Origin: Pyruvatibacter mobilis | GTDB lineage: Bacteria; Pseudomonadota; Alphaproteobacteria; CGMCC-115125 | Length of the DNA: 64,000 nucleotides | NCBI RefSeq assembly: GCF_012848855.1 | Contig: NZ_CP051630.1 | Span: 1,219,501-1,283,500 of the forward strand | Direction of reading: 5' to 3' | The notes under the pieces: generated by a model | What the model was told of the DNA's origin: nothing | Seen by the model: only the letters and a program-made list of their open reading frames with translations | Database searches by the model: none | Shown here: positions 1-64,000 of the stretch, one piece after another | Numbering within the stretch: position 1 is the first letter of the stretch | Layout: each line of letters opens with the position of its first letter | Position numbers and translations under genes: made by a program

Positions 1-857
1 GGCTGGGGCAGGGAGCCGGTCTTCTCTTCGAGTTCGGCGAATGTCGGGCGCGTGTCGCTGAGCAGGGCCTTGCGACCGAACTCAACAGAGACCGCCGGCG
101 GGTAGCCAGACAGATGCGCCAGGATCGCAGCCTTGATGCACTGATAGTATTTGGCTTCCGCGTCATAGGTTGCTTTGAGCGAGGCCGTCATCGGCGCGAA
201 GAACCCGTAGGCCACGAACACGCCGAGGAAGGTACCGACGAGGGCGCCACCGATCAGCTTGCCGAGCACTTCCGGCGGTTCGTTGATCGAGCCCATCGTC
301 TTGATCACGCCCAGCACGGCGGCAACGATGCCAAGAGCGGGCGTGCCGTCGGCAAGGGCCTGCATGGCGTCGACCAGCTGGTGGCGTTCATTGTGATGGG
401 TCTCCAATTCCTCATCCATCAGCGCCTCCATCTCGTGGGGGTTTTCCGTACCCAGCGTGATCAGGCGGATGTAGTCGCAGATGAAGTCGACGGCGTGGTG
501 GTCAGAGGCCACGGAGGGGAACTGCTTGAAGATTTCGGAGTCGTGCGGGTTCTCGACGTGGGCTTCCAGCGCTAGGTTGCCCTTGGCTTTGGCGAGCTTG
601 AAGAACTGGAACAGGCAGGACAGCAATTCGAGATAGCTGTCCTTGTTGTAAGGCGAACCTTTCATGAGGGTGCCCATGGCACCCCCCATCTGCTTAATGA
701 CGGTTCCGGGGTTCGCAATAATAAAGGCGCCCAGCGCGGCACCCAGAATGATGACGCCTTCGAAGGGCTGCCACAGCACGCCCAGCTTGCCGCCCATTGC
801 CGCGTAGCCGCCAAGCACGCAGACAAAAACAGTAATAATGCCGACAATAAGCTTCAT
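1..857 (-). CDS. motA: Flagellar motor stator protein MotA (3' end outside window)
   Basis: Proton-conducting stator subunit that works with MotB in the inner membrane to drive flagellar rotation. Reading the minus strand from the ATG at 857 gives an N-terminal helix beginning MKLIVGIITVFVCVLGG, a second helix ending in GAALGAFIIANPG, a long cytoplasmic loop rich in Glu and His, and the paired C-terminal helices around LGIVAAVLGVIKTMG and LIGGALVGTFLGVFVAYG, which are typical MotA signatures. About 285 residues are present, close to the usual 285-295, so only a few C-terminal residues are missing. motB would be expected just beyond the left edge. Family assignment is confident. Confidence 0.93.
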   Translation of the reverse strand, partial: MKLIVGIITVFVCVLGGYAAMGGKLGVLWQPFEGVIILGAALGAFIIANPGTVIKQMGGAMGTLMKGSPYNKDSYLELLSCLFQFFKLAKAKGNLALEAHVENPHDSEIFKQFPSVASDHHAVDFICDYIRLITLGTENPHEMEALMDEELETHHNERHQLVDAMQALADGTPALGIVAAVLGVIKTMGSINEPPEVLGKLIGGALVGTFLGVFVAYGFFAPMTASLKATYDAEAKYYQCIKAAILAHLSGYPPAVSVEFGRKALLSDTRPTFAELEEKTGSLPQ

Positions 858-950
858 CGCACGGAAGGCCCCGAATTGGTCGCAAGTCCGCGCGCCGCAG
901 GGCAAGGGACTTTTCTGACGTTATCTGACCGGAACTTTCCCCCAATCGCG

Positions 951-965
951 TTAACACGCGGTTGA
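951..965. promoter_or_regulatory. Possible CtrA-type site upstream of motA
   Basis: TTAA-N7-TTGA lies in the divergent region between motA and the flavin reductase gene, about 95-110 bases before the motA start. It differs by one base from the alphaproteobacterial CtrA full site TTAA-N7-TTAA. CtrA commonly controls motility genes in this class. A single short match can arise by chance, so this is only a candidate. The rest of 858-1156 shows no other feature I can name. Confidence 0.3.
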
Positions 966-1156
966 GGTTGACGAGCGTGGTTAATGCTTTGCAAATGCAC
1001 AAGCGTCTGCTGGCCTGGGTACGTGGTGGTCTTGCAGCTGCGTTCATACTCTCCGGTGCACCGGGCCAATTCCGCCATTGTGCCGGAGGGGGGAACCACA
1101 CTAGAAGTGCCGGGCGGGGCCACTCCACGATCCGACCTTCGCCGGGGCTAGACTTG

Positions 1157-1639
1157 ATGACAGAAAATTCTCGCGAATTCCGTAACGCGCTCGGCTGCTT
1201 TGCCACCGGTGTGACCGTTGTGACAACACGCCGGCCGGACGGTGCGCCGGTCGGGATCACGGCGAATTCATTCTCTTCAGTGTCTCTGGACCCGCCGCTC
1301 GTGCTGTGGTGCATCGACAAGTCGTCGGATTGCTTTGATGATTTTCAGGCTGCGGATCGTTTCGCGATCAACGTGCTTGCTGCTGACGACATGAATGTCA
1401 GTAATGACATGGCGCGGACCGGTCGGGACGGTGTCGGAGACCATGGGTTCAGCGACGGGCCGGTGCTTGGTTTGCCGGTTCTTGAACGGGCACTTGCGCA
1501 TTTCGAATGCGAGGTCGAGCACCGCCACGCAGGCGGTGATCACGTCATTCTGGTGGGCCGTGTGAAGGGCATGCAGTCGCGGCAGGACGGAGATCCGTTG
1601 CTCTACTTCCGCGGGAAATACGCGGCGATCACCGGCTAG
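1157..1639 (+). CDS. Flavin reductase-like (FMN-binding split barrel) protein
   Basis: A 160-residue protein of the flavin reductase-like family, which binds FMN and typically reduces flavin with NAD(P)H to feed a partner monooxygenase. Visible family features are the opening FRNALGCFATGVTVVTT, the segment PVGITANSFSSVSLDPPLVLW and the C-terminal HVILVGRVKGM followed by PLLYFRGKY. The ATG at 1157 is chosen because it places the family's N-terminal signature directly at the start; a longer upstream extension is possible but carries no recognisable sequence. Its stop overlaps the convergent MarR stop in a shared CTAG. No oxygenase partner lies alongside, so its substrate system is unknown. Confidence 0.85.
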   Translation: MTENSREFRNALGCFATGVTVVTTRRPDGAPVGITANSFSSVSLDPPLVLWCIDKSSDCFDDFQAADRFAINVLAADDMNVSNDMARTGRDGVGDHGFSDGPVLGLPVLERALAHFECEVEHRHAGGDHVILVGRVKGMQSRQDGDPLLYFRGKYAAITG

Positions 1640-2124
1640 GCGCCGCCGGTCTCTTCCTTCAGAGCCTTCACGTTGTCCCGCATGCGCGAGAGGACCTTCA
1701 GCGCATGGGCGTAATCGTCCGGTGAGATACCTTCCTTGGCGCGGGCGTGGATCATGGTGAAAACGCCCTGGCCGAGAAACTTGACGCTGTGGAAGTAGTC
1801 GGTGAGCCAGATCTGCTTGGATCGCCGGTCTGTCGGGTGGGGACGTCTTTCCACCAGCCCGCTTTTCTCAAGCTCGTCGACATGGGGACCGACCGACACT
1901 TTGTGGATGCCCATATCCTCGGCCAGTTCGGTCTGGGTCCTGCCGTCACGTTCCATGAGCAGCCCGAGGATCTGTGAGCCGGATCGGCTCATCGGCATGC
2001 GCCGGTCGTACTCACCGGACAGCAGCCGGCCGAACTCCTGCAGCAATGTAGAGAACTCAAGCGCTTCTTCGATTTCGCGGGGGTCCGGCTGCGGCGCGGC
2101 TTTCGGCGGGTCCTTGATCATCAA
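1636..2124 (-). CDS. MarR-family transcriptional regulator
   Basis: A 162-residue winged-helix regulator. The recognition region reads SQILGLLMERDGRTQTELAEDMGIHKVSVGPHVDELEKSGLVERRPHPTDRRS as successive helix and wing parts, the wing DRRSKQIWLT being classic MarR. It lies 44 bases after the penicillin-acylase-family gene on the same strand and is probably cotranscribed with it. A small inverted repeat (GTGCG...CGCAC, 2134-2152) sits in the gap. The ligand and targets cannot be read from the sequence; control of its own operon is the usual arrangement. Confidence 0.87.
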   Translation of the reverse strand: MMIKDPPKAAPQPDPREIEEALEFSTLLQEFGRLLSGEYDRRMPMSRSGSQILGLLMERDGRTQTELAEDMGIHKVSVGPHVDELEKSGLVERRPHPTDRRSKQIWLTDYFHSVKFLGQGVFTMIHARAKEGISPDDYAHALKVLSRMRDNVKALKEETGGA

Positions 2125-2168
2125 ATCAGTATAGTGCGTGGCGGCAGCGCACGTCAGAAATTTCCCTG

Positions 2169-4580
2169 TTAAAGATCTGTCCCGGGCATCAGGCGGAGCG
2201 TGCCTATGGCATTGGCTTCGATCTGCGACCGCTCGGTGATCATGGGAACGTGTTCACCGTCCGCCCAGAGAGTTGCGAATGTATCGTACCAGGGAGATGT
2301 GGGGTTGCCGGACTGACCGGTCGAGATGATGAAAACAGAATTGTCCAAATCGTTGAAATCGAAGACGGCTCTGTACCCCGCCGCGTGGACATTGGCGAAG
2401 GGACGGTCCGTGCTGCTGCCAGTTTGTCCTCTGTTGACCGTGTAGGGTCCCCCGGCGCTTTCCCGTTCGATGTTGAAGATATCCCGCAGTACGGGCACGA
2501 ATCCGAACGGCAGATGGTTGTTGATGACAGGATGCGCCTTGCCCCAGCGCCAGGTGCTCATGTCGGTTCCATATAGTGCGTTGAGGTCGTTAAGACCGGC
2601 TGCGAGTGCTTTACGGACGACATCCGTACAATGCTCTGGTTCCGGCGTAAGCCTGTCATCGCACCACTTGGCAGCAGTGGGGTCTGATCCGGAAAGCGCA
2701 TTGAGGATGAATGTTTCCCGGCGGCGCGACGCGCTATCTGCAAGCTCGCCGAGTTCGTCCGCATACAGAGAAGCATGTAGGCGACGCAGAGCAGCATGGA
2801 AGATGAGCGGCTGGCTGGCATCTCTCTCCATTCTTGCGTCCCAGTTGCGCAACAGGTTCTGCGCTTCGGCCATCTGGTCGGTTTCCGGTTCGACGCTGGT
2901 GAAATAGGGCGTCAGCTTTTCTGCCATTTGCGATTTGTTGTCGGCCAGAATGGCTTCAAAGCTGGCGACGTCGTGGTCGCGCTTCGCTTCGATCATTTCC
3001 TCGATGCGGTTGGCCCGGTAGGGCGCGTCCCAGCTTGATGAAATGTAGTAGAGAAAATCATCGGGAATGATCTTGTTGTTGGCAGTCGCAATGTAACCGT
3101 GGGCCGGGTTGATGATCTGAGGCAGACCGGCGTGGGGGACGAGCCCCTGCCACTCGTCCGCTGCCGTGGCACCAGACGCCGGGAGTAAACCACCAGTCGA
3201 ATGGGCTTCACCCCGCAATGGCACGCGGGCGGGGGCGATCATGCCGATGTTACCCTCAGTATCTGCCACGACCATGCTTTGCATGGGGGATACATGCAGG
3301 CGGGTGGCTTCGAAGAACTCGGTCACACTCCGGGCCTTTGTGAAGCGGTATCCGGCCTCGATCGTTGTGTCCTCGCTTGTGAGCGCTGTCCATCTCAAGG
3401 CCACAACGTGGCCGTCCTTCACCACATCATCCACGGTGTCCGCCAATGCATCGAGAACCGGGCCGTTGCGTGTTTCCCGGATTGTGAGCGTTTCATCCTC
3501 GCCCAGGCGGACCCGGATTGTTTCCTCGCGTGTTGTAAAGTCCTGCCACCCTTGCGGGGTGCGGTACTGGCTTGGTGCGTCGGGGTTCGCTTCTTCGATC
3601 ACGAGATCCTGTGTGTCCGGTCCCGTGTTGGTGAAACCCCACGCAATATAGTCATTGCGGCCGAGAATGATCGAAGGGATGCCGGGGATGGTGACGCCGA
3701 TGATGTTGGCGCCATCGGCGCTCATATGGGCGGCGTACCAGATGGACGGGGCGAGCATTCCCAGATGCGGATCGTTGGCGAGGAGCGGTTTACCGCTCTT
3801 TGTCCAGGTTCCGTCCACGACCCAGTTGTTTGAGGCGCCAGGTGGGCCGGTATCCGGGATGGCAGCCAGAATCCGTTCGAGGCCCAAGGTACGATACAAC
3901 CGGGCCATATCGCGGATCGCCGGTTTGCTATCGGTATCGTAGGGTGGGTCGAAAGTCTCGAGCTCCTCATCGGACAGGACCTCCATCAGCCGTGTGCGGA
4001 GGATTTCCGAAAAGGCATTGCCGGACAGGCCGGCAGCCAGCAGTTTGACGAGCCCTACGGAATCCGCTGGCTGCCATGGTTCGGGTTCGTGCCAGAGCAT
4101 CTGAAATTCTGGTGGCAGCGGGCGATCAGACGCCTCTATGTAGGTATTCACGCCGCGTGCATAGGCATCCAGCATGCTTCGCAGTTCCGGCGACAGATCG
4201 TCGAGGGAGCGATCTGCATGGCCATACATGTCGAGCGTGCGGATGACGCGATCAGCGGGCAGGGCAGGTGCCCCGAAAATTTCGGATAGCCGCCCCTGCA
4301 CAACGCGGCGAAACAGCTCCATCTGCCATAGCCGGTCCTGGGCATGGGCGTATCCCAGGGCGTAAGCGGCATCAGCATCTGATTGGGCAAAGATGTGGGG
4401 AATGGCGTACTCGTCGCGCACGATGTCCACCGGCGCTGTGACGCCGTTCACCGTGGCCTTCCCGTCATAGTCTGGCAGGGCCCGTTGCGAGAGACCGATC
4501 AGATTGAGGATGAGAAGGGCAACAAGCGTCAGCAGCGCGGTGATCGTGATTCCGCCCCAACGGATGATCTTTGCAAACAC
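2169..4580 (-). CDS. Penicillin acylase family (Ntn-hydrolase) protein
   Basis: An 803-residue precursor of the penicillin acylase / acyl-homoserine lactone acylase superfamily, which hydrolyses amide bonds in N-acyl compounds after self-cleavage. Residues 10-32 form one hydrophobic segment (signal or anchor), so the enzyme should face the periplasm. The alpha-chain motif DEYAIPHIFAQSDADAAYALG and the cleavage site around residue 250 (PPGAS-NNWVVDG) are clear, with Ser250 as predicted N-terminal nucleophile of the beta chain. LLANDPHLGM and NDYIAWGFTN are further family motifs. Length fits the family. The substrate (beta-lactam, AHL, peptide or lipid amide) cannot be deduced. It is followed by a MarR gene. 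Confidence 0.9.
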   Translation of the reverse strand: MFAKIIRWGGITITALLTLVALLILNLIGLSQRALPDYDGKATVNGVTAPVDIVRDEYAIPHIFAQSDADAAYALGYAHAQDRLWQMELFRRVVQGRLSEIFGAPALPADRVIRTLDMYGHADRSLDDLSPELRSMLDAYARGVNTYIEASDRPLPPEFQMLWHEPEPWQPADSVGLVKLLAAGLSGNAFSEILRTRLMEVLSDEELETFDPPYDTDSKPAIRDMARLYRTLGLERILAAIPDTGPPGASNNWVVDGTWTKSGKPLLANDPHLGMLAPSIWYAAHMSADGANIIGVTIPGIPSIILGRNDYIAWGFTNTGPDTQDLVIEEANPDAPSQYRTPQGWQDFTTREETIRVRLGEDETLTIRETRNGPVLDALADTVDDVVKDGHVVALRWTALTSEDTTIEAGYRFTKARSVTEFFEATRLHVSPMQSMVVADTEGNIGMIAPARVPLRGEAHSTGGLLPASGATAADEWQGLVPHAGLPQIINPAHGYIATANNKIIPDDFLYYISSSWDAPYRANRIEEMIEAKRDHDVASFEAILADNKSQMAEKLTPYFTSVEPETDQMAEAQNLLRNWDARMERDASQPLIFHAALRRLHASLYADELGELADSASRRRETFILNALSGSDPTAAKWCDDRLTPEPEHCTDVVRKALAAGLNDLNALYGTDMSTWRWGKAHPVINNHLPFGFVPVLRDIFNIERESAGGPYTVNRGQTGSSTDRPFANVHAAGYRAVFDFNDLDNSVFIISTGQSGNPTSPWYDTFATLWADGEHVPMITERSQIEANAIGTLRLMPGTDL

Positions 4581-4704
4581 GGTCTTGCTCCCCCCGGAGT
4601 GAATGTCGGCTTGTCGGATTCTACGCGCGGATGCGTATTCCGGTTCTGGCTCGATTCATGTTTAGTGCGCGCAACAGATAAGCACGTGCGACAGGAGTTA
4701 CCAT

Positions 4705-5586
4705 ATGGCGAAAGTGGCGTTTATCGGTCTCGGCGTGATGGGGTTTCCCATGGCCGGGCACCTGGCCGAGGCCGGCCATGAGGTGACCGTTTGGAACCGC
4801 ACCACCGCCAAGGCCAAGAAATGGCGGGAAGCTTACAAGGCGAGCCACGGAGGGAGCGGGGCCTGGACACCTGCAAAGGCGGCTGAGGGTGCCGAGATCG
4901 TGTTTGCCTGCGTCGGCAATGATGACGATGTGAGGTCGGTTACCGTTGGGCCCGACGGGGCCTTTCATGGAATGGCCCCGGGGACGGTCTTCGTCGATCA
5001 TACGACGGCGTCAGCTGATCTGGCCCGGGAGTTGGCCACAGAGGCACAGTCCCGCGGCTTTGGTTTCGTGGATGCGCCTGTTTCCGGCGGTCAGGCCGGT
5101 GCCGAGAATGGTCAACTAACGATTATGTGCGGCGGTGACGAGGCGGATTATGCGACGGCTGAACCGGTGATGGCTGCCTACGCCAAACAGGCCCGGCTGA
5201 TGGGACCGACCGGGTCCGGCCAACTGACGAAAATGGTCAACCAGATCTGCATTGGTGGTCTCCTGCAGGGGCTGTCAGAGGCGATCAACTTTGCCCAAAA
5301 GGCAGAGCTTGATGTGGCCGCCGTCATCGACGTGATTTCCAAGGGCGCAGCGCAGAGCTGGCAGATGGAGAACCGCTGGGAGACCATGTCAAAAGGCGAA
5401 TACGACTTCGGATTTGCCGTGGACTGGATGCGCAAGGACCTTGCCATTTGCCTGGCTGAAGCCGAACGCAATGGCGCCTCACTGCCGGTGACCAGGCTTG
5501 TCGATGGATATTATGCCGAGGTGCAGGATATGGGCGGCAACCGCTGGGATACGTCGAGCCTGATTGCTCGGCTGCGCAAGGACTAG
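4705..5586 (+). CDS. Beta-hydroxyacid dehydrogenase (3-hydroxyisobutyrate / tartronate-semialdehyde reductase family)
   Basis: A 293-residue NAD(P)-dependent enzyme. The Rossmann start is VAFIGLGVMGFPMAGHL, the substrate-binding segment is FVDAPVSGGQAGAENGQLTIMCGG, and the catalytic Lys lies in LTKMVNQICIGG. AGGAG at 4693 precedes the ATG at 4705 by a good distance. Part of the segment around residues 40-55 is a short insertion relative to the mmsB-like paralogue at 11682. It stands alone, divergent from the penicillin-acylase-family gene. It may reduce a 2-hydroxy-3-oxo acid or succinic semialdehyde; the exact substrate is not readable. Confidence 0.88.
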   Translation: MAKVAFIGLGVMGFPMAGHLAEAGHEVTVWNRTTAKAKKWREAYKASHGGSGAWTPAKAAEGAEIVFACVGNDDDVRSVTVGPDGAFHGMAPGTVFVDHTTASADLARELATEAQSRGFGFVDAPVSGGQAGAENGQLTIMCGGDEADYATAEPVMAAYAKQARLMGPTGSGQLTKMVNQICIGGLLQGLSEAINFAQKAELDVAAVIDVISKGAAQSWQMENRWETMSKGEYDFGFAVDWMRKDLAICLAEAERNGASLPVTRLVDGYYAEVQDMGGNRWDTSSLIARLRKD

Positions 5587-5907
5587 CCGAGCGGTAACGT
5601 TCCTGCGCTGTTCATGCAGGACGTGGATCGGGACAAAGCGGGTGAACGCTGCCATAGCGGTCCTTCATGTCCATGTCTGAATGTCCGATGTCCGGTGGTC
5701 AAAGTCGCGATGGCAGCGCATCCTGCACAGCAAACCAGGGACAGGCCCGCTGTGTAGCTCACGCAGGATAGGGCGAGGTTTGGACAGGATAAACGCGGCT
5801 TAGGTACTGGGGAAAAGTAAATTCTGGCGAATTTGGCGTAGATAAACACTAACGAATCGTAAATATTTTGACCGCGGAGCACAGAATATGGTAGATGTCC
5901 ATCTTGT
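5587..5907. other. Intergenic region left of the two-gene cassette
   Basis: No gene is supported here. The left half has the usual GC-rich composition; from about 5770 the sequence becomes A/T-rich and continues so into the cassette. Short ATG-bearing frames exist but have no family look. I found no tRNA fragment, no transposase remnant and no clear flanking direct repeat that would mark an integration site. The promoter for the cassette should be within 5770-5900, but no convincing -35/-10 pair or strong ribosome binding site is visible. Confidence 0.6.
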
Positions 5908-6618
5908 ATGGACAATATATTGAAATTTTCAGATTATGACGCTTTTGCCTACGTCGCTTGCGGCGTGGTTGCATTTGCTATTTCTGATGTCCTTTTCGAT
6001 ACCCGGCTGGTGTTTACATCTGGGTGGACGTTTTCGGAAGGTCTCCTTTTTTTGATCGCAGCATATTTGGCCGGGCATCTCGTAGCGTCGCCGTCAAGTT
6101 GGGTATTGGAAAAACTGTTCGTCGGCAAAGTACTGGGGGCTCCCACGGCTCATCTAATTGGTCTAGGGCCACCAGGCCGGTTAGGGGCAAGTCTTAGACC
6201 TCTGTTCCGGGGCTATTTCGCTGAGATGCCAAAAAAGCAACTTTCAGCAGTCGCGCAAAGCGAGAACCTCACCGCAAACAACTCCGTAGACGGAGTATTC
6301 TGGCGCGCATATGTGGTGGCTCGACACAATCCGATCTCTTCCGCTCGAATGGAATCTTTTCTCAAGCTGTACGGATTTTGCCGGAACATGAGCTTCTTAG
6401 GTTTGGCAACGTTCGTCGGCGCTCTGTACATCGGCGTTTCGAATTGGTGTGAGGGCGGATGGCACGATCTCGTGGAAACACATTTAGTGATGAGTACGGC
6501 AGCAGGGATCGTTTGGCTTGTTCTACTCCTGCGCTACCTGAAATTTTATCGTCTTTACGCGCTTGAAGTGCTCTTGGCTTACGCAAAGTCAATTTCAGAT
6601 AAGGACCGACGATCATGA
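5908..6618 (+). CDS. Four-helix membrane protein of unknown function (cassette gene 1)
   Basis: I do not recognise this 236-residue protein. Hydrophobic helices are predicted at about 12-30 (AFAYVACGVVAFAISDVLF), 44-61, 156-178 and 193-212. The ~95 residues between helices 2 and 3 are hydrophilic and contain GLGPPGRLGASLRPLFRGYF; the C-terminus is a short basic tail. It begins at an ATG with no strong ribosome binding site. It ends in a 4-base ATGA overlap with the metallo-beta-lactamase-fold gene, so the two are translationally coupled and probably act together. Codon use is A/T-richer than in all neighbours, suggesting acquisition by transfer. Confidence 0.75.
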   Translation: MDNILKFSDYDAFAYVACGVVAFAISDVLFDTRLVFTSGWTFSEGLLFLIAAYLAGHLVASPSSWVLEKLFVGKVLGAPTAHLIGLGPPGRLGASLRPLFRGYFAEMPKKQLSAVAQSENLTANNSVDGVFWRAYVVARHNPISSARMESFLKLYGFCRNMSFLGLATFVGALYIGVSNWCEGGWHDLVETHLVMSTAAGIVWLVLLLRYLKFYRLYALEVLLAYAKSISDKDRRS

Positions 6619-7520
6619 TGCAAATTGTGGTTCATGACGTTGGGCACGGGGCTTGCGCTTCGATCCGGTTCCCCAATGGGAAACTGCTTATGTTTGATTG
6701 CGGCGCCGGAGGGGATGAAGGGTTCTCACCTGGTGCTTGCTATTGGAACCAGACCATTGACATGCTGACCCTCCAAAATCTCGATCACGATCACGTGGAA
6801 GGGATTTGCTCTCTCGTTGGCAATGTCAGCATTTGCGGACTCTTCAGTAACCCCTCTATCGGGGTAAAAGAGTTTGACGCGCTCAAGACATCTGGCTCGT
6901 CTCCCGCACTGAATTTAGTTCGTGACGTGATTGCAGCATTTGGACCCACGGTCGGCATCTCTGAGATAGACCTTGGGGGTGCACGAGTGACTTGGTGTTG
7001 GCTGAATTATGGTGATGCCGGAATTTCTACAACAAACGATCTGAGTGTGGTTGCGGTTGTTGAATATGGTCAATTCAAAATTGTCTTCGGGGGTGATCTA
7101 GAAAAACTTGGCTGGCAGCTTTTGATGCTGAACCCAGATATTAGGCGCGTCATTTCTGATGCGAACATTTTTGTTGCTTCGCATCATGGTCGCGATAGCG
7201 GTAGAAATGAGGAAGCAATGGGAGCAATGCGGCCTGATGTGGTTATTTTTTCTGATAAACGACGGCGATATGAAACGCAAAATACAAACTCATGGTATCG
7301 CCGCCGGACTAAAGGAATTGTGGATAGATCAGGGACCGAAAATATCTTTGATCCAAAGCTTCGTCACGTTCTTACGACACGGCGAGATGGCACATTGACT
7401 ATCAACGTTAATCAATTTGGTCGCTATGTAGTCTATCCGGGTCGCGCGAGCGAGCCGAAGACTGACAGCATGCTAGAATTCGAGAAAATCTTAGCGCTCT
7501 TGGACCCTATTTGTGCCTGA
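6615..7520 (+). CDS. Stand-alone ComEC-like metallo-beta-lactamase-fold protein (cassette gene 2)
   Basis: A 301-residue MBL-fold protein. The opening VVHDVGHGACASIRF and LLMFDCG match the start of the ComEC/Rec2 hydrolase domain. The metal motif reads N55-L-D57-H-D59-H60, so the first His of the usual HxDxDH is Asn. TNDLSVVAVVEYG leads to the metal Asp161 in FGGDLE, and H190-H191 lies in VASHHGRDSG, both as in ComEC. The competence channel domain is absent. About 70 residues after the fold include a basic stretch (KRRRYE, YRRRTKG) that could touch nucleic acid; that is inference. It overlaps the preceding membrane-protein gene by 4 bases and is as A/T-rich. Confidence 0.82.
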   Translation: MMQIVVHDVGHGACASIRFPNGKLLMFDCGAGGDEGFSPGACYWNQTIDMLTLQNLDHDHVEGICSLVGNVSICGLFSNPSIGVKEFDALKTSGSSPALNLVRDVIAAFGPTVGISEIDLGGARVTWCWLNYGDAGISTTNDLSVVAVVEYGQFKIVFGGDLEKLGWQLLMLNPDIRRVISDANIFVASHHGRDSGRNEEAMGAMRPDVVIFSDKRRRYETQNTNSWYRRRTKGIVDRSGTENIFDPKLRHVLTTRRDGTLTINVNQFGRYVVYPGRASEPKTDSMLEFEKILALLDPICA

Positions 7521-7544
7521 GAAGGCCAAATCCGTCGAGTGTCT

Positions 7545-8612
<1,068 letters not shown>

Positions 8613-8666
8613 TCATTAAAAGGCTTGGCGGAATTCGGCAAGCGAGTGCTTTCAAGGTGAGACAAG

Positions 8667-9320
8667 ATGCGTCTGTTGTCACGGGATGAAGTCCGCTCGG
8701 TTTATGATGCCTTCGGAGCCCGGCAGGACAGCCAGGGATGGTACGAGGATGTGCCGCTGGCGGAGCTCAAGGAGCATATGAGGTTCCAGGACGCGGAATT
8801 CGTACTCGAGCTTGGATCAGGCACAGGCAAGCTCGCGCATGAGATCGTTACAGAGCTCACTCCTGCAGGCACCAACTATCTTGGGCTTGATGTCTCGCCG
8901 GTGATGGTGAATCTGGCGCGCAATCGGTTGCGGCACTGCGGAAATGCCTTTGCCGTGGTTGGGGACGTGCGCGCACCCCTTCCTCTTGCTGACGGCTCTG
9001 TCAGTCATGTGCTGGCTGCCTATGTGCTCGATATTTTCTCGGAAGAGGATATCAGGTCGATCTACAGCGAGGTCGGTCGCGTCTTGCGGCCCGGTGGCCT
9101 GTTTGGCGCGGTGAGTCTGTCAACTGGCGGAAATCTCTGGTCGCAGATGGCCAGCAGGGTCTGGTCATTCGTGCACACGATGCGGCCCCAGGCTGTAGGC
9201 GGGTGTCGGCCTGTCGAGCTGCTGTCCTGCGTGCCGGACGGATTTGACGTCGCGCATTCCTGCAAAAAGATCGGTGGCGGTATTCCGTCTGAAGTCGTGG
9301 TGGCGCGGAAGCCTCGCTGA
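8667..9320 (+). CDS. Class I SAM-dependent methyltransferase
   Basis: A 217-residue methyltransferase of the UbiE/Methyltransf_11 type. Motif I is VLELGSGTGKLAHEI (about residues 50-64), motif II is NYLGLDVSPVMV, the acidic end of strand 4 is VVGDVRAPLPLADGSVSHVLAAYVL, and RVLRPGGLFG is the post-motif. It starts close to, and divergent from, hemB. Nothing in the sequence or context names the methyl acceptor; similar proteins act on quinones, lipids or small molecules. Confidence 0.85.
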   Translation: MRLLSRDEVRSVYDAFGARQDSQGWYEDVPLAELKEHMRFQDAEFVLELGSGTGKLAHEIVTELTPAGTNYLGLDVSPVMVNLARNRLRHCGNAFAVVGDVRAPLPLADGSVSHVLAAYVLDIFSEEDIRSIYSEVGRVLRPGGLFGAVSLSTGGNLWSQMASRVWSFVHTMRPQAVGGCRPVELLSCVPDGFDVAHSCKKIGGGIPSEVVVARKPR

Positions 9321-9443
9321 GGGTCCGTGCGCAGGCAATAATCACGCATCCGCTCCGCATTTGAGGTGCGTTGACGGGTTCAGCGGGCCTAGCTACACCC
9401 CAAGGCAACAAGAGGAACTGATGCTCGGGGAGTGACGCCGCCG

Positions 9444-10583
9444 ATGGATTTCGCCCTTACGGAAGACCAGCGCGCCTTTTTCGATACGGCCCGTGATTTC
9501 GCTGACAAGGAACTCGCACCGAACGCCGCACAGTGGGATGCGGAGGCGATCTTTCCTGTCGAGACCATGCGCAAGGCGGCCGAACTGGGCTTTGCGGGGA
9601 TTTATGTCCGTGACGATGTCGGGGGCAGCGGGCTCTCCCGGCTTGATGCGGCGCTGATCTTCGAGGCCCTGTCCATGGGGTGTACCTCGACGGCGGCCTA
9701 CATCTCGATCCACAACATGGCGTCCTGGATGATCGATACGTTCGGGTCCGACGAACAGCGGCAGAAATGGCTGCCGCGGCTGACTTCCATGGATTTGATT
9801 GCAAGCTACTGCCTGACCGAACCGGGGGCGGGGTCTGACGCGGCGTCGCTGAAGTCCAAAGCGGTGCGCGATGGCGATCACTATGTGATCAACGGCGCCA
9901 AGGCATTCATTTCCGGCTCGGGTACGTCCGACATTTATGTCTGCATGATCCGAACGGGCGACGAAGGTGCGGGCGGTGTCTCATGCATCGTTGTCGAGAA
10001 GGGAACGCCGGGGCTCTCTTTTGGCGCAAATGAAAAGAAGATGGGCTGGAACTCGCAGCCGACGGCGGCAGTGATCTTCGAGGACTGCCGGGTGCCGGTC
10101 TGCAATCTCATCGGGGCGGAAGGTGATGGATTCAAGATTGCCATGAAGGGGCTTGATGGCGGACGGCTGAATATTGGCGCCTGTTCTATCGGAACAGCGC
10201 AGACCGCGCTTGATGCGGCAATGGCCTATGCCAAGGACCGAAACCAGTTCGGCAAGGCGATCGCGTCCTTCCAGGCGACCCAGTTCAAGTTGGCCGATAT
10301 GGAAACGGAGCTCGAAGCAGCGCGGCTGCTGCTTCGTCAGGCAGCAACCAAGCTTGACCAGAAGACGCCTGATGCCACCAAGCATTGCGCCATGGCGAAA
10401 CGGCTGGCGACCGATACCGGCTTCAATGTGGTGAACCAGGCGCTGCAGATTCATGGCGGCTATGGTTATCTCAAGGACTATCAGATGGAGCGGCACCTGC
10501 GTGATGTGCGCGTGCACCAGATCCTTGAAGGCACCAATGAAATCATGCGCGTCATCATTTCCCGCGAAATGCTGAAAGACTGA
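9444..10583 (+). CDS. Acyl-CoA dehydrogenase, probably isobutyryl-CoA dehydrogenase
   Basis: FAD-dependent dehydrogenase, 379 residues, that puts the alpha-beta double bond into a short acyl-CoA. Family signatures are the FAD-contact segment [58 protein letters not shown] and the catalytic Glu in [10 protein letters not shown]. The ATG at 9444 fits the family N-terminus MDFALTEDQ; a GTG four codons earlier is possible. It is followed by genes for 3-hydroxyisobutyryl-CoA hydrolase and 3-hydroxyisobutyrate dehydrogenase, so valine degradation with isobutyryl-CoA as substrate is the best reading. This specificity comes from context. Confidence 0.9.
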
Positions 10584-10597
10584 GAGTCCAGGTGCAG

Positions 10598-11653
10598 ATG
10601 TCCGATACTGATCTTCCCGAAGCCGAAATCCTTTTTGAAGTGAAGGGCGCCGCCGGCGTCGTTACGCTAAATCGACCCAAGGCGCTCAACGCGCTCACAC
10701 TCAACATGGTGCGGGCACTTGACCCGCAACTTCGTCAGTGGGCAGAAGACCCGTCAATTGAACGCATCATCGTCAAGGGAGCGGGTGAAAAGGGGTTCTG
10801 CGCTGGTGGCGATATTCGTGCGCTCTATGATTGGGGAACAACCGGTGATCCGCTTGCCGTGGGCTTCTACGAGGAAGAGTACAAGCTCAACACTTTCATC
10901 AAGGAATATCCCAAGCCGTACATTGCCCTCCTTGACGGCATCACCATGGGTGGGGGTGTAGGCTTATCCGTACACGGATCGCACAGGATTGCGACCGAAC
11001 GGCTGATGTTTGCGATGCCGGAAACGGGTATTGGCCTGTTTCCGGATGTTGGGGGAACGTACTTTCTTCCGCGAACGCCGGGCGAAACGGGGATGTGGCT
11101 TTCCCTGACCGGTGCGCGCCTCAAGGCCGCGGATGCGCTCTTTGCCGGGATTGCGACGCAATACATTCCGTCCGAACAGCTGGAAACACTGGAAGATGCG
11201 TTGACCGTGCCCGGTGCGGATATTGACGTGGTGTTGAGGGACTTCGCGGCGGGGGCCGGAGACAGTGCGCTTGAGCCTCTACAGGCCGACATCGCGCGAT
11301 TGTTCAGCGCCGACAGCGTTGAAGCTATCCTCGCAGCGCTCGAAGCCGAAGGCAGTGCCTGGGCAGCCAAGCAGGCGAGTACCATCCGCAGTAAGTCACC
11401 AACAAGTCTGAAGGTGGCGTTCCGCCAGATGAAGGTTGGGGCGCAGGCATCGTTCCGGGAGTGCATGGAGACGGAATTCCGGATTGTATCGCGTGTCATG
11501 GCCGGCAAGGATTTTTATGAAGGTGTGCGGGCCACGATCATCGACAAGGATGGCGCACCAAACTGGCAGCCTGATTGTCTTGAAGCCATCACCGACGCGG
11601 ACATAGACGCCATTTTTGCGCCGCTTCCTGGCGGCGATATCAAGCTCGGCTAA
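10598..11653 (+). CDS. 3-hydroxyisobutyryl-CoA hydrolase
   Basis: Crotonase-fold thioesterase (351 residues) releasing 3-hydroxyisobutyrate in valine catabolism. Diagnostic stretches are VVTLNRPKALNALTLNMV, the oxyanion-hole segment KGFCAGGDIRALYD, DGITMGGGVGLSVHGSHRI and FAMPETGIGLFPDVGGTYFL, the latter carrying the Glu and Asp typical of hydrolases rather than plain hydratases. The extended C-terminal part (KSPTSLKVAFRQM ... DFYEGVRATIIDK) is also hydrolase-specific. It begins 14 bases after the acyl-CoA dehydrogenase. The ATG at 10598 is preferred over a GTG two codons upstream. Confidence 0.92.
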   Translation: MSDTDLPEAEILFEVKGAAGVVTLNRPKALNALTLNMVRALDPQLRQWAEDPSIERIIVKGAGEKGFCAGGDIRALYDWGTTGDPLAVGFYEEEYKLNTFIKEYPKPYIALLDGITMGGGVGLSVHGSHRIATERLMFAMPETGIGLFPDVGGTYFLPRTPGETGMWLSLTGARLKAADALFAGIATQYIPSEQLETLEDALTVPGADIDVVLRDFAAGAGDSALEPLQADIARLFSADSVEAILAALEAEGSAWAAKQASTIRSKSPTSLKVAFRQMKVGAQASFRECMETEFRIVSRVMAGKDFYEGVRATIIDKDGAPNWQPDCLEAITDADIDAIFAPLPGGDIKLG

Positions 11654-11681
11654 CGGGCGGCAATTATCAGGGAGTAATGAC

Positions 11682-12572
11682 ATGGCAAGCATCGGCTTTA
11701 TCGGCCTCGGCAATATGGGCGGGCCGATGGCGCGTAACCTGCTGAAAGCCGGCCACAGCGTCACGGTATTCGACCTATCGAAAGATGCGGCTGCTGCGCT
11801 TGCTGAAGCTGGTGCTTCTGTTGCCGGGTCGGCCGGTGAAGCTGCTTCCGGGGTTGAGATCGTGGTCAGCATGTTGCCTGCGGGACGGCATGTGGAGGCG
11901 GTGTATGGCGGTAATGACGGGGTCATTGCGCGGGCAGGGGAAGGGACCCTCCTGATCGACAGTTCGACGATTGACGTGGCGACGGCCCGGAAGGTGGCGG
12001 CGCAGGCTGCAGATGCGGGACTGGCGATGGTGGATGCACCGGTTTCCGGTGGCGTCGGGGGCGCGGAAGCGGGCACGCTGACCTTCATGGTCGGTGGTGA
12101 TGCGGATGCCTTCGCAAAGGCCAATCCGATCCTGGGCGCCATGGGGAAGAACATCTTCCACGCAGGTGGTGCCGGTAACGGTCAGGCGGCCAAGATCTGC
12201 AACAACATGCTCCTCGGTATCTCGATGATCGGGACCGCGGAGGCCTTCAACCTTGCCGAGAAGCTGGGTCTCGACGCACAGACCTTCTTTGACATCTCTT
12301 CGACCGCATCGGGCCAGTGCTGGTCGATGACAAGCTACTGTCCGGCTCCGGGTCCCGTGCCGACTTCGCCAGCCAACAATGACTACAAGCCCGGTTTTGC
12401 GGCAGCGATGATGCTTAAGGATTTGAGGCTGGCCCAAGAGGCAGCCGCCCTGGCACAGGCCCCCACGCCCCTCGGCAGTGAGGCAGCGTCGCTCTATGGG
12501 CTGATGGAGGCGACCGGAAAAGACGGCGTGGATTTTTCCGGTATCATCAAGATGCTTCGGGGGGACCTGTAG
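11682..12572 (+). CDS. mmsB: 3-hydroxyisobutyrate dehydrogenase
   Basis: Oxidises 3-hydroxyisobutyrate to methylmalonate semialdehyde with NAD, the next step after the preceding hydrolase. The 296-residue protein starts with the dinucleotide-binding IGFIGLGNMGGPMARNLL, has the signature VDAPVSGGVGGAEAGTLTFMVGG and the catalytic Lys in AAKICNNMLLG. The long loop SYCPAPGPVPTSPANNDYKPGF is typical of true HIBADH and absent from the paralogue at 4705. GGAG at 11671 supports the ATG at 11682. Methylmalonate-semialdehyde dehydrogenase (mmsA) is not in the window. Confidence 0.94.
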   Translation: MASIGFIGLGNMGGPMARNLLKAGHSVTVFDLSKDAAAALAEAGASVAGSAGEAASGVEIVVSMLPAGRHVEAVYGGNDGVIARAGEGTLLIDSSTIDVATARKVAAQAADAGLAMVDAPVSGGVGGAEAGTLTFMVGGDADAFAKANPILGAMGKNIFHAGGAGNGQAAKICNNMLLGISMIGTAEAFNLAEKLGLDAQTFFDISSTASGQCWSMTSYCPAPGPVPTSPANNDYKPGFAAAMMLKDLRLAQEAAALAQAPTPLGSEAASLYGLMEATGKDGVDFSGIIKMLRGDL

Positions 12573-12674
12573 CCCGATCAAGTGTCGACACGCATCCGTG
12601 TAGAGCCTGGCCGATACAGCAGTGCTATGGCGCTAAACTCCGTTTGCGCTGACACATGCAGGAAAGGACGCGCC

Positions 12675-13088
12675 ATGACACCGGAACAGATCAAGCTTGT
12701 GCAGGAGAGCTTCGCCCGCGTGGCCCCAGATGCGGAAGAGGCCTCGCAGGTCTTCTACACCAGGCTGTTCGAACAGGCTCCGGAAGTGCGTCCGCTGTTC
12801 AAAGGCGATATGCGCGACCAGGGCAAGAAGCTCATGGCTATGCTGGCGACGGTTGTGCAAGGGCTTAATGATCTCGATGCGCTGATGCCTGCGATCCGGG
12901 CTCTGGCTGTGCGTCACAACGACTACAAGGTTGAGCCCGCGCATTACGACCATGTGGGTGCCGCACTTTTGTGGACATTCGAACAGGCTCTCGGTGACGC
13001 GTTTACTGCTGAAACACGCAAAGCCTGGTCTGAGGCCTATGGGGTATTGGCAGGAGCCATGATCGCTGCTTCGGCGGAAGCCAGGTAA
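12675..13088 (+). CDS. Single-domain globin (Vitreoscilla-haemoglobin type), copy 1
   Basis: A 137-residue haem-binding globin, the length of a bare globin domain without the reductase of flavohaemoglobins. The B-helix Tyr is in SQVFYTRLFEQAPEVRPLF, and the proximal His is in LAVRHNDYKVEP, followed by the G/H-helix HYDHVGAALLWTFEQALG. GGAAAGGA at 12660-12669 marks the ATG at 12675. Such proteins bind O2 or NO; which one matters here is unknown. A second, related globin starts 117 bases downstream on the same strand, indicating a tandem duplication. Confidence 0.9.
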   Translation: MTPEQIKLVQESFARVAPDAEEASQVFYTRLFEQAPEVRPLFKGDMRDQGKKLMAMLATVVQGLNDLDALMPAIRALAVRHNDYKVEPAHYDHVGAALLWTFEQALGDAFTAETRKAWSEAYGVLAGAMIAASAEAR

Positions 13089-13204
13089 CGAATTTGCGGC
13101 GGTTTGGTGAATTCATTCGAACATACATGCGCGCACTGCGTGTGCACTAAGCGGTTGTTCACCTTTTTGGGGCAATTTCCCTCGCGATTTTGAGGGAAGA
13201 GTAC

Positions 13205-13639
13205 ATGACCCCTGAGCAAGTTGACGTGGTCCGGTCGAGTTTCGAGGTCGTCGCTGACCGTGCGGATGATGCGGCCCGTCATTTCTACAAGAAGTTGTTT
13301 TCAATCGCGCCGGAAGTGCGGCCGATGTTCACGTCGGACATGAAGGCGCAAGGCCGCATGTTCGTGTCGATGCTGTCAAATGTGGTTGACCGACTGGACC
13401 GGCCCGAGGAAATCGCGCCGCTGCTTGAAGGGCTGGCAATCCGGCATCGGGACTACGGTGTGCGGCCTGAGCACTACGGTCCGGTGGGGGCGGCGCTTCT
13501 CTACGCGATTGCGTATGTGCACCAGGACGAATTCAACCGCGAAATCCGCGGTGCATGGGTCGAAGCCTTCAGCCTGCTGGCTAATGGAATGATCGAATCC
13601 GCAGAAAACCAAGTGTTTTCATCCACGGCGGCGGAATAG
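13205..13639 (+). CDS. Single-domain globin, copy 2
   Basis: A 144-residue globin closely patterned on copy 1 (MTPEQVDVVRSSFEVVADRADDAARHF). The B-helix Tyr is in ARHFYKKLFSIAPEVRPMF and the proximal His in LAIRHRDYGVRPEHY. GAGGGAAGAG immediately before the ATG at 13205 is a strong ribosome binding site; an in-frame TTG five codons earlier lies inside it and is unlikely as start. The C-terminus carries about ten extra residues (QVFSSTAAE). The 116-base gap to copy 1 means it may have its own promoter. Confidence 0.9.
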   Translation: MTPEQVDVVRSSFEVVADRADDAARHFYKKLFSIAPEVRPMFTSDMKAQGRMFVSMLSNVVDRLDRPEEIAPLLEGLAIRHRDYGVRPEHYGPVGAALLYAIAYVHQDEFNREIRGAWVEAFSLLANGMIESAENQVFSSTAAE

Positions 13640-13779
13640 TTTTATCTAAAATTTGAGGCGTATTAACCGGTTGGTTTCGCGCTTCGTTAAGGCGGTAGCG
13701 GTAGTCTTTCACTGAGTTCGAGACAAATGCCTCTGTGTCGAATGAGGGGCGGGATGTCTGAGTAACCGGGAGACGTTTT

Positions 13780-14295
13780 ATGAACATGACTACTGCCGTG
13801 GCCGTGGACGATCGCACCGAAGGTGCCGCCGGCGAAGAGCTTAAAAACCTCTATCTTGAGACGCTGACCTTCGTTGAGCGTCTGCACCGCTGCCTGCTTG
13901 ACGTGATCAAGGATGAGCTTGATCGCATTGGCTGCGACGAGATCAACAGTGTCCAGGCGCTGCTGCTGTTCAATATCGGCGATGCCGAGTTGACCGCAGG
14001 CGAGTTGCGCACGCGGGGCCACTATCTTGGCTCCAACGTGTCGTACAATCTGAAGAAGCTCGTGGACACGGGTTTCATCCACCACAAGCGGTCGGAAGCC
14101 GATCGCCGCTCCGTGCGGGTGAGCCTCACGGAGAAGGGTCACGAGATCAAGGAACTGGTGGACGAGCTCTATGACCGCCACATGGTGTCGCTGAAGCCCG
14201 TGGGCGAAGTGACCGAGGAAGATCTCGAGACCGTCAATACGTCGCTGCGCCGTCTGGAGCGCTTCTGGACCGACCAGATCCGCTATCGCCTGTAA
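13780..14295 (+). CDS. ldtR: LdtR-type MarR-family regulator
   Basis: A 171-residue winged-helix protein matching LdtR, the alphaproteobacterial regulator described in Liberibacter and Sinorhizobium that controls L,D-transpeptidase genes and envelope tolerance. The core reads SVQALLLFNIGDAELTAGELRTRGHYLGSNVSYNLKKLVDTGFIHHKRSEADRRS across recognition helix and wing, a highly conserved pattern. An L,D-transpeptidase gene lies 1.1 kb downstream on the same strand, which supports the role. The start at 13780 is the first ATG in frame and gives a short, variable N-terminal lead. Confidence 0.9.
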   Translation: MNMTTAVAVDDRTEGAAGEELKNLYLETLTFVERLHRCLLDVIKDELDRIGCDEINSVQALLLFNIGDAELTAGELRTRGHYLGSNVSYNLKKLVDTGFIHHKRSEADRRSVRVSLTEKGHEIKELVDELYDRHMVSLKPVGEVTEEDLETVNTSLRRLERFWTDQIRYRL

Positions 14296-14381
14296 AGGCG
14301 CCCGGGGCAGGCTTCGCGGGGCAGGTGCCCGGTTGCCTTGCTGAAGACGCCCTGCGACCATGATTGCGACACATGACAAAG

Positions 14382-14409
14382 GCGCCGGCCCAAAAGGCCG
14401 GCGCTTTTT
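14382..14409 (+). terminator. Rho-independent terminator after ldtR
   Basis: GCGCCGGCC-CAAAA-GGCCGGCGC forms a perfect 9-bp GC stem, followed by TTTTT. It sits between convergent ldtR and the DUF1295 gene and ends ldtR transcription. Confidence 0.88.
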
Positions 14410-14421
14410 GCATGGAGGCTG

Positions 14422-15204
14422 TCAGGAGCGCCGCGGCGGATGAGGAATGAAAGCGCTGGTACGCGCCGCATAGGCGTCGTAACCCGCGCGCCGCTTGCGC
14501 AGACCTCGTTCCAGGAGGCTTAAGCCGGAGACGCGAAGGATCAGCCAGGTCATGAGGATCGGGCTGATGATGGTCCACCAGTTCTGTGTGTCTGCGACGG
14601 CAATCAGGAAGAGGCCCCACCACAGAACCGTGTTGCCGAAATAGTTCGGATGGCGCGACCACGCCCATAGTCCCGTATCAAGCACCTTTCCCTCATTTGC
14701 CGCGTTTCGCTTGAATGCGGCTAGCTGCGCATCGGCCAAGGCTTCCATGAGGAACCCGAGAACGAACAGGGTCATGCCCAGGGCATCCAGAAGGCCAAGA
14801 GGGGCGGCAGCGTTTGAAATGCCGGCCATCAGGGGGAGGCCGATGATTAGGATGAGCGCGCCCTGAAGCCCGAAGACAACATACAGGCTCTGCCAGGCAA
14901 AGCCCGGTCGGCGGGCGCGCATGGCCTGATAGCGTTGATCTTCCTGCGGTTCCTGCAGCCAGCGCGACCACAGATATGTGCCGAGCCGAATTGCCCACAG
15001 GGAAGTCAAGGCCAGGACCAACAGCGCACGGGGATGCTCCGGTGCCGTCGCGACATAACTGATCCATGCCACGATGCCGAAACCGAGCGGCCAGAATGCA
15101 TCGATGAAGCTGACATCCTTCAACGGCAGGCTCAAAAGCCATAATCCGAAGGTGCAGGCAGCAATGATTGCTGTCGTCAGAATGAGCAGGTCTGAAGGGA
15201 TCAT
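14422..15204 (-). CDS. DUF1295 membrane protein (steroid-reductase / isoprenylcysteine-methyltransferase fold)
   Basis: A 260-residue integral membrane protein with about six to seven hydrophobic segments, the first at residues 7-24. Characteristic of DUF1295 are FIDAFWPLGFGIVAWISY, the paired motif LDTGLWAWSRHPNYFGNTVLWWG (residues about 175-197, the cofactor-binding pattern shared with ICMT and 5-alpha-reductase) and the C-terminal LLERGLRKRRAGYDAYAARTSAFIP. The ATG at 15204 is chosen because it starts the first helix properly. The substrate is unknown for bacterial members. It converges on ldtR. Confidence 0.87.
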   Translation of the reverse strand: MIPSDLLILTTAIIAACTFGLWLLSLPLKDVSFIDAFWPLGFGIVAWISYVATAPEHPRALLVLALTSLWAIRLGTYLWSRWLQEPQEDQRYQAMRARRPGFAWQSLYVVFGLQGALILIIGLPLMAGISNAAAPLGLLDALGMTLFVLGFLMEALADAQLAAFKRNAANEGKVLDTGLWAWSRHPNYFGNTVLWWGLFLIAVADTQNWWTIISPILMTWLILRVSGLSLLERGLRKRRAGYDAYAARTSAFIPHPPRRS

Positions 15205-15431
15205 CCGGGCCCTTTGGTTGCGGCCGGCGGACTGGCCGGCGCCCAATCAGCCTAGGGCCGAATTCCCGCACCAAACAAGGTAAACCAAGTCTTTCCTAGC
15301 GATTTTGGTTAAAGGCCGCTAGGCTTTCAACGCCTGTTGCGCTGCGGGGGCGCGCTATGGGTTGCGACCACATTTGGGGCGCGAGGGGGAGATGCTGCCT
15401 CAGGCATTCCGCTTGCATCGCGGAAGGTTAA

Positions 15432-16835
15432 ATGAGGCATTCCCCCGCTTCCCGCGCCTTGAAAGACCAGGACCGTTCAGCTTTGGCACGCTTGCTCACC
15501 AATACTGTTCTATTTGCCGCCATCATTGGCGTTTGCGCCGTTCTGGGTATGCTCGCAGGCGGTTCTGAGGCAGCAGCTGAGACGGGTCGTGCCTACGACA
15601 TATTTGCCGATCGGCCGGTTTCCTCCGGGGCAACTGACAAGTCGGGTGCGGCGGCCAGCCCGCGTTCGACTTTCGTGGATGACCCCTGGGCGGTTGACTG
15701 GATCGATCCGTGGGAGGCGCCCCGTCGGATTGAAGATTTCGAAAATGCGTCCGCGCCGGCCTCTGATGCGCCTACCCTTGGCGACGCAGGCTACTGGCCG
15801 CTGCTGCGTGCCATTTCCATGTACCGCAACATCGTCGAATGGGGAGGCTGGGACAGCATCCCCGCGGGGGAAGAGCGCTTTGAGGAGGGCCTCGTGGACG
15901 AGGTCCGCGTCCCGCTCCTCAGGAAACGGCTGATTGCGACCGGGGACCTTGAGAGTTCGGGCGGCAATCCGACCGTCTTTGATGCGCAGCTGACCCAGGC
16001 CCTGCAGCGTTTTCAGGCCCGTAATGGCTTGCTTCCGGACGGCGTTGTCGGCCGTCGTACCCTTGAAGCGCTCAACGTGTCTGCGAAGGCACGGCTGGCG
16101 CTTCTTGAGCGGAACCTGAAGCGCATCAACAAGCTCAAGCTCAATCTCGGCGAGCGCTATATCTTTGTGAACATTGCGGGGCAGAAACTTGAGGCCGTCG
16201 CCAATGGTCGCGTTGAACGCCGCCATCGCGTAGTGATCGGCAAGGTCGATCGTCAGACCCCGGAATATACGAGCAAGATCACCTTCCTCGCATTCAATCC
16301 CTACTGGCATGTGCCGCAGTCGATAGCTGAAAAGGACATCCTGCCTCAGGTGCGGCGTGATCCAAGCTATCTGCGCCGGCTCAACATGAAGGTCTACCGG
16401 GGCTATGGGGGCAGTGAAGTCAATCCGTCGACGGTGAACTGGAACCAGGTCAATGGCCGCACCTTCCTGTTCCGCCAAGAACCTGGTCCCCGCAACTCGT
16501 TGGGGACCGTAAAGATTCATTTCCCGAACCCGCATGCAGTCTATCTGCATGACACGCCGTCCAAGAGCCTCTTCGGCCGCAGCGTGCGCGCGAACTCGTC
16601 GGGCTGTGTGCGTGTCGAGGATGTGCATGATCTCACAACGTGGCTGCTGGACGCCCAGGGCTGGGACCGGTCGCGGGTGGATGCGCTGGTGAAGAGCGGG
16701 CAGCGCAAGGACATCTATCTGAAGAAGACGGTGCCGGTTTACATGCTCTACCTCACCGCCTGGGTTGATGAGCATGGGGTCGTGAATTTCCGCGATGACA
16801 TCTACGGGCGCGACAGCCGCCGGGCGTCGCTTTGA
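15432..16835 (+). CDS. L,D-transpeptidase (YkuD domain) with peptidoglycan-binding domain
   Basis: Cell-wall enzyme that cross-links peptidoglycan through L,D-bonds or attaches proteins to it. The 467-residue protein has an N-terminal hydrophobic segment (about 20-45, LLTNTVLFAAIIGVCAVLG) for export or anchoring. A PG_binding_1 domain follows near 165-220 (LTQALQRFQARNGLLPDGVVGRRTLEAL). The YkuD domain spans about 235-410, with HDTPSKSLFGRSVRA and the catalytic NSSGCVRVEDVHDL containing the nucleophilic Cys. GGAAGG precedes the ATG. It is the probable target of the nearby LdtR. The next gene overlaps or nearly overlaps its stop. Confidence 0.94.
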   Translation: MRHSPASRALKDQDRSALARLLTNTVLFAAIIGVCAVLGMLAGGSEAAAETGRAYDIFADRPVSSGATDKSGAAASPRSTFVDDPWAVDWIDPWEAPRRIEDFENASAPASDAPTLGDAGYWPLLRAISMYRNIVEWGGWDSIPAGEERFEEGLVDEVRVPLLRKRLIATGDLESSGGNPTVFDAQLTQALQRFQARNGLLPDGVVGRRTLEALNVSAKARLALLERNLKRINKLKLNLGERYIFVNIAGQKLEAVANGRVERRHRVVIGKVDRQTPEYTSKITFLAFNPYWHVPQSIAEKDILPQVRRDPSYLRRLNMKVYRGYGGSEVNPSTVNWNQVNGRTFLFRQEPGPRNSLGTVKIHFPNPHAVYLHDTPSKSLFGRSVRANSSGCVRVEDVHDLTTWLLDAQGWDRSRVDALVKSGQRKDIYLKKTVPVYMLYLTAWVDEHGVVNFRDDIYGRDSRRASL

Positions 16836-16843
16836 GGTCCGGC

Positions 16844-17611
16844 ATGTCCCGGCCTGCCAGGTTTGCCTATCTCGAACATGATGGCTTGCTGGCCTTTGCC
16901 CACCGTGGCGGGGCTGGTGATTACCCCGAGAACTCGATGCATGCGTTCGAGGCCGCCGTGAAACTCGGTTACCGCTACATAGAGACCGATGCCTATGCCA
17001 CGCGGGATGGAGTGCTTCTGTCCTTTCATGACGACAGGCTTGATCGCGTCACCGACAAACAGGGCGCGATCAAGGAGCTAGATTATGCGCAGGTTCGAGA
17101 TGCCCGCATCGACGGAAGTGAACCCATCCCCCTGATGGAGGATTTGCTCGGATCATTTCCCGACACCCGGTTCAACATCGACCCCAAGCATGATTCAGCG
17201 GTAGCGCCGTTGATCGAGGTGATCCGCCGGACGAATGCCGTGGAGCGCGTGGGTATAGGGTCCTTCTCCGGCAAGCGGCTTACCCAGATGCGTGACACAC
17301 TCGGCCCCAAACTCTGTACCAGTGTTGGCCCATGGGATGCCCTGCGAGTTCGGCTGGCAGCCTATGGCCTGCCCATGGGCGGATTCAGCCGACCGGGGTG
17401 CGTTCAATTTCCTGAAAAGCAGTGGGGCATTCCCCTGGTCGATGCCGACACAGTTGCCCTGTGTCACTCTCATGATCTTCAAGTCCATGTCTGGACCATA
17501 GATGAGCCGCAAGACATGAACCGCCTGATAGATCTGGGGGTGGACGGACTCATGACGGACCGTCCTGCCGTGCTCAAAGAAGTGCTTCAGGCGCGCGGGC
17601 TGTGGGCCTGA
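16844..17611 (+). CDS. Glycerophosphodiester phosphodiesterase
   Basis: A 255-residue GDPD-family TIM-barrel enzyme hydrolysing glycerophosphodiesters to glycerol-3-phosphate and an alcohol. Signatures are AFAHRGGAGDYPENS with the catalytic His, ETDAYATRDGVLLSFHDDRLDRVTD with the metal Glu/Asp and second His, and the C-terminal HVWTIDEPQDMNRLIDLGVDGLMTDRP. No signal peptide is visible, so it is probably cytoplasmic. GAGG at 16834 favours the ATG at 16844; a TTG at 16832 would give a 4-base overlap with the L,D-transpeptidase. Either way the two genes are coupled. Confidence 0.92.
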   Translation: MSRPARFAYLEHDGLLAFAHRGGAGDYPENSMHAFEAAVKLGYRYIETDAYATRDGVLLSFHDDRLDRVTDKQGAIKELDYAQVRDARIDGSEPIPLMEDLLGSFPDTRFNIDPKHDSAVAPLIEVIRRTNAVERVGIGSFSGKRLTQMRDTLGPKLCTSVGPWDALRVRLAAYGLPMGGFSRPGCVQFPEKQWGIPLVDADTVALCHSHDLQVHVWTIDEPQDMNRLIDLGVDGLMTDRPAVLKEVLQARGLWA

Positions 17612-17737
17612 CAGCATCGCAACAGACCCGTTGCCCGGAATTTCCCAAGTGTCTGCCGGTTCGTGCGGCAATCCGCACTTTGCGGAGAGAGGCTACGTGG
17701 CCTAGATTGCGCTTTAACGACAGAGGCATCCCCTCCG

Positions 17738-17756
17738 GGTTAACGCATCGTAAACC
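17738..17756. promoter_or_regulatory. Imperfect dyad upstream of hemA
   Basis: GGTTAAC-GCATC-GTAAACC has 7-base arms with a single mismatch, about 107 bases before the hemA ATG. It could be an operator; it also resembles a loose TTAA-N7 site. It does not match the FnrL (TTGAT-N4-ATCAA) or PpsR patterns known for hemA in other Alphaproteobacteria. The rest of 17612-17862 shows nothing nameable. Confidence 0.25.
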
Positions 17757-17862
17757 CTGATTCCGCCAGATTTGTCAGGCGGACGAAGTCTTGCAGGCAG
17801 GCCACGGCGCTTTTGATTGCGCCCCTGGCCCTGCAGGAGGGGCAGACGAAAGGGCCGTCTCG

Positions 17863-19092
17863 ATGAGCCAGATTGATTATGATGCCGCCTTGCAGGGCGC
17901 GCTGGATACGCTCCGCGCCGAAGGCCGCTACCGCGTGTTCGCCGAGCTAGAGCGCCAGCAGGGGGCATTTCCCACAGCCAAGCGCTACCAGGACGGAACG
18001 CTGGACAGCACGATCACCGTCTGGTGCTCGAATGACTATCTGGGCATGGGCCAGCACCCCAAGGTGCTCGAGGCAATGCACACGGCGATTGATGTGACCG
18101 GGGCCGGATCCGGCGGCACGCGCAATATCTCCGGCACCCATCACTATCATATCTCGCTGGAGCGTGAACTTGCGGACCTTCACCAGAAGGAAGCCGCACT
18201 GCTGTTCACCTCAGGCTATGTGGCGAACGAAGCCACACTCTCCAGCCTGGCGCGTATCCTGAAGGGGTGTGTGATTTTCTCCGACGAGATGAACCATGCC
18301 TCGATGATCGAGGGCATTCGTCATGGCGGCGGGCCGAAGCGCATTTTCCGCCATAATGACCTCAAGCATCTTGAAGAATTGCTGGCGGAAACTGATCCGT
18401 CGCTGCCGAAGATCGTGGCATTCGAGAGCGTCTATTCCATGGACGGCGACATTGCCGATATCGGTGCCATCTGCGATCTGGCGAAGAAGTACAACGCGAT
18501 CACATATCTAGATGAAGTCCATGCTGTCGGGCTCTATGGGCCGCGTGGCGGCGGCATCGCTGATCGTGACAATGTGCTGGACAAGGTTGATATCATCGAG
18601 GGAACGCTGGCCAAGGGCTTCGGTGTGATGGGCGGCTACATCGCGGCGTCGGCACGGGTTGTCGACGTTGTCCGTTCCTACGCGCAGAGCTTCATCTTCA
18701 CGACGTCGTTGTCGCCGGTGCTGGCCGCGGGTGTTCTGGCGAGTGTGCGCCACCTCAAGGCCAGCAATGAAGAGCGTGAGCGGCATCAGGCTCAGGCTGC
18801 GAAGCTCAAGGCTGCTCTCAAGGAGCGCGGGCTTCCGGTTCTGGATACTCCGAGCCATATCGTTCCGGTAATGGTGTGGGACCCGGTGGCCTGCAAGGCG
18901 ATCTCCGATCGCCTGCTTGAGGCGCACAACATCTATGTGCAGCCGATCAACTATCCCACTGTGCCGCGGGGCACGGAGCGACTGCGGTTTACGCCCACGC
19001 CGTTCCATGGTGACGACAAGATCCGCGAATTGGCTGATGCGCTTGACCAGGTGTTCAGCGAATTCAAGATCGATCGCAGCCGGGCAGCCTGA
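17863..19092 (+). CDS. hemA: 5-aminolevulinate synthase
   Basis: PLP enzyme condensing glycine and succinyl-CoA to 5-aminolevulinate, the first step of the C4 haem pathway found in Alphaproteobacteria. 409 residues from the ATG at 17863, preceded by AAAGGG. Markers are [50 protein letters not shown] with the PLP-contacting Asp, and the Schiff-base Lys in [15 protein letters not shown]-terminal [21 protein letters not shown] distinguishes ALAS from related acyltransferases. Together with hemB (7545) it shows the organism does not need the glutamyl-tRNA route. Confidence 0.97.
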
Positions 19093-19119
19093 TCCACCGG
19101 GATTGGCTGGGAGGCGGGC

Positions 19120-19317
19120 ATGGCCGGCAAGCGGGGCGTTATTTTCGAGTATGTGCCGAACGGACCCTACATAAAGGTCTCGGCCATTGACGAAGAGACG
19201 GGCACTGAAGTGTCCATTGTGGGCGATGCGCGGGCGACGCAAAGCGAGCTTCAGAGAATTGCGAGAATGAAACTGGAGCGGCGTCTGGATCAGCTTTCTG
19301 GCAAGCCAAGGCCCTAA
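19120..19317 (+). CDS. Small conserved-looking alphaproteobacterial protein
   Basis: A 65-residue protein starting 27 bases after hemA on the same strand. It reads as compact and ordered: a beta-rich first half (GVIFEYVPNGPYIKVSAIDEETGTEVSIVG) and a basic helical second half (QSELQRIARMKLERRLDQL). From memory it resembles the small DUF6898-type family found after hemA in related bacteria; this is unverified. Good codon bias and position before a terminator support a real gene. Function unknown. Confidence 0.7.
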   Translation: MAGKRGVIFEYVPNGPYIKVSAIDEETGTEVSIVGDARATQSELQRIARMKLERRLDQLSGKPRP

Positions 19318-19331
19318 TCCAGTTCAAAATG

Positions 19332-19372
19332 AAAAACGCCGGCGGATGGCTAGTCCGCCGGCGTTTTCTTTA
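19332..19372. terminator. Bidirectional terminator between the small gene and mucR
   Basis: AAAACGCCGGCGGA and TCCGCCGGCGTTTT pair perfectly around the loop TGGCTAG, with T-runs on both strands. It can end transcription from both the hemA side and mucR, which converge here. Confidence 0.92.
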
Positions 19373-19389
19373 AGGATCAGTGATGCGGC

Positions 19390-19833
19390 CTAGCGGCGGC
19401 CACGTCCGCCGCGGCCCCCGGTGCCAAGGCCGATGTCCTTGGCGAACTGCGAGCGCTGCTTTGAATAGTTTGGTGCGACCATCGGGTAATCGGCAGGCAG
19501 GTTCCACTTGGCGCGGTAGTCTTCCGGCGACATGTCGTAGTGCGAGCGAAGGTAGCGCTTCAGCATTTTCAGGCGCTTGCCGTCTTCCAGGCAGACGATG
19601 TAGTCGGGTGTGACGGACCGCTTGATGGGCACTGCCGGCTTCTGCTTTTCAGCGGGCTGTGCTGCCTCTGCGCCGCCGATGCCGCCCAGGGCGGCATGAA
19701 CAGAGCGAATCAATTCTGGAAGATCGGTTGGCGAAACTTCGTTGTTGCTGACATAAGCCGCGATCACATCAGCAGTGAGGCGGACAACTTCTTCACGTTC
19801 CATGTTATCTAAGTCTTTATCGAAATCGCTCAT
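19390..19833 (-). CDS. mucR: MucR/Ros-family transcriptional regulator
   Basis: A 147-residue regulator of the MucR family, which in Alphaproteobacteria silences A/T-rich genes and controls exopolysaccharide, motility and cell-cycle genes. Residues about 20-50 form the N-terminal oligomerisation part (REEVVRLTADVIAAYVSNNEVSPTDLP). The Ros-type finger is IVCLEDGKRLKMLKRYLRSHYDMSPEDYRAKW: the Cys-Asp pair usual in MucR is present, but the first His of the HxxxxH pair is Tyr. The C-terminus ends in a Gly/Arg tail (GTGGRGGRGRR). An exopolysaccharide locus in the same window is a plausible target. Confidence 0.92.
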   Translation of the reverse strand: MSDFDKDLDNMEREEVVRLTADVIAAYVSNNEVSPTDLPELIRSVHAALGGIGGAEAAQPAEKQKPAVPIKRSVTPDYIVCLEDGKRLKMLKRYLRSHYDMSPEDYRAKWNLPADYPMVAPNYSKQRSQFAKDIGLGTGGRGGRGRR

Positions 19834-20308
19834 TAGAGCCGCTCCATAATATCTGAAGATCTATCTTGATTGCATTTGTATAGGGCGCAACAATTATGGT
19901 TGCAATGTAGCAAGTATCAATAATTGATCACTTTTCTTAAAATATCAAAAACTGGCGCAGTGCGGGTGTCTGGTTGTGGTGTTGCTAGAGCTCTCATTGC
20001 TTTGAGCAATAGTTATTACGAGCTTTGTAGAAGCCTGCACGGACTCATGCTAAGGCAGGACCAGATTTTCGGGCGGCGCAAGGAGCCGCGTGCAAGGCTG
20101 GTTTTCTCCGGTTCTGCTTGCTTGGCGGCGGCAACCGGACTACTTCCTGCCCACAGCCACCCTGTGAGCAAGGCGGCGCGACGAACGATTACGATGGCCA
20201 ATCCAGATGGTGTTCCTGCCGCGGGAGGAGAGACCAGGCCAATGGATCGCAATGACGCCAGCTCACGGCAGGCCCTCTAAATCGAGGCCCCCAGAGCGAG
20301 GACGGTTC
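19834..20308. promoter_or_regulatory. A/T-rich divergent control region between mucR and glyA
   Basis: The first ~120 bases next to mucR are strikingly A/T-rich with many TA steps, the kind of DNA MucR proteins bind, and hold two perfect dyads: GCAAC-N7-GTTGC (19887-19903) and ATCAA-TAA-TTGAT (19916-19928). Autoregulation of mucR is therefore likely but unproven. The glyA-side ~340 bases are GC-rich and contain a frame from about 19924 to 20280 that has no protein-like character. I looked for glycine and tetrahydrofolate riboswitch cores and saw none. Confidence 0.45.
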
Positions 20309-21607
20309 ATGTCTCTTCAGGATACCGATAGCCCGGCCAATAACGGCTTTTTCACCCGTTCGCTTGCGGACACCGATGCAGACGTCTTTGCATCCATCGG
20401 TCGCGAACTTGAGCGGCAGCAGACGCAGATCGAACTCATCGCGTCCGAGAACATCGTCAGCCGGGCGGTGCTGGAAGCGCAGGGGTCGGTGCTGACCAAC
20501 AAGTATGCCGAAGGCTATCCAGGCCGCCGCTATTATGGCGGGTGCGAATTCGCCGATGAAGTCGAGCAGTTCGCCATCGACCGCGCCAAGCGCCTTTTCA
20601 ACTGTGAGTTCGCAAATGTGCAGCCCAATTCAGGCAGCCAGGCGAACCAGGGCGCCATGATGGCGATGATTAAGCCGGGCGATACTATTCTGGGGATGAG
20701 CCTGGATGCGGGCGGTCACCTGACGCACGGGGCCAAGCCGAATCAATCGGGTAAGTGGTTTACGCCGGTGCAGTACGGGGTCCGCAAGCAGGACGGTCAT
20801 ATTGATTATGACGACGTCGCCAAGCTGGCCGAAGAGCACAAGCCGAAACTGATCATCGCTGGTGGGTCGGCCTATTCGCCGGTGATTGACTTTGCCCGGT
20901 TCCGTGAGATTGCGGACAGCGTCGATGCGTTCCTGATGGTGGACATGGCGCATTTCGCAGGTCTCGTGGCCGGCGGTGTCTATCCGAGCCCGCTGCCTTA
21001 CGCGGATGTTGTGACGACGACCACTCACAAGACCCTGCGTGGCCCGCGCGGCGGCATGATCCTGACCAATGACGAGAAGCTGGCCAAGAAGATCAACTCG
21101 GCCATTTTCCCCGGCATCCAGGGTGGCCCGCTGATGCATGTGATTGCCGGCAAGGCGGTTGCCTTCGGCGAGGCACTGCAGCCGGAGTTCAAACTCTATG
21201 CCCAGAACGTTGTCGCCAATGCGAAAGCACTGGCCTCAGCCCTGCAAAAGGGCGGCGTGGATATTGTGTCCGGTGGCACAGACAGTCATCTGATGCTGGT
21301 GGATCTGCGGCCGAAGGACCTGACCGGCAAGGCTGCCGAGCATTCCCTGGAAAACGCGCACATCACCTGCAACAAGAATGGCGTTCCCTTCGACCCGCAG
21401 CCGCCGGCAATCACCTCAGGCGTGCGGCTTGGTACGCCGGCCGGCACGACGCGCGGCTTCGGAGTGGCTGAATTCACCCTTATCGGGGAGCTGATCACGG
21501 AAGTTCTCGACGGACTTGTGGCCAATCCAGACGACAACAGTGCTGTGGAAGCCTCAGTGAAGGAGCGTGTTCTGGAATTGTGTGCACGCTTCCCGATTTA
21601 CGGGTAA
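20309..21607 (+). CDS. glyA: Serine hydroxymethyltransferase
   Basis: PLP enzyme interconverting serine and glycine with tetrahydrofolate, the main source of one-carbon units. 432 residues from the ATG at 20309, which GAGGACGG precedes; an upstream frame extension is not family-like. Markers are [50 protein letters not shown] and the PLP Lys in [15 protein letters not shown]. It opens the glyA-nrdR-rib cluster. Confidence 0.97.
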
Positions 21608-21627
21608 ACAGGACCAGACGTGATTCC

Positions 21628-21663
21628 GATGGCGGCGCGTTCCGGGGGGAAGGCGCCGCCATC
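21628..21663 (+). terminator. Strong hairpin between glyA and nrdR
   Basis: GATGGCGGCGC and GCGCCGCCATC pair over 11 bp around a 14-base loop, 20 bases after the glyA stop. No T-run follows (TTGATGTG), so it may be a partial terminator or an mRNA-stabilising end rather than a full stop before nrdR. Confidence 0.5.
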
Positions 21664-21687
21664 TTGATGTGAGGGGACGACAAAGCC

Positions 21688-22164
21688 ATGCGCTGCCCGT
21701 TTTGCGGCAATGAGGATACGCAGGTAAAGGATAGCCGCCCGACGGAAGACGCGGCTGCCATCCGTCGCCGCCGGTTTTGCCCGGCATGCGGTGCCCGGTT
21801 CACCACCTTCGAGCGCGTACAGCTGCGCGACCTCACGGTGGTGAAGCGCAACGGCAAGAGAGAGCCGTTTGACCGGGACAAGCTGATGCGGTCACTGCAA
21901 CTCTCCTTGCGGAAACGTCCGGTTGAGCCGGAACGGGTGGAGCGTATGGTGACGGGCATCGTCCGGGAACTGGAAAGCACGGGCGAAACCGATATTCCGG
22001 CCTCTGCGGTCGGTGAACTGATCATGGAGCGCCTCAAGGTGCTGGATGAAGTAGCTTATGTGCGCTTTGCATCCGTGTATCGTGACTTCCGTGAGGCGAA
22101 GGATTTTGAGAAATTCCTGGGTGGTCTTGATGATCCGCTCAAGGACCTTGGCGAGACCGACTAG
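21688..22164 (+). CDS. nrdR: Transcriptional repressor NrdR
   Basis: Represses ribonucleotide reductase genes in response to ATP/dATP. The 158-residue protein has the zinc ribbon Cys3-x2-Cys6 ... Cys31-x2-Cys34 ([15 protein letters not shown]) and an ATP-cone starting [22 protein letters not shown]. Length and pairing are exactly those of the family. The position between glyA and ribD is common in Alphaproteobacteria. No NrdR box was recognised in the window. Confidence 0.97.
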
Positions 22165-22257
22165 CGCCACCTTCAGCCCGCCTGGCGCGGCGCGACGGGT
22201 GAACCGGTCGCCTTCGCCGAACCGGCCACAAGCCGGAACTGACAGGGCATAACCGAC

Positions 22258-23418
22258 GTGGCGACGACCCCATCCGCAGGCAGCAAGGCCCTCGTGGCCC
22301 AGGACATGCGTTTCATGCGCGTGGCGCTGACGCTTGCGTGGCGCGGGTTGGGCCAAGTGGCCCCCAATCCGGCAGTCGGGTGTGTGCTGGTTCAGACTGA
22401 TACGGATGGGTACGCCGCCATTGTTGGCCGCGGATGGACGCAGGTGGGCGGACGTCCTCATGCGGAGACTGAAGCACTGCGCCGGGCAGGAGACAGGGCA
22501 CGAGGCGCGACAGCCTATGTCACGCTCGAGCCGTGTGCGCATACCGGCAAGACTGGCCCGTGTTCGCAGGCTCTGATCGATGCGGGTGTGGCGCGGGTTG
22601 TGGTTGCCTGCACGGATCCAGACCCCCGGGTCAGCGGCAGCGGTATCCGGATGCTGAAAGATGCGGGCATTGCGGTGACCGAGGGAGTGCGTGAGGATGA
22701 GGCGCTGGCGTTGAATGCAGGTTTCATTTCGCGTGTCACCCGTAAGCGGCCTGAGGTGCTTTTGAAGATCGCCTCGACCCTTGATGGCAAGATCGCGACC
22801 CCGACGGGCAAGAGCCACTGGATTACCGGTGAAATGGCGCGTGAACGCACGCACCTCGTTCGTGCACAGACCGACGCAATCATGGTGGGCAGCGCTACCG
22901 CGCTGGCTGACAATCCGGATCTCACCTGTCGGCTGCCCGGCCTGAACGGCAGATCCCCGATCCGGGTGGTTGCTGACGGACGGCTGCGCATTTCCATGAC
23001 GTCGAAACTGGTGCGAACAGCACTGGAGACGCCGCTGATCCTGCTCACCCGCGAAGATGCCAATGCTGAACGGGCGAAGGCGTTTGCTGATCTTGGTGTC
23101 GAACTCATTTATGTGCCGCTTGCTGCCGACAATCACATGGACATGACGGCGGGGCTTGAGCTGCTGGCCGAGCGCGGCATTACGCGGCTGATGGTCGAAG
23201 GCGGTGCGCGCCTGGCGGCAAGTCTGATGCGCGACGGCCTCATCGACCGGATTGAATGGTTCCAGGCACCGAAGATCATCGGGGATGACGGCTACTCTGC
23301 CGTGGCGGCGCTGGGACTGGATGAAATCGACCTAGACGAAGGCTTCGAGCGGCTTGGCGTCCGCGCCCTTGGCGAAGACGTGCTGACCAGCCTTCGTGTC
23401 AGACATGAAGGCAATTAG
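22258..23418 (+). CDS. ribD: Bifunctional pyrimidine deaminase/reductase RibD
   Basis: Second and third steps of riboflavin synthesis after GTP cyclohydrolase II: deamination, then NADPH reduction of the ribosyl side chain. The N-terminal zinc deaminase (to about residue 150) has GRPHAETEAL and LEPCAHTGKTGPC; the C-terminal reductase starts near LLKIASTLDGKIATPTGKSHWITG and holds RLMVEGGARLAASLM. The GTG at 22258 gives 386 residues; an ATG 16 codons later is an alternative start. Next gene ribE begins 3 bases after the stop. Confidence 0.94.
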   Translation: MATTPSAGSKALVAQDMRFMRVALTLAWRGLGQVAPNPAVGCVLVQTDTDGYAAIVGRGWTQVGGRPHAETEALRRAGDRARGATAYVTLEPCAHTGKTGPCSQALIDAGVARVVVACTDPDPRVSGSGIRMLKDAGIAVTEGVREDEALALNAGFISRVTRKRPEVLLKIASTLDGKIATPTGKSHWITGEMARERTHLVRAQTDAIMVGSATALADNPDLTCRLPGLNGRSPIRVVADGRLRISMTSKLVRTALETPLILLTREDANAERAKAFADLGVELIYVPLAADNHMDMTAGLELLAERGITRLMVEGGARLAASLMRDGLIDRIEWFQAPKIIGDDGYSAVAALGLDEIDLDEGFERLGVRALGEDVLTSLRVRHEGN

Positions 23419-23421
23419 GCC

Positions 23422-24057
23422 ATGTTTACCGGCATTATTACCGACATCGGCGAAGTGACCGAGATTGAGCAGAAGGGCGACACGCGCTTCCGGATTGCCA
23501 CGCGGTATGACGCGGATGGCATTGACCTGGGTGCGTCCATTGCCTGCTCGGGCGCCTGCCTGACCGTGATTGAAAAGGGCGATATGGGTGACGGGCGCTC
23601 GTGGTTCGATGTTGAGGCTTCAGGAGAAACACTGAACCTCACAAAGCTGGGCAGCTGGGCCGTCGGGTCGCGGATAAATCTCGAGCGGGCGCTCAAGGCA
23701 GGTGACGAGCTTGGCGGGCATATTGTTTCCGGCCATGTCGATGGCGTGGGCAGCCTTGCGTCCCGGACGCAGGAAGGCGACAGCTGGCGGCTGACATTCA
23801 AAGCGCCGGCTGAGCTTATGCCTTACGTTGCGTCCAAGGGCTCGATTACCATTGACGGCATCTCGCTGACGGTGAACGAGGTGGGGGCCGACAGCTTTGG
23901 CGTGAACATCATTCCCCATACCCAGAGCGAGACCACGCTGGGCCTTCTTAACGAAGGTGACCCGGTTAATCTGGAAATTGACATGCTGGCGCGCTATGTG
24001 GCCCGCCAGATCACCTTCCTGGCGCCCGGCCAGGGCGGCACACCGTCCGGGGCCTGA
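23422..24057 (+). CDS. ribE: Riboflavin synthase, alpha chain
   Basis: Dismutates two 6,7-dimethyl-8-ribityllumazine molecules into riboflavin and the pyrimidinedione. 211 residues built of two similar barrels: the first opens MFTGIITDIGEVTEIE and has SIACSGACLTV, the second has GGHIVSGHVDGVGS and SITIDGISLTVNEV. It closely follows ribD and precedes the ribBX gene in the same operon. Confidence 0.96.
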   Translation: MFTGIITDIGEVTEIEQKGDTRFRIATRYDADGIDLGASIACSGACLTVIEKGDMGDGRSWFDVEASGETLNLTKLGSWAVGSRINLERALKAGDELGGHIVSGHVDGVGSLASRTQEGDSWRLTFKAPAELMPYVASKGSITIDGISLTVNEVGADSFGVNIIPHTQSETTLGLLNEGDPVNLEIDMLARYVARQITFLAPGQGGTPSGA

Positions 24058-24130
24058 ACCCGAAAAGACCAAGAGAGCAAGACCCGCGCACCGCCCTCAA
24101 CGGGCCAGGCGCGCCGGCGCAGGAGCACCC

Positions 24131-25255
24131 ATGAGCGAGTTCAGCCAATATCTGTCACCGATCGAGGATGTCATCGAGGACGCCCGCAACGGCAAGATGT
24201 TCATCCTGGTGGATGCGGAAGACCGCGAGAACGAGGGTGACCTGGTTATCCCCGCCCAGATGGCAACACCTGACGCCATCAATTTCATGGCCAAATACGG
24301 CCGCGGCCTGATCTGCCTCTCGATGACGCAGGACCGTGCCGACCAGCTGAACCTGCATCTGATGTCGGCGCATAACCAGTCGCGGCACCAGACGGCGTTC
24401 ACGATCTCGATCGAGGCGCGGGAAGGGGTGACCACCGGTATTTCCGCCCACGACCGGGCACACACGATCGCCGTTGCCATTGATCCCACGAAGAATGCCG
24501 CTGACATTGCCACCCCAGGTCATGTGTTTCCGCTGGTTGCAAAGCAGGGCGGGGTGCTGGTGCGTGCCGGTCATACGGAAGCGGCCGTTGACGTGGCGCG
24601 GCTTGCCGGGTTGAACCCGGCCGGTGTGATCTGCGAGATCATGAACGATGACGGGACCATGGCCCGTCTGCCGGACCTCGTGCAGTTTGCCCAGCTGCAC
24701 AACCTCAAGGTCGCGACCATCGCTGACCTGATTGCCTATCGCCGCAAGCATGACAACTTCATGCAGCGCGCCGTCGACCGCACCATCGAGACGGAAGGTG
24801 CCGGTGAGTTCCGCCTGATGGTCTACAAAAATACAGTTCAGTATGCGGAACATATCGCGCTGGTGAAGGGTGATATCTCGACGCCTGATCCGGTGCTGGT
24901 GCGTATGCATGCAATTAATGTCTTTGACGACATTCTTGGTGCCAAGGGCGGTCGCGCGCATCTCGTGGAAGAGAGTATGAAGGAGATCGACCGTGAGGGA
25001 CGCGGGGTGATTGTCATCATTCGCGATACCGAAGCGACGGTTGTGTCCGACATGCTGATGAGCGACGGCGAAGCCCGCAAGGACCACGGGCCGAGGCGGC
25101 TGCGTGAGTACGGCATCGGGGCACAGATCCTGCTTGATTTGGGGATTACCCGGATGGAGCTGCTTTCTAATTCTCCCAATCCCACAATTGTCGGCATTGA
25201 TGGCTACGGCCTTGAAGTGGTGGGCCAACGGGCCATTCCCACCGGTGCCAAGTAA
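24131..25255 (+). CDS. ribB: 3,4-dihydroxy-2-butanone-4-phosphate synthase fused to an inactive RibA-like domain
   Basis: The N-terminal ~205 residues are RibB, making dihydroxybutanone phosphate from ribulose-5-phosphate: FILVDAEDRENEGDLV holds the acidic metal site, and DRAHTIAVAID and GHVFPLVAKQGGVLVRAGHTEA are further signatures. Residues ~210-374 resemble GTP cyclohydrolase II, but the zinc Cys cluster is gone: where RibA has a Cys-rich segment this protein reads LVRMHAINVFDDILGAKG. Only HGPRRLREYGIGAQILLDLGI keeps the RibA look. This is the RibBX arrangement known in Alphaproteobacteria. AGGAGC at 24120 supports the ATG at 24131. A working GTP cyclohydrolase II must be encoded elsewhere. 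Confidence 0.93.
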   Translation: MSEFSQYLSPIEDVIEDARNGKMFILVDAEDRENEGDLVIPAQMATPDAINFMAKYGRGLICLSMTQDRADQLNLHLMSAHNQSRHQTAFTISIEAREGVTTGISAHDRAHTIAVAIDPTKNAADIATPGHVFPLVAKQGGVLVRAGHTEAAVDVARLAGLNPAGVICEIMNDDGTMARLPDLVQFAQLHNLKVATIADLIAYRRKHDNFMQRAVDRTIETEGAGEFRLMVYKNTVQYAEHIALVKGDISTPDPVLVRMHAINVFDDILGAKGGRAHLVEESMKEIDREGRGVIVIIRDTEATVVSDMLMSDGEARKDHGPRRLREYGIGAQILLDLGITRMELLSNSPNPTIVGIDGYGLEVVGQRAIPTGAK

Positions 25256-25269
25256 ATTCAGAAGAAGAC

Positions 25270-25737
25270 ATGTCCAACAAAGCATCCCATATTCTGATCA
25301 TCGAAGCGCGTTTCTATCCGGAACTCACTGATGAGATGGCGCGTGGCGCCATCGCTGAAATCGAGGCCCAGGGCGGCACCTATGAGCGGATGGAAGTCCC
25401 CGGCGTGCTGGAGATTCCAGCGGCTGTAGCCTATGCGCTGAGGACAATGCAGGTAACGGGGCGGCAAAAGTACTATGATGGCTTTGTCACCCTTGGCTGC
25501 GTCATTCGCGGCGAGACGGCGCATTTTGATATCGTTGCGTTTGAAAGCGCCCGCGCCTTGATGGACCTTTCCGTCAATCACGCGCTGGCCCTGGGTAACG
25601 GTATCCAGACCGTTGAGAATTCGGACCAGGCCTGGGCGCGTGCAAAGGTAGATGACAAGAACAAGGGTGGGGCTGCCGCTGCCGCGGCATTGGCGATGAT
25701 CGCCCACAAGCGTGAGATGAAGGTGGACGGGCTTTGA
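25270..25737 (+). CDS. ribH: 6,7-dimethyl-8-ribityllumazine synthase
   Basis: Condenses the RibB and RibD products into lumazine, the riboflavin precursor. 155 residues; recognisable parts are ILIIEARFYPELTDEMARGA, YERMEVPGVLEIPAAVAYAL, GCVIRGETAHFDIVAFESARAL with the catalytic His, and NKGGAAAAAALAMI. It completes ribD-ribE-ribBX-ribH and its stop overlaps the nusB start. Confidence 0.96.
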   Translation: MSNKASHILIIEARFYPELTDEMARGAIAEIEAQGGTYERMEVPGVLEIPAAVAYALRTMQVTGRQKYYDGFVTLGCVIRGETAHFDIVAFESARALMDLSVNHALALGNGIQTVENSDQAWARAKVDDKNKGGAAAAAALAMIAHKREMKVDGL

Positions 25738-26246
25738 GTGAGGCTTCCAACACGTCCGACGAAAAGGCCGGCAAGGTGTCTGAGCGACATCAGGCCCGCA
25801 GCAATGCGCGCCTTGCGGCCGTGCAGGCCCTTTATCAGATGGATGTTGGCGGTGCTGATATCGGCGACGTCATTGCCGAATTCCGGGCGGCGCGGCTGGG
25901 CCGCGCCTATGATGGTGATACAGCGGAGGAGCTGGCTGAAGACCTGCCGGCGGATGCAGACTTCTTTGAAAGCATCGTCCGGGGAGTTGTTGAGCGCCAG
26001 GGCGACATTGACCCTTCCATTGATGGGGCTCTGGCCAAGGGTTGGCGGCTGCCGCGCCTGGATGCAACGCTGCGTGCCATCCTGAGAGCAGGAACGTTTG
26101 AGATCTACGGACGGTCGGATGTTCCGCCCAAGGCCGTGATCAATGAGTATGTGACTGTCGCCAAGGCCTTCTTCGAGAAGGATGAGCCGCGGGTTGTGAA
26201 TGCGGTTCTGGACCGCCTTGCGCGAGAGCTTCTGGGCGACGTCTGA
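25734..26246 (+). CDS. nusB: Transcription antitermination factor NusB
   Basis: RNA-binding partner of NusE (S10) in rRNA antitermination. 170 residues, all-helical: ARSNARLAAVQALYQMDVGG, the middle FESIVRGVVERQGDIDPSI and the C-terminal ATLRAILRAGTFEIYGRSDVPPKAVINEYVTVAK. The apparent start is TTG at 25734 inside a 4-base overlap with the ribH stop, with AAGGTGG just upstream; translational coupling would suit this weak start codon. ribH-nusB-thiL is a common alphaproteobacterial order. Confidence 0.94.
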   Translation: MSEASNTSDEKAGKVSERHQARSNARLAAVQALYQMDVGGADIGDVIAEFRAARLGRAYDGDTAEELAEDLPADADFFESIVRGVVERQGDIDPSIDGALAKGWRLPRLDATLRAILRAGTFEIYGRSDVPPKAVINEYVTVAKAFFEKDEPRVVNAVLDRLARELLGDV

Positions 26247-27260
26247 ATGGGCAGACCTGGCGAGGGCAGGGACAATAACGCTGCGGGTTTTGGCGAGTTC
26301 GAGCTGATTGCCCGATTGTTTGCCCCGCTGTCTGACGCGGCACACGGCTTTCAACTGACCGACGATGTGGGGCTTGTTCCGGACACGGATAATCGTGTCT
26401 GCGTCACGAGTGACATGATCGTGGCCGGAGTGCATTTTTTGCCGGATGATCCTCCCGACACGATTGCGCGCAAGCTTGTGCGGGTGAATGTCTCGGATAT
26501 CGCGGCCAAGGGCGCGCAAGTGTCTGGGCTGCAGCTCTCCGCGGCATTCAACAGGGACCGCGACGTGAGTTGGATCGAGGCCTTTGCTTCGGGGCTTGCT
26601 GATGATCTTGCGCTTTTTGGCGCGCCCCTGATTGGGGGGGATACGGTCAGATCGCCCGGGCCGGACAGTTTTTCGTTGACCGCTTTTGGTAGGGTCGGCC
26701 CGCATGGGCTGGTACGCCGTTCGGGTGCCCAGCCTGGGGATGGGCTTTATGTGACGGGCACAATTGGCGATGCGGCCCTTGGCCTGAAGATACTCAAGGG
26801 TGAGTTGGGCATGGTGCCGCTGGGGCGCCGCCAGCCTCTTGTTGAACGGTATCGGGTGCCGACGCCGCGCCATGCGTTCGGCGCCGGTCTTGGCGCATTT
26901 GCGTCGTCCGCGCTTGATGTGTCGGATGGCTTGCTGGCTGATGCAGGGCATCTCGCAACGGTATCGGGTGTGTCCCTCGATGTTTCGTTCGACCGCGTGC
27001 CTCTCTCCGGGTCTGCAGCGCGGTTGGTAAAGGGGAACGCGGATCTTCACCTGTCCTTGATGGGGGCGGGTGACGATTATGAGATCCTTTTTACGACGTC
27101 TACGGATAATTCAGATGCGCTTGCCGAATTGGCTGGTGCGAGCGACACGCCAGTGACGCGCATCGGGCATGTAGGGACGGGGCCCGCCGGCACAGTTATC
27201 TTGCGTGATTCCGCTGGCGACGTGCTTACAGTGCCCAGCCAAGGCTTCCGTCACTTCTAG
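26247..27260 (+). CDS. thiL: Thiamine-monophosphate kinase
   Basis: Phosphorylates thiamine monophosphate to thiamine pyrophosphate. 337 residues of the AIR-synthase/ThiL fold: FELIARLFAPLS, TDDVGLVPDTDNRVCVTSDMIVAGVHFL (metal and substrate site), KLVRVNVSDIAAKGAQV, LIGGDTVRS and DVSDGLLADAGHLA. Its ATG directly follows the nusB stop, so it is last in the coupled rib-nusB-thiL run. No TPP riboswitch is seen upstream. Confidence 0.94.
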   Translation: MGRPGEGRDNNAAGFGEFELIARLFAPLSDAAHGFQLTDDVGLVPDTDNRVCVTSDMIVAGVHFLPDDPPDTIARKLVRVNVSDIAAKGAQVSGLQLSAAFNRDRDVSWIEAFASGLADDLALFGAPLIGGDTVRSPGPDSFSLTAFGRVGPHGLVRRSGAQPGDGLYVTGTIGDAALGLKILKGELGMVPLGRRQPLVERYRVPTPRHAFGAGLGAFASSALDVSDGLLADAGHLATVSGVSLDVSFDRVPLSGSAARLVKGNADLHLSLMGAGDDYEILFTTSTDNSDALAELAGASDTPVTRIGHVGTGPAGTVILRDSAGDVLTVPSQGFRHF

Positions 27261-27498
27261 CCGCTTGGCGAGCTTCGCAAATCACCGGTTTTCTGCGGCT
27301 TTTCTGACATGTTTGTAGGTCGTGAGGCGTGTTGCCATGCCTTGGGACCTTTGGCATGGTTAAGCCATAAAAATGCGGGGTTGGACCTTAGGGCGGACAT
27401 TTTCCGGCCGGTCTGTGTTGCGTATTCCCTGTAGCAACCAAAACCAAAATGCGGTGCGCCGGGCTCAACCGGCGTGCCTTGTCAGGGGAAACATCTGA

Positions 27499-29616
27499 AT
27501 GAGTACTACCATGATGGCCATTCTGGCCGCTGGCGCTCTTTCGCTCGTCTATGGGGCGTGGGCGATCCGCTCCGTGCTGGCGGCGAGTCCGGGGAATGCG
27601 CGCATGCAGGAAATTGCAGGCGCCATCCAGGAAGGCGCATCTGCTTACCTCAACCGCCAGTACACCACGATCGGTCTCGTCGGCATTGTGATCTTCGCCG
27701 TTGTGTGGTGGCTGCTGGGCGCGTTGACCGCCGTCGGTTTCGCGGCCGGTGCGGTGCTGTCCGGTGCGGCCGGCTATATCGGCATGATCGTGTCGGTGCG
27801 TGCCAATGTGCGCACCACGCAGGCCTCTTCGGAGAGCCTCGCGGCCGGACTGGGCATTGCCTTCAAGTCTGGTGCGGTGACGGGCATGCTTGTGGCCGGT
27901 CTCGCCCTTCTCGGCGTGGCTGTCTATTTCTACGTGCTGACTGATGTTCTCGGCCATGACGCGACGTCGCGTCAGGTGATTGATGCGCTTGTGGCGCTCG
28001 GCTTCGGTGCGTCTCTCATTTCGATCTTCGCCCGACTTGGCGGCGGCATCTTCACCAAGGGTGCGGACGTGGGCGGTGACCTCGTGGGCAAGGTGGAAGC
28101 GGGTATCCCGGAAGATGATCCCCGCAATCCCGCTACTATCGCCGACAATGTGGGTGACAATGTCGGTGACTGTGCCGGCATGGCCGCCGACCTTTTCGAA
28201 ACCTATGCGGTGACCATTGTGGCCACCATGGTGCTGGCTTCGATCTTCTTCGTCAGCACCGCCGGTGCCACGATGATGATCTATCCGCTGGTGATCGGTG
28301 CGACCTGCATCGTGACGTCCATCATCGGCACGTTCTTTGTGCGGCTCGGCTCCGGCGGGTCGATCATGGGGGCGCTCTACAAGGGCTTCATAGCATCGGC
28401 AATCCTGTCACTCATCGCGCTGTACTTCGTCACAGACGAAGTGCTTGGGCTTGCTACGACGTACACGCAGACCAACGGCCTGAGCTTTACAGGTCAGGAT
28501 CTCTATATCTGTGGCGTGCTGGGTCTGGTCATTACCGGCCTGATCATCTGGATCACCGAGTACTACACAGGCACGAATTACCGCCCGGTGCAGTCGGTTG
28601 CCGAGGCGTCCAACTCCGGCCACGGGACCAATGTGATCCAGGGGCTGGCTGTATCGCTTGAAGCTACGGCACTGCCTGCCATCGTTATCGTTGCGGGCAT
28701 CATCGTGACCTTCAACCTGGCTGGGCTCTTCGGCATCGCCATCGCGGTGACCACAATGCTGGCGCTTGCCGGCATGGTCGTGGCGCTCGATGCGTTCGGT
28801 CCGGTCACGGATAATGCCGGTGGCATTGCCGAGATGGCTGAACTTGATGACAGCGTCCGCAAGACGACGGATGCACTGGACGCGGTTGGTAATACCACCA
28901 AAGCTGTGACCAAAGGCTACGCCATTGGGTCCGCAGGTCTTGGTGCGCTGGTGCTGTTTGCAGCGTATACGGAGGACCTCAAGTTCTTCGCTGCCAGCCC
29001 GGATGCCTATCCGTATTTCGCGGGCATTGATGTCAACTTCTCGCTGTCCAACCCCTATGTGGTGGTTGGCCTGCTGGTCGGCGGCATGCTGCCTTATCTC
29101 TTCGGTGCCATGGGCATGATGGCCGTTGGCCGGTCTGCCGGGGCGATCGTTGAGGAAGTGCGGCGGCAATTCAAAGCCAAGCCGGGCATCATGCAGGGGA
29201 CGGAGAAGCCGGATTACGGCCAGGCCGTTGACCTGCTGACCAAGGCGGCGATCCGGGAAATGATCATTCCGTCCATGCTGCCCGTGCTGTCGCCTGTGGT
29301 GTTGTTCTTCATCATCTCTGCGGTTGCCGATAAGTCAGCGGCGTTCTCGGCGCTGGGTGCCATGCTGCTTGGTGTGATCGTTACGGGGCTCTTTGTGGCC
29401 ATTTCCATGACCGCCGGTGGTGGTGCCTGGGATAACGCCAAGAAGGTGATCGAGGACGGGGCCCATGGCGGCAAGGGATCGGAAGCTCACAAGGCTGCCG
29501 TCACCGGCGACACTGTTGGTGATCCCTACAAGGACACGGCCGGCCCGGCCGTGAACCCGATGATCAAGATCACCAACATCGTGGCCCTGCTGCTGCTGGC
29601 GGTTCTTGCTCACTAG
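27499..29616 (+). CDS. hppA: Membrane-bound proton-pumping pyrophosphatase
   Basis: Couples hydrolysis of pyrophosphate to H+ transport across a membrane. 705 residues with about 16 helices. Catalytic loops are [30 protein letters not shown] (read in two halves) and [16 protein letters not shown]. The diagnostic segment [17 protein letters not shown] carries Lys and Thr where potassium-dependent enzymes have Ala and Gly, so this is the K+-independent class. The leader (27261-27498) contains a hairpin CGCCGG-GCTCAA-CCGGCG about 25 bases before the ATG, but no riboswitch core I recognise. Monocistronic, followed by a terminator. Confidence 0.97.
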
Positions 29617-29641
29617 CGGGTTGGTAAGTCACACAAACAAG

Positions 29642-29673
29642 AAAGGCGGCGTTCCTCGGAGCGCCGCCTTTAT
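29642..29673 (+). terminator. Terminator after hppA
   Basis: AAAGGCGGCG and CGCCGCCTTT pair over 10 bp around a 10-base loop, ending in TTTATT. It ends the hppA transcript; the rest of 29674-29800 holds nothing I can support. Confidence 0.85.
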
Positions 29674-29800
29674 TCTTGGATCGACCAGTTGGTCGTCACA
29701 GAGTCCGCCTTCACGTGCCAGCAGTTCGCGACAATCTTGATATCAAGAAATGCGTGGAGCGTTTGTCAGCTAAGCCTTCTCCAGTTCTCCAAGAACTCGA

Positions 29801-30313
29801 TTAGCGACCCGGTGTCGGGTCAGGTCGGGCGCCTTGGCCGAAGCGGCCAATATTGCCAAACATCTGCTGGAGGAATGTGAGTTCCTTGCCTCGGGTGGGG
29901 GTCTCACGATCAATGAAGTTCACGATTTTTCCGTCTTCAAGGCCGTAGTAGCCGAGCTTCTCCACATTGTCGTTTTCGTCGAAATAGACGGCGACAATCT
30001 CGCGGTCGACGGCTTCTTCGGCGAAGAAGGCTGTCTGCTCGTGGATGCTGGAGATGTAGTACCAGGAACTGGCGTCCACCGTTGACACGGTGGAGGGAGA
30101 GCCGAAAGTGGTCAGCACGCTGTCCTTGTTGTCGATGCCGATGCGGATTTCCTTGAGAAGGTCCTCATTAGGCACGTAGCCGCGCTGGCTGACCGTGGGA
30201 GAACATGCGGCCATGGTCAGACCTGCGACAAGGGTGGCCCCAAGCATAAGGCTCCTGAGTGCGGTGTGCGGACGCAGCGGGCTTGCAACCGGCCGGCGGG
30301 CAGTCATCTTCAT
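29801..30313 (-). CDS. bamE: Outer-membrane assembly lipoprotein BamE (SmpA/OmlA)
   Basis: Accessory lipoprotein of the beta-barrel assembly machine. The 170-residue precursor has a lipoprotein signal ending LTMAAC at about residue 36. The SmpA/OmlA domain follows: RGYVPNEDLLKEIRIGIDNKDSVLTTFGSPSTVSTVDASSWYYIS, then EIVAVYFDENDNVEKLGYYGLEDG. The Pro/Gly-rich tail is variable. It diverges from the chaperone-domain gene at 30504. Monocistronic position next to that gene is frequent in Alphaproteobacteria. Confidence 0.94.
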   Translation of the reverse strand: MKMTARRPVASPLRPHTALRSLMLGATLVAGLTMAACSPTVSQRGYVPNEDLLKEIRIGIDNKDSVLTTFGSPSTVSTVDASSWYYISSIHEQTAFFAEEAVDREIVAVYFDENDNVEKLGYYGLEDGKIVNFIDRETPTRGKELTFLQQMFGNIGRFGQGARPDPTPGR

Positions 30314-30422
30314 GGGTGTGCATCTCCATGCGCGTGGTCATGTCCGGGTATAGCTACGCGCCATCGCCGCGCGGCCCGGCCTCCCTCGACTCTTCCCCAA
30401 TTCATGAAGAGCGGGGCGGCAC

Positions 30423-30456
30423 TTGGCAAGGGGCACGTATTGGCAAGGGGCACATA
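30423..30456. repeat. 17-bp tandem repeat in the bamE / chaperone-gene divergent region
   Basis: TTGGCAAGGGGCACGTA is followed immediately by TTGGCAAGGGGCACATA, a head-to-tail duplication with one mismatch. It lies about 50-80 bases before the ATG of the downstream gene, where promoter elements would be expected. Confidence 0.85.
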
Positions 30457-30503
30457 AGGGCTTAATCCAGTGCGGCATTGTCTGCCAGAAAGGTCTGCTT
30501 CCC

Positions 30504-31064
30504 ATGTTTCTCGACCGACTTCTCGCCACCTTCCGGGCGCGCCGAAAGAACGATCCTGTTCTGCGGGCGCTCTATGGCACCATCATGGCGCAGGCGCGGC
30601 AGCCTTACTTCTTTGCCAAGCTGAAGGTGCCGGACACGGTGGACGGGCGGTTCGACATGGTCATTCTCCATACCTACCTGGTGGTCGCCCGGCTGCGTCA
30701 TGGCGGTGAGACTGCTGAGGCGCTGTCCCAGGACCTGTTCGATCATATGTTCCGGGACATGGATCAGGCTCTTCGTGAGATGGGTGTTGGTGACATGGGC
30801 ATCGGCAAGCGCATCCAGAAGATGGCAGCCAAGTTCTATGGCCGGGGTGACGCCTATGATGCCGGGCTTGAAGCGGATGACGACATGGTTCTTCAAGAGG
30901 CAATTGCGCGGAACATATTCGCGGCTCAGGAAGCGCCCATGGAACAGGTTGCAGCGTTGGCCGGTTACATGAGGGCGGCCAGGCAAGAGCTTGCCACCCA
31001 GTCGCTTGACGATGTGTGCGCCGGCCGGCTGCGCTTCCCGGCCCCCGATGTGGCTGCCGCTTAA
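30504..31064 (+). CDS. Ubiquinol-cytochrome c chaperone domain protein (CBP3-like)
   Basis: A 186-residue protein of the CBP3/UQCC family; in mitochondria CBP3 assists cytochrome b assembly for the bc1 complex, and a like role is inferred here. Visible are YGTIMAQARQPYFFAKLKVPDTVDGRFDMVILHTYLVVARLR, LSQDLFDHMFRDMDQALREMGVGDMGIGKRIQKMAAKFYGR read in blocks, all typical. GAAAGGT precedes the ATG at 30504. It forms a pair with the DUF177 gene 30 bases later, a conserved alphaproteobacterial order. Confidence 0.9.
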   Translation: MFLDRLLATFRARRKNDPVLRALYGTIMAQARQPYFFAKLKVPDTVDGRFDMVILHTYLVVARLRHGGETAEALSQDLFDHMFRDMDQALREMGVGDMGIGKRIQKMAAKFYGRGDAYDAGLEADDDMVLQEAIARNIFAAQEAPMEQVAALAGYMRAARQELATQSLDDVCAGRLRFPAPDVAAA

Positions 31065-31094
31065 GCCCGCCGCAGATCGCAGGAGAGAAGTCTC

Positions 31095-31652
31095 ATGGTG
31101 AAGAAAGCCAACCAGACAGCGCCGGAATTTTCCTTCCCCGTCGATATCGCGTCCTTGCCCCAGGACGGTGTGCGTCATGTTCTTGAGCCGAATGAGAAGG
31201 AGCGGGCGGCCATTGCTAAGCGCCTGGAGTTGCAGGCGCTGCCGCGATTGACCGTAGAAATCGACGTGACCCCGTCGCGCGGCAAGGGCGCGCTTTTGCA
31301 GGGCAGGCTTGAAGCAGATGTCGTGCAGACGTGCGTTGTCAGCCTGGACGCTGTCCCGGCACAGGTGTCGGACCGGTTCGAGGTCCGGTTCCTGCCGGCG
31401 GAGCTGATCGAAGACGTATCACCGGGCGAAGATCTTGAGCTGTCGTCCGAGGAAGACGCACCGGAACCGCTTGGCGGGCCCAACGGGACCAGCTTCGATG
31501 CCGGGGAGGTTGCAGTGCAATATCTGTCACTGGCACTCGACCCCTATCCGCGTTTGCCGGACGCAGTGATTCCCGAGGAGGCAGTTTCTGAAGGGGAACC
31601 ATCCCCCTTTGCGGTGCTCGAGGCGCTGAAGACAGACGGGAAACCCCAATAA
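31095..31652 (+). CDS. YceD / DUF177 protein
   Basis: A 185-residue acidic protein of the DUF177 (YceD) family, linked in bacteria and chloroplasts to 23S rRNA accumulation. The Cys-containing core reads GRLEADVVQTCVVSLDAVPAQVSDRFEVRF and the later AGEVAVQYLSLALDPYPRLPDA. In many bacteria rpmF (ribosomal protein L32) sits between this gene and plsX; here the 163-base gap contains no L32-like frame. Confidence 0.88.
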   Translation: MVKKANQTAPEFSFPVDIASLPQDGVRHVLEPNEKERAAIAKRLELQALPRLTVEIDVTPSRGKGALLQGRLEADVVQTCVVSLDAVPAQVSDRFEVRFLPAELIEDVSPGEDLELSSEEDAPEPLGGPNGTSFDAGEVAVQYLSLALDPYPRLPDAVIPEEAVSEGEPSPFAVLEALKTDGKPQ

Positions 31653-31815
31653 TTTCAAGTAAATAGCATCGCAGTTGAGTTGCCGCCCGGTTGCTTTATG
31701 GTGCCTGCCGCCTGCGCGGGGGAAGATGTTTCCGGGATTCGGTGCTTACCCAGTGCGCAGTCGATCTGTCTCTTAGGCGGGTGTGCCATAGCTGCGCTGC
31801 CCGGCTTTTCAGAAA

Positions 31816-32913
31816 ATGGAGATCTGTTTGGCGGGCGGCATTACCATCGCGCTGGATGCCATGGGCGGCGATCTGGGCTGTGAGGCTGTGGTCAAGGGCG
31901 CCGGTATAGCGCGCATCCGCCAGCCGGACGTGCATTACGAGTTTCACGGCGACGAAGCCCAGCTGAAGCCGCTGCTTGAGACTGATGACGCCCTGGCTGC
32001 GGTCTCCACGATTCACCACACTGATGTTGCTGTCTCAATGGACGACAAGCCGAGCCAGGCACTGCGTGCCGGGCGTCGGGTGTCGAGCATGTGGCTGGCG
32101 ATTGATGCCGTTAGGGAAGGCCGGGCGCAGGCTGCGGTGAGCTGCGGCAATACGGGTGCGCTGACCGTCATGTCGCGCATGATCCTCAAGACGATGCCGG
32201 GGATCGAGCGGCCGGCCATTGCCGCCATCTGGCCCACCATGCGCGGTGAGAGCATCGTGCTTGATGTCGGGGCCAACGTGGTTGCGGAGCAGAAGAACCT
32301 GGTGAATTTCGCCATCATGGGCGAGGCCATGGCACGCACCGCGCTTGGTCAGCTCAAGCCCAGCGTCGGCCTTCTCAACATCGGTGCCGAAGAGATGAAG
32401 GGCAACGAGGAGATCAAGGGCGCCGCGCAGTTCCTGCGCGAGGCTGATCTCAATTTCGATTTCCACGGCTTTGTCGAAGGTGACGACATCTCCAAAGGCA
32501 CCGTTGATGTCGTGGTGACAGACGGGTTCACGGGCAATGTGGCCCTGAAGACAGCAGAGGGCACGGCCCGGCTGATCGCGGATTATCTATCCAATGCCAT
32601 GCGCCGGTCGCTGGCCTCCCGTATCGGCTATCTGCTGGCCCGTGGTGCCTTCAATGTGCTGCGCCAGCGCATGGATCCGTCCAAGGTCAATGGCGGTGTC
32701 TTCCTCGGCCTCAACGGGGTTGTGGTGAAGAGCCATGGCTCGGCAACCGCGGAAGGCATTGCTGCTGCGCTTGACCTCGCGATCGACATGGCGCGCAACG
32801 ACATCATCAAGAAGATCGCCGCTGATCTTGAACGGGTGCATGGCGCCCGGACGGAAACGGCGGCAGCTGAAGCCTCTGCCATACCGCAGACGGCGGAGAC
32901 GGGGACGGAATGA
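31816..32913 (+). CDS. plsX: Phosphate acyltransferase PlsX
   Basis: Converts acyl-ACP to acyl-phosphate for phospholipid synthesis, as a peripheral membrane enzyme. 365 residues: [89 protein letters not shown] and [19 protein letters not shown] are all PlsX signatures. It overlaps fabH by 4 bases (ATGA), the standard plsX-fabH coupling. The start at 31816 adds about eight residues before the conserved part; a start nearer ITIAL is possible. Confidence 0.95.
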
Positions 32914-33878
32914 TCCGATCAGTAGTCAAGGGCGTGGGCGCGTATCTGCCCGAGCGTATAATCACCAATGCCGAGATGGCCACGCTTGTGGACACCTCAG
33001 ATGACTGGATTACCGCCCGTACGGGTATCAAGCAGCGGCACATCGCTGCCGAGGGCGAGCTGACCTCTGATCTCGGGACCGCGGCTGCCCGTGAAGCCCT
33101 GAAGAACTCCGGGGTGCATGCGGATGAGATCGACCTGATCATCGTTGCGACGGCCACGCCAGACGATACCTTTCCCGCAACAGCAACTGTCATTCAGGCA
33201 CAGCTTGGTATCGAGCGCGGATTTGCATTCGACATGCAGGCGGTGTGCTCCGGCTTTGTCTATGCCGTTGCAACGGCTGATAATTTCATCAAGGCGGGAC
33301 AGGCCGAGAATGTGCTGGTGATTGGTGCTGAGACCTTCTCGCGCATCCTCGATTGGGAAGACCGGACGACAGCTGTGCTTTTTGGCGACGGTGCCGGTGC
33401 CATCGTGATGCAGAAGGGCGAAGGTGACGGGACAAACAAGGATCGCGGCGTTCTGACCTCGCATCTGCATTCCGACGGGCGGTATCGCGACAAGCTGTAT
33501 GTGGATAGCGGTCCGTCCCGTGGCGCTGTCGGTCACCTTCGGATGGAGGGCAAGGAAGTTTTCCGCCACGCGGTCGTCAACATCGCCGAGGCGATCGACG
33601 AGGCGCTGGATGCAACAGGGCTCGAGGCCAAGGACATTGACTGGTTTGTCCCCCATCAGGCGAACAAGCGCATCCTTGATGCGACGGCCAAGCGTATCGG
33701 GCTCAAGCCTGAGAGTGTGGTGGTGACGGTGGCGCAGCATGCCAACACATCAGCTGCCTCCGTGCCGCTCGCGTTGGATGTTGCGGTCAAGGACGGGCGC
33801 ATAAAGCAGGGCGACATGGTGCTGCTTGAGGCCATGGGCGGCGGGTTTACTTGGGGGTCCGCGCTCGTGCGCTGGTAA
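32910..33878 (+). CDS. fabH: 3-oxoacyl-ACP synthase III
   Basis: Starts fatty-acid synthesis by condensing acetyl-CoA with malonyl-ACP. 322 residues with the full Cys-His-Asn triad: Cys113 in [12 protein letters not shown], His in [12 protein letters not shown] and Asn in [27 protein letters not shown] closes the protein as usual. Coupled to plsX. Confidence 0.97.
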
Positions 33879-33997
33879 GCACGGCGTCGCAGGGATGTTC
33901 CCTCACGTTAAGTTTTGCTGATAACCTGTTGCTGTGCCGGTATTTTTCCGGCCTTAAGATGCTTGCAGCCCTGCTTGGGCAGGAGTACAAACACCCC

Positions 33998-34348
33998 ATG
34001 GGACGTACACTTACACGCGCGAATCTGAGCGAGGCCGTCTATCAGGAAGTCGGCCTTTCCCGGAACGAGTCTGCTGATTTCGTGGAACGGGTGCTCGAAG
34101 AGATTTCCTCGAGCCTGGAGCAGGGCGAAACCGTCAAGGTGTCGTCCTTCGGTGCCTTTGCCGTTCGCGAGAAGGGTGGCCGCGTCGGCCGTAATCCGAA
34201 GACGGGTGAGGAAGTTCCCATCAAGCCACGGCGTGTGCTCGTTTTCCGCCCCAGCCATGTGCTCAAGGACCGGGTCAACAAATCCGCTCCGCGGGATGAG
34301 GGTGTGACCAGCGCTGCGTCCGATACATCCGGCAGCGACTCCGCGTAA
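33998..34348 (+). CDS. ihfA: Integration host factor, alpha subunit
   Basis: DNA-bending nucleoid protein, 116 residues. The core matches IHF alpha: [80 protein letters not shown] with the DNA-intercalating [11 protein letters not shown] arm. An extra ~17-residue Ser/Thr/Asp-rich tail follows. CAGGAG upstream fixes the ATG at 33998. The order fabH-ihfA-merR is typical for Alphaproteobacteria. Confidence 0.96.
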
Positions 34349-34357
34349 GGCTGATCC

Positions 34358-34930
34358 GTGAGTCCGGATTCCGGGCCTGAGGGCCATTCCACCGTGCAAA
34401 AGTCTCCCGACGCATTCCGTACGATTTCAGAAGTCGCCATGGAACTGGACGTGCCCCAGCACGTGCTGCGTTTCTGGGAGACGAAGTTCACGCAGATCAA
34501 GCCGCTGAAGCGGGGCGGCGGTCGGCGCTACTACCGGCCGGAAGACATCGACCTTCTGCGGGGCATCCGCACGCTGCTCTACCACGATGGCTATACGATC
34601 AAAGGGGTGCAGAAGGTCTTGCGTGAGCAGGGCCTGCGCCATGTGACAGAGATCGGCCGCGAGGAGCTGGAAGCTGAGCTGGCGGCGATGGAGGCCGATG
34701 GTGCTCCTGCGCCCCAGGATCAGGGCGGCGAAGCAGCGGGTGTTTCCGTCGATGGGGATCCGGCAGCATCAGCGCAGCCTGAAGACGCCACTCCTCAACA
34801 TCTGGCGCCGGCGCCGTTTCCACCACAGCCATTGACCGAGGAACAGCAGGACAAGCTGGAGAATATCCTCGATGAGCTTGAAGGCCTGAAGGCGCGGCTG
34901 GAGGCCGCACGAACTGCCATTCAGGCTTGA
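34358..34930 (+). CDS. MerR-family transcriptional regulator
   Basis: A 190-residue MerR protein starting at GTG 34358, 9 bases after ihfA. The DNA-binding part is [51 protein letters not shown]; then [18 protein letters not shown]. The C-terminal half is a Glu/Ala/Pro-rich linker ending in a coiled-coil-like helix ([25 protein letters not shown]). It lacks metal-binding Cys residues, so a metal-sensing role is unlikely. Conserved next to ihfA in this class; target unknown. Confidence 0.92.
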
Positions 34931-34961
34931 ACGAAGGCGACAAATTCGCGGGTTTTGGGCG

Positions 34962-34990
34962 TTGCGGACATTGGTTCAGGCCCCTATAGT
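34962..34990 (+). promoter_or_regulatory. Probable promoter of tRNA-Pro
   Basis: TTGCGG, 17 bases, TATAGT is a good sigma-70-type pair immediately before the tRNA. The -10 is followed by the GC-rich discriminator CCGCC typical of stable-RNA promoters. The same TATAGTCCGCC string recurs at 49171 before a small reading frame. Confidence 0.6.
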
Positions 34991-34997
34991 CCGCCTC

Positions 34998-35025
34998 CTT
35001 TCCGGCAGTGCAGCCTGCCGGAAAG
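34998..35025 (+). other. 11-bp hairpin in the tRNA-Pro leader
   Basis: CTTTCCGGCAG and CTGCCGGAAAG pair perfectly around TGCAGC. Given the promoter at 34962-34990, transcription should start at about 34997, so the precursor tRNA would begin with this hairpin. No T-run follows, so it is not a normal terminator for merR. Confidence 0.6.
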
Positions 35026-35031
35026 CCATAT

Positions 35032-35108
35032 CGGAGCGTAGCGCAGCCTGGTAGCGCACTTGTCTGGGGGACAAGGGGTCGTCGGTTCAAATCCGGCCGC
35101 TCCGACCA
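35032..35108 (+). tRNA. tRNA-Pro (anticodon GGG)
   Basis: Folds as a full 77-nt cloverleaf: acceptor CGGAGCG/CGCTCCG, D arm GCGC...GCGC, anticodon stem CTTGT/ACAAG with loop CTGGGGG (anticodon GGG), T arm GTCGG-TTCAAAT-CCGGC, discriminator A and encoded CCA. It reads CCC/CCU proline codons. Confidence 0.97.
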
Positions 35109-35112
35109 TCAA

Positions 35113-35152
35113 GAGCCGGGTCGGACCTTGCGGGGTCAGGCCCGGCTTTTTT
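35113..35152 (+). terminator. Terminator after tRNA-Pro
   Basis: GAGCCGGG pairs with CCCGGCTT around a loop that can itself fold, followed by TTTTTT. It begins 4 bases after the CCA end and overlaps the 3' end of the convergent O-antigen-ligase-like gene. Confidence 0.88.
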
Positions 35153-36416
35153 GATGTGTGCTCCCGGCGCGGTGCCGAACTCGCGGCGCTGCAAGCATCA
35201 GACCCCAGATCATGCCCATCAGAAGGTACATGTGGCGCCAGTGGTTGCTGTCGATGATGATCGATTCAGCGAACAGGCCGATGAAGGTCGCGTAGGCCAC
35301 AAGGAAGACGCCGCGGCGTGGGCCGGTAAGAGCGTAGCGGTAGCCCTTGATGATGGTGGCACCAAGGGCCGTGAGCAGTCCTGCTATGCTGATGAAGCCG
35401 CCGGCCACAAACACGTTGAGATAGATGTTGTGAGTGTCGAGCCCGGCGATCATGCCCCAATTGTTGGGGCCGATACCGAAGGGGTGCTGCAGGGCGTGCC
35501 TCAGGGCGTTTGCATGACCGGTAAAACGGCCGCCTTCGCGCGTGTCATAGCTCTGCAGGCCCAGACGGGCTTCCAATAGGTCCCTGACTTCGGGAATGGT
35601 GGCTGCCCAACCGATGGCAAAGAACAAGGCAACACCCAGCATGACAGCAATTCCGGCGATCCGGGCGCGCTGACGCCTGGTTTCCGGCGACAGGCTTGCC
35701 AGGATAGCAAAGATCGCGGCGGACAGGAGCAGGTGCAGCCAGGCGCCTCGTGAGAAGCTGAGGAAGAGTCCCAGAGCCAGGAGCACCGTGACTGGTCCCC
35801 AGAAAAGAAGCGTGGACTTCATGCTACCGGTGCTCATGCGCCAGAAGGCATACAGCACCGGTGCCACAAGGAATGGTCCGTACACGTTGGGATCTTCAAA
35901 GAGTGCCTTGGCACGTCCCGCACCGAGAAGGATGTCACCGCCGGGGATCACGTTGAGATAGGCCCCTATGCCGAGCCCTGCCGTGCAGACAGCCGCCACG
36001 AGGTAACCTGCCCAGAGTGCGCCGAGTGCGCGGTCGGGTGAGGCTGCGATGACCGAGGCGAAGAAGATAAAGGTGAGGGTGAGGTAGGTGGATGTCTGAA
36101 GGAAAGTGATCGACAGATCCACATAGAGTGCCTGTGTGCCCCCGATCATGTAACCACAGAGGATGAGGATCATGCCCGTTGCCGGAACCGCCAGACCACG
36201 TGGAATACGGAGGCCCAGGAGGAATAGCGTTCCGGCCGTCGCCACCAGCAGAAGGTCGTAAGGCGCAGGCTCGCGCAGAACGTAGTGGGAAATTGCCGTT
36301 ACGCAGAAAAGGAGTACGGCAGCAAACCGCGTGTTCGCGATGTCGATGCCCTGGCTCCAGCCCTGCGAGGCCGGGCCGTGTCCCGGCAGTTCTGAAGCGG
36401 CAATGCCCATGCTCAT
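35136..36416 (-). CDS. O-antigen ligase / polysaccharide polymerase-like membrane protein
   Basis: A 426-residue protein with about ten to twelve hydrophobic helices, of the Wzy/WaaL family that polymerises or ligates glycan repeat units at the periplasmic face. The family loop is visible as GGRFTGHANALRHALQHPFGIGPNNWG followed by DTHNIYLNVFVAGGFISIAGLL, where the conserved His and Asn sit. It follows the glycosyltransferase gene by 3 bases on the minus strand, so the two share an mRNA with the export gene. Polymerase versus ligase cannot be told from sequence. Confidence 0.88.
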   Translation of the reverse strand: MSMGIAASELPGHGPASQGWSQGIDIANTRFAAVLLFCVTAISHYVLREPAPYDLLLVATAGTLFLLGLRIPRGLAVPATGMILILCGYMIGGTQALYVDLSITFLQTSTYLTLTFIFFASVIAASPDRALGALWAGYLVAAVCTAGLGIGAYLNVIPGGDILLGAGRAKALFEDPNVYGPFLVAPVLYAFWRMSTGSMKSTLLFWGPVTVLLALGLFLSFSRGAWLHLLLSAAIFAILASLSPETRRQRARIAGIAVMLGVALFFAIGWAATIPEVRDLLEARLGLQSYDTREGGRFTGHANALRHALQHPFGIGPNNWGMIAGLDTHNIYLNVFVAGGFISIAGLLTALGATIIKGYRYALTGPRRGVFLVAYATFIGLFAESIIIDSNHWRHMYLLMGMIWGLMLAAPRVRHRAGSTHQKSRA

Positions 36417-36419
36417 CGG

Positions 36420-37652
36420 TCAGCCTCCGCTGACAGCGGTGCGCGTCGTATCGGCATCCTCGACATGCGTCGCATAGGGGCCTTCGACCCTCTGTAGTGC
36501 CACACGATAGACTTCGTCCACGCCGTCGATCATCTGGCCGATCGAGAAGTGCCGGGCAACGCTCGTGCGGAGCTCAGCGGCAGTTCGGGCGGCTGCGGCG
36601 GCATCATCCAGTGTGTTGCTGATGGCCGCGGTTAAATCCTCGAGGTCGTGTGGCGAGACGAGGCGCGCTGACTGTGACCCGAAGATCTCAGGGATGCCGC
36701 CCACCCGCGTGGCGACCAGCGGGATACCGGCCGCCGCGGCTTCGAGAACGACATAGGGCAGGGACTCAGCGTAGGAGGGCACGACCAGCATGCGAGACTG
36801 GGCGAAGATCTCGCGCGCAGGCACCATGCCTGGGAAAGTCACCATATGGGCGATCCCCAGATCACAGGCGCGGGATTTGAAATAGTCACGGTCCGGACCA
36901 TCACCCGCGATGACAGCCTTGATGTCCCGGCCCTTGAGTTGCGCTAAAGCCCGGAGCAGGTCTTCGACGCCTTTCAGAAGCCGCAGTTCACCGACAAACG
37001 CAATGTCATAGAGCGGTTCCGCCTCCGGGAGAGGTGCAAAGTCACCGGGGCCTATGCCGTTGTGGACGATGCGCGAAAAACCGCCGATGCGCCCCACCTT
37101 GAAGGCGAACGCCTCGCGGGCAAAGAGACTTTCGAAAATGAAGGCATCGGTGCGGGAAGCGAGCCAGCGTTCAGCATTGAGGAACACGAGTCCTGCCAGG
37201 CTTCCCGGCTCGTAATGGAGCGAGCCGCCATGCGGCGTGTAAACGGCGCGCGTGTCGGCGAAGGGGCCGCGGTCGCGGTGGCGGGGCAAGGCAAGCCGGG
37301 CCAAAAGGCCGCCCTTGGCGCCATGGCCATGGACAACGTCAATGCCGTGATGGCGGACAAGGCCGCGTACCCGGCCAATGGCCGACAGGTCAGACCAGGA
37401 GGGCAGGCGGCGAATGGGCGTTTTATGAAGTCCCAGCGCCAGAAGTGGCGCGAGTGCCTCAAGACGTGCCGTGGTTGCGGGCGTTGCATCCGCTGACGAA
37501 CACAGCAGGCCGACCCTGTGGCCTGCATCCACCTGGCCCCGGACAAGGTCTTCCACATGGCGCATCAGCCCGCCGATGGGCGCGCGCAGCACATGGAGGA
37601 TGTCGAGGTCTCGGTGGTTGACGCGTAAGGTCAGTGCTTCGGTGCTGGTCAT
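36420..37652 (-). CDS. Glycosyltransferase family 4-type protein
   Basis: A 410-residue GT-B glycosyltransferase transferring sugar from a nucleotide sugar to a lipid-linked acceptor at the cytoplasmic face. N-terminal domain: ILHVLRAPIGGLMRHVEDLVRGQ and DVVHGHGAKGGLLARL. C-terminal donor domain: DIAFVGELRLLKGVEDLLRAL, VIAGDGPDRDYF and the retaining EX7E region SYAESLPYVVLEAAAAGIPLVAT. It is the only clear glycosyltransferase in the polysaccharide region. The donor sugar is unknown. Confidence 0.92.
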   Translation of the reverse strand: MTSTEALTLRVNHRDLDILHVLRAPIGGLMRHVEDLVRGQVDAGHRVGLLCSSADATPATTARLEALAPLLALGLHKTPIRRLPSWSDLSAIGRVRGLVRHHGIDVVHGHGAKGGLLARLALPRHRDRGPFADTRAVYTPHGGSLHYEPGSLAGLVFLNAERWLASRTDAFIFESLFAREAFAFKVGRIGGFSRIVHNGIGPGDFAPLPEAEPLYDIAFVGELRLLKGVEDLLRALAQLKGRDIKAVIAGDGPDRDYFKSRACDLGIAHMVTFPGMVPAREIFAQSRMLVVPSYAESLPYVVLEAAAAGIPLVATRVGGIPEIFGSQSARLVSPHDLEDLTAAISNTLDDAAAAARTAAELRTSVARHFSIGQMIDGVDEVYRVALQRVEGPYATHVEDADTTRTAVSGG

Positions 37653-37661
37653 GGCCGTGCC

Positions 37662-38366
37662 CTAGAAGAAGCGCTCGCGAATGAACACGGTGTCACCGGG
37701 AAAGACGGCTGCTGTCGGGTCTGCCTTGAATTCCTGTTTGGTGGCGTGACCGCCACGGGTGATGCGGGCGCGCGATGTGTTGGCCCGATAGGTGTAGCCG
37801 CCAGCAATGGCTACGGCTGTTTCGACTGTCATTCCGGCGACATAGGGATACTGGCCCGGAGAATTGACTTCACCCAGGATGAAGAACGGACGGAAGGTGG
37901 CGACCTGAACCGAGACGTTGGGGTTGCGGAGCAGGGTTTGTGACAGGGCCTGCTCAATGGCTGCCTTGGTCTCAAGGGCTGTCAAGCCGCGCACACCCAC
38001 AGGCGGCAACAGCGGCATGGAAATGGCGCCTGCATCATCGACGCGGAACGTACCAGAAAGACGTTCCTGCCCGAAAACGATCACCCGCAATTCGTCACCG
38101 GAGTCCAATCGGTACTGGGACACAGCAGCCGGGGCAGCGTCGCTGGCCGGGCCTGCCTGGGACGCCGGCATGGGTTGAGGGGCGGGAACGGTCGGGGCAG
38201 GACTGCCCGAGCAGGCGGCGAGGCCTGCTGAGAGAACCAGCAAGAGTGCCAGCTTTCGGTAGGCGGAAAGGATGTCCGCCAGGCTCCGCAGATACGCGCG
38301 CAAAATCGTCACCACCCGAATGAATGCCCAAGAATGGCCAAAGACTAGGCAGGGCAGGGTTACCAT
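37662..38366 (-). CDS. Polysaccharide export outer-membrane lipoprotein (Wza family)
   Basis: Periplasmic/outer-membrane exporter. 234 residues with a lipobox LSAGLAAC near residue 50, a Pro/Ala linker, then the Poly_export domain (YRLDSGDELRVIVFGQERLSGTFRVDDAGAISMPLLPPVGVRGLT) and a SLBB-like part (RPFFILGEVNSPGQYPYVAGMTVETAVAIAGGY). The lead before the signal is unusually long; a GTG at about residue 18 would give a normal signal peptide, so the start is uncertain. It begins the minus-strand operon with the glycosyltransferase and O-antigen-ligase-like genes and diverges from the Wzz/Wzc gene. Confidence 0.9.
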   Translation of the reverse strand: MVTLPCLVFGHSWAFIRVVTILRAYLRSLADILSAYRKLALLLVLSAGLAACSGSPAPTVPAPQPMPASQAGPASDAAPAAVSQYRLDSGDELRVIVFGQERLSGTFRVDDAGAISMPLLPPVGVRGLTALETKAAIEQALSQTLLRNPNVSVQVATFRPFFILGEVNSPGQYPYVAGMTVETAVAIAGGYTYRANTSRARITRGGHATKQEFKADPTAAVFPGDTVFIRERFF

Positions 38367-38557
38367 CCGCTTAGCGGACAGGTGAGCCGACTGCTCGCCA
38401 GATGAGGAAATCCGCTGAAATCAGCCCCGGTTAACATCTCGGTTACCTTAAGGCGGCTAAAAAGCGAGGTGGACGAAACTGCGAGTCTGGCCGAATGGCC
38501 GGGCCTAAAGGGGGCGCGCTTCCATCCAGCGCGCAGAAAGGGCGGTACGGCGCATCG

Positions 38558-40723
38558 ATGACCTATGCTGTATCCAGCACATATGCGCCTGACGGCAGGG
38601 CCGGATCGCCTGAGAATGGCGGTGAGCCATCCCTGGATATCTGGTCGCTTGCGGGGCGTGTCTGGGCCCGCAAGGGCTTCCTTTTCCTGTTCGTGTGCGC
38701 CGCCATGGCGCTTGCCTATGTTGCGCTGTCGACCGTTTCCCCCCGATACACCGGTGAAGTCCGTGTGCTGATTGAAGGTATCGCGCCGGATCCCACCAAT
38801 CCGCTGGGCAATCAGACCGTACGTGAAGCGGATCAGCAGAAGATCGAGAGTGAAATCCAGGTTCTGTTGTCGCGCTCTTTGGCCGATGATGTTGTTTCGA
38901 CGCTGAAGCTAGAAGAATGGGATGAGTTCGCGTCAAGCTCGACGGGGTTCTTTGGTCTGGGCGGCAGCCGGTCCAACAGCAAGAGCGATGTTATGGACGC
39001 GTATTTCTCGCGTCTGAATGTCTATCAGATCGGTACTTCGAGGGTGATCGCGATTGATTTCTGGGCGGAGCATCCCCGAAGCGCCACAATCATCGCCAAT
39101 GCCATTGCCGATATCTACATTGCCGATCAGCTGAACCAGCAGGTGACTGTAACGCGGCGGGCCAGTTCGTGGCTGGACCAGCAGGTGGAAAAGCTGCGGG
39201 CGCAGGTCAAGGCGTCGGAAGATGCGGTGTCCGAGTATCGCCGCAAGACGGGTTTGATCGAAAGCAATGGCAATACGCTGAAGTCTGCTGAACTTTCAGA
39301 ACTCAACACACAGCTCATTCTGGCTCGCGCAGCCAAGTCCGAGGCGCAAGCGCGGCTCGACAGTGCGCGGATGCTGATGGAGTCGCCCAGCGGCATTGAG
39401 ACATCATCGGAAGTGCTGGACAGCAGCCTGATCCAGCAATTGCGTGAACAGGAAGTGGCGCTGCAACGTCAGATCACGGAGCTTTCGGCAGACCTGCTAC
39501 CGCAGCACCCTGACATGATCGCTCGGCAGGCCGAGCTGGATGACCTGCGCCGCGCCATTGGTGACGAAGTCGGCAAGATCGTAAGGCGGTTGGAAAACGA
39601 AGTGCGCGTTGCCGCGGCCCGGGAAAGCTCATTGCGGCAATCCATTGCCCGCCTGAAATCTGAAGTGACACGGGAGAAACAGCGCGAGGGCGAGTTGCGG
39701 GCACTGGAGCGTGAGGCTGCCGCCAACCGGGGGCTCCTTGAATCCTTCCTGTTGAGGGCGAGCGAGACCGGGGCTCGCGATGACCGGCTTATCCAACGGC
39801 CCGAAGCGCGGATCATTTCGCGTGCCGAGACGCCGCAATCGCCGTCCTTTCCGCAGAAGGGGCCGGTGTTGATGCTGGCCTTCATGGCGTCGCTGACGAT
39901 TGGCTTGTTGCTGATCCTGGCTTTCGAAATGTTTGCACCGGTTCCGCGACCGGTCGCTGTTCGGGAAGCGGGGCGCGGTCCACGGGTTACGACTGCGCCG
40001 CCAGTCATGGCGCAGCCTGCGTATCAGCCTGCACCTCCTGCCAGCTATGCAATGCCGGCGTCACAGCAGGCCCAGATGGCTTCCGTGCACCCCATGGCAC
40101 CACCACCGATGGCGCCGCCCGGTCAGGGAGGTTTCGCGCCGGCACAGCCGTCTGCGCCGGTGACACAGATGATCGCACGTCTGCCTGCGGGGGCGTATCT
40201 GACCCCGCATGACCAATGGCTGCTTGGCGAGGGTGCCAAGACAATCCTGCAGTTCGTCCGGCAACGGCCTGCAATCAATCGGGGCGGACATCTCGTTCGG
40301 GTGAGTGCGGGACGTACGGGCGCGCGTGGACTGGCTGGCCTGGCGCGGCTGTTGTCGCAGACGGGTGCCAGTGTTCTCGTCGTCGGCTGCGCGCCTTCGC
40401 GTGCGCCAGGCTTTACAGATTTGATCTGTGGCCGCTCTTCCCTGGGGCAGGTGATGCAGGCAGAGAGCCAAAGCCGGGTTTGCTATGTGGATTGGGGCAC
40501 GATCCCGATCCATGATGACCCGGCCCTGATCCGGTCGACGCTGGCCGGGTTGTCGAACCAGGCGTCAATCATCCTTGTTGCCGATGCAGACAGCGTGGTT
40601 GCCGGGCTGTCGATGTCCATCGACCGCGCGTGTGACACGGGGCTGGTGTTGGTATCCGCCGGGGACCGGACTGCACCGTCCCTGCCGATGACGCCGAGTG
40701 CGGGTTTGGTTCAGGTCGGCTGA
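38558..40723 (+). CDS. Wzz/Wzc-like chain-length protein with degenerate kinase domain
   Basis: Inner-membrane polysaccharide co-polymerase, 721 residues. Helices near 45-65 (FLFLFVCAAMALAYVALS) and ~430-455 flank a periplasmic Wzz domain with long coiled coils (LDQQVEKLRAQVKASEDAV ...). The cytoplasmic part starts with a Pro/Ala/Met-rich linker. The last ~140 residues resemble a BY-kinase/ParA fold (VSAGRTGARGLAGLARLLSQTGASVLVVG) but lack the GxxGxGKS/T P-loop Lys, the Walker B-type Asp string and a C-terminal Tyr cluster, so kinase activity is unlikely. AAAGGG precedes the ATG at 38558. Its 3' end overlaps the convergent cupin gene by 13 bases. Confidence 0.9.
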   Translation: MTYAVSSTYAPDGRAGSPENGGEPSLDIWSLAGRVWARKGFLFLFVCAAMALAYVALSTVSPRYTGEVRVLIEGIAPDPTNPLGNQTVREADQQKIESEIQVLLSRSLADDVVSTLKLEEWDEFASSSTGFFGLGGSRSNSKSDVMDAYFSRLNVYQIGTSRVIAIDFWAEHPRSATIIANAIADIYIADQLNQQVTVTRRASSWLDQQVEKLRAQVKASEDAVSEYRRKTGLIESNGNTLKSAELSELNTQLILARAAKSEAQARLDSARMLMESPSGIETSSEVLDSSLIQQLREQEVALQRQITELSADLLPQHPDMIARQAELDDLRRAIGDEVGKIVRRLENEVRVAAARESSLRQSIARLKSEVTREKQREGELRALEREAAANRGLLESFLLRASETGARDDRLIQRPEARIISRAETPQSPSFPQKGPVLMLAFMASLTIGLLLILAFEMFAPVPRPVAVREAGRGPRVTTAPPVMAQPAYQPAPPASYAMPASQQAQMASVHPMAPPPMAPPGQGGFAPAQPSAPVTQMIARLPAGAYLTPHDQWLLGEGAKTILQFVRQRPAINRGGHLVRVSAGRTGARGLAGLARLLSQTGASVLVVGCAPSRAPGFTDLICGRSSLGQVMQAESQSRVCYVDWGTIPIHDDPALIRSTLAGLSNQASIILVADADSVVAGLSMSIDRACDTGLVLVSAGDRTAPSLPMTPSAGLVQVG

Positions 40724-41637
40724 GGGCCGGTCGTGCCTGGTGTCAGAGCCGCCCCGCGCAGGATATGACGCTTCACGAACTGACGCGCCTTCTGGTTTTT
40801 CCGAACCGGATCAACAACCATATTGACCGCCGTGTAGGCTGCTGCCTTTGCCTTGTCTGCACGCGGCTTCACGCCCGGTTTCGGCTGCGGCAACCCCATG
40901 CGGCGCATGATGTGGTTGACCGTCTGCACCTTGCGCTGGTTGAGGCTCGCCTCGTCATGAAAGGTGATGCCCATGGAAATGGAAACCTGATCGCCGTTTT
41001 CCACGTAGTGCGGGTCATTGAAGGGCACGCACAGCATGTCTCCCGGGCCGAGATCGAAGGTCTGCGCCAGGGGTGTGAAGGCCGGGCGGTATTCGATGTA
41101 GCGGCTCTTGGATGGTGAAATTTCCAGATCTTCTGCCGTGGTGCATGCCTCCGCCGGCAGGATCGTCATCCGCTTGGTGCCTGACATCTGAAGCAGGAAA
41201 TTGTGCTCCGAATCCAGATGGTATGGCGTGACGCCGCCCGGGGATGTGACAAAGCCGTAGCCCACACGGTGGGTGAAGCTGGATGGCGCGACATCTGCCA
41301 GACGGGCAATCTCATCGACTAGCTCATCGATGAGGTGACGATATGCCGGTGCGTGTTCAATGCCCTGCAGCACCATCCAGGAGCCATTGTCCCGAATGCT
41401 GCGAACCGTCTCTGCGGGGCTGAGGCCGTTTCCGGGAACAGGCAGGCCGTGGACATCTACCGGCAGGTCAGCCCGGTTGTAATCGACCTTGTCACGCGGC
41501 AAGTCGGCCGCGAGATCCGCCATGGCTTCGAGGGTGAACAGAGGACTGTCCGCAAGGTCGTGGCGGAGGGTGAAGGGGCTCATGCCAACCTTCATCTCGA
41601 TCTTTTCCGGGGCGGTGTGAATGTGCGTGCTCATCAT
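40711..41637 (-). CDS. JmjC-like cupin protein, copy 1
   Basis: A 308-residue cupin-fold protein with the iron/2-oxoglutarate facial triad pattern: His140 and Asp142 in TPYHLDSEHNFLLQ, and His210 in CVPFNDPHYVENGDQVSISMG. GTKRMTILPA lies between them, as in JmjC-type oxygenases, so hydroxylation of a protein, lipid or sugar is possible; none can be chosen from sequence. The ATG at 41637 makes a 4-base ATGA overlap with the upstream acyltransferase gene and CGGAG precedes it. A second member of this type is at 45647. Confidence 0.8.
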   Translation of the reverse strand: MMSTHIHTAPEKIEMKVGMSPFTLRHDLADSPLFTLEAMADLAADLPRDKVDYNRADLPVDVHGLPVPGNGLSPAETVRSIRDNGSWMVLQGIEHAPAYRHLIDELVDEIARLADVAPSSFTHRVGYGFVTSPGGVTPYHLDSEHNFLLQMSGTKRMTILPAEACTTAEDLEISPSKSRYIEYRPAFTPLAQTFDLGPGDMLCVPFNDPHYVENGDQVSISMGITFHDEASLNQRKVQTVNHIMRRMGLPQPKPGVKPRADKAKAAAYTAVNMVVDPVRKNQKARQFVKRHILRGAALTPGTTGPQPT

Positions 41638-42875
41638 GCACTCCGTTTGATGCGGGCGACTATGGCCCGCAGGCTGCGCTTGGCAGAAATCTCGTTTCGG
41701 TCGACAGCCGCGGCCCAATGCACCGCAGCAGACGGAACGAATTTGGACGTGGCGATGGTCACGTCCTTCATTGTCCGTCGCTCACGCCACAGATGATCGA
41801 TCATGGGGTGGTCGGGGTTTGCGCAGCTATCTGTAAATGCGATCCCAGGCGTATCGAGCAAGCGTCTGGTCAATTCCAGCTCGAGCAAGACGCCGGGTGA
41901 GTAACGGGCGTAGCTCTCGTCATGTGCAATCTTGAACGAGAACTGTCCCGTGCCGTCTGAACCGCTACCACCGAAGTTGAGAATGGTGGTTACAGGCGCG
42001 CCGTCGACGCGCATGGTAAGCGGGAAAAGCTTCCCTGCGGCGGCGGCCGCGCGGCAGGCATCGAAGAAAAACCGTGCTTCTGCAGGGCGCTGCGCAATAG
42101 CCGTGCCTGCGCGGCCTTTCCAGCTCGCCAATTCCAATTCCAGGAACTCGAGGGCGATACCTTCGACAGCGGCCTCATCGCACATGTCGGCTGTCTCGAA
42201 GGTCACTTCCCCCAGATCTGCCAGACGGCGGCTTTGGCGGGCATATTCCTTGCGCTTCTTCTTGGATACGCTCTCGGCGATGTAGCTCTCGCCATCATGA
42301 CCGCTCTTGAGCAAGGCGCGCTCGAAGCTGCGGGAGGTAGCGACTGCGAGGGAGTTCGTGCTGGTCAGGACCGACAAGGCTTCCGCCACGGGCCCGTCCG
42401 CGGCCATATGCGGCATACGGATGAGCTTTAGGCCGGCCTGGCGCAGTGACCTGACGATCGCGCGCATGCCGTCCCACTCGCAGCCTTTACGGATCAAAGG
42501 TGTTGCGAGGAAGGTGTGGATCGATCGCCACGCTGTGGCTGTCGGCAGGGGAAGGCCGCGGCAGGTGTGGCTGACCTTGACCGGCAGAAAGGCAATCAAC
42601 CGGCCTGGCTCAAGGCGGTCCTCGATCGCAAGGAGGCGGATATCGGTGTTGCCTGAGAGATGCTGCAGAGCGGGCAGGAGCAGATGATCTTCGTAGAACG
42701 GGTTTGGCTCGCTCGCATTAGCGGCTAACTCGCGCCAGGCATTGCGCTGGGGGCCGGCTGCGTCCTCATGGGTTAGCCAGCGGGTGGCAAACCGTGGATT
42801 GCCGGCAGTTTCGGCAGGCCAGGCGGCGTCCCTGAATGAGAGCGCGGCTGTCGGATGATCGGAGATCAGCGCCAT
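41634..42875 (-). CDS. CelD/BcsL-type GNAT acyltransferase, copy 1
   Basis: A 413-residue protein of the GNAT Acetyltransf_6 (CelD/BcsL, FemAB-like) group often found in polysaccharide clusters. The central stretch SYIAESVSKKKRKEYARQSRRLADLGEVTFE and ARYSPGVLLELELTRRLL are family-like. The usual GDEGYKxxW motif near the C-terminus is altered to ANPDHPMIDHLW, so it may be a diverged or specialised copy. It is coupled to the cupin gene by an ATGA overlap. Acyl donor and acceptor are unknown. Confidence 0.82.
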   Translation of the reverse strand: MALISDHPTAALSFRDAAWPAETAGNPRFATRWLTHEDAAGPQRNAWRELAANASEPNPFYEDHLLLPALQHLSGNTDIRLLAIEDRLEPGRLIAFLPVKVSHTCRGLPLPTATAWRSIHTFLATPLIRKGCEWDGMRAIVRSLRQAGLKLIRMPHMAADGPVAEALSVLTSTNSLAVATSRSFERALLKSGHDGESYIAESVSKKKRKEYARQSRRLADLGEVTFETADMCDEAAVEGIALEFLELELASWKGRAGTAIAQRPAEARFFFDACRAAAAAGKLFPLTMRVDGAPVTTILNFGGSGSDGTGQFSFKIAHDESYARYSPGVLLELELTRRLLDTPGIAFTDSCANPDHPMIDHLWRERRTMKDVTIATSKFVPSAAVHWAAAVDRNEISAKRSLRAIVARIKRSA

Positions 42876-42996
42876 TTTCTGTCCTGTTTATGCGCGGAAC
42901 CATGTGTGATGCGCCCGTATCTGTCCTGAAGCGGAACAGACGACGGATGCCTGGTTATCCGCAGCAAGGCCGGTGCCAGACCGGTGGCACGGTGGT

Positions 42997-44406
42997 TCAG
43001 CTGCTGAGGCGAAAAAGGAAAGCGTTGAGGCCGAGATAGCGCTTAACGGCAATGGCCAGCATCGCGAGATTGGCGATCAGCGATGCCAGCGTGGCAATGG
43101 CCGCTCCCATGGTGCCGAATTCAGGAATGAGGAGCGCATTGAGGCCCAGATTGAGCGCGGCCGACGTGCAAATGACCCAGGTAGCGACCATTTGCTTGCC
43201 TGTCATGGACAGGAGGTATTCCAGCGGTCCAACCGTGCAGCGGGCGACATACCCCATCACCAGGATGAGCAGCACGATGTGTCCGGCATCGAAACCCGGG
43301 CCGAAGAGTGTAAGCACATAGCCACCGACCGACAGCAGCGCCAAAGCGCCAGCGATGCTTGGCCAGAAACTCATGCGGTTGACGCCATCCAGAAATGCCT
43401 GGAGATCGGCCCGGGTGCCGGAAGCGTTGATTTCCGAGAATTTGGGGACGGCGCGCGCAGTGATGGCGAAATAGACGAAGCCGATAAGGCTGGCCGTCCG
43501 CGCTGCGGCAAAATAGATGGCGACGGATGCCGGGTCTTCGATTTGCCCCAGCATGATGACATCCGTGGATGACATCAGCAGATAGGCGCCTTCGAACACC
43601 AGCATGGGCATTGAAATGCGGAGCCAGTAGGCGGCGTGGTAGCGCGGCCGGGCGCGCGGTACCGTGCGCCGTATTCCACGAAACAGGATAGACGCCTGCA
43701 GTGCCAGACCAAGAGCGCAGGCTGATGTCATCGCGAGCATTGCGGTGACAGCATCTGGTGACAGTCCGGCCAGCACCAAGGCACCGATGCCGCCAAGCAG
43801 CATGAGGGGCCGCACGACATAGGGAATGATGTAGGCGAGTGTTACCCAGCCAAAGGCGCGGGCGGCGCTCTCCTGGATATCCGCCATGGCAAAGATCGGC
43901 AGCGCGATCAGTGCGACAGCAAAAGGCATGACGTAGTAGGCGTCGATAACGGGCTCGAGCAGGAGCAGGGTGAGCGCGGCAGCGGCGCCAACAACCAGAC
44001 CCGACCCCAGTACAATGAGGTTTGCGCGGGCCAAAAGACCCCACAACCTGCGCCAGCGCCGGCGGGCGACATATTCTGGAATGAAGCGGAGGACGGAGGT
44101 ATTCAGGCCCAGAGGAGCCATGGTCCCAAGCAGGATTACCCAGGTCCAGACATATGCATAGATGCCGAACTCGAACGCGCCCATCCAGCGGGCCAGCAGC
44201 ACCATGGACATGAAGGTGATGCCGGCGCCGGCAACCCGGATGGCCAGAACCGATGCCGCACCACGCAACACGCTTCCCAGATCGTTTGCCTCAAGGAGCA
44301 TGTTGCGGATGCGCTCACCCAATCGGGCAGGCAGCAGGCCGGTCAGCCGCAGGGCCATGGCCTGTAGGCCGTGGCCGGCTGCATGCGATGTATCCAGGCT
44401 GCTCAT
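42997..44406 (-). CDS. Polysaccharide flippase (Wzx/MATE-like)
   Basis: A 469-residue membrane protein with about 12-14 helices, of the polysaccharide biosynthesis export group that flips lipid-linked glycan units. Family features are GAASVLAIRVAGAGITFMSMVLLARWMGAFEFGIYAYVWTW in the first two helices, LNTSVLRFIPEYVARRRWRRLWG, and GFVYFAITARAVPKFSEI. The ATG overlaps the stop of the preceding acyltransferase gene by 4 bases (ATGA at 44403-44406), so both are cotranslated. It provides the translocation step for the surrounding locus. Confidence 0.92.
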   Translation of the reverse strand: MSSLDTSHAAGHGLQAMALRLTGLLPARLGERIRNMLLEANDLGSVLRGAASVLAIRVAGAGITFMSMVLLARWMGAFEFGIYAYVWTWVILLGTMAPLGLNTSVLRFIPEYVARRRWRRLWGLLARANLIVLGSGLVVGAAAALTLLLLEPVIDAYYVMPFAVALIALPIFAMADIQESAARAFGWVTLAYIIPYVVRPLMLLGGIGALVLAGLSPDAVTAMLAMTSACALGLALQASILFRGIRRTVPRARPRYHAAYWLRISMPMLVFEGAYLLMSSTDVIMLGQIEDPASVAIYFAAARTASLIGFVYFAITARAVPKFSEINASGTRADLQAFLDGVNRMSFWPSIAGALALLSVGGYVLTLFGPGFDAGHIVLLILVMGYVARCTVGPLEYLLSMTGKQMVATWVICTSAALNLGLNALLIPEFGTMGAAIATLASLIANLAMLAIAVKRYLGLNAFLFRLSS

Positions 44407-45626
44407 TGTCCGAGGGCCCGGTTCACCAGCCGCCGGGCGTCCGTTGCGAGCGTGAAGAGACGCGGTGAAGCCTTGACCTTGCGCTTAAGATAGCCACGGG
44501 CGCGCGCAATGCTGGTCAGGGCAACGCCGCCCATGGAAAGCGGGACGTGGATATCGATGAGGTCGAGACGGCTGTCGCACCATTCCTTCTTGTAGCCTTC
44601 GTCACCCACAGTTAGGTCGAAGACTTTCACGCCATTGGCGAAACACCATTTGAATAGCTCATGGAGATGCAACACGCCGGGTGAGTGTCTTGCGAGGTCA
44701 CCGTCGGTTACGCTGCCGATAACTGCGTAGAAGCGTTCGTTCTGCACATAGCCCATGTTGCCGGCCATGATTTCACCGTTCACGGTCAGGGCAGAGATAT
44801 GAAGCTGCTTGCAGATGGCCTGGTCGTCCACAAGACGGTGCAGGAATGCGTAGACACCGTCCTGGGCGAAGGGATCGCAGATGCCGCGTGCTTTCAGCCA
44901 GATTGCTTTCTGCGCCAGGATCTCATCAATCATCTGATGGCGGCGCATGGGTGTGTCGGCGACCTCGAAGCTTACAGGTCCGTGCTTCTCCAGCTGACGG
45001 CGGCGTTGCCGATCCCGTTTGCGTGTCGATTTACTTCGAGCGGCGGCATAGAAGTCTTCGAAGTTGTCACCGGTCAGAGTGATGGCGTGCGCCGCGCTTG
45101 GATGCGGTGCATGCGGCATCAATGACAGGGGCGCGCGTATACCGGCAAACTCGGAGGCGGTCTTGCTCAGGCAAAGGGCTGCTGCATCAGGAACCTGATT
45201 GGCAACGCGCATGAGGATATCGCGCATCATGGAACCGGTGCAGGTCTGGGCGAAGTCGGGCAGCGCCAATGGCGCGTGGTAGTCCGCGTCTTCTTCAGCC
45301 ATCCAGTGCAGCACCGGCATCCCCATATGTGTGCGGAGCATCAGCGGCAGGATCATGACGAGACGTGCATTGTCGTCCCGCACAAGGGCAATGCGCGGTT
45401 CAGCATTTTGAGCCTTACCTACCGTTTCCATCCAGCAGGCGAGCCAGTCATGGGTCTGGAAAATGGCCGGAGATGATTGCTGCTCCAGCAGTCGCCAGGC
45501 CGCGGCGCAGTCACTCATCCTGTGAGCGATGACCACGCGATAGCTGTCGGACGCGCCGACGACCGCATGCCGTGTGGGCAGCGTATCGGTCGAAATCAAC
45601 GTCAGGCTGGGGGTGCGCTGGGACAT
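44403..45626 (-). CDS. CelD/BcsL-type GNAT acyltransferase, copy 2
   Basis: A 407-residue FemAB-like GNAT protein. N-terminal IFQTHDWLACWMETVG is the typical opening; KSTRKRDRQRRRQLEKHGPVSFEV leads into the transferase half; FDLTVGDEGYKKEWCD near residue 350 is the conserved family motif. It sits between a cupin gene and the flippase, overlapping the latter by 4 bases. Such proteins may acylate sugar or lipid parts of exported glycans; no substrate can be named. Confidence 0.86.
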   Translation of the reverse strand: MSQRTPSLTLISTDTLPTRHAVVGASDSYRVVIAHRMSDCAAAWRLLEQQSSPAIFQTHDWLACWMETVGKAQNAEPRIALVRDDNARLVMILPLMLRTHMGMPVLHWMAEEDADYHAPLALPDFAQTCTGSMMRDILMRVANQVPDAAALCLSKTASEFAGIRAPLSLMPHAPHPSAAHAITLTGDNFEDFYAAARSKSTRKRDRQRRRQLEKHGPVSFEVADTPMRRHQMIDEILAQKAIWLKARGICDPFAQDGVYAFLHRLVDDQAICKQLHISALTVNGEIMAGNMGYVQNERFYAVIGSVTDGDLARHSPGVLHLHELFKWCFANGVKVFDLTVGDEGYKKEWCDSRLDLIDIHVPLSMGGVALTSIARARGYLKRKVKASPRLFTLATDARRLVNRALGQ

Positions 45627-45646
45627 GGTGCTCGTGTGTCCTGCCG

Positions 45647-46609
45647 TCAGGCACCCTGCGGTGCGCCAAGCTCCACATAGCCAAGCTCTTCACGCGGATC
45701 GACCTGGAAGCTGGTCTGCAGCACGCGCTCGCGGCTCTTGAGCAAGCCGGAATACTTGATGCCGGCGGCAAAAGCGCATTTGGCCATCGCGGCAACACCG
45801 GTGGTGTTCCGGCTCGTGGGGGTCACGCCCAGAAGGCGGCGCATGGCACCATTGGCGAATACAACGCCGTAGAAGCGCTGCGCTTCAGGCGTGTAATAGG
45901 ACGTGGTGATGGACACATTGAGGCCGTCGAGATTGTCCACGCGATGTGGTGCCTGCTGTTTCCAGGCCACGGCGTCACCGGCTTCGAGATCAAACACCTT
46001 GGCGTGCTGATCGAAGGAGGGGCTGTAAGGAACTTCCTCTTCCTGTTCGCGCAGCACAACACGTTCCCGATTTTCGGGGGACAGGAATTCATCCGTGTCC
46101 GGATACAGCCAGAGGCGCTTGCGTCCCCGGATGTGCCACAGGGCAATCGGCGGGATGTCGCAGTGATAGAGCACGCTCATATCGGGGCTGGAAATGAGGA
46201 TGCCGGTGTTATGGCGGAACGTGCGGAGGCCGGGATTGAGGTTTGCAATGTCGCCAAAGGCGCGCTGTACCAGCGCGGCATGGCGGGGCGCTGCATCTTC
46301 AATGTGCTGAAGATTAAGCCAGAGGTGGCCGTGCTGGATGGCCTCAAGGACCTGTTCACCCGTGAGACCGCTTATGGACCCATAGCGCCACAGATAGCTG
46401 CCATCCGGCTGCTGCGTGGTGGTGTAGACCGTCATCAGGTGACCGGGGTAGGTCTCGATCAGTTCGGCGAGGGCGTCATCTTCAAACAGGCCGCTTTCGG
46501 CAAAACGGTGCTTGAACCGCAGCGAGGTGAGCGAGAATTTCTCAGCATCTTCCTTGCTGATGTCGATAATCGACGACTTTGCGTCCGGTGACATCACATC
46601 GGGGGACAT
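45647..46609 (-). CDS. JmjC-like cupin protein, copy 2
   Basis: A 320-residue cupin-like protein with the same triad layout as copy 1: His149 and Asp151 in SVLYHCDIPPIALWHI, and His222 in QQAPHRVDNLDGLNVSI, with RGRKRLWLYPDTDEFL between. The N-terminal ~60 residues (SLTSLRFKHRFAESGLFEDDALAELIETYP) parallel copy 1's PFTLRHDLADSPLFTLEAMADL, showing common origin despite low overall identity. It lies between two acyltransferase genes, 20 and 72 bases away, in one minus-strand run. Confidence 0.8.
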   Translation of the reverse strand: MSPDVMSPDAKSSIIDISKEDAEKFSLTSLRFKHRFAESGLFEDDALAELIETYPGHLMTVYTTTQQPDGSYLWRYGSISGLTGEQVLEAIQHGHLWLNLQHIEDAAPRHAALVQRAFGDIANLNPGLRTFRHNTGILISSPDMSVLYHCDIPPIALWHIRGRKRLWLYPDTDEFLSPENRERVVLREQEEEVPYSPSFDQHAKVFDLEAGDAVAWKQQAPHRVDNLDGLNVSITTSYYTPEAQRFYGVVFANGAMRRLLGVTPTSRNTTGVAAMAKCAFAAGIKYSGLLKSRERVLQTSFQVDPREELGYVELGAPQGA

Positions 46610-46681
46610 GGGCGCCTGCTCCGTCTTTCTGTCTTGCCGCTCCGTTCTGGAGGGTTCGACAGGACAGTCGCATGCGGAGGG

Positions 46682-47902
46682 TTACCAAGCCGTTTGTGTA
46701 CGGAAGCGGTAGACCAGCTTTCGCAGGTTTTTCGCGGCTTTCCAGAGGCGCTCATCTTGTTTGATGGCGCGTTTTGCCCGTCGGCCGACCGACAGCGCGA
46801 AGGCTGTGATGCGACCCTTCATGGTTAAGCCGAAGTGAATGTCGAACAGCGGCATAACCGTGTCGCACCACTCATCCTTGTAGCCTTCATCGCCCGCCGT
46901 GAAGTCGAAGGTGCTGAGGCCGTTGTCGATCGACCATTCGATGAGGTCCGTCAGATGGAGCTGACCGGGCGAGAATGCGCGCATGTCGCCATCGGCCATG
47001 GTGGAGAGGACGTAGTAATAGCGTCCATTCCACACGAGCCCCCAATTGGCGGCGGTGATGGTATCGCCGGCCACGTAGGCGGACAGCTGGCAAATGCCCG
47101 GATGGCTCTCGGCCATGCTGCGATAGAAGGCGCGAACGTCACCATCGGCGAACACATCGCCGACGCCCATTTCCGCCAGGCGCGAACGCTTCTGATCAAT
47201 GAGGGCTGTGATGATGCGGCCGCGTTGGGTGGTACTGGCCGCGATCTCCATCCGGGTTTCACCATGGGCAGTAGCGAGGCGGCGGGCCTTCTGGCGCAAT
47301 TTCTTTCGGGACGATGCGCCACGGCGCGCCTTGAAGAAGGTGTCGAAATCGGTGCCCAGCGACATGCTGTGCGAGCCCATGGGCGACAGGTGATTGGGAT
47401 AGCAGAGCAGGGGATGTGAGCCGTCTTCCAGTGTGGCCGGCATCTCCAGCAACTGTACGACGTCGATGTTGGGTGCCATGCGGCAGGCAGCTTCAAGAAG
47501 CGATCGGGTGACCCTGGGGGTCATGCGTGCCAGGAAGGTCTTGTCCAGCAAGGGGCCCTTGTAGTCAGCGTGCTCGGCGCCGAGCCAGACGAGCTTGCGG
47601 ATGTGGCCGCGGGTCTCGATGCCCATGGGGAGCAGGGCGACAAGGCCTCCGCCGCGACGGCTTGCCATAACGATGAAGGGCTCGATGGCGCGTGCCGCAC
47701 CGATATGGGTGTGCCATTGCGAGACCCAGGCCCAGCTCTGAAAGACGTGGCCTGCTGCGCGGTGCTCCAGATTGACCCAGTCAGCGCGCAGACCGTCTAT
47801 ATCCGCGCTGGTGCTCAGGACGAGCTCGGTCGCGTCCTCCAGTGGGGTTTTTTCTTCAAAATCAACGGGTTCGGCGGAAATTGGTGCCGCGGCGATACTC
47901 AT
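46682..47902 (-). CDS. CelD/BcsL-type GNAT acyltransferase, copy 3
   Basis: A 406-residue FemAB-like GNAT protein, first gene of the minus-strand acyltransferase/cupin run. VFQSWAWVSQWHTHIG, SRKKLRQKARRLATAHGETRMEI and the motif FDFTAGDEGYKDEWCD are family hallmarks; the last two align well with copy 2. The ATG at 47902 is preferred over one 26 codons upstream because the extra lead is Cys/Trp-rich and unlike the family. Divergent from the deacetylase gene, so a shared control region lies at 47903-48054. Confidence 0.86.
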   Translation of the reverse strand: MSIAAAPISAEPVDFEEKTPLEDATELVLSTSADIDGLRADWVNLEHRAAGHVFQSWAWVSQWHTHIGAARAIEPFIVMASRRGGGLVALLPMGIETRGHIRKLVWLGAEHADYKGPLLDKTFLARMTPRVTRSLLEAACRMAPNIDVVQLLEMPATLEDGSHPLLCYPNHLSPMGSHSMSLGTDFDTFFKARRGASSRKKLRQKARRLATAHGETRMEIAASTTQRGRIITALIDQKRSRLAEMGVGDVFADGDVRAFYRSMAESHPGICQLSAYVAGDTITAANWGLVWNGRYYYVLSTMADGDMRAFSPGQLHLTDLIEWSIDNGLSTFDFTAGDEGYKDEWCDTVMPLFDIHFGLTMKGRITAFALSVGRRAKRAIKQDERLWKAAKNLRKLVYRFRTQTAW

Positions 47903-48054
47903 GTGCGGTGCTTTCAAGGCAATAAACTCTGCCCAATATCCGCAAGGGCAGTGCCAGAAAGGGCAGAATCCCGCCGTCAATCGGTTGGCAATTGTTCGGG
48001 ACTACTCTCCGGGAGCTTCAGGCTCCCCAATCACCTACCGGAGATCCCGCCTCC

Positions 48055-49113
48055 ATGCGCCGTGTCGGACGTGACGTCATCAAGCTTGGCCTTTCAACCA
48101 TGCGCAGCACCGGCATGCACAGGATGCTGGGGGACAGCTGGCGGGGGCTGGGGGCCATTTTCATGCTGCACCGGGTTGTCGAGGAGGCGGCGCCGGACAC
48201 GGCATTTGCACCCAACAGGATCCTCGAAGTGACGCCTGATTTTCTGGATGCGGTGATTGGCCGTGTCAGGGGTCTCGGCTACGAGATCGTCTCGCTGGAC
48301 GACATGGTGAGCCGGCTGCGTGGCGGAGGGCCCGGTCCTTTCGCGGCCTTTACGTTCGACGATGGCTATCGCGATAACTTCGAACTCGCTTTGCCGATCT
48401 TCGAGAAGCATGACGCGCCTTTTGCAGTCTATGTGGCGTCTGACCTGCCGGATGGGTTGGCTGACCTGTGGTGGATGACCCTGGAAGCATCGATCCGGGC
48501 CGTGGACCATCTGGAGATGGAGATCGGTGGCGAGGTCATCCATCACCGGGCGGAGACCAACAAAGACAAGCGCGGGGCCTGGGAGAGCGTCTACTGGCGT
48601 TTGCGGGATCTTCCCGAGGATGAGATGCGCCATGCCGTCAGCGTGCTTGCAGAGCAGGCGGGCATTGATGGCCGGGCCATTGCCAATGCACATGCGATGT
48701 CTTGGGATCAGGTGCGGGCGCTGCATTCACATCCGCTTTGCACCATCGGCGCACACACCGCGTCCCACTATGCCCTCGCCAAGCTGCCGAAAGAACGGGC
48801 GCGGGAGGACATGCTGGCAGGCACTGCGCGCCTGGAGACGGAACTCGGCGACAAGCCAAAGCACTTTGCCTATCCCTATGGTGATGAAGGCTCTGCGTCA
48901 CAGCGCGAGTTTGACCTGGCCACGAGCCAGCGCTTTGCGTCAGCTGTGACGACCCGCAAGGGACTGCTGTTCGCCGAGCATGGGAATCATCTGCGTGCGC
49001 TGCCGCGCCTGTCTCTCAATGGTGATTATCAGGATGTGGATCTGGTGGAGGTTCTTCTCGGCGGTGCGCCGTTTGCCCTGTGGAACCGCTTCAAACGCGT
49101 GAATGTGGCCTGA
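48055..49113 (+). CDS. Polysaccharide deacetylase (NodB-homology, CE4)
   Basis: A 352-residue enzyme of the carbohydrate esterase 4 family removing N- or O-acetyl groups from glycans. The metal-binding first motif is FAAFTFDDGYRDNFELALP, the second is TIGAHTASHYALAKL with its two His, and AYPYGDEGSASQREFDLA is the third. No signal peptide is evident, so it may act on lipid-linked intermediates in the cytoplasm. CGGAG upstream supports the ATG at 48055. It is the only plus-strand gene of this end of the locus. Confidence 0.9.
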   Translation: MRRVGRDVIKLGLSTMRSTGMHRMLGDSWRGLGAIFMLHRVVEEAAPDTAFAPNRILEVTPDFLDAVIGRVRGLGYEIVSLDDMVSRLRGGGPGPFAAFTFDDGYRDNFELALPIFEKHDAPFAVYVASDLPDGLADLWWMTLEASIRAVDHLEMEIGGEVIHHRAETNKDKRGAWESVYWRLRDLPEDEMRHAVSVLAEQAGIDGRAIANAHAMSWDQVRALHSHPLCTIGAHTASHYALAKLPKERAREDMLAGTARLETELGDKPKHFAYPYGDEGSASQREFDLATSQRFASAVTTRKGLLFAEHGNHLRALPRLSLNGDYQDVDLVEVLLGGAPFALWNRFKRVNVA

Positions 49114-49148
49114 CGGCCTGATCATCTGGCGCCTTACCGCCGAGGCAT

Positions 49149-49176
49149 TTGGCTTTGCTGAAAATGCGGATATAGT
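49149..49176 (+). promoter_or_regulatory. Promoter-like pair before a 26-codon frame
   Basis: TTGGCT, 16 bases, TATAGT (five of six bases match TATAAT), followed by CCGCC as at the tRNA-Pro promoter. It would start a transcript about 36 bases before the ATG at 49219. Confidence 0.4.
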
Positions 49177-49218
49177 CCGCCGCAGATTCACCCATTTCTG
49201 ACCGCCGGGGTTCCAACC

Positions 49219-49299
49219 ATGTCCGCGATCTATGCCATCCTGATCTTTCTGGTCGTGTTTCTTGCACTCAACAAGATGACCTTCGGCAGACTCGACTAA
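49219..49299 (+). CDS. Candidate 26-residue single-helix membrane peptide
   Basis: A short frame encoding MSAIYAILIFLVVFLALN plus the polar end KMTFGRLD. It is one hydrophobic helix with a charged cytoplasmic-looking tail, with normal GC-rich codons, a promoter-like pair upstream and a GGGG stretch 8 bases before the ATG as a weak ribosome binding site. A hairpin at 49348-49374 could end its mRNA. No family is recognised; the support is circumstantial. It lies alone between the deacetylase gene and the DUF2842 gene. Confidence 0.45.
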   Translation: MSAIYAILIFLVVFLALNKMTFGRLD

Positions 49300-49347
49300 G
49301 AGCACCCGCAAGGGCCGGATTTTCCGGCATCAGACCAGAATTGCCGA

Positions 49348-49374
49348 CGCCGGCCGTAACCGCGGTCGGCGTTT
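49348..49374 (+). terminator. Weak terminator-like hairpin
   Basis: CGCCGGCCG pairs with CGGTCGGCG (one G-T pair) around TAACCG, followed only by TTTG. It may end the small transcript from 49149 or the convergent DUF2842 transcript. Confidence 0.35.
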
Positions 49375-49387
49375 GCGCGTCCGGAGC

Positions 49388-49606
49388 CTATTCAGCGTCG
49401 GGAAGCTGCATCCACTTGATGATGTATCCGGCGGGCAGGGCCCAGAGGATACCGGCGGCCAGGAAGTAGACGAACTCGATGAAGCCGTTATCCGGCAGCT
49501 TGTAGATGGCAACCGTCATCACCAGCATGGCCCAGTAGAAGATGAAGACCAGCAAGACGATCAGGCCGATCAGCTTGCGCCAGCGCATGGGAATGCCAAG
49601 GGTCAT
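49388..49606 (-). CDS. DUF2842 small membrane protein
   Basis: A 72-residue protein with two hydrophobic helices: LIGLIVLLVFIFYWAMLVMTVA and FIEFVYFLAAGILWALPAGYIIKWM. The basic start MRWRKLIG and the C-terminal LPAGYIIKWM match DUF2842, a small family I know only from Alphaproteobacteria; function unknown. The ATG at 49606 is preferred; in-frame ATGs further upstream would add residues without family character. Divergent from haem A synthase. Confidence 0.8.
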   Translation of the reverse strand: MTLGIPMRWRKLIGLIVLLVFIFYWAMLVMTVAIYKLPDNGFIEFVYFLAAGILWALPAGYIIKWMQLPDAE

Positions 49607-49725
49607 TTGAGTTCTCGCGATCATGGTGCGGCATCGCGCCGCTGCCGCCGGCACGGGACCGGGCTATCTTTGGCGCTGTGATATAGACCGGGTTCCCGGA
49701 CATTTCAAAACCAACACGTGCCGCC

Positions 49726-50799
49726 ATGACCATTTCCACGACCTCATCCTCCACCGATAGCCTGCCGGACCGGACACGGCCGGTCGCGATCTGGCTGCTG
49801 AGTGTCGCAGCGCTGGTGGCGTTGATGGTGGTGGTTGGCGGGCTCACGCGGCTGACCGAGTCAGGCCTCTCCATTACCGAATGGAAGCCGGTGACCGGCG
49901 CAATCCCGCCTCTGTCGGCTGAAGTCTGGGAAGAGGATTTCGACAAGTACAGGCAGATTCCACAGTACCAGCTGGTCAACAAGGGCATGAGCCTTGATGA
50001 GTTCAAGACCATTTACTGGTGGGAATGGGGGCACCGCTTCCTCGGCCGGCTCATCGGTCTGGCCTTCTTTGTGCCCTTCGTGTGGTTCCTGGCGACTGGA
50101 CGGCTGCGCGGGCAGCTGGCGTGGACATGCGCAGGGCTGTTCATCCTGGGCGGGCTTCAGGGTGGGCTTGGCTGGTACATGGTGGCGTCCGGGCTGACGG
50201 AGCGGGTCAGCGTGTCCCAGTACCGGCTTGCGGCCCATCTCGGACTGGCGTTCCTTATCTTTGCAGCCCTTGTGTGGGTGGCGCTTGGTATCCTGCGGGG
50301 CAATGCGCGCGCTGACGATGCAAACCGACGTTGGATCGGCTGGACGGCCGGGCTCATGGGGCTTGTCTATCTGCAGATCATACTTGGTGCCTTCGTGGCC
50401 GGGCTTGATGCGGGCATAATCTACAACACGTGGCCGCTTATGGATGGGGCCTTCGTGCCTGACCGGGTTTATGCCGGGGAGATGGCGGCTTTCGAGGATC
50501 ACATGACGGTGCAGTTCAATCACCGCATGCTGGCCTATCTCATCTGCATTCTGACTGTTGTCTATTGCTGGCGGGTCGTTGCTGATGGAGCCCCGGCTCT
50601 GCAGCGGCGCGCTGCCATGTGGTTTGCCACCGGTGTGCTGCTCCAGGTGCTGATCGGTATCTGGACGCTGCTCGCAGTTGTGCCTGTCTGGCTTGGCGGT
50701 GTGCACCAGTTCGGTGCGGTTGTCGTCCTGGGCCTTGCGGTATTGCAGGCGCATGTGGCGTATCACCGGGACGACAAGGCCGTTCAGCAGCTGGGCTGA
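49726..50799 (+). CDS. ctaA: Haem A synthase (COX15/CtaA)
   Basis: Oxidises haem O to haem A for aa3-type cytochrome oxidase. 357 residues, eight helices. The paired haem-ligand motifs are IYWWEWGHRFLGRLIGLAFF and LAAHLGLAFLIFAALV in the first half and VQFNHRMLAYLICIL and GVHQFGAVVVLGLAVLQA in the second. VVVGGLTRLTESGLSITEWKPVTG opens the protein in the usual way. Implies an aa3 oxidase elsewhere. Followed by a bidirectional terminator. Confidence 0.96.
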   Translation: MTISTTSSSTDSLPDRTRPVAIWLLSVAALVALMVVVGGLTRLTESGLSITEWKPVTGAIPPLSAEVWEEDFDKYRQIPQYQLVNKGMSLDEFKTIYWWEWGHRFLGRLIGLAFFVPFVWFLATGRLRGQLAWTCAGLFILGGLQGGLGWYMVASGLTERVSVSQYRLAAHLGLAFLIFAALVWVALGILRGNARADDANRRWIGWTAGLMGLVYLQIILGAFVAGLDAGIIYNTWPLMDGAFVPDRVYAGEMAAFEDHMTVQFNHRMLAYLICILTVVYCWRVVADGAPALQRRAAMWFATGVLLQVLIGIWTLLAVVPVWLGGVHQFGAVVVLGLAVLQAHVAYHRDDKAVQQLG

Positions 50800-50833
50800 G
50801 AGCAACCTTCAGACGTCATGGCTACGAACGTCA

Positions 50834-50865
50834 AAACCCCGCAGGCGTGTCTACCTGCGGGGTTT
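50834..50865. terminator. Bidirectional terminator between ctaA and metY
   Basis: AAACCCCGCAGG and CCTGCGGGGTTT pair over 12 bp around CGTGTCTA, with A and T runs at the two ends. It serves both converging genes. Confidence 0.92.
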
Positions 50866-50890
50866 CTGAATTCGGAGATGTCCGTCAGGC

Positions 50891-52168
50891 TCAGGTGAGA
50901 GCCAGCGCCTTGTCGAGATCGGCAATGATGTCGGCCGCATCCTCAAGGCCGACGGAAATGCGCACCGTATCATCGCCCGCGCCTGCCGCAGCCCGTTGCT
51001 CGCTCGAGAGCTGGGCATGGGTCGTGGATGCGGGGTGAATGATCAGGGACCGGGTATCGCCGATATTGGCGAGGTGGGAGATCATCTCGACAGAGTTGCA
51101 CAGCTTGACGCCCGCGTCGTATCCGCCCTTGAGCCCAAAGGTGAAAACCGCGCCTGCGCCCTTGGGGCTGATCTTCTGCATGAGGGCGTGGCCGGGATCT
51201 TCCTTGAGGCCCGCATAGGACACCCATGACACCTTGTCGTGGTCCTTGAGGTGATGGGCCACTTCAAGGGCGTTCTGGCAGTGGCGTTCCATGCGCAGGT
51301 GCAGGGTTTCGCACCCTGTCAGAAGCAGGAAGGCATTCTGGGGGGCGAGGGCCGGGCCCAGATCGCGCAGCCCAAGCACGCGGCAGGCAATGGCAAAGGC
51401 GATATTGCCGAAGGTCTCGTGGAGCTTGAGGCCGTGATAGCTGTCATTCGGTTCACCGAGGGTCGGGTAGTTGCCGGAGGCTGACCAGTCGAACGTCCCC
51501 GCATCGACAATCACCCCGCCGACGGAGTTGCCATGACCGCCAATGAACTTGGTGAGCGAGTGGCAGACGATGTCGGCGCCATGCTCGATCGGCCGGCACA
51601 GATAGGGCGAGGCCATGGTGTTGTCGACGATTAGAGGCAGGCCCGCCTCCTTGGCGATAGCCGCAACAGCGGCGATGTCCTGAATGACGCCGCCGGGATT
51701 GGCGATGGATTCCATGAAGATGGCGCGGGTCTTGGGGGTGATGGCCGCCTTCACATTGTCCGGGTTCGACATGTCCACCCAATCGACATGCCAGTCGAAC
51801 TTCTTGAAGGCATGGCCGAACTGATTGATCGAGCCGCCATAGAGCTGGCGGGACGCAATGAAGTGGTCGCCGGGCTGCATGAGCGTGTGGAATATCAGAA
51901 GCTGCGCGCCATGACCCGAAGCAGTCGCAAGTGCAGCGGTGCCGCCTTCGAGGGACGCAATGCGGTCTTCAAGGACTGCCTGGGTCGGGTTCATGATGCG
52001 GGAGTAGATGTTGCCGAACTCCTGCAGGCCGAACAGGCGGGCGGCATGATCCACATCGTCAAACACGTAGGACGTGGTCTGGTAGATGGGTGTTGTGCGG
52101 GCGCCGGTGGTGGGGTCCGGTGCGGCGCCGGCGTGGATGGCGCGAGTGGCAAAGCCCTGGTCGCTCAT
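50891..52168 (-). CDS. metY: O-acetylhomoserine sulfhydrylase
   Basis: PLP enzyme of the Cys/Met-metabolism family that makes homocysteine from O-acetylhomoserine and sulfide. 425 residues, the length of MetY rather than the ~390-residue MetB/MetC/MetZ. Signatures: IHAGAAPDPTTGARTTPIYQTTSYVF, YSRIMNPTQAVLEDRIASLEGG, DNTMASPYLCRPIEHGADIV and the PLP Lys in HSLTKFIGGHGNSVGG. Upstream are a CoA-binding and an enoyl-CoA hydratase-like gene on the same strand. A hairpin GGCGC-GTTT-GCGCC lies in the leader, but no SAM riboswitch core was seen. Confidence 0.95.
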   Translation of the reverse strand: MSDQGFATRAIHAGAAPDPTTGARTTPIYQTTSYVFDDVDHAARLFGLQEFGNIYSRIMNPTQAVLEDRIASLEGGTAALATASGHGAQLLIFHTLMQPGDHFIASRQLYGGSINQFGHAFKKFDWHVDWVDMSNPDNVKAAITPKTRAIFMESIANPGGVIQDIAAVAAIAKEAGLPLIVDNTMASPYLCRPIEHGADIVCHSLTKFIGGHGNSVGGVIVDAGTFDWSASGNYPTLGEPNDSYHGLKLHETFGNIAFAIACRVLGLRDLGPALAPQNAFLLLTGCETLHLRMERHCQNALEVAHHLKDHDKVSWVSYAGLKEDPGHALMQKISPKGAGAVFTFGLKGGYDAGVKLCNSVEMISHLANIGDTRSLIIHPASTTHAQLSSEQRAAAGAGDDTVRISVGLEDAADIIADLDKALALT

Positions 52169-52232
52169 GAAAGATACTCCCTGTACGGATTGAAACGAGG
52201 CGCGTTTGCGCCGTCTACTGAGGCGGCCGGTA

Positions 52233-52661
52233 TCAGAGGCATCCCGCGGCTCTGAGGCGCGGGAGTTCCTGCTTGGGACACCGGTCCATGATGACGGTCA
52301 TTCCTGCTTCTTCTGCCCGGCGGGCGGCTGCCTCGTCAATCACGTCCAGCTGCATCCAGACAGATTTGGCACCGACCTCTATGGCTTCGTCCACGGTTTC
52401 GCCAGCCACATCGGAGTTGCGGAAGATATCCACCATGTCGATTGGCACCGGCACATCCTTCAGCGACGCCAGCACAGTGCGGCCATGAATTTCGCTGCCT
52501 GCCCTAAGCGGGTTTACCGGATAGACGTCGTAGCCTTCGCGAAGCAGATAGCCGAGGACTTCGTTGCTGGCGCGGTGCGGCTTGTCGCTGGCACCAACGA
52601 GGGCAATGGTCCTGGTGGAAGTCAGCAGGGCTGAGAGGGTGTCGTCGGAGTAAGTCGGCAT
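52233..52661 (-). CDS. CoA-binding domain protein (YccU type)
   Basis: A 142-residue single Rossmann-like CoA-binding_2 domain. [55 protein letters not shown] gives the glycine loop and following strands, and [33 protein letters not shown] the C-terminal half; both are standard. Function of stand-alone members is not established. It starts 2 bases after the enoyl-CoA hydratase-like gene, so the two are cotranscribed. Confidence 0.92.
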
Positions 52662-52663
52662 GA

Positions 52664-53482
52664 TTATCTGTCTTCCCAGGTCGGATCGCGCTTCTCGATG
52701 AAGGCAGAAATGCCTTCTGCCGCATCGCGGGCCATCATGTTGGCGGCCATGACGCGGCCAGCATAGTCATAGGCATCACCGAGGCTCTTTTCGAGCTGGT
52801 CGTAGAATGCAGCCTTGCCGACAGCGAGGGTATGGGAGGACTTCGAGGCTATGCGTCTTGCCCAGGCGTGGACTTCCTCGTCCAGCATGCCGTCAGGCAC
52901 AGCCTGGTTGATGAGGCCGAACTCCTCAGCTCGCTGTGCATCGATCATCTCGCCAAGAAGAAGCATCTCCATGGCCTGCTTGCGCGACACGTTGCGGGAC
53001 AGGGCAACCATGGGGGTTGAACAGAACAGGCCGATATTGACGCCGGGCGTTGCGAAATGCGCCTGGTGCGAGGCGAGGGCCAGATCGCAGCTGGCAACGA
53101 GCTGGCAGCCTGCCGCCGTGGCAATGCCCTGAACCTTGGCAATGACGGGGGTAGGGCACCGGACGATTGCCTGCATCATTGCCGAGCAGCGGGCCACGAG
53201 ATCCTCGAAATAGGCTTTGCCGCCATCCGCGTCTTCCCGGTGTGCGGTCATCTCCTTGAGGTCGTGCCCTGCGCAGAAGGCCGGCCCGGCAGCTTCAAGC
53301 ACAATGACGCGGGCGGCAGGATCCGTTCCCAGCCGGTTTACCGCTTCGTGCAGAGCGGCAATCAGAGCATCTGACAGGCTGTTACGGGCTTTTGCCCGGT
53401 TGAGTGTCAGGGTCGCGATACCGGCTTCGATGCTCTCGCACAGAACCGGTGCATCCGTGGTTGTCGCAGCAGCCTGGGACAT
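52664..53482 (-). CDS. Enoyl-CoA hydratase/isomerase family protein (ECHDC3-like)
   Basis: A 272-residue crotonase-fold protein. [26 protein letters not shown] opens the fold and [16 protein letters not shown] and [23 protein letters not shown] hold the oxyanion-hole Gly residues. The position of the second catalytic Glu reads [25 protein letters not shown], as in ECHDC3-type proteins, so ordinary hydratase activity is not assured. AGGAGGA lies 6 bases before the ATG at 53482, favouring it over an ATG two codons earlier. First gene of a run with the CoA-binding gene and metY. Confidence 0.87.
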
Positions 53483-53822
53483 GCGCATTCCTCCTGTTTT
53501 GAGGTGAAGCCTAGGCGTTGGTCCGGGCGGCGTCATCCCCGGCGACAGCGGGTCGCAGGTGCTGAGGGCATTTGAAGGGCGCGATGAAGGCGGTGCCGTC
53601 TTTGAAAGCTGTTCAAGGCAGGGGCACGCTTTAAAAAATGGGGTGCCTTAATACCGCGATTGGAAGTTGCTGGTTTTAAAGCGTTTTTCAGGTCATTTGC
53701 CGATTGACATGACGCGCTGGCTTTAGGATAAACCGCGCCACGTTCCGCCGGGTATCGCTGCCCGGCGCTTTGCTTTTTTGGCCGGTCCCCGTGGGCCGGC
53801 CCTCAAGGACGACACGGAAACA
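53483..53822. other. Control region of the rplM-rpsI operon
   Basis: No gene is supported. The stretch nearest the enoyl-CoA hydratase-like gene is GC-rich and featureless; from about 53630 it holds A/T-rich patches and the promoter noted at 53704. A leader of about 85 bases then precedes rplM; no L13-binding structure is assigned. Confidence 0.5.
53704..53732 (+). promoter_or_regulatory. Promoter of rplM-rpsI
   Basis: A perfect TTGACA, 17 bases, then GATAAA (four of six -10 bases). Position about 90 bases before rplM fits a ribosomal-protein operon promoter. Confidence 0.65.
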
Positions 53823-54287
53823 ATGAAGACCTTTACTGCCACTCCCTCGAATATCGAGAAGAAGTGGGTGCTGATCGACGCTGAAGGCCTGGTTGTGGGG
53901 CGCATGGCCGCCATCATCGCAACCCGTCTGCGCGGCAAGCACAAGCCCACTTTCACTCCGCACATGGATTGCGGCGACAACATTGTCGTCATCAATTGCG
54001 ACAAGGTGGCTCTCACCGGCAAGAAGATGACTGACAAGAAGTACTACCGTCACACGGGTCATCCGGGCGGTATCAAGGAAACCAACCCGACGCGCATTCT
54101 GGAAGGCAAGAATCCGGAAGACGTGGTGCGCAAGGCCGTGCAGCGCATGCTGCCGGGCGGCCCGCTGTCGCGCCAGCAGATGTCCAACCTGAAGATCTAT
54201 CCGGGCGCCGAGCATCCGCATGAGGCCCAGCAGCCCGAAAAGCTGGACATTGCGGCGCTCAATTCCAAGAACACGCCGCGCGACTAA
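53823..54287 (+). CDS. rplM: 50S ribosomal protein L13
   Basis: Large-subunit ribosomal protein, 154 residues. Typical blocks are [80 protein letters not shown] and [16 protein letters not shown]. The ATG at 53823 fits the usual MKTFTATP start. Cotranscribed with rpsI 14 bases on. Confidence 0.97.
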
Positions 54288-54301
54288 GAGGGACCTGAAA
54301 C

Positions 54302-54808
54302 ATGTCTGAAACTGAAACCCGTTCCCTCGAGGACCTTGGCGACGCCATGACCGCGGCTGCCACAGGTAGCGACGTTGCTGCTGCCGAGCCGGTGGAACTT
54401 CCTGACCCGCAGGTTGATGAGCACGGCCGCTCCTATGCGACCGGCAAGCGCAAGGATGCGGTTGCCCGCGTCTGGGTGAAGCGCGGCACCGGCATGATCA
54501 CCATCAACGGCAAGGACCAGACCCAGTATTTCGCACGCCCCGTGCTGCGCATGCTGGTCAACCAGCCGCTGGTGCTGACCGAGCGCCAGAGTGAAATCGA
54601 CGTGGTGTGCACCGTGACCGGTGGTGGCCTTTCCGGCCAGGCCGGTGCTGTGCGCCACGGTATTTCCAAGGCTCTGACCCTGTTTGAGCCGGCGCTGCGT
54701 CCGGTGCTGAAGTCGAACGGCTTCCTCACGCGCGACAGCCGCGTGGTGGAGCGCAAGAAGTACGGCCGCGCCAAGGCCCGCCGGAGCTTCCAGTTCTCCA
54801 AGCGCTAA
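54302..54808 (+). CDS. rpsI: 30S ribosomal protein S9 with N-terminal extension
   Basis: Small-subunit protein, 168 residues against about 130 in most bacteria. The S9 body starts near residue 44 ([27 protein letters not shown]) and ends in the conserved tRNA-contacting tail [17 protein letters not shown]. The ~40-residue acidic Ala/Glu-rich lead is usual in several Alphaproteobacteria and is not required for the fold. The start follows GAGGGACCTG well. Confidence 0.96.
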
Positions 54809-54832
54809 GACGCGCCATCAGATCAAGACGGG

Positions 54833-54866
54833 AAGGGCGGCTCTTCTGGAGCCGCCCTTTCTTTTT
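54833..54866 (+). terminator. Terminator after rpsI
   Basis: AAGGGCGGCTC and GAGCCGCCCTT pair over 11 bp around TTCTG, followed by TCTTTTT. Ends the rplM-rpsI operon just before the convergent SDR gene. Confidence 0.93.
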
Positions 54867-54872
54867 GAGCTC

Positions 54873-55622
54873 TCAGGCCTTGAAGCTGGTGTTTCCGCCG
54901 TCAGCGAGAAACGCCGTGCCTGTTACAAAGGACGCCTGGTCGGACAGGAGAAATGCAGCGGCCTGTGCGATTTCCTCCGGCTGTGCCATGCGGCCGAGGG
55001 CATGCAACCCGTTGACCCAACTGCGGGCCTCCGGGCCCTGCGGTGCCATATCGGTATCGGTGCCGCCCGGAAGCAATGCGTTCACACGAATGCCATCCCG
55101 ACCTTTTTCCGCCGCCAGAACCCGGGCAAGGCCGACAAGGCCTGCTTTTGAGGCTGCGTATGCCCCCATGCCCTGAATTCCCGTGCAATGGCCCACGAAT
55201 GAAGACGTGAAGACGATTGCGCCACCGCCATTTGCCTGCATGGCGGGTACCTGGTGTTTGGCTGCGTAGAAAGCAGCTGTGAGATTGGTTGCAATCGTCT
55301 CGTGCCAGCTCTCATTCGTGATTGTGGGGAGGGAGCACGCTTCTCCGAGAATGGCGGCGTTGTTGAAGGCGCCATCGAGGCGACCCGTGACGGCGAGTGC
55401 GGTTTCGACCAACCGGGCTGAGGTTTGCTCCTCTGTGATGTCACCAGCAACCGCTACGGCCTTGCCCCCTGCGGCGCTAATGCCCTCAACAATGGGGGCG
55501 AGTGACGATTGCCGCCGGGCACTGACAATGACAGTGGCTCCGTGGCTCGCGAAAAGGCGTGCAGCGGCGGCTCCTATGCCGCGGCTGGCGCCCGTGATGA
55601 TGATGCATTTGTTTTCCAGCAC
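54873..55622 (-). CDS. Short-chain dehydrogenase/reductase
   Basis: A 249-residue classical SDR. Cofactor motif CIIITGASRGIGAAAARLF, the NNA motif in GAFNNAAILGE, catalytic Ser in VFTSSFVGH, and YAASK with catalytic Tyr and Lys. The C-terminal FVTGTAFLADGGNTSF is standard. ARR after the second strand suggests NADP preference (inference). Substrate unknown; it lies between rpsI and DUF2061, unrelated to either. Confidence 0.9.
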   Translation of the reverse strand: MLENKCIIITGASRGIGAAAARLFASHGATVIVSARRQSSLAPIVEGISAAGGKAVAVAGDITEEQTSARLVETALAVTGRLDGAFNNAAILGEACSLPTITNESWHETIATNLTAAFYAAKHQVPAMQANGGGAIVFTSSFVGHCTGIQGMGAYAASKAGLVGLARVLAAEKGRDGIRVNALLPGGTDTDMAPQGPEARSWVNGLHALGRMAQPEEIAQAAAFLLSDQASFVTGTAFLADGGNTSFKA

Positions 55623-55840
55623 CTTCTGATCCCTTCAAAGCTGTGGGTTGGCAGGGTGGAATAGGCAGGATCAGCTTTCCCGGCTTCCCCTTTCCGGCCA
55701 CGCAATATTGCCGGACACGGGTCGACGAAGGCGCTTGGTGTGCCCCTAATTAGAATTATTCGAAATAGTCTTGACGCGGCCTGCGCTACGCCCCATCTTG
55801 CTTTTGCGAGTTGTTCGCATCTAATGGTCGGAGAAGTCAG

Positions 55841-56104
55841 ATGTCCCGTGTTGTGTCTGTTGCCGGTTCCCGTGCTGCCCGAAAAACCTTCACCTATTCG
55901 GTGATGCACATGGCCGTGGCGATCGCAGTGGCCTTTGTGCTCAGCGGCAGCTGGGTCGTGGCCTTCAGCATAGGACTGATCGAGCCGCTGGTTCAGACAG
56001 TGGCCTATCACCTGCACGAGCGGGCCTGGGGCCAAGATGACGGCTCGGGTGAGGGCAGGAGCAGGGAAATGTCTGATTCCCCTGCGTCACCCTTGGCGGC
56101 CTGA
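55841..56104 (+). CDS. DUF2061 small membrane protein
   Basis: An 87-residue protein with two hydrophobic helices, the first in YSVMHMAVAIAVAFVLSGSWVVAFSIGLIEPLVQTVAYHLHERAWG, a pattern characteristic of DUF2061. CGGAGAAG precedes the ATG at 55841. The tail is polar and variable. Function not established for the family. Confidence 0.85.
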   Translation: MSRVVSVAGSRAARKTFTYSVMHMAVAIAVAFVLSGSWVVAFSIGLIEPLVQTVAYHLHERAWGQDDGSGEGRSREMSDSPASPLAA

Positions 56105-56196
56105 GGGAACCGCGTCCGGGCGGCGAGGGTTAATCCTGCGAATGTCTCACACATCCCCGCTGAGACCGGAGCAGAGAAAGACCCTGAGGTCCCCCC

Positions 56197-57033
56197 ATGA
56201 CACACACCTACGCCCCCAGACACGACCAGGACGCCGCAATCCTGTCAGACACCCCTTCGGCGGAAGCCGACGTACCTTTCACTTACCGCAAGATTGCGCC
56301 GCCACGCGCGGCGCTGCTGCCGCTGGAGTTGCGCGTTCTGGCCGAAGGGGCGGCGCTGGCAGCTGCCTGGCCCGCCCTCAACCGGGCGCCTGACGGGGAT
56401 GGACATGGCGTGGTGGTGGTGCCGGGGTTCACTGCCGATGATGCCTCAATGGCGCCGATGCGCCGCTTCATCGCAAACAGGGGCTATGTGGCACATGGCT
56501 GGGATAATGGGCGCAATATGGGGGCGACCCAGGCCAATCTTGATGCTGTAGTGGCCAAGCTCGAGGCTGTCGCGGATGAGACGGGCCGAAAAGTGAGCCT
56601 GATCGGCTGGAGCCTCGGCGGGTGCTTTGTGCGGGAAGTGGCGCGGGAGTGCCCGGATCTCGTGCGGCAAGTCATGACCCTGGGGAGCCCGTTCCAGGAT
56701 GTGCGGGCGAACGCCATCTCAATGATGCTGCAGATGTTTGCGCCGGAGGATGTGATCGAGGATCCGGAACGCGAGAAGACGCTCGGCTCGCCAATCCCCG
56801 TGCCGTCCACAGCAATCTTTACGCCGACCGATGCCATTGTAGCCGGGGATGCCTGCCGTGAATGTCCTGGCGGTCAGCGGGAATCCATCGAGGTGTTCGC
56901 CAGCCATATGGGCCTTGCCTATAATCCGCTTGTCTATTTCGCCATTGCGGACCGCCTGGCCCAGGCAGAGAAGCGCTGGCGCCATTTTGAGCCGCCAGCC
57001 CTGTTGCGTCAGCTTTATGCGGTCCACAAATAG
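56197..57033 (+). CDS. Alpha/beta-hydrolase fold protein
   Basis: A 278-residue alpha/beta hydrolase. GVVVVPGFTADDASMAPMRRFI carries the oxyanion-hole region; the nucleophile elbow is LIGWSLGGCFVREVA with Ser in GWSLGG; the catalytic His is probably in VFASHMGLAYN. The elbow follows a PGIAD/PGAP1-like layout (HGWDNGRNMGA), suggesting a lipase-like esterase. Substrate unknown. It precedes argC by 110 bases. Confidence 0.86.
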   Translation: MTHTYAPRHDQDAAILSDTPSAEADVPFTYRKIAPPRAALLPLELRVLAEGAALAAAWPALNRAPDGDGHGVVVVPGFTADDASMAPMRRFIANRGYVAHGWDNGRNMGATQANLDAVVAKLEAVADETGRKVSLIGWSLGGCFVREVARECPDLVRQVMTLGSPFQDVRANAISMMLQMFAPEDVIEDPEREKTLGSPIPVPSTAIFTPTDAIVAGDACRECPGGQRESIEVFASHMGLAYNPLVYFAIADRLAQAEKRWRHFEPPALLRQLYAVHK

Positions 57034-57143
57034 GGCCGGGCGGCACGGCAAATCCGGTAGGCGATCACGGGGAGGCGTGGTAAACCCGCGCCTCCCTTGG
57101 TCGTTTCCGGGTTGTCGACCGGGTTGTCGAAAGGCGGCGCAGC

Positions 57144-58103
57144 ATGGCGCATACGGTATTCATAGATGGCGAGGCTGGCACAACTGGCCTCCAGATCCGC
57201 GACCGGCTGGAGCAGCGGGATGATATCGAGATCGTCTCGATCGACCCTGAACGCCGGAAGGATGCCGATGCCCGTGCCGAATTGCTGAATGGCTGCGATG
57301 CTTCCATTCTGTGCTTGCCCGATGATGCGGCGCGGGAAGCCGTTTCGCTGGTCACGAACCCCAAGGCGCGGATTCTGGATGCCTCGTCGGCCCACCGGAC
57401 CGATCCTGAGTGGGTTTATGGCTTTCCCGAGATGCGGAAGGGTCAGCGGGATGCCATCCGGACAGCGACCCGGCTGGCTGTTCCAGGGTGCTATCCGACG
57501 GGTTTTATCGGCCTGGTTTGGCCCCTCGTCGATGCGGGGCTGATCCCGCGCGACTTGCCGGTGAGCGTGTTTGGTGTGTCTGGCTATTCAGGCGGCGGCA
57601 AGGCGCTGATTGACCGGTACGAGAACATCAAGAACGAGGCGTATATTGCTGAAGGACATAGGCTTTATGGCTTGACGCTTCAGCACAAGCACCTGCCGGA
57701 GATGAAGCATTTCACCGGCCTTGCTTCGGCTCCTATCTTCGTTCCGGCGACGGGGCAGTTCCGGCAGGGGATGCTTATCCAGGTTCCTCTTGCGCTTGAT
57801 TCTTTGCCTGCGCGCCCGTCTGTTACTCAAATTTATCAGTCACTTACTACATTTTATTCAGGTGAGGCATTTGTGCAGGTTGCCGCCGAGCAAGCTGAAA
57901 ACCCACCTGCGGAAATGTTTGGGGAAGCACTGGTGGGGACCAACCAGCTGCGCCTCAATGTCTTTGGGCGCGACGGGTCGGATAACGAGGGCGGGCAGGC
58001 GCTGCTGGTGGCAGAGCTTGATAATCTCGGCAAGGGAGCTTCCGGGGCTGCCGTGCAATGCCTCAACCTGATGCTGGGTCTCGACGAGGGCGCAGGGCTT
58101 TAG
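57144..58103 (+). CDS. argC: N-acetyl-gamma-glutamyl-phosphate reductase
   Basis: Third step of arginine synthesis, reducing N-acetylglutamyl phosphate with NADPH. 319 residues, the shorter type-2 ArgC. Visible: [30 protein letters not shown], the catalytic Cys in [32 protein letters not shown] and the His-containing [11 protein letters not shown]. Between about 57795 and 57885 the codons are much A/T-richer (GTT ACT CAA ATT TAT) than in the rest of the gene, without breaking the frame. rplM-rpsI-argC is often contiguous in relatives; three genes separate them here. Confidence 0.95.
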
Positions 58104-58587
58104 GTCCGCACCGACAGCCCCGGCAAGTATCCGTTAACCAATCACCCGCACCCTGTGGATAGATGTTTGCAGTGCTGCCCTCCGGCTCAGTGGGACGTTG
58201 CCGGGGTGGAGAACAGCAGTATTTTTTCAGCTTTTTGGTGTCAGGGTACTGCGCGGACCTGTGGAGTTTGGTATCGTTCGGGTTCAGGCGCGGCCCTGCC
58301 TTTGGGCATCGTCTGGCATGTGGGGTTTTTCGCGGTCCGACTTCGGATTAAACCGCGGACAGCCAGCGGGGGAGACCTAGAACAGGTTGACTGACACTGC
58401 GGCGAGAGCCAGCGAGTTCCGGGAGCGCCCGGCGCGCGGGCTTAGTCGACATACTGGTCCGGCGACGCAGCCTGAATGGGCGGTTCCGCAGGTCAAAAGG
58501 CACGGAATCAGCCCGAAACGGGCGACATCGCGGCTTCGGCAGCAGGCCCGGATACGGGCTGAAAAGAGAGCGGGCTTAGAGAATTTG
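58104..58587. other. Intergenic region between argC and the OmpA-domain gene
   Basis: No gene or RNA family is recognised in these 484 bases. The reading frame of the downstream lipoprotein is open back to about 58387, but that extension is Arg-rich and lacks any signal, so it is not taken as coding. I checked for SRP RNA, 6S-like and RNase P motifs by eye without success. Confidence 0.5.
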
Positions 58588-60153
58588 ATGACGATGGAAA
58601 TCATGTCGACCACGGGCAAGACCATTTCGACGCGCCGTCCGGGCCTTTTCCGGACAGGACCGATGGCTGCCGCATTTGCCGCACTGCTCCTTGCCGCGTG
58701 TTCCACCACGCCTGAATGGACGCGCCCGTCGACCATCTCTGATTCGATCACCGGTCAGTCACCGAGCGAGCCGACCAATGAGACCGTTGCCGCGCAGCAG
58801 GCTGCAGCCGAGAACAGTTCAGACGGTGCGGCTTTCCCCGCGGCGGGCTCTGCGCCGAAGGTCCCTGAGACCGGTGCCGAGGCTGAAAAGCGCGACCTGG
58901 CGAACAGCCTCGTTGCTGACCGCCAGCATGCCCGATATTCCGGTGAAGCCCTGCGTGGCGGCACCGAACCGCCCGCATCGCCGCTGCCGTCGCGCCGCAC
59001 CGCGCCGCTGCCGGATTTACCCCAGACGGCGGGTGCTGCATCCAGTGGAGAACAGGTTGCGTCTGGCAAGGTCATCCCCGCGCCGGAAGTTCCGGAATTC
59101 CGCGAGCCGTCCCGCCGTATCGGCGAAGTAAAGGACGGCGAGTATGTGCCGCGTGAAGAGGTTGTCCGCCGCAATGCCCAGGCCGGTCGTGAAGCCGCGG
59201 AGGAAGCAGCCGAGCGGACTGCAGACAACGCTTCTGATGCGGTGACCAAGGCCGCGTCTGACAAGGTTGAGGTTGCGACGCTCCCGGCACCGACCAGCAC
59301 ACCGGCGCCGAGTGCGCCTGCTGTGCAGGCTGCCCCGGCAGCGCCGGTTGCCGCTCCTGCGCCGGTGCGCCAGACCACGGCTGCTCCGGCCCGCCGTCCG
59401 GCTGTGCCTGCCACGGCACGCCCCCTTTATGAGACGGAAGCTGCGGCGCAGGCCGCCGTTCAGCCTTCAGCAGTTCCGACGGGTCGGGCGGCGAGGCCAG
59501 TCGCAGCTTCGCCTGCTGTTACGACGGGAGAGCCGCAGTTTGCGGCCTCGAAGGCGCCGCCGCTGCCGGCGGAAGTCCTGTCGCAGGTGCCGGCTGTTGT
59601 TTCCGCCCGCTTCGAGGAAACCCGCGTTGAGACCGGTGCCCCTGCTGCTGCGCCTGCCCAGACGGGTGGCGATGGCGTCGTGATTGACTATTCGGCTATC
59701 GGTGCCGGGTCACCGGTGCCTGAGGAAAGCTCCTATGAGCAGGGCTCGGCTGCGGCCACACCCGCCTATGAGCTGCTGTCAGAAGATGCTGAAGGCGGAC
59801 CGTTCACGCCGGTTGCGATCTATTTCGGCCATGGGTCCACGGCGCTGTCAGCAGCTGATCGTGCTGAAATCCGTGACATTGCCGCACTGCAGAAGAAGCG
59901 CGGTGGTGGACCCGTGCGTGTTGTGGGCCATGCGTCCAGCCGCACGAACAACCTGCCGGTGGAAAAGCACCTGCTCGCCAATTTCGATACGTCGCTCAAG
60001 CGGGCGAATGCCGTTGCGGCTGAGCTGATGAAGCATGGCGTTGCCGCTGCTGATCTGGTGATTGAGGCAGAAGGTGATCAGGCCCCGGTCTTCTATGAGT
60101 CCATGCCGGCAGGCGAGGCCGGTAACCGGCGCGCGGAAATCTTCCTCGAGTAA
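58588..60153 (+). CDS. OmpA-domain lipoprotein with long Pro/Ala-rich linker
   Basis: A 521-residue envelope protein. The lipobox LLLAAC follows a hydrophobic stretch at about residues 26-33. Residues ~40-390 are low-complexity, rich in Ala, Pro, Thr and Glu, including EEAAERTADNASDAVTKAA and long AP repeats. The C-terminal ~100 residues form an OmpA-like domain (PVAIYFGHGSTALSAADRAEI ... NFDTSLKRANAVAAELMKHG). In place of the common GHTD the sequence is GHASSRTNN, so the peptidoglycan-contacting Asp is not evident, though the Arg in KRAN remains. ATGs at 58588, 58594 and 58603 are all possible starts. Confidence 0.83.
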   Translation: MTMEIMSTTGKTISTRRPGLFRTGPMAAAFAALLLAACSTTPEWTRPSTISDSITGQSPSEPTNETVAAQQAAAENSSDGAAFPAAGSAPKVPETGAEAEKRDLANSLVADRQHARYSGEALRGGTEPPASPLPSRRTAPLPDLPQTAGAASSGEQVASGKVIPAPEVPEFREPSRRIGEVKDGEYVPREEVVRRNAQAGREAAEEAAERTADNASDAVTKAASDKVEVATLPAPTSTPAPSAPAVQAAPAAPVAAPAPVRQTTAAPARRPAVPATARPLYETEAAAQAAVQPSAVPTGRAARPVAASPAVTTGEPQFAASKAPPLPAEVLSQVPAVVSARFEETRVETGAPAAAPAQTGGDGVVIDYSAIGAGSPVPEESSYEQGSAAATPAYELLSEDAEGGPFTPVAIYFGHGSTALSAADRAEIRDIAALQKKRGGGPVRVVGHASSRTNNLPVEKHLLANFDTSLKRANAVAAELMKHGVAAADLVIEAEGDQAPVFYESMPAGEAGNRRAEIFLE

Positions 60154-60420
60154 CGCGTAGCCGGCCCCCTCCCTTACATCTTCCTCTCGAGACCTGGCTG
60201 GTGCTGTTCGATCCCGTTGCGGACGAAGGGCGCTGGCCTTTCTCCGTTGGCGTTGCCCATCCGGGATGGCATTCCTGTTTTCGCGGTTTCAGGCTCATTT
60301 CCGCCATGCCGCCGAAACATTGTCAAAAGCGCCGAATGTCTGCTAATGCCGCGTGTCCTTTGCGCGGGCTCCATCTGACCCGCCGCACCTGACCGGGCTT
60401 GAACCGGAAACCAGAAAATC

Positions 60421-61686
60421 ATGTCGCACGAATTCCACCGTATCCGCCGCCTGCCGCCCTACGTCTTCGAGGTCGTGAACAAGCTCAAGGCAGAAGCGCG
60501 CGCCCGCGGCGAAGACATCATCGACCTCGGGATGGGCAATCCCGATCTGCCGACACCTCAGCATATTGTCGACAAGCTCGTTGAGACCGTCTCAAAGCCC
60601 CGGACCAACCGCTATTCAGCCAGCAAGGGCATTCCGGGTCTCCGGCGGGCCCAGGCCGCCTATTATGAGCGCCGGTTTGGCGTGAAGCTCAATCCCGAGA
60701 CCGAGATCGTGGCGACGATCGGGTCCAAGGAGGGGTTTGCAAACCTGGCCCAGGCGATTACGGCGCCGGGCGACGTGGTGCTCGTCCCGAACCCCACCTA
60801 TCCGATCCATGCATTCGGCTTCATCATTTCCGGTGCCGTCATCCGGCATGTGCCGATCACCTCGGAAGAGGAGTTCATGGCGGGGCTGGAACGGGCGATG
60901 CGGCACTCCGTGCCCAAGCCGTCGGCTGTTGTGCTTAACTTCCCGTCCAATCCGACCGCGCGGGTGGTGGACCTCGAGTTCTACAAGGACATGGTGAAGT
61001 TCGCCTACAAGCACGACATCTTCCTGCTGTCTGACCTGGCCTATTCGGAAGTCTATTTCGACGATTGCCCGCCGCCGCCGTCGATCCTGCAGGTGCCCGG
61101 GGCAAAGGATGTGGCCATTGAGTTCACGTCCCTGTCCAAGACATATTCAATGCCGGGCTGGCGCATGGGATTTGCCGTCGGTAATGAGCGGCTGGTGGCT
61201 GCCCTGACGCGCATCAAGTCCTATCTCGATTACGGGGCCTTCACGCCGATCCAGGTGGCGGCCACGGCGGCTTTGAATGGTCCTCAGGACTGCGTGGATG
61301 AGATGCGGTCCATCTATCAGACACGCCGCGATGCGCTGGTCCAGTCCATGAGCCAGGCGGGCTGGGATATTCCGTCGCCGCCCGCGACGATGTTTGCCTG
61401 GGCACCGCTGCCGGAGAAGTTCAGGGAGACCGGTTCGCTGGAATTCTCCAAGCTGCTGCTGGAGCACGCCAAGGTGGCTGTGTCGCCGGGTGTGGGCTTC
61501 GGTGAATATGGCGACGGCCACGTGCGCGTGGCCATCGTGGAAAATGAACAGCGGATCCGGCAGGCCGCACGCAATGTGCGCCGTTTCATGCAGAACGCGG
61601 ATGCCATCCTTGCCGGTGAGCATCCTGATCTGCGTCTGGGCGATGACGATCCGCTTCCGGCCGATCAGAAGAAAGTTGATGTTTAG
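60421..61686 (+). CDS. alaC: Aminotransferase class I/II, AlaC-like
   Basis: PLP aminotransferase, 421 residues, closest in pattern to AlaC-type glutamate-pyruvate transaminases (formerly annotated as LL-diaminopimelate aminotransferase). Visible: LPPYVFEVVNKLKAEARARGEDIIDLGMGNPDLPTP, NRYSASKGIPGLRRA, the PLP Asp in DIFLLSDLAYSEVYF and Lys in FTSLSKTYSMPGWRMGFAVG. Its stop is directly followed by the hom ATG, so the pair is coupled, as in many Alphaproteobacteria. The gene symbol rests on family pattern. Confidence 0.88.
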   Translation: MSHEFHRIRRLPPYVFEVVNKLKAEARARGEDIIDLGMGNPDLPTPQHIVDKLVETVSKPRTNRYSASKGIPGLRRAQAAYYERRFGVKLNPETEIVATIGSKEGFANLAQAITAPGDVVLVPNPTYPIHAFGFIISGAVIRHVPITSEEEFMAGLERAMRHSVPKPSAVVLNFPSNPTARVVDLEFYKDMVKFAYKHDIFLLSDLAYSEVYFDDCPPPPSILQVPGAKDVAIEFTSLSKTYSMPGWRMGFAVGNERLVAALTRIKSYLDYGAFTPIQVAATAALNGPQDCVDEMRSIYQTRRDALVQSMSQAGWDIPSPPATMFAWAPLPEKFRETGSLEFSKLLLEHAKVAVSPGVGFGEYGDGHVRVAIVENEQRIRQAARNVRRFMQNADAILAGEHPDLRLGDDDPLPADQKKVDV

Positions 61687-63003
61687 ATGAGTGACAGCGC
61701 CTCCGGTAATCCCCTGCGTATCGGTATTGCGGGCCTGGGCACTGTCGGTGCCGGCGTGCTCAAGCTGCTGACCCAGCAGCAGGACATTCTGGCAGCACGT
61801 GCCGGTGTGCCGCTGGTCGTCACCGCGGTCTCAGCCCGCAACCGGCAGCAGGACCGGGGCGTCGAGATCGATGGCTATGCCTGGTATGACAACTGCCTCG
61901 ACATGGCCGAGGCAGATGACGTGGATGTGGTTGTCGAGCTGATTGGCGGTGCTGACGGCACGGCCAAGGTGCTGGTCGAGAATGCCATTGCTGCAGGCAA
62001 GCATGTGGTGACCGCCAACAAGGCGCTGCTTGCATATCATGGGCAGAGCATTGCGGAGAGTGCTGAAGCCAAGGCAGTGGCCGTCGGCTTCGAAGCCGCG
62101 GTCGCCGGCGGTGTTCCGGTGATCAAGGGGTTGCGTGACGGTCTGGCCGCCAACCAGGTCGAGCGCATCGTCGCCATCCTCAACGGCACCTGCAATTTTG
62201 TTCTCGGCCTGATGGAAGAAGAAGAAGTGAGCTTCGAGGATGCTGTCCGCGAAGCTCAGGACGTCGGCTTTGCAGAGGCTGACCCGACGACCGACATCGG
62301 CGGTTTCGATGCGGCTCACAAGCTCTCCCTGCTGGCGAGCATTGCCTTCGGCACGCAGGTCAATCTTGACGCAGTGCTTGTGAAGGGGATCGACAGCGTG
62401 GCGGCCGAAGACATCGAGGCGGCCAAGGAGCTGGGCTACCGCATCAAGCTCATCGCCGTGGCTGACCGGAATGGCGGGCATATCATCCAGCGGGTGCACC
62501 CGGCGCTTGTGCCGCTTGAGCAGCCGCTGGCCCATGTGGGCGGGCCGGGTAATTCCATCGTGATGCAGGGCGACTGGGTCGGCACGGTTGAGTTCGGCGG
62601 CCCGGGGGCAGGGGAGAAGCCGACGGCCTCTGCCGTGGTGGCCGACATCGTGGACATTGCCCGTGGCTTCCAGGTGCCGGTCTTCGGCACGCCTGCGGCG
62701 CAACTTACGCCGGCCAAGTCCGCGTCAGAGGACAATTCGCTGGCTCCTTACTATCTGCGGATGGAACTGGCGGACAAAAAGGGCACGGCCTCGACGATGA
62801 CCGGCATTCTGGCCGAGCATGACATCTCAATCGAGACGATGATCCAGAAGCCGGAGGAAGATCACGAGCTTGGCGCCAACATGCCTGTCATCGTGGTAAC
62901 CTATGCAACGCGGGATACGGCAATTGCCAAGGCTATTGCGGAGATCGAAGGCGCCGGGATCCTGGCGGGATCGCCCAATGTCATTCGCGTCGAATCGCTT
63001 TAA
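61687..63003 (+). CDS. hom: Homoserine dehydrogenase
   Basis: Reduces aspartate semialdehyde to homoserine, the precursor of threonine and methionine. 438 residues, the single-function type with C-terminal ACT domain. NAD site LRIGIAGLGTVGAGVLKLL; catalytic core VVTANKALLAYHG, AVAGGVPVIKGLRDGLAANQVERIVAILNGTCNF and the DPTTDIGGFDAAHKLSLLA Lys/Asp region; ACT domain from about 355 (YYLRMELADKKGTASTMTGILAEHDISIE). Supplies the substrate chain for the metY gene upstream in the window. Confidence 0.97.
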   Translation: MSDSASGNPLRIGIAGLGTVGAGVLKLLTQQQDILAARAGVPLVVTAVSARNRQQDRGVEIDGYAWYDNCLDMAEADDVDVVVELIGGADGTAKVLVENAIAAGKHVVTANKALLAYHGQSIAESAEAKAVAVGFEAAVAGGVPVIKGLRDGLAANQVERIVAILNGTCNFVLGLMEEEEVSFEDAVREAQDVGFAEADPTTDIGGFDAAHKLSLLASIAFGTQVNLDAVLVKGIDSVAAEDIEAAKELGYRIKLIAVADRNGGHIIQRVHPALVPLEQPLAHVGGPGNSIVMQGDWVGTVEFGGPGAGEKPTASAVVADIVDIARGFQVPVFGTPAAQLTPAKSASEDNSLAPYYLRMELADKKGTASTMTGILAEHDISIETMIQKPEEDHELGANMPVIVVTYATRDTAIAKAIAEIEGAGILAGSPNVIRVESL

Positions 63004-63081
63004 TCAAGCCGCGTAACCGGCTATTCACAACCGAAGGGCCCATCGGGGCCTGCCACCTACAGGACAGAAAGACCGATCTTC

Positions 63082-64000
63082 ATGAGCCAGGCCCAGCCCG
63101 AGCAGGAACACACCCGTGAATCCCTTCTTCACCGTGAGCTGACGCTGGAGCTTGTGCGCGTGACGGAGCGTGCTGCCGTGGCGGCTTCGCGCCTGCGCGG
63201 CCGGGGGGATGAAAAGGCTGCCGATCAGGCCGCTGTGGACGCTATGCGCCGGGAGCTGAATGCTCTGGATATCGACGGCACCGTTGTGATCGGCGAAGGC
63301 GAGCGTGACGAGGCGCCGATGCTTTATATCGGTGAGGAAGTCGGCACCAAGAACGGCCCGAAGGTTGATATCGCGCTGGATCCGCTGGAAGGCACCACGC
63401 TGTGCGCTAAGTGCATGCCCAATTCGCTGGCAACCATTGCCATGGCCGAAGGCGGCAGCCTGCTGAATGCGCCGGACGTCTACATGGAAAAAATCGCCAT
63501 TGGCGGCGGATACCCGGAAGGTCTCGTCGATCTCGACGCTGACCCCAAGGACAACGTCCTGAAGCTGGCGCAGGCAAAGGGCGTGGACCCGTCGCAGATT
63601 ACGGTCTGCATCCTCGACCGTCCGCGCCATTCGCACCTGATCAAGGGCGTGCGTGATGCAGGCGCCGCCGTGACCCTGATCCCGGATGGTGACATCGCGG
63701 GCGTGATCCACACGTCTGATCCCAATACCGGCATCGACATGTATATGGGCACTGGTGGTGCGCCTGAAGGTGTTCTGGCTGCCGCTGCACTGCGCTGCAT
63801 CGGCGGGCAGATCCAGGGGCGCCTGATCTTCCGTGACGCGGAAGAGCGCCGCCGGGCCGAGCGTGTCGGCTACACGGATTTCGACCGCAAATACATGACC
63901 CAGGAATTGGCGTCCGGGGATGTGCTTTTTGCCGCCACCGGCGTGACGGACGGCACAATGCTGGACGGCATCAAGTGGGAGAATGACCGGGTGACGACGC
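63082..64000 (+). CDS. glpX: Class II fructose-1,6-bisphosphatase (3' end outside window)
   Basis: Gluconeogenic phosphatase of the GlpX type, with 306 residues visible of about 320-330. LTLELVRVTERAAVAASRLRGRGDEKAADQAAVDAM opens the family; the metal site is VVIGEGERDEAPML and VDIALDPLEGTTL; later blocks are IHTSDPNTGIDMYMGTGGAPEGVLAAAALRC and LFAATGVTDGTML. The ATG at 63082 lies 78 bases after hom. In relatives hom-glpX-recJ is a frequent order; recJ would be to the right. Only the C-terminal few dozen residues are missing. Confidence 0.96.
   Translation, partial: MSQAQPEQEHTRESLLHRELTLELVRVTERAAVAASRLRGRGDEKAADQAAVDAMRRELNALDIDGTVVIGEGERDEAPMLYIGEEVGTKNGPKVDIALDPLEGTTLCAKCMPNSLATIAMAEGGSLLNAPDVYMEKIAIGGGYPEGLVDLDADPKDNVLKLAQAKGVDPSQITVCILDRPRHSHLIKGVRDAGAAVTLIPDGDIAGVIHTSDPNTGIDMYMGTGGAPEGVLAAAALRCIGGQIQGRLIFRDAEERRRAERVGYTDFDRKYMTQELASGDVLFAATGVTDGTMLDGIKWENDRVTT

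Follow-up and report, generated by a model that had tools for sequence, protein, structure and literature searches.

Among the candidates listed in PADLOC 2.0 (2023) there is already a membrane/MBL pair, PDC-M48, consisting of a membrane protein (M48A) and an MBL-fold protein (M48B). No published experimental test of PDC-M48 members was found in the literature. Makarova, Gao, Zhang and Koonin (FEMS Microbiol Lett, fnz088, 2019) reportedly linked the Csx27 family, an accessory of type VI-B1 CRISPR systems, to competence-type, ubiquitin-system and WYL genes. In passages of two later papers, Csx27 proteins are described as having four predicted helices, as being encoded with components of transformation systems and as possible ssDNA channels (PMC7642515, PMC8209922, citing Makarova et al. 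2019). Csx27 was reported to be a repressor of Cas13b in E. coli (PMC8209922) whereas elsewhere it is said to augment immunity (PMC12669027), so that the term effector alone does not describe the family. Csx28, the membrane protein of type VI-B2 systems, depolarises membranes (PMC12669027), and RADAR alternates SLATT and Csx27 (PMC11676413). A core of MBL and E2-E1-JAB was described as type 6a by Iyer, Burroughs and Aravind in 2006 (PMC1779556); a membrane gene is not mentioned in the type 6a passage of that paper.

The two genes considered here, A and B, lie in a window of 64,000 nucleotides from Pyruvatibacter mobilis, and their features are collected in Table 1. The pair is a new example of a widespread, previously predicted mobile candidate anti-phage module and not a new system. 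The initial annotation had singled it out as the best candidate for an undescribed system, a view that has to be given up since PADLOC 2.0 lists PDC-M48 and, in the passages cited above, the Csx27 family is already placed with competence-type and ubiquitin-system genes. The locus resembles PDC-M48 in that B is a full-length PDC-M48B match with a membrane gene adjacent to it, and differs in that this membrane protein is matched by the Csx27 model and not by any PDC-M48A model. It resembles the type 6a operons, since relatives of the pair occur in or beside them and these operons end with membrane proteins of the same kinds, but the window pair lacks E2-E1-JAB and MBL1, the further MBL of these operons. 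Details discussed below that may be new are the position of the pair as phage cargo, the swapping of partners along the M48B tree, the site found empty in relatives, the replacement of His by Asn and the conserved C-terminal His-Gly tail of MBL1. The pair thereby ties together the PADLOC candidate PDC-M48, the Csx27 family beyond CRISPR and the ubiquitin-like type 6a operons.

Table 1. Coordinates of the features discussed; positions refer to the window unless a locus is given.
Feature	Position	Strand	Basis or remark
Gene A	5908..6618	+	Probably Csx27-like membrane protein, 236 aa
YGFCRN motif, A residues 155-160	6370..6387	+	Invariant in the eight closest Csx27-like proteins (alignments)
ATGA stop/start overlap coupling A and B	6615..6618	+	Sequence
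Gene B	6615..7520	+	MBL-fold protein of the PDC-M48B kind, 301 aa
Metal motif N55-x-D57-x-D59-H60 of B	6777..6794	+	Alignment to 9ic4 and family motif list; Asn replaces the first His of ComEC H-x-D-x-D-H
G160-D161-L162-E163 of B	7092..7103	+	D161 aligned with a ComEC ligand, presumably D700
H190-H191-G192-R193 of B	7182..7193	+	ComEC HHGS; Arg instead of Ser in the collected family
Accessory insertion	5792..7544	none	Missing from two complete same-genus genomes; limits approximate
Membrane gene after E2-E1-JAB	L076-L081, L083-L085		Two families

The A/B pair is a recent accessory insertion of about 1.75 kb, as genomes of the same genus have the same flanks without it. Both reading frames were recovered together with the four-base ATGA overlap by which they had been said to be joined, and the pair does sit, as initially annotated, between core genes, namely a 3-hydroxyisobutyrate-dehydrogenase-like gene and hemB/ALAD. 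The A/T-rich codons noted at first sight are borne out by the G+C content at third codon positions, which is 0.51 in A and 0.46 in B against a mean of 0.685 (SD 0.071) over the 62 ORFs of the window; this places A 2.5 SD and B 3.1 SD under the mean, B being the lowest of all 62, and the A and B stretch as a whole has a G+C of 0.45-0.53 compared with about 0.60 in its surroundings. When the locus was compared in close relatives, as had been proposed, two complete genomes of the same genus (G001 and G003) were found to hold both flanking genes in the same order, at 74-81% DNA identity, without the pair. In G001 the matches to the window end at 5791 and resume at 7545, with about 147 bp between them against about 1.75 kb in the window, and in G003 the same flanks are separated by 597 bp. 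Among the 59 genomes tried as relatives, B was present in the window's own only. Terminal repeats, a tRNA or an integrase were looked for in the window and none marks the ends of the insertion; nor were other defence genes identified beside the pair there. The empty site of G003 holds an unrelated small ORF, GIY-YIG nuclease-like by eye (L073, 1093-1464, in reverse orientation of the window), which indicates that this spot accepts different insertions.

The protein encoded by B belongs to the PDC-M48B family of PADLOC, matching its model with an E-value of 2.6e-44 (residues 2-265 of 301 against positions 1-259 of 270). The best match of its predicted structure (pLDDT 78, pTM 0.83) is the ComEC beta-lactamase-like domain 9ic4 (E 9.9e-15), and among solved structures the family profile of B matches the ComEC MBL domain and the phosphorylcholine esterase Pce. 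The annotation had described a protein with ComEC/Rec2 hydrolase signatures and no channel domain. The signatures VGHGACAS, GGDLE and VASHHGR are indeed present, and B, at about 300 residues, comprises the MBL fold only, without a channel or OB domain; against the ComEC/Rec2 model TIGR00361 it scores 24 bits, the cut-off being 190. The likeness to ComEC at the active site is however partial: B keeps D57, D59, H60, D161 and the HH pair, and hence the D-x-D-H, GD and HHG motifs, but its metal motif reads N-x-D-x-D-H rather than H-x-D-x-D-H and the serine of HHGS, Ser728 in ComEC, is Arg. Mutating the first His of ComEC (H598) abolishes its nuclease activity (PMC12455585). Asn occupies this first metal-ligand position in all collected proteobacterial M48B proteins except that of Methylocystis, and His is found there in Methylocystis, in the Bacteroidota member and in the haloarchaeal members (the Halobaculum motif was not resolved). 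Subclass B2 beta-lactamases have Asn at the corresponding place and are active as one-zinc enzymes, and by this analogy B need not be dead. A nuclease role is possible for B, although one of the ligands that ComEC requires is substituted. The window protein sits on a long branch of the M48B tree (1.62 changes per site), given which it could be drifting in function.

The protein encoded by A had been called an unrecognised four-helix membrane protein. Four long helices (7-30, 42-74, 142-183 and 187-235) are present in its AlphaFold model, which is of modest confidence (pLDDT 69, pTM 0.56), and hydropathy alone gives three strong segments. The word unrecognised does not stand, as A is probably Csx27-like, a likeness supported by profile E-values between about 1e-3 and 1e-7; with the PADLOC Csx27 model the E-value is 5e-5 (residues 6-215 against positions 3-188 of 206). 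Searches of Pfam and NCBIfam with A gave nothing specific and the PDC-M48A models of PADLOC gave no match up to E 10. The protein further resembles the Csx27 family in its length of about 230 residues, the four helices of its modest-confidence model, its near full-length HMM match, its operon with a ComEC-type MBL and the position of its relatives beside ubiquitin-system and WYL genes; no Cas13b or CRISPR array was seen among the ORFs neighbouring the pair. Besides YGFCRN, charged positions of the A family are invariant in the alignment, and the orthologues of A at L054, L063, L023 and L057 share 35-39% identity with it. The A-family profile shows a moderate match to the membrane partner at L014 (p 1.2e-4), and its comparison with the partners at L060, L016 and L009 was not convincing. 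A fold search with the weak model of A returned no credible match, solved pores included, and neither in sequence nor in fold was a link between A and Csx28 found. A search for the Csx27 family in 299 genomes gave no match anywhere, not even in its controls, and carries no information on absence.

A small membrane protein is encoded adjacent to M48B, or one small ORF away, in all of about 14 M48B lineages from Proteobacteria, Bacteroidota and haloarchaea, the count covering loci with a readable neighbourhood only; for comparison, about 4% of the genes of this window have such a neighbour. The membrane gene is interrupted by an IS4 element in L011 (Rahnella) and shortened in L075. These partners fall into several families with no detectable similarity between them. 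The Csx27 model matches six of 15 at 0.01 or better and does not match the TM2, TM3 and L015 proteins scanned with it, the PDC-M48A models match the partner of one divergent relative at 2.9e-53, and the L014 partner matches both PDC-M48A (1.5e-4) and Csx27. In a tree built from 18 M48B proteins, the type of partner has to change eight times, the minimum being five, and the close MBL sisters L009 and L010 (Polymorphobacter and Sphingobium) have different membrane partners.

Our leading, if tentative, reading is that A and B were acquired horizontally as a two-gene module against phages (or plasmids) in which the MBL protein would sense infection and control a membrane-damaging Csx27-like effector. 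B would be the conserved cytosolic sensing and enzymatic part, and A the effector that can be exchanged. In an infected cell, the MBL protein would act on a nucleic acid or nucleotide and thereby release or trigger the membrane protein, which would then perturb the inner membrane so that the cell stops, much as Csx28 does beside Cas13b. The window copy would represent a short form, which in some relatives is extended by a ubiquitin-like E2-E1-JAB protein and by another MBL. The coupling of the genes, the insertion and its absence from relatives, the family of B and the recurrence with exchangeable membrane partners are direct observations; that the module serves in defence, which protein controls the other, what B acts on and how A affects the membrane are inferred from them. 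A constant MBL with a variable membrane protein, membrane families common to two kinds of MBL, the alternation seen in RADAR and the depolarisation by Csx28 all fit a sensor-enzyme that controls a membrane effector; in their proposed mode, a small membrane effector with a nucleic-acid enzyme, Csx28 and the SLATT/Csx27 option of RADAR are alike to the pair (PMC12669027, PMC11676413). The family matches of A and B, the absence of the pair from same-genus genomes, its recurrence elsewhere, also behind phage head genes, and the exchange of partners speak for the sensor-effector reading. The conflicting reports on Csx27, the failure of the weak model of A to match a solved pore, the absence of any identified defence gene beside the pair and the long branch of B speak against it, as does the fact that the same pattern across genomes would arise if the membrane proteins were interchangeable anchors of a membrane nuclease. 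The two-gene form, with 1.6 kb, clear putative catalytic residues and natural phage-borne relatives, is the smallest unit for asking whether the MBL enzyme controls a membrane effector.

The main rival, which we regard as somewhat unlikely, is a membrane-held device for DNA uptake or degradation, in effect a split ComEC, in which the Csx27-like protein would be a channel or dock for ssDNA and the MBL would degrade or process DNA there, along the lines predicted by Makarova et al. (2019) in the passages that cite them. It draws on the structural match of B to the ComEC nuclease domain, on the retention of most ComEC active-site residues and on the reported occurrence of Csx27 with transformation-system components, possibly as ssDNA channels (PMC7642515, PMC8209922). 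Set against these are the Asn at the H598 equivalent, shared by the whole proteobacterial clade with the exception of Methylocystis, and the Arg at Ser728. A DNA channel matched to its nuclease would moreover hardly be expected to swap between dissimilar families, and the module comes without other competence genes.

That the coupled genes form a recurrent module, whose homologues turn up as adjacent pairs in varying spots, is supported by orthologous A/B pairs in a related member of the class (G100/L023) and in three contigs of a viral collection (L054, L063 and L057); the contexts are mobile and varied, and homologues are not confined to single genes or to a fixed core context. The ATGA coupling is repeated in L054, L063 and L023, and L057 has a one-base overlap. 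With strong matches only, both genes occur in the same two of 385 genomes sampled from the class. In L063 the pair lies downstream of phage portal, capsid and cement genes, and in L054 downstream of a portal gene of the same kind, so that in both it appears, from its gene neighbourhood, to be phage cargo. Searching GenBank phages for relatives of B yielded none, and one short unannotated record gave a weak match to the MBL of L014. More distant MBL relatives are found on plasmids of Alpha-, Beta- and Gammaproteobacteria, Bacteroidota and haloarchaea, and the neighbours of M48B loci include type I restriction and other nucleases, HipA, Fic and integrases. When the MBL alignment was used for a profile search across the phylum, mostly ComEC itself came back (open frames of about 800 residues), and the resulting tally of 133 genomes is not a count of the family.

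Rare and patchy genes such as these are often selfish or neutral, and it could be argued that the pair has nothing to do with defence: it might have a physiological or signalling function linked to mobile elements, or be what is left of a larger 6a operon in decay, without a present role. The same two genes close a four-gene operon in G100, of which the window pair could be a fragment, and the long branch of B points the same way. We consider this unlikely, as both frames are intact, the active-site motifs are kept except for the first His, and the pairs of L054, L063 and L057, which have no adjoining E2-E1-JAB gene, mark the two-gene form as an established unit.

A T[AG]TGGTA element precedes the A start codon by 21 to 15 bases, a spacing common to the window (5865-5907), L054 and L063, and a TTGAC/TTCGAC element lies about 17 bases upstream of it in all three; a clear Shine-Dalgarno sequence is absent. 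Judged by these motifs, the three loci may share a promoter that leaves a very short leader. A hairpin at the A start codon (GTCCAT/ATGGAC), seemingly common to L054, was dropped because it is absent in L063.

A membrane gene and M48B are found downstream of an E2-E1-JAB gene in G100, G417, Sphingobium and Agrobacterium, and beside one in Polaromonas; the loci in or adjoining type 6a operons are G100/L023, L010, L012, L061 and L013. In most of these operons the further MBL gene, MBL1, precedes E2-E1-JAB. Nine of ten further E2-E1-JAB operons, carried on plasmids, encode a TM2 or TM3 membrane protein directly after E2-E1-JAB, with or without another MBL. WYL genes adjoin the L012, L080 and L082 operons, in agreement with the reported link between Csx27 and WYL (Makarova et al. 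2019). Core genes flank the window pair, with neither E2-E1-JAB nor MBL1 beside it, and the window's own genome gave only a weak partial match to the E2-E1-JAB profile, an 82-residue E1 region (9e-7) elsewhere in the genome. When the C-termini of MBL1 were compared (L010, L021, L023, L061 and L076-L085), 14 of 15 proteins had an Ala/Gly-rich tail with His-Gly at the end or within six residues of it; M48B proteins, the kind found in the window, are without such a tail. Next to an E2-E1-JAB enzyme, the tail of MBL1 resembles a processed ubiquitin-like tail. In type II CBASS, an E1-E2 protein conjugates the C-terminus of the cyclase and a JAB protein releases it. By analogy with this conjugation, for which PMC10449767 offers a comparison, MBL1 may be the conjugated partner in the 6a operons, as a prediction only. 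A wider and more speculative proposal, which we hold to be improbable as a whole, is an architecture like that of CBASS, with a ComEC-type MBL in place of the nucleotide cyclase, which would drive exchangeable membrane effectors in a short (two-gene) and a long (type 6a) form; MBL1 of the long form would itself be the conjugated ubiquitin-like substrate, processed and attached by E2-E1-JAB through its His-Gly tail.

Least probable of all, and quite doubtful in our view, is that the MBL is itself the effector, a nuclease or phosphodiesterase that the membrane protein only tethers and that would cut incoming phage or plasmid DNA at the inner membrane, since the superinfection exclusion suggested by phage-borne copies and the conservation of the MBL beside a varying membrane protein are countered by the His-to-Asn change in the metal site, by membrane proteins that are larger and more conserved (YGFCRN and the invariant charged positions) than a bare anchor needs, and by the service of the same membrane families in 6a operons with a different MBL.

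At the Polymorphobacter locus (L009, 7568-9048), two more uncharacterised genes, with no Pfam match, overlap the membrane gene downstream of the pair. Further divergent MBL proteins are encoded at L020 (7687-8781), L082 (6290-7360) and L084 (6978-8057), where they stand beside a Csx27-like or TM3 membrane gene or, in 6a operons, occupy the place of the membrane gene.

Follow-up and report, generated by a model that had tools for sequence, protein, structure and literature searches.

Why should a polysaccharide locus interleave three acyltransferases with two cupin proteins, and do these enzymes act together? The stretch of the Pyruvatibacter mobilis genome analysed here (the window, 64,000 nucleotides) contains a Wzx/Wzy-type polysaccharide locus at 35136–49113, which is kept in the genus. 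The reading frames and the six-gene minus-strand order described in an earlier note on this DNA were found at their positions, and the three proteins that it had called FemAB/BcsL-like acyltransferases (GNATs below) all scored above the PF13480 cut-off of 22 bits. The genes of the locus are:

46682–47980, minus strand: GNAT1, PF13480 acyltransferase (FemAB/HfsK-like), 99 bits; upstream neighbour of cupinB.
45647–46609, minus strand: cupinB, predicted JmjC-type Fe(II)/2OG hydroxylase, assigned by model fold; Cupin_8 23.6 bits, cut-off 27.4.
44403–45626, minus strand: GNAT2, PF13480 acyltransferase, 105.8 bits; paralogue of GNAT1 and downstream neighbour of cupinB.
42997–44406, minus strand: Wzx-type flippase, PF01943, 51.4 bits, cut-off 28.2.
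41634–42875, minus strand: GNAT3, PF13480 acyltransferase of a BspF-like branch, 67.1 bits; partner of cupinA.
40711–41637, minus strand: cupinA, predicted JmjC-type Fe(II)/2OG hydroxylase; JmjC_2 33.7 bits, cut-off 22; also passes Cupin_8.
47992–49113, plus strand: CE4 polysaccharide deacetylase, PF01522, 65.8 bits, cut-off 23.1; divergent from GNAT1.
38495–40723, plus strand: Wzz/Wzc-type chain-length/export protein, PF02706, 32.2 bits, cut-off 25.5; convergent with cupinA.
37662–38366, minus strand: Wza-type polysaccharide export protein, PF02563, 74.8 bits, cut-off 28.
36420–37652, minus strand: GT4 glycosyltransferase, PF00534, 107.7 bits, cut-off 26.4.
35136–36416, minus strand: Wzy/O-antigen-ligase-type polymerase, PF04932, 52.6 bits, cut-off 31.7.

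The Pfam models for Wzx, Wzy, Wza and Wzz/Wzc were all passed within this one locus, identifying it as Wzx/Wzy-dependent. The Wzz/Wzc-type protein also matched TIGR01005 with an E-value of 1.1e-65, under the cut-off of that model, and the CE4 protein carries TFDDG and HTASH motifs. The only PF02397 match in the genome, a candidate initiating phosphoglycosyltransferase, lies far from the locus at position 278620. A conserved neighbour at 27499–29616 is an H+-pyrophosphatase by Pfam.

From 47980 to 40711 the minus strand reads GNAT1–cupinB–GNAT2–Wzx–GNAT3–cupinA, with gaps in that order of 72, 20, -4, 121 and -4 bases. Both ATGA overlaps mentioned in the earlier note could be read directly from the sequence; only that at 41634–41637 joins an acyltransferase (GNAT3) to a cupin (cupinA), while that at 44403–44406 joins GNAT2 to Wzx. 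The TTG at 41718 called by the program as the cupinA start is too early, and the ATG at 41637 is preferred because it fits the overlap with GNAT3 and the starts of relatives. A longer antisense frame over cupinB (45572–46591, plus strand) looks spurious.

The HxD...H triad was found in both cupins, as proposed, and a credible metal and 2OG pocket was supported by alignments and by fold matches, from which the pockets were judged. The AlphaFold model of cupinB (pLDDT 89.7) matched YcfD (PDB ID 4liv) with a VIA Z of 17.2 over 187 aligned residues at an rmsd of 3.0, and the cupinA model (pLDDT 76.6) matched YcfD with a VIA Z of 17.3 over 196 residues at 3.1 Å. Foldseek gave a probability of 1.00 for the JmjC fold matches; the nearest solved folds were YcfD, NO66, MINA53, JMJD5 and FIH, with identities of about 8–20%. 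A single-sequence search with cupinB found no solved relative. In the alignments, T137, H140, D142, N146 and K155 of cupinA are kept in 89 of 90 homologues and H210 in all 90, H149, D151, K164 and H222 of cupinB are invariant (12/12), and the metal triad with the 2OG lysine is present in all 46 loci when both cupin types are taken together. CupinA also keeps the equivalents of FIH T196 and N205. We therefore model both cupins, by fold and pocket residues, as JmjC-type Fe(II)/2OG hydroxylases. JmjC enzymes of known function mostly have protein or tRNA substrates, which counts against the reading favoured below. The cupins share the fold, the HxD...H triad and the 2OG-binding lysine with YcfD, NO66, FIH, JMJD5 and TYW5 but, unlike these, are genetically paired with GNATs.

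The earlier note had named beforehand two findings that would refute it, cupins without a credible metal pocket and pairs conserved nowhere else. The idea survived both, as the pocket is supported above and the pairs were found to recur far outside the genus. Across the genus, the six proteins are 47–68% identical and the layout is conserved; it is complete in two of the three other species, the third being represented by a 6.3 kb contig that breaks off within GNAT2. Of the 80 named loci, 79 have a GNAT immediately upstream of cupinA (76 by distance filter, plus L108, L120 and L121, with an over-long cupin start, from the same output); L093, among these 80, begins at a contig end. The cupinA–GNAT loci span Sphingomonadales, Parvibaculum, Parvularculales, Planctomycetota and Burkholderiales. 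Of 36 cupinB loci, 32 have a GNAT next to cupinB on the same strand. No GNAT was found within about 1.5 kb of cupinB in L181, L182 and L195, or within about 1.5 kb in the cupinA-type locus L198. Because the pairs recur across the genus, the named loci and the sphingomonad genomes, chance clustering of GNATs and cupins was rejected.

The sphingomonad genomes provide a natural deletion experiment. Among 298 sampled genomes of one sphingomonad family, 142 carry GNAT3 and cupinA, three the cupin only and five a GNAT3-like gene only; the adjacency figures above come from the 80 cupinA and 36 cupinB loci, not from these 142 genomes, and some GNAT3/cupinA pairs (G473, G636 and G660) are split between contigs. 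In all three cupin-only genomes, the hppA–GNAT3–cupinA site lacks GNAT3 and the cupin has been inactivated, by loss of pocket residues or by a frameshift plus a stop. The dead cupins of G245 and G666 belong to one genus, and these two losses may be a single event. The simplest account of this pattern is that the cupin depends on what GNAT3 makes or on the GNAT3 protein itself. The co-loss therefore supports joint action of GNAT and cupin, and their functional coupling is well supported. The earlier idea of an acyltransferase–hydroxylase pairing that modifies a glycan or lipid thus stands as to the joint action of the two enzymes, and is partly supported as a whole.

The GNATs follow the cupins by lineage. 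In the GNAT tree, all 23 cupinA partners fall in one 27-row branch (98/96), which contains none of the ten cupinB partners; the tree left out the own-genome PF13480 loci L004 and L007, which had no match to profiles A2 and A6. GNAT3 matched NCBIfam NF047385 with an E-value of 5.5e-47 but at 160 bits (cut-off 775), and its sequence indicates a relative of the BspF-like family, not the named protein itself. GNAT1 has same-place orthologues in the genus and a related gene in the Parvibaculum loci; GNAT2 is missing there. Since the GNATs form two lineages, GNAT3 and GNAT1/2, two cassettes appear to fit better than three independent acyltransferases. In G012 and G145, Wzx stands between cupinB and a GNAT related to the GNAT3 branch; therefore, GNAT–cupin partners are not absolutely fixed. 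The GNAT profiles A6 and A7 matched no solved chain, FemX included, at E-values up to 1.

The reading we favour, with a probability of roughly 55%, is that a Wzx/Wzy exopolysaccharide is tailored by two separate acylate-and-hydroxylate cassettes, A (GNAT3–cupinA) and B (cupinB with GNAT1 and GNAT2). Which acceptor and acyl donor the cassettes use, where in the cell they act, in which order the reactions run and what CE4 contributes, we infer as follows. A GNAT of FemAB/HfsK type would act in the cytoplasm, attaching an acyl or aminoacyl group to the lipid-linked repeat unit, probably at an amine that the CE4 deacetylase has uncovered. Its JmjC partner would then hydroxylate the attached group with O2, Fe(II) and 2-oxoglutarate, and Wzx would flip the unit afterwards.

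A close known system is the Caulobacter holdfast, in which HfsK was suggested to acylate the amines that HfsH uncovers; that study left the exact role of HfsK/FemAB-like GNATs unclear (PMC5362036). As in this locus, a CE4 deacetylase is combined there with a tandem-GNAT (FemX-like) acyltransferase, both acting on one adhesive polysaccharide; in contrast to this locus, the discussion in that study mentions no JmjC hydroxylase (PMC5362036). Involvement of the CE4 deacetylase is plausible only by this analogy. A Caulobacter-type holdfast identity was rejected for the locus, as its Wzx scored 23.7 bits against the HfsF cut-off of 700 and its CE4 28.2 against the HfsH cut-off of 400 (NCBIfam). Membership of the XrtA/PEP-CTERM class was likewise rejected for the window locus: in a scan of ten window proteins, the XrtA-related models all stayed below cut-off. 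Exopolysaccharide loci of that class encode a FemAB-type protein (TIGR03019), and a link to them is seen in Sphingopyxis (L109), where TIGR03108 and TIGR03019 proteins, both over cut-off, accompany a GNAT3–cupinA pair, the former immediately ahead of it and the latter close by. We take the TIGR03019 protein of XrtA loci to be linked to the PF13480 GNAT family; to our knowledge, a JmjC partner is not in the XrtA family definitions. The proposed chemistry has a counterpart in KDM3A, a JmjC enzyme which is described as oxidising the N-acetyl group of acetyl-lysine to hydroxyacetyl, an acyl group of the kind that GNATs install; KDM3A differs in being eukaryotic, in its histone substrate and in having no co-conserved gene pair in that account (PMC13149330).

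Whether the product is a polysaccharide at all can be weighed from the genomic contexts. Many cupinA–GNAT3 pairs sit outside polysaccharide loci: hppA is close upstream in 28 of 78 clustered cupinA loci (L108 and L120 were dropped from the 80, having no cupin ORF after gene calling), some pairs adjoin an acyl-CoA thioesterase gene, those of L054 and L055 adjoin DUF2807 genes, and cupinA relatives in G278 adjoin NRPS/PKS genes. The hppA, thioesterase and NRPS/PKS settings would suit a pair making a small molecule or lipid, i.e., a hydroxylated N-acyl or aminoacyl compound, with polysaccharide loci as one home among others, and this resembles the acyltransferase and hydroxylase logic of ornithine-lipid modification. 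We consider it unlikely: a full Wzx/Wzy locus holds the pair in the same place across the genus and in Parvibaculum-like bacteria, whose loci combine it with Wzx, Wzz, Wza, GT4, Wzy and CE4, and a Mariluticola plasmid has cupinB–GNAT between exopolysaccharide genes (PHPT–GT–cupinB–GNAT–Wzx, plus GumC). HfsK-type enzymes can moreover act on an exopolysaccharide while being encoded away from the main operon, which also counts against a lipid or small molecule.

If the product is a polysaccharide, the two enzymes could still share a repeat unit and work at different positions, the JmjC enzyme hydroxylating a sugar carbon or a pre-existing amino acid. Co-occurrence and co-location suit any shared product; however, the dependence looks one-to-one, the cupin being dead in each of the three genomes where GNAT3 is gone, and we regard this arrangement as rather improbable. 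That the cupins are protein hydroxylases similar to ribosomal oxygenases, or metal-binding regulators, with incidental acyltransferase neighbours, would agree with ribosomal oxygenases being their best structural matches, but is very hard to reconcile with adjacency in 79/80 and 32/36 loci, the co-loss and the lineage-matched partners. Beyond this locus, we suggest tentatively, at a little under even odds, that the tandem GNAT and its dedicated JmjC oxygenase form a widespread module placing O2-dependent hydroxyacyl or hydroxy-aminoacyl groups on surface polysaccharides, with A and B as separate lineages of both enzymes that are stacked here.

In the open-licence literature, no description of a GNAT–JmjC pair (FemAB with JmjC or cupin) was found, and a search for exopolysaccharide with JmjC domain brought up a review on heat stress in plants and the genome of a morel, nothing else. 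The pairing, together with the decay of the cupin where the acyltransferase is lost, suggests that bacteria modify their surface polymers in a way that is little known. If the widespread-module reading is true, these would be, as far as the literature searched shows, the first JmjC enzymes to be given a role in exopolysaccharide tailoring, and polymer chemistry would depend on oxygen and iron supply. The pairing would also supply both a large set of bacterial JmjC proteins, hypothetical in the records examined, and the HfsK/FemAB-like GNATs with a partner that helps to predict their function. Carriers in the scan include Sphingobium, Sphingopyxis, Erythrobacter and Novosphingobium, and with many named carriers the chemistry is therefore testable by mass spectrometry of gene-deletion strains.

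ORF calls gave the minus-strand order GNAT1, cupinB, GNAT2, Wzx, GNAT3 and cupinA on a 3.33 Mb chromosome that is alphaproteobacterium-like judging by named relatives, which agrees with the acyltransferase-cupin-acyltransferase-flippase-acyltransferase-cupin order claimed in the earlier note. The features are as follows.

47992-49113, plus strand: CE4 deacetylase
46682-47980, minus strand: GNAT1, FemAB/HfsK-like acyltransferase
45647-46609, minus strand: cupinB, predicted JmjC-type Fe(II)/2OG hydroxylase
44403-45626, minus strand: GNAT2, FemAB/HfsK-like acyltransferase
42997-44406, minus strand: Wzx flippase
41634-42875, minus strand: GNAT3, FemAB/HfsK-like acyltransferase
40711-41637, minus strand: cupinA, predicted JmjC-type Fe(II)/2OG hydroxylase

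The gaps along this run from GNAT1 to cupinA are 72, 20, -4, 121 and -4 bases, and both ATGA overlaps described earlier were seen in the sequence, one at GNAT3/cupinA and the other at GNAT2/Wzx. All three GNATs scored above the Pfam cut-off for PF13480, and their neighbours by Pfam are Wzz, Wza, a GT4 enzyme, a Wzy/ligase protein and Wzx. The CE4 gene is divergent from GNAT1, and its protein carries TFDDG and HTASH motifs. The locus extends from about 35136 to 49113 and is preceded by genes for a fatty-acid synthesis protein, 3-oxoacyl-ACP synthase III, an HU/IHF-type DNA-binding protein and a MerR regulator. The sole initiating phosphoglycosyltransferase (PF02397) of the genome is remote from the locus, at position 278620, with a mannose-1-phosphate guanylyltransferase gene nearby. 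The membrane H+-pyrophosphatase gene hppA lies at 27499-29616, about 11 kb from the cassette. The entire locus was found in identical order in two of the three other species of the genus, and the third is represented by a 6.3 kb contig only, which covers CE4, GNAT1, cupinB and a portion of GNAT2; the genus orthologues share 47-68% identity with the window's six proteins.

The GNAT-cupin pairing pointed out in the earlier note recurs for both cupins. The cupinA alignment picked up 400 relatives in named genomes, and in 79 of the best 80 of the 400 a PF13480 GNAT sits immediately upstream in the same orientation (3 of these adjacencies, where the cupin ORF start is over-long, were judged by eye). 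The exception is a locus beginning at a contig end. The carriers among these best 80 include Sphingomonadales, Parvibaculum, Aquisalinus, Parvularcula, Pirellulaceae, Planctomicrobium and a Burkholderiales MAG. In 36 cupinB loci from two draws, the adjacent GNAT was on the same strand in 32, on the opposite strand in 1 and missing in 3, and 9 of the 10 cupinA-type loci of the same batch had a GNAT. Of 385 genomes sampled from the class, 16 were positive with a two-cupin profile; they belong to 10 of the 276 genera.

Structure prediction, another suggestion of that note, gave a JmjC fold for both cupins. The models (pLDDT 76.6 for cupinA and 89.7 for cupinB) matched JmjC hydroxylases in Foldseek with probability 1.00, and their VIA Z to YcfD was 17.3 and 17.2, respectively, followed by NO66, JMJD5 and TYW5 for both and FIH for cupinB. 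In a sequence alignment with FIH, T137, H140, D142, N146, K155 and H210 of cupinA line up with FIH T196, H199, D201, N205, K214 and H279. The HxD...H triad described in the earlier note is present in both cupins and near-invariant: T, HxD, N and K occur in 89 of 90 cupinA-type sequences and the last H in all 90, while the triad and K occur in 12/12 cupinB-type sequences and in 46/46 loci drawn later, both types included. Judging from models and sequence, cupinA and cupinB are predicted JmjC enzymes.

The two cupin types separated in the cupin tree with support of 100/100. In a GNAT tree of 55 rows, one 27-row branch (98/96) contained all 23 cupinA partners, none of the 10 cupinB partners, and 4 rows without an adjoining cupin. 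The trees point to two lineages with lineage-matched GNAT-cupin partners. A mixed case occurs in two genomes (G012 and G145), which have cupinB, Wzx and a GNAT akin to the GNAT3 branch in a row. The Parvibaculum-like locus reads CE4, GNAT1, Wzx, GNAT3, cupinA, Wzz, Wza, GT4 and Wzy; because neither cupinB nor GNAT2 was seen in the Parvibaculum-like loci inspected, the window's genus has one more cassette, located between GNAT1 and Wzx.

Presence lists for cupinA and GNAT3 were compared across 298 genomes from the family to which genome G147 belongs. CupinA was found in 145 and GNAT3 in 147; 142 had both, 3 the cupin alone (G245, G409 and G666) and 5 a GNAT3-like gene alone (G533, G572, G574, G614 and G649), every match in the latter being weaker than E 1e-87. 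CupinA was matched in each of the 139 genomes whose GNAT3 match reached E 1e-100 or better. Where only the cupin is present (three genomes), it stands behind hppA, at a site where related genomes have hppA–GNAT3–cupinA, and tblastn found no GNAT3 near it. All three cupins are broken: in G245 the HxD residues are replaced by R and A and the lysine by Q, in G666 the first histidine by F and the lysine by M, and the G409 gene contains an in-frame stop as well as a frameshift. By comparison, the triad is intact in 85/85 cupinA-type proteins with a GNAT directly upstream (3/3 versus 0/85 broken; probability 9e-6 if independent, which the cases are not). G245 and G666, of one genus, may share a single loss (branch support 94/21), and the losses are therefore counted as at least two events. 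The two dead cupins placed in the tree have long branches, of 1.08 and 0.94, against 0.32 for their intact sister. However, a GNAT neighbour is also lacking for four cupinA-type proteins, three of them from genome G278 and the fourth from a Paraburkholderia plasmid; those of G278 keep the triad, and all four group in a branch of their own with moderate support (94/77). The co-loss fits a cupin requiring the GNAT or its product, and is silent on which of the two reactions, hydroxylation or transfer, comes first.

In a Caulobacter study (PMC5362036), HfsK is a tandem GNAT with FemX as its closest solved relative, and the authors raise the possibility that it acylates amines bared by the deacetylase HfsH. 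The window likewise has a CE4 and GNAT set of that kind. The JmjC enzyme KDM3A, according to another paper (PMC13149330), converts acetyl-lysine to hydroxyacetyl-lysine, i.e., hydroxylates an acyl group. Combining these two ideas, we propose that the GNAT would put on an acyl or aminoacyl group, which the JmjC enzyme would then hydroxylate; the substrate, the reaction order and the place of both steps are what we infer. Each enzyme family is separately already known, and a 2010 paper on peptide-forming operons (PMC2922099) mentions, in contexts different from this one, both Fem-type ligases and JmjC-type oxygenases, the latter among modifying enzymes. In the open-licence literature searched, no description was found of a conserved GNAT-JmjC module or of a JmjC enzyme in exopolysaccharide tailoring.

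Among 78 clustered named loci, polysaccharide genes stand beside cassette A (GNAT3-cupinA) in 9, all Parvibaculum-like, and an asparagine-synthase-type gene cluster lies near it in 7. At the one such locus tested (L109, Sphingopyxis), the asparagine-synthase-type protein passes TIGR03108 (XrtA/PEP-CTERM amidotransferase), and another protein farther upstream passes TIGR03019 (FemAB). In 28 of the 78, a gene close upstream is hppA, itself not a polysaccharide gene; the GNAT3-cupinA pair stands behind hppA in many sphingomonads. Cassette B occurs amid EPS genes on the 109 kb Mariluticola halotolerans plasmid NZ_CP090961.1 (L142:706-12566), as a cupinB-GNAT-Wzx run with the cupin annotated as a hypothetical protein. 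Because this EPS cluster is plasmid-borne, the cassette may be mobile together with EPS genes.

At L058:9032-10909 and 11075-19998, two of the GNAT-less cupinA-like genes of G278 directly precede an NRPS/PKS set with condensation, AMP-binding, ketosynthase and aminotransferase domains, and the third copy is on a separate contig (L059). The GNAT-less gene on the Paraburkholderia largidicola plasmid (L143:9920-20738) is near multicopper-oxidase-like genes and a gene for a large cadherin-like protein; genes for a sulfatase and a sulfatase maturase are found upstream. A class-wide cupin profile search found no cupin in G133 and G316, two genomes with tandem duplicates of GNAT3-like genes (L152, L153, L159 and L160). 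GNAT3 and two environmental relatives matched NCBIfam NF047385 (BspF) with E values of 2e-42 to 5e-47, far under the cut-off, which suggests that BspF, a named effector, is a member of a broad chromosomal GNAT family often tied to surface polymers.
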